Assembly (NCBI GenBank): GCA_009996555.1 | Contig: JAACZX010000455.1 | Coordinates: forward strand, 1-18,225 | Length of the DNA: 18,225 nucleotides | Reading direction: 5' to 3' | From: Chitinophagaceae bacterium | GTDB taxonomy: Bacteria > Bacteroidota > Bacteroidia > Chitinophagales > Chitinophagaceae | In this document: positions 1 through 18,225 of the stretch, piece after piece | Layout: each line of letters starts with the position of its first letter | How positions within the stretch are numbered: the first letter of the stretch is position 1 | The notes under the pieces: model-generated | Told to the model about the DNA's origin: nothing | Databases searched by the model: none | The model's input: only the letters and a program-made list of their open reading frames with translations | Program-made: the position numbers and the translations under genes

Positions 1-2093
1 AATTAACTGAATCTGTTTCAGGAACAGATCATTGTGTTCTTATAGCAACATTACCTGCATCAGCGCAGGAATTGGCTGCATCTTCCATATCATCACAAAT
101 ATTAACAGCTCTTGAAAATCGCATTACGAGAGTAGGAGCAAATATGAAACCGGTAGAAGATGATGAAATATTTGAGGTAGTAAGAAGACGATTGTTTGAA
201 GATTTAGGAAATGCTGATGAAATAGAAAAGATCATTTCGTCATATGCGCATCTTTATCAGTCTTTGTCCACCGAAATTCCAAACTATGCGCTAAAATCGG
301 AGTACAAAGAAAAATTAAAAAAATCATATCCCTTCCATCCCGAATTAATTGATATGTTCCGTCTGAGATGGGCCAGCAATCCATTCTTTCAACGTACCAG
401 AGGGGTGTTACGGATATTAGCTGCTATTGTATCTGATCTTTGGAAAAGGCAAACATCACTTGCCGGAAGTCATTTTCTTATTCATACGTCTGATGTTACA
501 TTGTCAAATGTAGAAGCGCTAACAAGTCAGATCACCATATTGAACGGTGCAAGTTGGGATTCTGTTATTAATGCTGATATATCAGGCACTTCCAATGCGT
601 TCCGCATTGACAATGAAGTAAAGGAGTTAGGGAAGCACAGTCTTACACAAGGGATTGCTGCAACAATACTATTAGGAACGTTTGGTTCAAAAGGTCAAAA
701 TAAAGGCGTAGGTATCGATGAAATAAAACTTTGTATGTTAAAGCCCGAAAGCTTTAATCATAATGATATTAATGGTGCTATCGACCGGATGGAGGGCCAT
801 GCCCATTATTTATATTATGGCAGTACTGGCCAAAAGAGATACTGGTTTGATACGACGCCGAACATCAATATCCTTATAAACCAGGCAAAAGGCGACATTA
901 AGAATCCCGATATTACTTCTGAAATTCTTAAAAGGGTTACTGATAAAACCAGGTTAATTAAGTCGTTTCATATTTTGGTGAATCCTTCTGAGGATATTCC
1001 AGAACAGTTAAAGCCCACATTGATTATTCTTAGCCCCAAGTACCTCGCATCTCCTAATGAAATCAACCCAAGCACAAAACCGATTATCGAAAAACTGGCT
1101 ACAAAAAAGGGTAATAGTGAACGCATTTACCGTAATACAATGCTCTTTCTAATCTGCACAGAAATGGGTATAGGTAAGTTGCAGGATGATATAAAAAACT
1201 TTCTTGCATGTAATAAAATTAGTTCTGAGTATAACACCCAATTAAACAATGAACAAAAATTAGATATTCGCAGAAGAATTGAGGATGCAGGAAAACAAGC
1301 TGATAACTCATTAGTGACGGCGTACTCGATCATAGCAAAATATTCTGCAAAAAATGGGATTGAAAGTTTAGTTGTAACTCAGTTTAAAGACAATCTGGAA
1401 AGTCAAATTAACAACAATATTCTCGGTGCATTGAAAGAGGAAGAGTGGCTGTTGGATTCTGTTGGGTTAGGCACACTAAAGACGAATAATCTTTTACCAT
1501 CAGCAAACCAATCGTTAAAAGCTAAAGATATTTATGAGGCATTTTTACGTTTCGATGATAAGCCGATGATTACCGGTTCTGATGCAATCTCTGAAAGTTT
1601 GAAGAAATACTGTTACAATGGAGAGTATTGTATTGCAACTGGAGATGGAACAAATTTTACTAATTACTTTTTTAAAAAGGATGTACATTTCTTTGATGTA
1701 AATGATCCTACATACTGGCTCATTGATAAAAGTTTGATGCCTGCTCCTGCTCTTAATACGACTCAACCAACCAATGAGATGGGTCAAAATTCAACCAACC
1801 CTCAACAAGAAGTGAATGATCCGGGAGAAGCACTTACTCCAGATAAAAAAGACGATGACATCTCAGCCAGAAAAATTAAATCAATAACGGTAAAAGGAAA
1901 AATCAGCGATAAGTTACTCTTCACCCAGTTAGGAAATTATTTTATTGTCCCTTTTAAAGACAATAATATTGAAATCGAAATATCGTTTAAAATTTCTTCA
2001 ACCCCTAATATGCAGATTGATGAAAGTAAGCAACAGTATAAATCTGCAAAAGAAGCTGCGAAGCAATTAGGTCTGAATTTTGACGAAGAATAA
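1..2093 (+). CDS. DUF499-family AAA+-like ATPase, C-terminal part (5' truncated)
   Basis: The frame is open from base 3 to the TAA at 2091-2093, so about 696 residues are visible and the start lies outside the window. It begins with a hydrophobic strand ending in TLPAS, then the block PVEDDEIFEVVRRRLFE, then YPFHPELIDMFRLRW followed by FFQRTRGVLRILAA. These are landmarks I recognise from DUF499 proteins, large (about 1000-residue) P-loop ATPases. Walker A and B should lie upstream and cannot be seen. A polar linker near residues 575-615, rich in N, Q, D and K, precedes a short C-terminal beta-rich segment. DUF499 proteins are commonly encoded beside DUF1156 DNA methylases and helicases in anti-phage defence loci, so a defence role is likely, with partners expected to the left. 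Family assignment is fairly firm; the role is inference from family and position. Confidence 0.85.
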   Translation, partial: LTESVSGTDHCVLIATLPASAQELAASSISSQILTALENRITRVGANMKPVEDDEIFEVVRRRLFEDLGNADEIEKIISSYAHLYQSLSTEIPNYALKSEYKEKLKKSYPFHPELIDMFRLRWASNPFFQRTRGVLRILAAIVSDLWKRQTSLAGSHFLIHTSDVTLSNVEALTSQITILNGASWDSVINADISGTSNAFRIDNEVKELGKHSLTQGIAATILLGTFGSKGQNKGVGIDEIKLCMLKPESFNHNDINGAIDRMEGHAHYLYYGSTGQKRYWFDTTPNINILINQAKGDIKNPDITSEILKRVTDKTRLIKSFHILVNPSEDIPEQLKPTLIILSPKYLASPNEINPSTKPIIEKLATKKGNSERIYRNTMLFLICTEMGIGKLQDDIKNFLACNKISSEYNTQLNNEQKLDIRRRIEDAGKQADNSLVTAYSIIAKYSAKNGIESLVVTQFKDNLESQINNNILGALKEEEWLLDSVGLGTLKTNNLLPSANQSLKAKDIYEAFLRFDDKPMITGSDAISESLKKYCYNGEYCIATGDGTNFTNYFFKKDVHFFDVNDPTYWLIDKSLMPAPALNTTQPTNEMGQNSTNPQQEVNDPGEALTPDKKDDDISARKIKSITVKGKISDKLLFTQLGNYFIVPFKDNNIEIEISFKISSTPNMQIDESKQQYKSAKEAAKQLGLNFDEE

Positions 2094-2103
2094 AATTTAA
2101 CAA

Positions 2104-2304
2104 ATGAATCTTGAAGAACGCAAAAAATATTATAAGGTACTACTCGCTCCATCAATGTCACTTGAGGAAAAAATGGACGAATTATATGATTTACCGGATG
2201 AAGATTTGACTGTTCTTTTGGGCCAGTTTGAAGTTGATGAGGATTATGAAATTTGTCAGGCAATAAAAGCAGTATTGGACGACAGGAAGTCGAATTCAAA
2301 TTAA
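2104..2304 (+). CDS. Small acidic protein downstream of DUF499 ATPase, unknown function
   Basis: This 66-residue ORF starts with ATG ten bases after the stop of the DUF499 gene and ends with TAA at 2302-2304. It is acidic (about 17 Asp/Glu against 8 Lys/Arg) and looks wholly alpha-helical, with an opening charged helix (NLEERKKYY) and a middle stretch LEEKMDELYDLPDEDL. It has no signal peptide or membrane segment, so it is probably cytoplasmic. The tight spacing suggests co-transcription with the ATPase. I do not recognise the family. It could be an accessory or regulatory subunit of the defence locus, but nothing in the sequence proves this. The overlapping minus-strand ORF (1937-2362) spans two plus-strand genes and looks like a shadow. 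Confidence 0.6.
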   Translation: MNLEERKKYYKVLLAPSMSLEEKMDELYDLPDEDLTVLLGQFEVDEDYEICQAIKAVLDDRKSNSN

Positions 2305-2342
2305 AACTGATGCTGCCGGTAGATAGTTTTCGTGCCTGGTAA

Positions 2343-2370
2343 AATTTATCATCGAATCTCATGATAAATT
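2343..2370 (+). repeat. Perfect 10-bp inverted repeat, possible transcript end
   Basis: AATTTATCAT at 2343-2352 and its exact reverse complement ATGATAAATT at 2361-2370 flank an 8-base loop. The hairpin lies 38 bases past the small acidic gene, where a terminator is expected. The stem is AT-rich and is not followed at once by a T run (the nearest is about 2407-2413), so it is a weak intrinsic terminator at best. The octamer GAATCTCA occurs in the loop and again just after the stem (2354-2361 and 2372-2379). It could instead be a protein-binding or recombination site. Confidence 0.4.
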
Positions 2371-2572
2371 AGAATCTCACTTTAAAATTATAATGATGTT
2401 TCATGATGTTTTTTTGAGCTAATGAACATTGTGTAAGCGAAGAAGTAGAAGTAGTTAATTTACGTCGTTTTGGACCGGAAGTCAACTGTATCCCCAGTAA
2501 CTTCTATTATAACAGAGTATGGCATACTTTTAAAAAACATTGTATGTGCATTTCGGCAACCCCACCATTAAA

Positions 2573-2615
2573 ATACCCCCGGTATCAATTTGCATGTCCT
2601 GGTATCCCCCGGTAT
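2573..2615. repeat. Two copies of CCCCCGGTAT spaced 30 bases apart
   Basis: CCCCCGGTAT occurs at 2576-2585 and 2606-2615. The first copy sits in the imperfect palindrome ATACCCCCGGTAT (2573-2585), and GGTAT occurs again at 2601-2605. GC-rich decamers repeated at a 30-base interval inside very AT-rich DNA suggest protein binding. Regularly spaced terminal repeats of this kind are seen at the ends of IS21-like insertion sequences, and integrase arm sites are another option. No transposase reading frame is present, so this would be a remnant if it is an insertion sequence end. Confidence 0.4.
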
Positions 2616-2895
2616 TACCAATATTATCCTACTACAAATACAGGCCAGAGAAACAAAAATTAAGCATGTTATAAACGATATTTTTATTGACTTGTCAAAC
2701 TATAAATTGAATGTTATTATCGTTGAAAATGTTTCATTTTTTGAAGATGGTTTACAATGAATAGTTGTTTCAATCGTTATCTTTACAGACCTCTTAGTTT
2801 GAAGGCAAATTAGTATGCTGGTGAACTGTGGGGTGACCTACAAGTTCTTGAGGGATAAAATGATTTGATTTTCACTTGATTATAACGGGAGTTAC

Positions 2896-2912
2896 AGTCC
2901 CGTCCGGTCCGC
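2896..2912 (+). other. Candidate attachment site: 3' fragment of a tRNA-Asp gene
   Basis: AGTCCCGTCCGGTCCGC reads as the end of a tRNA: last T-loop bases, the 3' strand of the T stem (CCCGT, 2899-2903), the 3' strand of the acceptor stem (CCGGTCC, 2904-2910) and discriminator G at 2911. Acceptor GGACCGG/CCGGTCC with G73 and a GAGTCCCGTCCG-like T arm fits tRNA-Asp as I know it. The rest of the tRNA is absent: upstream sequence does not form D, anticodon or 5' acceptor arms. It is followed directly by a strong terminator, as after a real tRNA gene. This is the arrangement of the distal att copy after integration into a tRNA 3' end, with the element to the left. The core lies in a short inverted repeat, CGGGA (2887-2891) and TCCCG (2898-2902). 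Confidence 0.6.
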
Positions 2913-2950
2913 AAAAAGCTTCGGTTAAAAACCGGAGCTTTTTTGTTTTC
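2913..2950 (+). terminator. Strong intrinsic terminator, probably of the original tRNA-Asp gene
   Basis: A 14-bp stem pairs 2913-2926 with 2930-2943, with one G-T wobble and a three-base AAA loop. The central part is GCTTCGG against CCGGAGC. The 3' arm merges into a T-rich run (TTTTTTGTTTT, 2939-2949). It directly abuts the tRNA-Asp 3' fragment, so it likely ended the tRNA transcript before the element came in. Confidence 0.85.
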
Positions 2951-3200
2951 AAACAGATGAGTTTGTAATGCAGTTACCAACGATCCCAGACAGACTGCCT
3001 CTTTCTTGTTTGCATTAGTACAGAATAAGCGTATAACCGCACTCCGGCACCTCTTTCATCCATATCATTTCACAGGAAACTGCTCATTGGCAAAAGGGCC
3101 AGTTTCTGCATCCTGTTTGTTTTACGTAGTTGTGTGTCCTGAAAATGGCAATACTTGGAAAAGGTGGCTGAAACATGACTGTATAATGGGCTGTTATAGG
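2951..3200. other. Intergenic stretch with no supported gene
   Basis: A 67-codon plus-strand frame (3006-3209) and a minus-strand frame (3070-3597) cross here. Both have poor coding character and no neighbour support. I see no RNA gene or repeat. Confidence 0.4.
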
Positions 3201-3390
3201 CTAAACTAACGAAGGAAAGACGAAGGATGAACGAAGGCAAGTTGCATTTACCTATCTGAATGATTAGTTTAGAGTTACTTAAACCTGAGCTTATGGCACA
3301 AAGTACAATTAGCCTATTGTGCGAAAGATGAGAGGGTAGATCGGGAAGCAGTTTGTTGTGAAACAGTATGGAAAGAAAACTGTAATCACA
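3201..3390 (+). repeat. Structured leader-like region: inverted repeats and CGAAGG triplet
   Basis: Four patterns occur upstream of the 60-residue ORF. CTAAACTAA (3201-3209) pairs perfectly with TTAGTTTAG (3264-3272). CGAAGG repeats three times at exact 11-base spacing (3210, 3221, 3232). GCACAA (3296-3301) pairs with TTGTGC (3317-3322). TGTGA plus ACAGT (3357-3361, 3363-3367) pairs with ACTGT plus TCACA (3379-3383, 3386-3390) to make an interrupted 10-bp hairpin ending 11 bases before the ATG at 3402. This may be a folded 5' leader, a small RNA or a mobile-repeat end. The pairings are read by eye only. Confidence 0.35.
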
Positions 3391-3401
3391 GCGTAGCCGA
3401 C

Positions 3402-3584
3402 ATGAGTAGTGTAAAGCCCAGCAAGACGCAAAAAGAGAACCGAAAGGTGTTTGCAAAGTCTGTTGCGTATGCACAAAGTATTTTACATGACCCAGTGAAA
3501 AAGAAAGCGTATGCTGCGAAGCTGCCGAAGGGGGCGAGTGTGTATCATGCAGCGATGAAGGAATTTCATGCAAAGAATGAGTAG
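3402..3584 (+). CDS. Small basic hypothetical protein (60 aa)
   Basis: The ORF encodes a lysine-rich, helical, 60-residue protein with no signal peptide or membrane segment. It starts with a basic segment (PSKTQKENRKVFAKSV), then a central helix, then KKKAYAAKLPKGASVYHAA, and ends with a mixed-charge tail. The last pattern resembles short hypothetical proteins that I recall seeing in many Bacteroidota genomes, so I take it as real, but I can name no function. It stands alone, with about 450 bases of non-coding DNA upstream that ends in a candidate hairpin just before the start. A longer minus-strand ORF overlaps it, but that frame has biased, low-complexity composition. A nucleic-acid-binding role would fit the charge, but that is a guess. 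Confidence 0.6.
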   Translation: MSSVKPSKTQKENRKVFAKSVAYAQSILHDPVKKKAYAAKLPKGASVYHAAMKEFHAKNE

Positions 3585-3753
3585 AGCATTTCTTCATATG
3601 CGAGGAAGGAAAGAATTATTGGTTGTGCGTTGCGCTTACAATGGTTGGACCACAAAGACGTAAAGGTACGGGGATGCATGAAGGGAAGGAGGATTGAATG
3701 TACAGCATGCAGTATTTTTCACATAGAAGAGATTTGGTCACAAATCGATATGA

Positions 3754-4341
3754 ATGAGCACAGATGTGATAAATGCCACTAATCAGCACGAAAAATTCAC
3801 CTGCCGGCCCTTGGATTATGATAATTCTATTTTTGTTGATAAAGATGGCAAGCCTTATATCGTAATCAAAAACGGCAGAAAGTAAATCGCATACAGGCAT
3901 TGGGAATAAACGACATCTAACCGACACCGTTATTAACCTTGATTGGGCTAATGTTAAGTTGCAATACAGCCGGACCGAAGCTCTCGTAATGTGCAATCGC
4001 AATGGGTACTACTATTATTTTCCTTTGGGAGATGTGTCTGACGGACAATCAGGTCAAACTTCAAACAACCTATCATGAATTGAAATTACAGATAGCCAAC
4101 AAAGAATGGTGCAATTGAACTATTGCTTGATGATTTAACAACGTGCAAACTGATTGAACTATTCCTGTAATAGCAACAGGTAATCAAGATGTATGGAAGA
4201 TATTTTGAAAGTCATTAAAAAAACATTTCAGGTAAACATGATCTGTTTATAAAATTTCCCAATAATAATCAGCATGAATTTTTATCAAATCAATCATATT
4301 TGCCCGAAGATGATCCTTCTCACACAAGTAGAAGAATTTGA
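3754..4341 (+). pseudogene. Decayed gene of unknown function, several frameshifts
   Basis: Coding-like pieces follow one another in changing frames. An ATG at 3754 opens 43 codons ending at 3885, including FVDKDGKPYIVIKNGRK. The next frame (3866-4078) carries TVINLDWANVKLQYSR and NGYYYYFPLGDVS. A third frame reads about 4047-4118 (KLQIANKEW). A fourth (4105-4170) gives NGAIELLLDDLTTCKLIEL, a fifth (4161-4208) IPVIATGNQDVWKIF, and a sixth (4231-4341) DLFIKFPNNNQHEFLSNQSY. Each segment is protein-like and takes over where the previous one stops, as expected for one gene with accumulated indels. I do not recognise the family; the intact ancestor would have been about 190 residues or more. Chance open frames cannot be fully excluded. 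Confidence 0.45.
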
Positions 4342-4890
4342 TTTTGCTCACGAATCCCTTTAACATGCAATTTCTAATCTAACTAAGCTTTTGCCATTAG
4401 TTGACATTGACAGAATATAATTTACAGATATTCTTATTATCAGTTAATTTATTGATAAGCCGGTAAAACGAAACGCCGTTTGCCTGAAAACAGCGCTGTA
4501 ATATTCGAAGCTTGCCATTTACATTAATAAGTTTGATAAGTATTTATAGTGCACCTGTTACCTGGAAATGGTTGCAGGTGTGGTTGGCATAGTTATAAGT
4601 ACACAGGTTAAGTAAATGTTCAACTTACTTATATATGATAACCGGTTTTTTGATTCCATAACAGCTCAATAAATTGTCTTTGCACTCAGTTTATTAGAAT
4701 CAAAACAAATGCTGTTTTAACATGGAGGTAATAATAACTTAAAGATTAGAAAACATTAGTCTGATAATTTTTAACTATTGATACTTCTTTTGTCTTCTGC
4801 GTGTTAAAAAAGTATACAAAATAGATGAATAAGCAGAGATTTGACTTAGGAAGCCTGTCTACATTTATTTCATAAAATCATTAACGGGTT
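4342..4890. other. AT-rich intergenic region upstream of the SusC-like gene
   Basis: No coding frame is supported. It holds the perfect palindrome ACAGCGCTGT (4490-4499), an inverted pair CACCTG/CAGGTG (4552-4557 and 4575-4580), and a candidate promoter near 4646-4689. The 200-base stretch between that promoter and the SusC start would be a long 5' leader. No regulator gene of the locus (sigma/anti-sigma pair or hybrid two-component) lies here. Confidence 0.45.
4646..4689 (+). promoter_or_regulatory. Candidate Bacteroidota-type promoter for the SusC operon
   Basis: TTTTTTG at 4646-4652 can serve as the -33 element (TTTG). TGTCTTTG at 4675-4682 matches the -7 consensus TAnnTTTG except for one base. 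They are 22 bases apart, near the 19-21 or so expected. Transcription would start near 4689, giving a leader of about 200 bases. A weaker alternative -7 site is TTCTTTTG near 4785-4792. Confidence 0.3.
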
Positions 4891-7800
4891 ATGAGAACAG
4901 TATCAACCAATCTATCACTGCTTATGTTCTTTTTCTGTATGATGTGTTTTTCTGCTGCTTTTTCGCAGGGAACAATCTCCATTAAAGGAACCGTTACGGA
5001 CGAATCAGGTAGTCCATTATCTGGTGTCAGTATTAATGTAAAAGGGTCTTCTACAAACGCCCTTACAACAACACAAGGAACCTACACAATTTCCACCAGC
5101 GACAAAAAAGCTGTACTGGTTTTTTCATTTGTAGGATTAGCAACACAGGAAATTACAGTAGGCAACAAAACAACCATTAATGTAAGTATGGTTGCTGCCT
5201 CAAAACAAATGGATGAGGTGGTAGTAACTGCATTGAACATGAAAAGAAATGCAAAAAGCCTCGGTTATTCTGTTGCAACAATTGATGGCAGTGCTGTAAA
5301 CACAGTACAAACGCCCAGCATTGTGAGTGCCCTCTCCGGTAAAGTTGCCGGTGTTGATGTGAGCAATATTGCCAACGGTGTGGCAGGCACAAAACGGATC
5401 ATTATTCGTGGTGCATCTTCGCTTACAGGTAACAACCAGCCTCTTTGGGTTGTGGATGGTGTGCCTATTAACTCAGGAACATTGGGCGGCATGGCCTCTA
5501 ATGCACCTGAAGGCGGGGTTGACTATGGTGATGGTTTGGGCATTATTAATCCGGATGATATTGAAACCATCAGTGTACTGAAGGGGAATGCAGCGGCAGC
5601 ATTGTATGGATCGCTTGCTTCTAATGGTGTAATTCTTGTTACTACAAAGAGCGGAAAGTCTAGCAAGGGAAGAACAAATGTTGATTTCAGTTCTTCATTA
5701 ATGATCGACAAGCTTGTAAACCCAACCGATTTTCAATATGTATATGGTCAGAGTGGTTTAGGCGATCAGCCTCCGCAAACACCCAATGAAGCATTCAGCT
5801 CTTCAAGCTGGGGTGCAAAGTTTGATGGCAGTCCGTCAATGCAGTTTGATGGCGTGATCAGACCTTTCAGTCCTGTAAGAAATAACTATGAAAAGTTTTT
5901 TAATACAGGAAGTACCATTACCAATACGGTTTCACTATCAGGAAGCAATGAAAAACACAATTACAGAATTTCTCTTTCTGATCTTCGCAATGCAGATATA
6001 GTTCCGAATGCGAAATACAACCGTACAATTGTTAATACAAAAACTTCATCAAAATTCGGCAAGCTCACTGTTGATCTTGTTCTGAACTACAATTTTGAAA
6101 AAGCAAATAACCGTCCATTCATTGGCGGTAACGTTTCCAATCTTTTCTATTCACTTGTGTACATGCCCGGAAGTATTGATGTAGACAATCTGAAACCTGG
6201 TTATAATCCAGACGGATCAGAGTTTAGTTATGCAAACAGCATTTCAAATCCCTGGTATGTGGTGAATAAAGTAAAACAGTTTGATACGAAACACCGTACA
6301 ATGGGATCGCTGTCTCTTCAATACGACATTACAAATTGGTTGTATGCAAGAGGAAGAGTTACCCGTGACTTTTACAACTCTTACAGACAACGTTATACAC
6401 CAGAGGGTAACCAGTTCACCAGCTACCCGCTTGGTCAGTTTGAAGAAAGAGCTATTCAAAGTGTTGTAGAAAACTATGAATTTATATTGGGGCTTAAACC
6501 CGTAAACATGGGCAGGTTCAGTGTAAATGCATTTGCCGGTCTTAACAGGCTCGACAGGTCAAGAGATGAAGTGAATACTTCTGGTAACAGCTTTATTGTT
6601 CCCGGTATCTATACGTTCAACAATCTTGCAACAAAGTTACCTGTAACAACAAGAAGCCTTCAACGTACCAATTCAGTGTTTGGAAGTATGGAGTTGGCTT
6701 ATAATAAATATCTCTTCCTAACGCTTACCGGCCGTAACGACTGGTTCTCTACATTACCATTAGAGAATAACAACCTGTTTTACCCGGCGGCTTCGCTTTC
6801 GTTCGTGTTCTCTGATGCGTTTAAACTCCCTGCATTTATCTCGTATGGTAAAGTAAGAGCTTCAACTGCACAGGTAAGCGGAGATACCGATCCATACCAG
6901 CTTGATCTTAGTTATTCATTAACACAGGTAAGCTATGGCAATCTTCCGTTGCAATATGTTGGAACAACTAATATCCCTAATAAATTATTGAAGCCACTTC
7001 TTTCAACTGATTATGAATTTGGTTTGGATATGGAGTTCTTCAACCGTCGTTTAGGATTTGATTTCAGCTACTACGACAGACAAACAAAAGATGACATTGT
7101 TAGAACGGCGGTTTCATACAGCACAGGTTACCGTACTGCTATTTTAAATGTGGGCCGTTTAAGAAACAAGGGTGTTGAACTCCTGTTGCGTGCAACTCCA
7201 GTAAGAACAAAGAATTTTACATGGAACTCTACATTTACTTTCTCGTATAACGACAATAAAGTAATTGCATTAGGCGATGGTGCAGGTGGCGAACAAGGTC
7301 CTCCCATTCTCCTGGCTACAGCAAAAAGTGGTGAAGCAATTATTCAGTTAGAAGAAGGAAAAAGATACGGAAGTATCTATGGCTATAAGTTTGTAAGAGG
7401 TGCTAATGGCGATATTATGTATGACAGCCGTGGCTATCCAATGTACACAACAAAGAACGAGTACTTAGGCAACGGTGTGTTTGATAAACTGTTTGGCTTC
7501 AGCAATACATTCCAGTACAAAGGGTTTTCGTTTTACACTTTGCTTGATGCTAAGTTCGGCGCATCTATCTATTCTGAAACAAACTCAATTGCTTACGAAA
7601 ACGGACGTCATAAAGCAACGCTTCTTGGAAGAGAAGATGGTTTGATTGGCGAAGGTGTTGATCAAAATGGCAACAAGAATACTGTTCTTGTTGCAGGAAA
7701 AAATACAGTAAACCCTGCTCCGGGTAGCGGATCTATTTCAGGCTACTATCAGCAATTAGGAAATATTGCAGAGCACTTTATGTATGATGCAAGCTTTATC

Positions 7801-8031
7801 AAGTTGCGTGAAATTTCACTGGGTTACAGAATTCCGCAACGTTTCTTGAGTAAGATGGGGCTTGTAAGCGGTTCTGTTTCAGTGGTAGCAAGGAACCTTG
7901 CAATACTGTACAGCAATACAGAGAACGTAGATCCTGAAAGCAGCGTATCAAGCGGAAATGCACAGGGTATTGAACGCCTTGTATATCCTGTAACACGCAA
8001 CTTTGGATTGACCATCAAATTAGGACTTTAA
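4891..8031 (+). CDS. SusC/RagA-family TonB-dependent outer-membrane transporter
   Basis: The protein has 1046 residues, normal for SusC. A signal peptide (about residues 1-25) ends in AAFSQ. Then come a carboxypeptidase-regulatory-like beta domain (about 28-115, with GTVTDESGSPLSGVSINVKG), a TonB-box-like segment (MDEVVVTA), a plug domain (about 115-240) and a 22-strand barrel to the end. The SusC hallmark is at about residue 220: NPDDIETISVLKG followed by AAALYGSLASNGVILVTTK. It would import a ligand across the outer membrane using TonB energy, with the SusD-like lipoprotein encoded next acting as its lid. There is no extra N-terminal extension for an anti-sigma partner, so control by a sigma/anti-sigma relay is not indicated. 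Substrate is unknown; the downstream phosphatases suggest a phosphorylated compound or glycan. Confidence 0.95.
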   Translation: MRTVSTNLSLLMFFFCMMCFSAAFSQGTISIKGTVTDESGSPLSGVSINVKGSSTNALTTTQGTYTISTSDKKAVLVFSFVGLATQEITVGNKTTINVSMVAASKQMDEVVVTALNMKRNAKSLGYSVATIDGSAVNTVQTPSIVSALSGKVAGVDVSNIANGVAGTKRIIIRGASSLTGNNQPLWVVDGVPINSGTLGGMASNAPEGGVDYGDGLGIINPDDIETISVLKGNAAAALYGSLASNGVILVTTKSGKSSKGRTNVDFSSSLMIDKLVNPTDFQYVYGQSGLGDQPPQTPNEAFSSSSWGAKFDGSPSMQFDGVIRPFSPVRNNYEKFFNTGSTITNTVSLSGSNEKHNYRISLSDLRNADIVPNAKYNRTIVNTKTSSKFGKLTVDLVLNYNFEKANNRPFIGGNVSNLFYSLVYMPGSIDVDNLKPGYNPDGSEFSYANSISNPWYVVNKVKQFDTKHRTMGSLSLQYDITNWLYARGRVTRDFYNSYRQRYTPEGNQFTSYPLGQFEERAIQSVVENYEFILGLKPVNMGRFSVNAFAGLNRLDRSRDEVNTSGNSFIVPGIYTFNNLATKLPVTTRSLQRTNSVFGSMELAYNKYLFLTLTGRNDWFSTLPLENNNLFYPAASLSFVFSDAFKLPAFISYGKVRASTAQVSGDTDPYQLDLSYSLTQVSYGNLPLQYVGTTNIPNKLLKPLLSTDYEFGLDMEFFNRRLGFDFSYYDRQTKDDIVRTAVSYSTGYRTAILNVGRLRNKGVELLLRATPVRTKNFTWNSTFTFSYNDNKVIALGDGAGGEQGPPILLATAKSGEAIIQLEEGKRYGSIYGYKFVRGANGDIMYDSRGYPMYTTKNEYLGNGVFDKLFGFSNTFQYKGFSFYTLLDAKFGASIYSETNSIAYENGRHKATLLGREDGLIGEGVDQNGNKNTVLVAGKNTVNPAPGSGSISGYYQQLGNIAEHFMYDASFIKLREISLGYRIPQRFLSKMGLVSGSVSVVARNLAILYSNTENVDPESSVSSGNAQGIERLVYPVTRNFGLTIKLGL

Positions 8032-8055
8032 ACAACAACAACTAAATCATTGTAT

Positions 8056-9612
8056 ATGAAAAATAGGCTCAATATCTTTTCGATGTGCCTGATCCTGATC
8101 ATAACGGGAACATTTGCATCCTGCGATAAAAGATTCAAGGAGATTAATACCAGTGTTGATTTTGTTTCAACACCGAATCTTGATTACATGCTGCCCAATA
8201 TTGAATTAACTATCCTGGATAATACATATTACTGCCTGGGTGATTTTGCAGCTGCTTATGTAATGCATGTAACAAACAGGAAGTCGTATGAATCTGTAAC
8301 AACACCGGGAGGATACCATGGTTACCATTTTGAGTGGACTTACCCGAATCCCTTCCGCAACGTGGTAGACTTTATTGAAAGAAGCAGCCAAGATCCCGAG
8401 CGCATTAACTACAAAAGCATGGGACGTATCATAAAAGTATATCTCGCACACCAGTTAACGGATTTGTATGGTGATGTTCCTTATTCTGAAGCTGCCAAAG
8501 GATATTCTGCACAGATTTACACTCCTAAATATGATAAACAGCAGGATATTTATAACGACATGTTTAAAGAATTGGAAGAAGCTGCCTTGGCATTTGATAA
8601 TGCAAAGATGAAACCTGTAACTTCTGACATTGTGTACAAAGGAGATATTGTGAAATGGAAAAAATTCGCATACAGTTTAATGTTACGTCTTGGTTTGCGA
8701 ATTATGAAAGCTGATGCTGTAAAAGGAAAGGCGATGATTGAAAAAGCAATTGCCGGCGGTGTATTCCAAAACAACGATGATAATTTTATGGTAAAATATC
8801 TGCCAAACTCTTCAACTGGCGGAACCACAAATCCAACGTCGAATGGACAACCACACATTTTCGTTCGTTACCCTGATAACTACAGGCTTACTGCTCCGTT
8901 CATTAACCAGTTAAAGAGCACACAAGATCCACGCCTGCCTGTATTTGCCATGTTGCCAGCTTCGAGAACAACTTATTCTGCCGGCAGTAAAGACACTGCT
9001 GTACAAAAAGGATGGCCTCCGTTTGGCGACAGAAGAATGGAATCGCCTTACGGCAGTATTCCTTCTGCAGAACGATTGATTTATTCTACTGCCAACAACG
9101 CAACGTTTGGAAGATATGATGCTCCTTACATTCACCTGAGCTATGCGCAAGTACAGTTTCAGTTGGCAGAATGTGTGGTGAGAGGCATCATTACATCAAG
9201 TACTACTGCACAAACGTATTATGAAAACGGAGTAAGGGCCGCAATGGATCAGTTAAAACACTACGGTTCAGAAGGGGTGATCTCTACAGCCAGGGTGAAC
9301 ACTTACATTGCTTATAACCCATACAATCCTGCAAATACTGAACAAGCGCTTGAGCTGATCAATACACAGTACTGGATCGAAACATTCTTTAACTGGTATG
9401 AGACATTTGCAAATTTGCGGAGAAGTGGTTATCCGAAACTCTATGAAAACCTTTTGCCATCATCAGTGCATCCTGCAAATCTGAATGCACAGATGCCAAG
9501 AAGATTGACTTATATGGCAGCTGAAATTGCTTCTAATCCAAACGTACAGGAAGTATTTCAACGCCAGGGGCCAGATGTAACTTCTACCAGAGTTTGGTGG
9601 GATAAACCATAA
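8056..9612 (+). CDS. SusD/RagB-family surface nutrient-binding lipoprotein (SusD-like_2 type)
   Basis: I choose the ATG at 8056, 24 bases after the SusC stop, over an in-frame TTG at 8050. The result is a 518-residue protein with a normal lipoprotein signal: hydrophobic core then FASC, with lipid-bearing Cys23. The mature start (CDKRFKEINTSVDFVSTP), the mid-region LTDLYGDVPYSEA and the C-terminal block QYWIETFFNWYETFANLRR followed by SGYPKL are typical of the SusD-like group that carries TPR-like helices. It should sit on the cell surface, bind the ligand and close over the SusC-like barrel. It is presumably in one transcript with the receptor. A strong terminator follows its stop, so its mRNA may end before the enzymes. 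Confidence 0.93.
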   Translation: MKNRLNIFSMCLILIITGTFASCDKRFKEINTSVDFVSTPNLDYMLPNIELTILDNTYYCLGDFAAAYVMHVTNRKSYESVTTPGGYHGYHFEWTYPNPFRNVVDFIERSSQDPERINYKSMGRIIKVYLAHQLTDLYGDVPYSEAAKGYSAQIYTPKYDKQQDIYNDMFKELEEAALAFDNAKMKPVTSDIVYKGDIVKWKKFAYSLMLRLGLRIMKADAVKGKAMIEKAIAGGVFQNNDDNFMVKYLPNSSTGGTTNPTSNGQPHIFVRYPDNYRLTAPFINQLKSTQDPRLPVFAMLPASRTTYSAGSKDTAVQKGWPPFGDRRMESPYGSIPSAERLIYSTANNATFGRYDAPYIHLSYAQVQFQLAECVVRGIITSSTTAQTYYENGVRAAMDQLKHYGSEGVISTARVNTYIAYNPYNPANTEQALELINTQYWIETFFNWYETFANLRRSGYPKLYENLLPSSVHPANLNAQMPRRLTYMAAEIASNPNVQEVFQRQGPDVTSTRVWWDKP

Positions 9613-9626
9613 TCAGTACTCATTCC

Positions 9627-9666
9627 AATAGTCTATACAGGCATGCCTGTATAGACTATTTTTTTA
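9627..9666 (+). terminator. Perfect-palindrome intrinsic terminator after SusD
   Basis: Bases 9627-9660 form a perfect 34-base palindrome (arms of 17 bases, core GGCATGCC). As RNA it would give a stem of about 15 bp with a CATG loop. A T run follows at once (to 9665). It begins 14 bases after the SusD stop, and the next gene starts only 9 bases after the T run, so it also sits where that gene's promoter or ribosome binding site would be. Confidence 0.9.
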
Positions 9667-9674
9667 TTTCAACC

Positions 9675-11498
9675 ATGATTCTTTTGACGTCATCTTTTTA
9701 TCCGTTTCGCATTTCTTATAAACATGTGCTGCAGGTATGCTGCATTGTTTTTTTGCCGTTTGTTTTAGTTGCTCAAAAACAAAACAACAGGCAACAAACT
9801 TTACCGGTAACAAAGCATTCGTACAACGATGATTCCACCAAAATACAATTTGCCATTATATCTGATTTATGGGGAGGCCTGCGCCCGGGTATTTTTGAAG
9901 ATGCAGTTGATAAGCTGCAATTACTGCAACCCCAGTTTGTGATCTCTGTAGGTGATCTGATTGATGGCAAATCTTATGATCCGCTGGAAATAAACCGTCA
10001 ATGGAATGTGTTTGATCAAGCAATCAAACCTTTGTCTATGCCTTTTTATTATGTACCAGGTAATCATGACATTGGTAATGCAGTAATGGAAAACGAATGG
10101 AAGAAAAGATTAGGATCGCCTTATTATCATTTTGTGTACAGGAACGCATTGTTTCTTTGCATCAATACAGAAGATGGTGGTAAAGGAGGCATTCGTGATG
10201 AACAGGTTGCCTATTTCAAAAAAGCAATTGCCGATAATGCTGATGTTCGCTGGACATTCCTGTTTATGCATCGCCCTGTTTGGCAGGGAAAAGAAGATCG
10301 GCAGGAAGGTTACGAAAAGATTGAAGCGATGTTAAAAGACCGTAAGTATACACTGTTCTCCGGTCATCATCACACGTATCTTGGCGTAACAAAAAACGGT
10401 AACAGACATTATGTACTGGGCTCTACAGGAGGCGGCAGCGATCTGCGTGGTGAAAAGTTTGGAGAATTTGACCATGTAACATGGGTAACGCTAACAAATG
10501 ACACACCCAAGATTGTTAACTTAAAACTCGAAGGCATAATAAAGGATGATGTTGTGAATGAACAAACGCATCCTCTTACCCAAACACTCATCAATGAACA
10601 ATGGTTGATCCCTGTACCATTCGTTGCTGAAAAACAATTTGAACAAAAGATTACAGCAACAATTGAATTTAGTAACCCAACTAACTATCCGCTAAAAATT
10701 TCTGGCAATACAAGTAAGCATGTGAAGGGCTATAAGATCAGCCCTGAAACAATTGAGCTGGTAATAGCTCCAAAAAGTAAGCAACAGCAACAGGTTATTA
10801 TTACAAAAGCTGATCAGTCCTTTATCGACATGAAGTCGTTGACAGAAATTGAGATAGAACTAACAGGAGAATATACACGAAACAACATTACGTATGCCCT
10901 GCCGGCAAAAAAGAAGTTGTTGCTGAGTTGGAAACTAGTAGCTGAAAAGTTAAAGGAACAGAATGGGAATATGCCCAACCTTTTTCATGGCAGAGATACG
11001 GCCGGGATGATTTATGTTACAGCTCCGGAACAGCTGAACGGGCCCTGGTATTGGTCTGGTGCCACAGATGGACTGCTGCGATTTAAATTATCATACGATA
11101 ACAAGTTTGCTTATTTCGTGATTGTTGCAAGTGATAATGAATGGATGAATGAAACAGCTATTGTAAAAGATATGATATACTTGCACGTTGAAGATGGTAA
11201 CGGCAAAGAAAACCGGATCAGTTTTTCACCATGGGATATCGCAAAGGTGGAAGGTGCCGGCAGTGTTACAGGAAAAGATATTGAATCACGAAAAATCTTT
11301 GCTGACAACATCTTATTCATGGAATTAAAAATTCCACTGAATAAAATACAGAAAGCAGATCATTCAATACGCATGAATATTGGCTTTCGTGACTATGACA
11401 GAACACCTGAGAAATGGGTGTCAACATTATTCTGGAAACCGGAATGGAACAGTTCAGGTAACTATCAATTTTCAGGAACATTTATAATTAACAGATAG
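9675..11498 (+). CDS. Secreted metallophosphoesterase with C-terminal CBM9-like domain
   Basis: The protein has 607 residues. The N-terminus is longer than a plain signal peptide: a polar stretch, then a hydrophobic core near residues 19-32 ending VLVAQ; a GTG at 9726 is a less likely start. The calcineurin-like phosphoesterase domain spans about 55-260: SDLW (63-66), GDLID (93-97), GNHD (129-132), His199 and GHHH (230-233). The first motif normally reads D-x-H, but here its His is Trp66. A central beta-sandwich (about 300-410) precedes a C-terminal domain (about 430-607) resembling family 9 carbohydrate-binding or DOMON-like modules (GPWYWSGATDGLLRFKLSYD; MNIGFRDYDRTPEKW). It likely dephosphorylates or cleaves a phosphodiester of a bound glycan in the periplasm or outside. 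The next gene begins after one base. Confidence 0.85.
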   Translation: MILLTSSFYPFRISYKHVLQVCCIVFLPFVLVAQKQNNRQQTLPVTKHSYNDDSTKIQFAIISDLWGGLRPGIFEDAVDKLQLLQPQFVISVGDLIDGKSYDPLEINRQWNVFDQAIKPLSMPFYYVPGNHDIGNAVMENEWKKRLGSPYYHFVYRNALFLCINTEDGGKGGIRDEQVAYFKKAIADNADVRWTFLFMHRPVWQGKEDRQEGYEKIEAMLKDRKYTLFSGHHHTYLGVTKNGNRHYVLGSTGGGSDLRGEKFGEFDHVTWVTLTNDTPKIVNLKLEGIIKDDVVNEQTHPLTQTLINEQWLIPVPFVAEKQFEQKITATIEFSNPTNYPLKISGNTSKHVKGYKISPETIELVIAPKSKQQQQVIITKADQSFIDMKSLTEIEIELTGEYTRNNITYALPAKKKLLLSWKLVAEKLKEQNGNMPNLFHGRDTAGMIYVTAPEQLNGPWYWSGATDGLLRFKLSYDNKFAYFVIVASDNEWMNETAIVKDMIYLHVEDGNGKENRISFSPWDIAKVEGAGSVTGKDIESRKIFADNILFMELKIPLNKIQKADHSIRMNIGFRDYDRTPEKWVSTLFWKPEWNSSGNYQFSGTFIINR

Positions 11499-11499
11499 C

Positions 11500-13080
11500 A
11501 TGAAAAAAGTAGTCTTGTTGAGTCTTTTATTGTTTTTATTTTTTTGTGATGCAATGTCTCAAACCACTACGCCACGCAGAGATGCGGGCAGGTATGGTAT
11601 CAGGCCCATATTAATACGGGGGCCTTACCTGCAGGTGGCAACACCCACCAGTATGATTGTGCGCTGGCGTACAGATATGCTGGATGTAAGTTTTGTTCGC
11701 TATGGAACTGAGCCGGGCAAGTTAGATAAACTCGCTGGTCATGACTTCCGTACCAACGAACATATTGTTACCATCAATGGTCTCACACCCGATACAAAAT
11801 ATTATTACATGATTGAAGGGTTTAAAGACACATTGCAGGGTGATGCAAATAATTATTTCACCACCTTGCCATTGCAAGGAAAAGAAGCGAAGTACAGGAT
11901 TGGTGTGTATGGTGATTGTGGAAGTATTTCTGCAAGGCAAGGAAATGCCAGAGATCAGTTTGAAAAATATCTTGGCAACAATGTTCTCAATGCATGGATT
12001 TTATTAGGTGACAATGCGTATTCATTTGGAAAGGACGTAGAGTACCAAAGTCATTTTTTTAATATTTACAAAGACAACTTGTTGAAGAAATCGCCGTTGT
12101 TTCCTTCGCCCGGCAATCACGATTACCAGGATGAGCCTTATGCAGCAGAAGTAGCACAGCGTTCAGGTGAGGTGGCTTATTATCAGAATTTTTCGATGCC
12201 TACGAAAGGAGAATCGGGCGGACTTGCATCACATACATCGGCCTTCTATTCATTTGACATCGGCAACGTTCACTTTATTTCACTTGACTCACATGGATCG
12301 CAGGAAAACGGGAAACGTTTGTTTGATACAACCAGCACAGAAGTGCAATGGGTAAAACGTGATCTTGAAGCAAATAAAAATAAAGGATGGGTTGTTGCTT
12401 ACTGGCATCATCCGCCGTATTCAATGGGTTCGCATAATTCCGACACAGAAACACAAATGGTGAAGATCAGGGAAAACTTTGTACCTATTCTTGAGCGATA
12501 TGGTGTTGACCTGATCTTATGTGGTCACAGTCATTCTTACGAACGCTCAAAATTAATGCAGGGACATTATGGGATGGAAGCAAGTTTTTCTGAAACAAAA
12601 CATTTACTCAGCACGTCATCTGGTTTTTATGATGGGTCAGCTAATTCCTGTCCATACATAAAAGATGCAACAGGAAAAGGTACTGTTTATGTAGTAAGCG
12701 GATCATCAAGCCGTACTGATCATAAGCAGGCAACATTTCCACATGATGCACTGCCATTTTCAAATGTGGATTATGCAGGTGCCTGTATTCTTGAAGTGGA
12801 AGGCAATCGTCTTGATCTGAAATGGATTTGTGAAGATGGACAGATCAGGGACCGGTTTACCATGATGAAAAATGTACAACAAAAAACGATTGTAAAAGCA
12901 AAGAAAGGACAGACTGTTACATTAACCGCTTCTTATGTTGGTGAATATAGCTGGAAAGGCTCAACGAAAAAAACACGCAGCATTGAAGTAAAACCTTCTG
13001 CAGGTGTTTCAACTTATATTGTAAATGATCCGCAAAACTGCATACAACAGGAATTTGAAGTGCAGGTTTCAGGAAATTAA
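11500..13080 (+). CDS. Purple-acid-phosphatase-like metallophosphoesterase, copy 1
   Basis: The protein has 526 residues and a signal peptide of about 20. A fibronectin-type-III-like purple acid phosphatase N-terminal domain (about 35-125) includes IRGPYLQVATPTSMIVRWRT. The catalytic domain carries all five metal-binding motifs in order: GDCG (138-141), GDNAY (170-174, with the Tyr that ligates Fe(III) in purple acid phosphatases), GNHD (205-208), His303 in AYWHHPPYS, and GHSHSYER (342-349). A short C-terminal beta domain (about 450-526) has the look of a PKD/Ig-like module; no type IX sorting tail follows. It should hydrolyse phosphate monoesters outside the cytoplasm. The ATG lies one base after the previous stop, implying coupled translation. 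It is a close paralogue of the next gene. Confidence 0.9.
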   Translation: MKKVVLLSLLLFLFFCDAMSQTTTPRRDAGRYGIRPILIRGPYLQVATPTSMIVRWRTDMLDVSFVRYGTEPGKLDKLAGHDFRTNEHIVTINGLTPDTKYYYMIEGFKDTLQGDANNYFTTLPLQGKEAKYRIGVYGDCGSISARQGNARDQFEKYLGNNVLNAWILLGDNAYSFGKDVEYQSHFFNIYKDNLLKKSPLFPSPGNHDYQDEPYAAEVAQRSGEVAYYQNFSMPTKGESGGLASHTSAFYSFDIGNVHFISLDSHGSQENGKRLFDTTSTEVQWVKRDLEANKNKGWVVAYWHHPPYSMGSHNSDTETQMVKIRENFVPILERYGVDLILCGHSHSYERSKLMQGHYGMEASFSETKHLLSTSSGFYDGSANSCPYIKDATGKGTVYVVSGSSSRTDHKQATFPHDALPFSNVDYAGACILEVEGNRLDLKWICEDGQIRDRFTMMKNVQQKTIVKAKKGQTVTLTASYVGEYSWKGSTKKTRSIEVKPSAGVSTYIVNDPQNCIQQEFEVQVSGN

Positions 13081-13087
13081 TGATCGT

Positions 13088-14683
13088 ATGATGAACAGAT
13101 TTTTTGCTTTGGTTTTATTGTCAGGAATATTGTTGCCTTCAGCAATTCATTCACAAAACACAAGCCCTGCACCTGCAAAAGGCCAGGAGAAATTTACCAA
13201 TAAGCCTAAACTTATTCGTGGCCCTTATTTGCAGGTGGCAACTGACACCAGTATGGTGATCAGATGGCGGACGGATGCGTTATCAAGAAGCAGGGTGCGG
13301 TATGGTTATGCTGTCAATAATCTTGATAAGACTGTTGACAACATTTCTTTATCAACTGAACACGAAATGAAACTTACAGGGTTAAAGCCCGGAACAAAAT
13401 ATTATTATTCCATTGGCACATTGAAAGACACACTTCAGTATGGAGCCGATAATTATTTCTCCACGTTTCCGGCAAAGGGGAAAGAAGGTGCATACAAGAT
13501 TGGTGTGTTCGGCGATTGTGGTTACCTGTCAGTTAACCAGGCCAATGTCCGTGATCAGTTTATCAAATACCTCGGTAATAATGATCTGAATGCATGGATA
13601 TTGCTGGGAGATAATGCCTATAACGATGGGAATGATATGGAGTACCAGGCAAAGTTCTTTACACCATACAAAGACATTCTCTTAAAAAAATATCCTGTAT
13701 TTCCTTCTCCCGGAAATCATGATTATCATGATGCTGATTTTACTGCCAACTATGCACAGAAAACACATGAAGTGCCGTATTACCAGAATTTTTCCATGCC
13801 TGTGAGTGGTGAAGCTGGGGGTGTGCCTTCAGGCAACCCTGCTTTTTATTCGTTTGATCTCGGGAATATTCATTTCATTTCTCTTGATTCATACGGCATG
13901 GAAGAAAGCAAGTATTTTTTATGGGATACTATGGGGCCACAGGTACAGTGGCTGAAAAAAGATCTGGCTGCAAACCGTAACAAAGGATGGGTGGTTGCTT
14001 ACTGGCATTATCCTCCTTATTCAAAAGGAACTCATGACTCTGATGAAGATGGTATTATGACAGGTGTTAGAGAAAACCTGTTGCGGATATTTGAACGGTA
14101 TGAAGTGGATCTTATTATTTGCGGGCATAGTCATGTATATGAACGTTCAAAAATGATGACGGGGCATTATGGAAAATCAGAAAGTTTTGATGCTGCAAAG
14201 CATAATGTGAGCAACAGTTCCGGTTTGTACAATGGTTCAACAAACAGTGCGCCTTATATTAAAGAGTCAGGTGCAGAAAAGGGAATGGTGTACATTGTTT
14301 CCGGATCATCAGCTTATGTTGGTAAAAGTTACCCCGACTGGCCGCACCGTGCAATGTATTATTCAAATGATAAGGATGCAGGTGCAGGTATACTTGAAGT
14401 GAATGAAAACAGGCTTGACTTTAAATGGATCTGTGCCGATGGTGTGATACGGGATCAATTTACGATGATGAAGAACGTGAATAAAAAAACAGTTATTCGC
14501 AGTAAGAAAGGAGAGAAGATTACATTGACAGCTTCATTTGTTGTGGATGCCTACAAGTGGGATAAAACAAAAGAGACCAACCGGAGCATAGAAGTAACTC
14601 CTCCTGTGGGCAAAACAAAATATATTGTGAAGGATGTGTTTAATAACCTGCAAGATGTATTTGAAGTGATTGTTACAAAATAA
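13088..14683 (+). CDS. Purple-acid-phosphatase-like metallophosphoesterase, copy 2
   Basis: I place the start at ATG 13088, seven bases after the previous stop. An upstream in-frame ATG at 13025 would overlap the previous gene and add 21 non-signal residues. From 13088 a standard signal peptide (ALVLLSGILLPSAIHSQ) follows. At 531 residues the layout matches copy 1: N-terminal FnIII-like domain, then GDCGY (142-146), GDNAY (174-178), GNHD (209-212), His307 in AYWHYPPYS, and GHSHVYER (346-353), then a small beta-rich end domain. The two proteins share long blocks (for example NKGWVVAYWH), so this is a tandem duplication that has diverged in loops around the active site. Different substrate preference is plausible but not shown. 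Confidence 0.9.
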   Translation: MMNRFFALVLLSGILLPSAIHSQNTSPAPAKGQEKFTNKPKLIRGPYLQVATDTSMVIRWRTDALSRSRVRYGYAVNNLDKTVDNISLSTEHEMKLTGLKPGTKYYYSIGTLKDTLQYGADNYFSTFPAKGKEGAYKIGVFGDCGYLSVNQANVRDQFIKYLGNNDLNAWILLGDNAYNDGNDMEYQAKFFTPYKDILLKKYPVFPSPGNHDYHDADFTANYAQKTHEVPYYQNFSMPVSGEAGGVPSGNPAFYSFDLGNIHFISLDSYGMEESKYFLWDTMGPQVQWLKKDLAANRNKGWVVAYWHYPPYSKGTHDSDEDGIMTGVRENLLRIFERYEVDLIICGHSHVYERSKMMTGHYGKSESFDAAKHNVSNSSGLYNGSTNSAPYIKESGAEKGMVYIVSGSSAYVGKSYPDWPHRAMYYSNDKDAGAGILEVNENRLDFKWICADGVIRDQFTMMKNVNKKTVIRSKKGEKITLTASFVVDAYKWDKTKETNRSIEVTPPVGKTKYIVKDVFNNLQDVFEVIVTK

Positions 14684-14692
14684 ACAGTGCGG

Positions 14693-16513
14693 ATGAAAAA
14701 GTGTTTGATCGTTTTATCAATATGCAGTGTTGTGCTTTTTTTAAGCATGTCGCCACGCATGCGTGATGGAAGATACAGAGGAGTGGAGCAAACACTGGAC
14801 TATTTCAGGGTGAATGCTTCCTCTTTTGCTGAAAGCACGGCTGATCTTCAGCAAAGCATCAAACAGCTTGATAAAAACAATCCTGCATCTGTTGATAAAG
14901 CAATCACTTCTTTGAAAGAATGCAGGCTCCGCTTTAAGAACATTGAGTTCTTCTTCAATTATTTCTTTCGCAGTCTTTCTGTTATTTATAATGCTCCTGC
15001 AGTAGTAGAGGTGGAAGAACCTTTTTTGGAATACAGGGAGCCGATTGGTTTGCAGGTGATTGCTTCATTGCTGTTTGCAGATGATCCCTTTGCAGAAAAA
15101 GAACAATTAGTTGCACAAGCTTCATTGGTATATGAAGCGGCAGGTGATCTTCATGCGTTGCTTTACCAGCTACCCGTTACGGATGAACAGGTATTGGAGA
15201 GTATTCAATTGGAATTAATTAATGTGATGACGCTGGGCATTGCAGGATTTGATACACCTGAGTTAAAAACAGGTATTTCTGAATCCAAACAAACATTACT
15301 TGCACTTCAGGAAGTATTGCAGCCATTTCTTACCAGCAGCAAGGAATCTGACAGTGTGCGTTTTTACATGAACGCCGCAATTGAGTTCATCCATAAAAAT
15401 GAATCGTTTGATGTATTTGACAGACTTGGTTTTTTAACCGGGGCTGCATTGCCGTTACAGGAATGTTTACGTTACTTCATTCGCAAAGAAGGTCTTGAAT
15501 TAAATACCACCGGTGTATTGAATTATAAAACAGTCAATATTTTTCGTCCCGGTGCAATCGATATTAATCACACCCTTGAGGTTGATTCGGCTATGGCTGC
15601 TTTAGGCAAAACATTGTTTTTTGAAAAAGCATTATCTGGCAACCGTACAAGAAGTTGTGCAACCTGTCACCAGCCGGAGAAATATTTTACTGACGGACTT
15701 GTTAAAAGTATTGCACTTGATGGCCATTCAACAGTTCAGCGAAATTCACCCACCTTACTCTATGCTGCTTTTCAGTATTCCCAGTTTTGGGATGGGCGAG
15801 TGAAGCATTTGGAAGAACAAATAAAGGATGTGTTGCAAAATCCTGTTGAAATGAATGCAGATCATCAGCAGATCATTACTTACCTGAAGACAGATAAACA
15901 TTACGCTGCTAAGTTTGACCAGCTGTTTGGGAATACACAAAAAGACAGTACAATCAGCATTGCAAATGTAGCTTCATCAATTGCTGCGTTTATTAAAACA
16001 CTGGCTCCTTTTCAATCGCCTTTTGATCGTTATATGAATGGCGATAAAACAGCTTTAACAAAGGAGCAGGTAAATGGATTCAATTTGTTTATGGGAAAAG
16101 CTATGTGCGGCACATGTCACACTGCACCCATGTTTAATGGTCTTACTCCGCCGTTGTATGAACGAACTGTACTGGAAATTGTTGGCACAACAAACAGTAA
16201 TAATTTTACTGCACCTGCTTTATCTGCTGACAGTGGCCGTTATGCAACTTACCCGATTGACTTTTACATGGGAGCATTTAAAACGCCCGGTCTTCGAAAT
16301 GTAGCACATACAGCACCTTACATGCACAATGGTGCTCTTTCCACACTTGAAGATGTGCTTGTGTTTTATAACAAAGGTGGTGGACAGGGACTTGGTTTAC
16401 ATGTGCCCAATCAAACATTGTCGGGTGATTCTCTTCAACTTTCAACTGCAGAAATGGCCAATGTTATTTCTTTTCTGCATTCACTTTCTGATCCACAATA
16501 TTCTTTCCGTTAA
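14693..16513 (+). CDS. Di-haem cytochrome c peroxidase (MauG/CcpA type) with imelysin-like N-terminal region
   Basis: ATG 14693 is chosen over an in-frame GTG six bases earlier; it gives an N-terminal hydrophobic signal or anchor (KKCLIVLSICSVVLFL) and 606 residues. Residues about 30-290 are a helical region like that found in large Bacteroidota peroxidases of this type and distantly like imelysin. Residues about 305-600 are the di-haem peroxidase domain: haem site CATCH (322-326), then FWDGRVKHLEEQ and NPVEMN, haem site CGTCH (472-476), and a conserved end NVAHTAPYMHNGA. It would reduce hydrogen peroxide in the periplasm using cytochrome electrons, or oxidise a protein or small-molecule substrate as MauG does. 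The imelysin-style GxHxxE signature reads GLQVIA here (119-124), so any metal-binding role of that region is doubtful. It sits nine bases after the phosphatase and belongs to the same operon. Confidence 0.9.
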   Translation: MKKCLIVLSICSVVLFLSMSPRMRDGRYRGVEQTLDYFRVNASSFAESTADLQQSIKQLDKNNPASVDKAITSLKECRLRFKNIEFFFNYFFRSLSVIYNAPAVVEVEEPFLEYREPIGLQVIASLLFADDPFAEKEQLVAQASLVYEAAGDLHALLYQLPVTDEQVLESIQLELINVMTLGIAGFDTPELKTGISESKQTLLALQEVLQPFLTSSKESDSVRFYMNAAIEFIHKNESFDVFDRLGFLTGAALPLQECLRYFIRKEGLELNTTGVLNYKTVNIFRPGAIDINHTLEVDSAMAALGKTLFFEKALSGNRTRSCATCHQPEKYFTDGLVKSIALDGHSTVQRNSPTLLYAAFQYSQFWDGRVKHLEEQIKDVLQNPVEMNADHQQIITYLKTDKHYAAKFDQLFGNTQKDSTISIANVASSIAAFIKTLAPFQSPFDRYMNGDKTALTKEQVNGFNLFMGKAMCGTCHTAPMFNGLTPPLYERTVLEIVGTTNSNNFTAPALSADSGRYATYPIDFYMGAFKTPGLRNVAHTAPYMHNGALSTLEDVLVFYNKGGGQGLGLHVPNQTLSGDSLQLSTAEMANVISFLHSLSDPQYSFR

Positions 16514-16634
16514 CACTAACGTTAAGCGGATTGGTTCTTCATTGGCTCATTTTGACAAAAAAGTATAGGAACTTAACAGATAAGCGGAACTATGCTAACG
16601 GGCAGAACTTTATTTTAGCATATAATATTTCACT
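16514..16634. promoter_or_regulatory. Intergenic gap before the glycosidase, with direct repeat TAAGCGGA
   Basis: This is the only gap over 25 bases between the enzyme genes. TAAGCGGA occurs at 16523-16530 and 16581-16588. The sequence near 16609-16618 (TTTATTTTAG) is only a loose match to a Bacteroidota -7 element, and no -33 partner is clear. No strong terminator is visible. The glycosidase may have its own promoter or be transcribed from upstream. Confidence 0.3.
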
Positions 16635-18225
16635 ATGCTTAAACAGATTGCTTTCTTTTTTGCACTGACGTCATGCTTTGCAATTTCTGCACAGGATCTT
16701 AGCCGCAGTAAACCCGGTGCTCAGTCTTACCAGGAGCTACCCAATCCTGTTGCAACTGATCTTGCTGAATGGAAACGTGTGTCGAAAGATATTACAGTAA
16801 GCTATGCCAGCGACAATGTAAAATATCCAAAAGAAAAAGTGCCGGCCATTGCTGTAAAAACAAATTGGACTGCTACAGCATGGAAAGGAGAGAAAGTGCA
16901 TACACAACTGTTGTTATGGAGCAAAAAAGATATCGCAGCTGTCAGCTTTCAGTTATCTGATCTTGTGTCTGCAAATGGCAGTCGTATTGCAGCAAAAAAT
17001 CTGAAAGCAGCTTTTGTGCGTTATACCATGGCCGACAATTTTGTTGATGGTTGCTCTCAAAAATCATCCTCTGCTTACGATTCTTTCCTTGTAGCTGATC
17101 CGATCGATATTGTAAAAATATTACCCGTTGCAAAAAATACAGTGCAGCCTTTGTGGTTAAGTGTGGAAGTGCCCGGTAATGCAACAGCAGGTAAATACAA
17201 TGGCACCATCACCGTAAATGCAGAGAAAAAACATGTACTCAATATAACAGTTGAAGTAGTGAACCATGTATTACCTCCGGCTGCAGAATGGAAATATGAT
17301 TTTGATATCTGGCAATACCCGGCGCCCATCGCAAGAATGCACAATGTTCCTTTATGGAGCGATGAGCATTTCCGGTTAATGAAAGAGTATTTTACTTACC
17401 TGGCAAATGCGGGGCAGAAAGTAATTTCAGCAAACATTATTGAACAGCCGTGGGGATTGGATCATGTTCATTTTGATGACCCCACATTGATTAAATGGAT
17501 CAAAAAGAAAGACGGCAGCTGGCAATATGATTTTACCATGTTCGACCGCTACATTTCTTTTATGATGGAATGCGGTATAACACAACGCATCAATTGTTAT
17601 ACAATGATCACCTGGGATCTTGGGTTTATTTACTATGATGAAGCGTCAGGTAAAAACAAAACAGATACATTAAAGCCCGGCGCTGCAGAATACACCGCAT
17701 TCTGGAAACCAATGATCGAACAGTTTACTGCACATCTGAAACAGAAAGGATGGATTAGCAAAACAGCCATAGCTGTAGATGAACGCCCTGTGGAAAGTAT
17801 GCAGGCAATTATTGCATTATTAAAATCTGTTGATCCTTCCTGGCGCATTGCGTTGGCAGGTGATACCTACCACCCGGAAATAGAAGAAGATATTTATGAT
17901 TACTGTCTTGCCTCTTATCTTGACTTTGGTGAAGATGTACTGAAGAAAAGAAAAGCTGCCGGTAAGCCCACCACTTTTTATACGGCATGTGTGGAGCAGT
18001 ATCCCAATAGTTATACGGCGTCTCCACCTGCAGAAAATACATGGCTTGCATGGTATGCTGCAGCAAAAGGATTGACAGGATATTTATTCTGGGCTTACAA
18101 CACATGGGTTGCAGATCCATTGCTCGACAGCCGTTGGCGTCGCTATCCCGCAGGTGAACTTTTTCAGTTCTATCCCGGGCCAAGAACATCTATCAGGTTT
18201 GAAAAACTTCGGGAAGGCATACAGG
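16635..18225 (+). CDS. GH123/DUF4091-like glycoside hydrolase, secreted (3' truncated)
   Basis: An ATG at 16635 opens a frame that runs off the window; 530 residues are visible. A signal peptide ends near residue 20 (CFAISAQ). Residues about 25-210 form a beta-sandwich with LSVEVPGNATAGKYNGTITV, then a (beta/alpha)8-like catalytic region begins near 225. The C-terminal block WAYNTWVADPLLDSRWRRYP, followed shortly by FYPG and RTSIRFEKLREGIQ, is a strong match to the DUF4091/GH123 catalytic family. An adjacent acid pair, Asp382-Glu383 in AIAVDERP, fits the catalytic Asp-Glu pair known for GH123 beta-N-acetylgalactosaminidases, but specificity cannot be read from the sequence, and many DUF4091 proteins are uncharacterised. 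It would act on a glycan in the periplasm or outside, likely alongside the SusCD pair and phosphatases. It follows the peroxidase gene after 121 bases. Confidence 0.85.
   Translation, partial: MLKQIAFFFALTSCFAISAQDLSRSKPGAQSYQELPNPVATDLAEWKRVSKDITVSYASDNVKYPKEKVPAIAVKTNWTATAWKGEKVHTQLLLWSKKDIAAVSFQLSDLVSANGSRIAAKNLKAAFVRYTMADNFVDGCSQKSSSAYDSFLVADPIDIVKILPVAKNTVQPLWLSVEVPGNATAGKYNGTITVNAEKKHVLNITVEVVNHVLPPAAEWKYDFDIWQYPAPIARMHNVPLWSDEHFRLMKEYFTYLANAGQKVISANIIEQPWGLDHVHFDDPTLIKWIKKKDGSWQYDFTMFDRYISFMMECGITQRINCYTMITWDLGFIYYDEASGKNKTDTLKPGAAEYTAFWKPMIEQFTAHLKQKGWISKTAIAVDERPVESMQAIIALLKSVDPSWRIALAGDTYHPEIEEDIYDYCLASYLDFGEDVLKKRKAAGKPTTFYTACVEQYPNSYTASPPAENTWLAWYAAAKGLTGYLFWAYNTWVADPLLDSRWRRYPAGELFQFYPGPRTSIRFEKLREGIQ

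Follow-up and report, generated by a model that had tools for sequence, protein, structure and literature searches.

The 17 bases at positions 2896 to 2912 of the window, by which we mean the whole 18,225-nucleotide stretch analysed here, very probably form the attachment site at the right end (attR) of an integrated element of 19.9 kb that extends from C777:587 to window position 2895 and encodes the integrase Int2, with a second element, encoding the integrase IntB, apparently lying between the intact tRNA-Asp gene and the Int2 element. The window is the complete contig C444 of a metagenome-assembled genome (MAG) of a Chitinophagaceae bacterium (4.13 Mb in 801 contigs, 92.9% complete). The fragment itself (AGTCCCGTCCGGTCCGC, forward strand) corresponds to the 3' end of tRNA-Asp: CCGGTCC at 2904-2910 is the 3' acceptor strand, G2911 is the discriminator, and C2912 is the final base of the gene according to the ARAGORN call on contig C220, with the 13-nt core CCGTCCGGTCCGC at 2900-2912. 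Within the 4.13-Mb genome, the 17-mer has two exact occurrences, one in the window and one ending the intact tRNA-Asp(gtc) gene on C220, while an exact search with a reversed control pattern gave no match in the same genome. The strain's intact tRNA-Asp gene thus ends in the same bases (17/17), as the initial annotation had proposed when it read the fragment as a tRNA-Asp end with discriminator G and CCGGTCC; its further statement that the rest of the tRNA is lacking agrees with ARAGORN, which called no tRNA in the window. Rfam likewise gave no match at gathering scores there.

The fragment is directly followed by an intrinsic terminator (2913..2949, forward strand), whose hairpin at 2913-2943 has 14 pairs and a T tail (-16.5 kcal/mol, z -4.9; as good in 0 of 200 shuffles), so that its earlier description as a strong terminator joined to the fragment holds. 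It resembles the terminator directly 3' of the intact tRNA-Asp gene in the congeneric genome G013 at 34 of 38 positions; weaker likeness was observed in G007 (22/38), after an att copy in G011 (22/38), and in G001 (20/38). An empty site, in which tRNA-Asp is directly followed by this terminator, had been suggested as a check. In G013 the intact gene is indeed directly followed by the near-same terminator, but the further flank of the window is absent there.

The left end of the element lies on another contig. The first 33 bases of the window (1..33) are identical to the last 33 of C777 (17589-17621), and these are the only two occurrences in the genome. The overlap falls within hmaC, whose 3' part occupies window positions 1..2093 on the forward strand (frame 3-2093; Pfam DUF499, 2.5e-30; PADLOC HmaC, 5.6e-86) and whose 5' part is C777:16910-17621 (HmaC profile, 3.1e-58); joined across the 33 nt, they form one frame of 923 aa with no internal stop. 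Since the overlap joins the window to C777, the element spans 19.9 kb back to C777:570-586 (GGACCCGTCCGGTCCGC), a tRNA-Asp end with 2 of 17 bases changed. This copy equals the window copy at 15 of 17 bases, including the final 14 consecutive ones, and thus forms a direct repeat with it; 19,897 bases separate the two. After the C777 copy comes a terminator-like hairpin (recognized by eye) and then Int2, a tyrosine integrase of 454 aa with arm-binding, SAM-like, and catalytic domains, which starts 255 bases past the att copy. The GC content is 35.8% in the C777 part, 35.5% at window 1-2895, and 40.5% at window 4891-18225. The initial annotation had placed the distal attachment copy at the right edge of an element, and this attR reading is supported by the C777 att copy, Int2, and the arm sites described below. 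Its expectation that the intact tRNA would form the other end was wrong: that end is the att copy C777:570-586 with its own integrase. An intact tRNA-Asp with the same end and an adjacent integrase, which it had advised looking for, does exist on C220 beside IntB, but it is not the other end of this element.

Following Int2, the genes are arranged in the order AAA_25 ATPase, 91-aa ORF, 168-aa ORF, HmaA, AbiEi_2, 297-aa ORF, HmaB, NsnA, NsnB, NsnC, HmaC, and 66-aa ORF. Profile matches are strong for HmaA (4e-208), HmaB with DUF1156 (1.2e-131), NsnA (2.2e-112), NsnB (1.5e-107), and NsnC (1.3e-55). The genes hmaA, hmaB, and hmaC are thus all present, and a function in phage defence is predicted from these profiles. 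No family was assigned to the 91-aa and 168-aa ORFs, the 297-aa neighbour of the AbiEi_2 gene had no Pfam match, and the last ORF of the element (66 aa, 2104..2304, forward strand) matched nothing in Pfam, PADLOC, or PHROGs. On C777 (L136, 422-12620) the Hma genes are interleaved with the AbiEi-type gene and nsnA-nsnB-nsnC, an arrangement of nested defence genes. Our literature search found nothing on Nsn as a defence system. Among the 13 element ORFs, the Pfam scans (14 queries, hmaC in two pieces; 8 minus-strand ORFs overlapping larger genes and ORFs below 90 aa other than the 66-aa one set aside) revealed neither a relaxase or a conjugation or transfer family nor a capsid, terminase, or tail family, and PHROGs searches of five of the 13 returned integrase, primase/helicase-type, or unknown families only. 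A prophage or a conjugative element was considered as the class of the element and dropped, as the scans made contained no supporting family. At E≤1e-10 the DUF499 gene was found in one of the 14 genomes of the genus, our own, and no relative was therefore seen to carry it at this place without a tRNA nearby, a finding that would have spoken against the earlier interpretation.

The two ends of the element are also connected by putative arm-type sites. A site pair of the form GGTGAACT-N4-GGTGACCT lies at 2820..2839 of the window (forward strand), with GGTGAACT 80 and GGTGACCT 68 bases before the core, as is found after the att copy of Int2: behind the core on C777, GGTGACCT stands at +104 and +116 and AGGTCACC at +142. 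Corresponding sites lie at +103, +115, and +141 on L151 (JADGPW010000115.1), a contig of the Chitinophagaceae MAG Chersky_580, which encodes the one relative of Int2 that a scan of genome contigs returned (74% identity over residues 1-352, ending at the contig end). In about 1.03 Mb of compared loci, many of which overlap and which exclude four loci repeating the window, the spaced pair occurs at C777:690, at L151:9852, and in the window only. The statistical controls were mixed. A shared 9-mer of the plain kind arises in 711 of 1000 shuffles and a repeated shared 8-mer in 267 of 2000, neither being significant, the latter falling to 3 of 2000 when a minimum of 4 G or C bases is required; for the pair, shuffling within the window gave 3 of 200, with up to 2 mismatches allowed. 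Both the GC-rich test and the spaced-site tests were chosen after the sequences had been seen. As the plain k-mer tests are not significant, the case for Int2 rests on these later-chosen tests and, above all, on the contig overlap.

On C220, 334 bases separate the 3' end of the intact tRNA-Asp from the start of IntB, which is 37% identical to Int2 and belongs to the same family. Its arms have another sequence (GGTTARCAA): after the core on C220, GGTTAACAA stands at +103 and +115 and TTGCTAACC at +141, and on C777, GGTTAGCAA precedes the core by 79 and 67 bases. The geometry in common is as follows: at one end, two copies spaced by 12 bases lie about 103 and 115 bases in, with an inverted copy another 26 bases on; at the opposite end, two copies lie about 68 and 80 bases in. 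Three left and two right ends display this geometry, and an IntB-type element in the congeneric genome G009 fits in part: its attR has one arm copy instead of two, and at the IntB-side attL the C220 arm was not found within 2 mismatches. We tentatively propose, with less than even confidence, that the tRNA-Asp 3' end is a genus-wide dock at which IntB and Int2 have a core and an arm geometry in common and differ in arm sequence, the core permitting stacking and the arms blocking cross-excision.

According to the proposed mechanism, Int2 would have recombined at the 13-14 bp core (CCGTCCGGTCCGC) from the tRNA-Asp 3' end and would have carried the AAA_25 ATPase, the predicted Hma anti-phage system, NsnA/B/C, and the AbiEi-type gene as cargo. 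The IntB element would use the same core and sit between the intact tRNA-Asp and the Int2 element, so that C777:570-586 would serve both as attR of the former and as attL of the latter. The IntB arms before the core on C777 suggest that an IntB-type element has its right end at C777:570. C220 and C777, which the assembly did not join, may then be the two ends of one IntB element whose middle is unassembled; this pairing rests on a 15-base inverted match, with a shared 12-mer arising in 44 of 1000 shuffles. IntB and Int2 presumably made the junctions, and the element may still be able to excise. It appears likelier that Int2 entered at the tRNA first and was later displaced by IntB, because the Int2 relative in Chersky_580, a single case, adjoins an intact tRNA-Asp (with an ORF that is gfo-like, judged by likeness, on the other side). 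Alternatively, Int2 may have entered at the right copy of IntB; both orders give an identical structure. No examined genome has the right flank of the window fused to an intact tRNA-Asp.

The arrangement could in principle be simpler. A single element, with the intact tRNA-Asp and IntB on C220 as its left end and the window fragment as its right end, would account for the position of IntB 334 bases from the tRNA-Asp 3' end and for the identity of the two 17-mers, but the contig that overlaps the window contains a further att copy, accompanied by an integrase of its own, and the arms in the window are those of Int2, whereas those of IntB are at the C777 copy. On account of this att copy and the arm sites, a single element reaching from the tRNA and IntB to the window was rejected, and we regard it as very improbable. 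Equally small is the probability we assign to an assembly or binning artefact, in which C777 or C444 would come from another organism and the three copies would not lie in one chromosome. The MAG does consist of 801 contigs, neither HmaC nor SusD has a match within the genus at the thresholds applied, and the tRNA-Asp end is identical in another Chitinophagaceae MAG. Against this, the right part of the window has a tetranucleotide profile that shows correlations of 0.85-0.96 with stretches of five congeneric genomes, compared with 0.67-0.81 for two genomes of other genera and the Chersky MAG, and short stretches of the flank match congeners; even in the case of an artefact, the edge in the window would remain the attR of an Int2-type element. 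That the fragment arose by decay of a duplicated tRNA-Asp, or matches it by chance, with no tie to integration, is hardly credible. No tRNA body is present upstream and partial tRNA-Asp duplicates can arise, as in G013, yet the fragment shows 0 mismatches in 17 bases, has the terminator attached, and is accompanied by arm sites at set distances and, at the opposite end, by a partner copy that has an integrase, and the reversed control gave no match in the 14 genomes under exact matching.

With the Int2 element as the preferred reading, the sequence to the right of its attR can be considered separately. Here, decayed and accessory genes stand in place of the conserved block found beside tRNA-Asp in other genomes of the genus. 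The att copy and its right flank (2896..3056) match an att copy and flank in G009 (C1:1211021-1211182) at 69%. Window 3220-3566 resembles two sites in G001 (67-69%) and, over part of its length, a stretch of C312 in the own genome (68%), and is perhaps the remnant of an old repeat or insertion. It is followed by the remnant of a decayed glycoside-hydrolase-like gene (3810..4258, forward strand), whose relatives have open frames elsewhere in G003 and G006. We take this remnant to be of the GH43 type. The locus at 4891..18224 (forward strand), outside the element, encodes SusC- and SusD-type proteins, three metallophosphoesterases, a MauG-type peroxidase, and GH123. Purple-acid-phosphatase-like genes whose ORFs overlap lie in tandem at window 11500-14683, and a matching tandem pair exists in G057, a genome of another genus. 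For SusD, a threshold of E≤1e-60 gave matches in 4 of 39 genomes, the own one among them, and in none of the 13 congeners, and one phosphatase has matches in 12 of 79 family genomes, own included (one genome per genus, hence no congener). Because of the flank matches and the distribution of SusD and the phosphatase, the right locus is considered accessory and not the conserved neighbour of tRNA-Asp; as a native neighbour of that gene it is ruled out by the flank comparison. The border that had been drawn between the DUF499 region and a host-like nutrient locus is very probably a true element edge, but its right side is not what conservedly adjoins tRNA-Asp.

In this genus, the tRNA-Asp site is a hotspot for islands. 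The tRNA-Asp end is present at the tRNA in all 14 genomes, and a single exact 17-mer is found in 11 of them (at the tRNA gene, cut by the contig end in G008), against two in our own genome, G009, and G013. Allowing up to 2 mismatches gave five more copies (own C777, G008, G009, G011, and G012), which rest on their context because the reversed control equally gave five at that tolerance; a tblastn match to IntB or Int2 starts within 300 bases at all five. Altogether, 10 extra copies of the tRNA end were counted in 7 of the 14 genomes (own 2, G003 1, G008 1, G009 2, G011 1, G012 1, G013 2), among which the G003 copy and one G013 copy were found by flank search only, so that more diverged copies may have been missed elsewhere. 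Nine of the 10 have an exact 13-base core, and the four extra copies on the tRNA's own contig (G003, G011, and two in G013) have the same orientation as the tRNA. Stacking also occurs in G009, where a type-A integrase and an IntB relative (78%) flank the copy at C1:1254086 on opposite sides, with the next att copy 42.9 kb beyond. The G013 copy 372 bases from the tRNA retains part of the tRNA body, and this 372-base unit between two tRNA-Asp ends (L047, 2132-2578), with its partial tRNA-Asp body, is a possible mini-element; the ORF in it is presumably GIY-YIG-like. Type-A islands, in which an integrase about 25% identical to Int2 lies directly inside the extra att copy, were observed in G011 (L127), G009 (L128), G012 (L129), and G008 (L130). 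In G011, that integrase is at the tRNA-distal end, 118 kb away, with the tRNA on the same contig. In another G009 locus (L081, 16371-18259), Septu-type PtuB and PtuA lie directly inside the att copy at C1:1211166, which is the position of Hma in the window.

The conserved block beside tRNA-Asp consists of three genes, which we take to be DUF3467-like, Ldh2-like, and lysC. The tRNA immediately precedes this block in G001, and an att copy does so in G011. At E≤1e-150, lysC was found in 12 of the 14 genomes, and not in our own MAG or in G005. Where tRNA and lysC are on the same contig in the usual orientation (n=6), their distance is 1.8 kb in G001, 2.5 kb in G007, 3.4 kb in G006, 120 kb in G011, 240 kb in G003, and 243 kb in G013; in G004, G008, G009, and G012, lysC is on a contig other than that of the tRNA. 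In two genomes (G010:C4:478052-490508 and G002:C44:97275-116144), tRNA-Asp is inverted between lysC and gfo. A further 120-140 kb separate the distal att copy from lysC in G003 (C1:1606560-1747867) and G013 (C1:2749875-2871072), which may reflect older islands or rearrangement. Our literature search found no paper on this tRNA-Asp hotspot.

Comparable arrangements have been described. The available part of PMC5704250 reports tandem accretion of ICEs, IMEs, and islands at a tRNA 3' end with strongly different integrases and chimeric att sites. The present case is alike in its diverged tyrosine integrases with a common target, its chimeric att site, and a target gene that remains whole, and it differs from what that part describes in the use of tRNA-Asp, the Chitinophagaceae host, the anti-phage cargo, and the lack of a relaxase or transfer family among the ORFs scanned. 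The same part of PMC5704250 lists NBU1, NBU2, MTnPi4, and Tn6031 at the 3' ends of tRNA-Leu, tRNA-Ser, tRNA-Leu, and tRNA-Pro, respectively. These, too, belong to Bacteroidota and combine a tyrosine integrase with a tRNA 3' end, but they use other tRNA genes than the tRNA-Asp element, and NBU1 and NBU2 encode MobP relaxases (PMC5704250), none of which was seen among the element ORFs scanned here. Hma was named in PMC8565338, and the accessible text of PMC12839542 treats it as DUF499-centred BREX-related systems. As far as these two sources could be consulted, the element agrees with them in its HmaA helicase, HmaB DUF1156 methylase, and HmaC DUF499 ATPase, all strong profile matches, whereas here the AbiEi-type gene and its neighbour separate hmaA from hmaB, and nsnA-nsnB-nsnC separate hmaB from hmaC.

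A predicted Hma anti-phage system now has a vehicle with both ends mapped. Element stacking is a known route of genome growth, and it is met here in an environmental bacterium: one Chitinophagaceae genus stacks unlike islands at one tRNA-Asp, with the tRNA-lysC distance ranging from 1.8 kb to 243 kb. Specialists might care most about the common arm geometry with different arm sequences, which, if our reading of it is true, would provide naturally occurring material for tests of how integrases can use a common site and yet avoid cross-excision.
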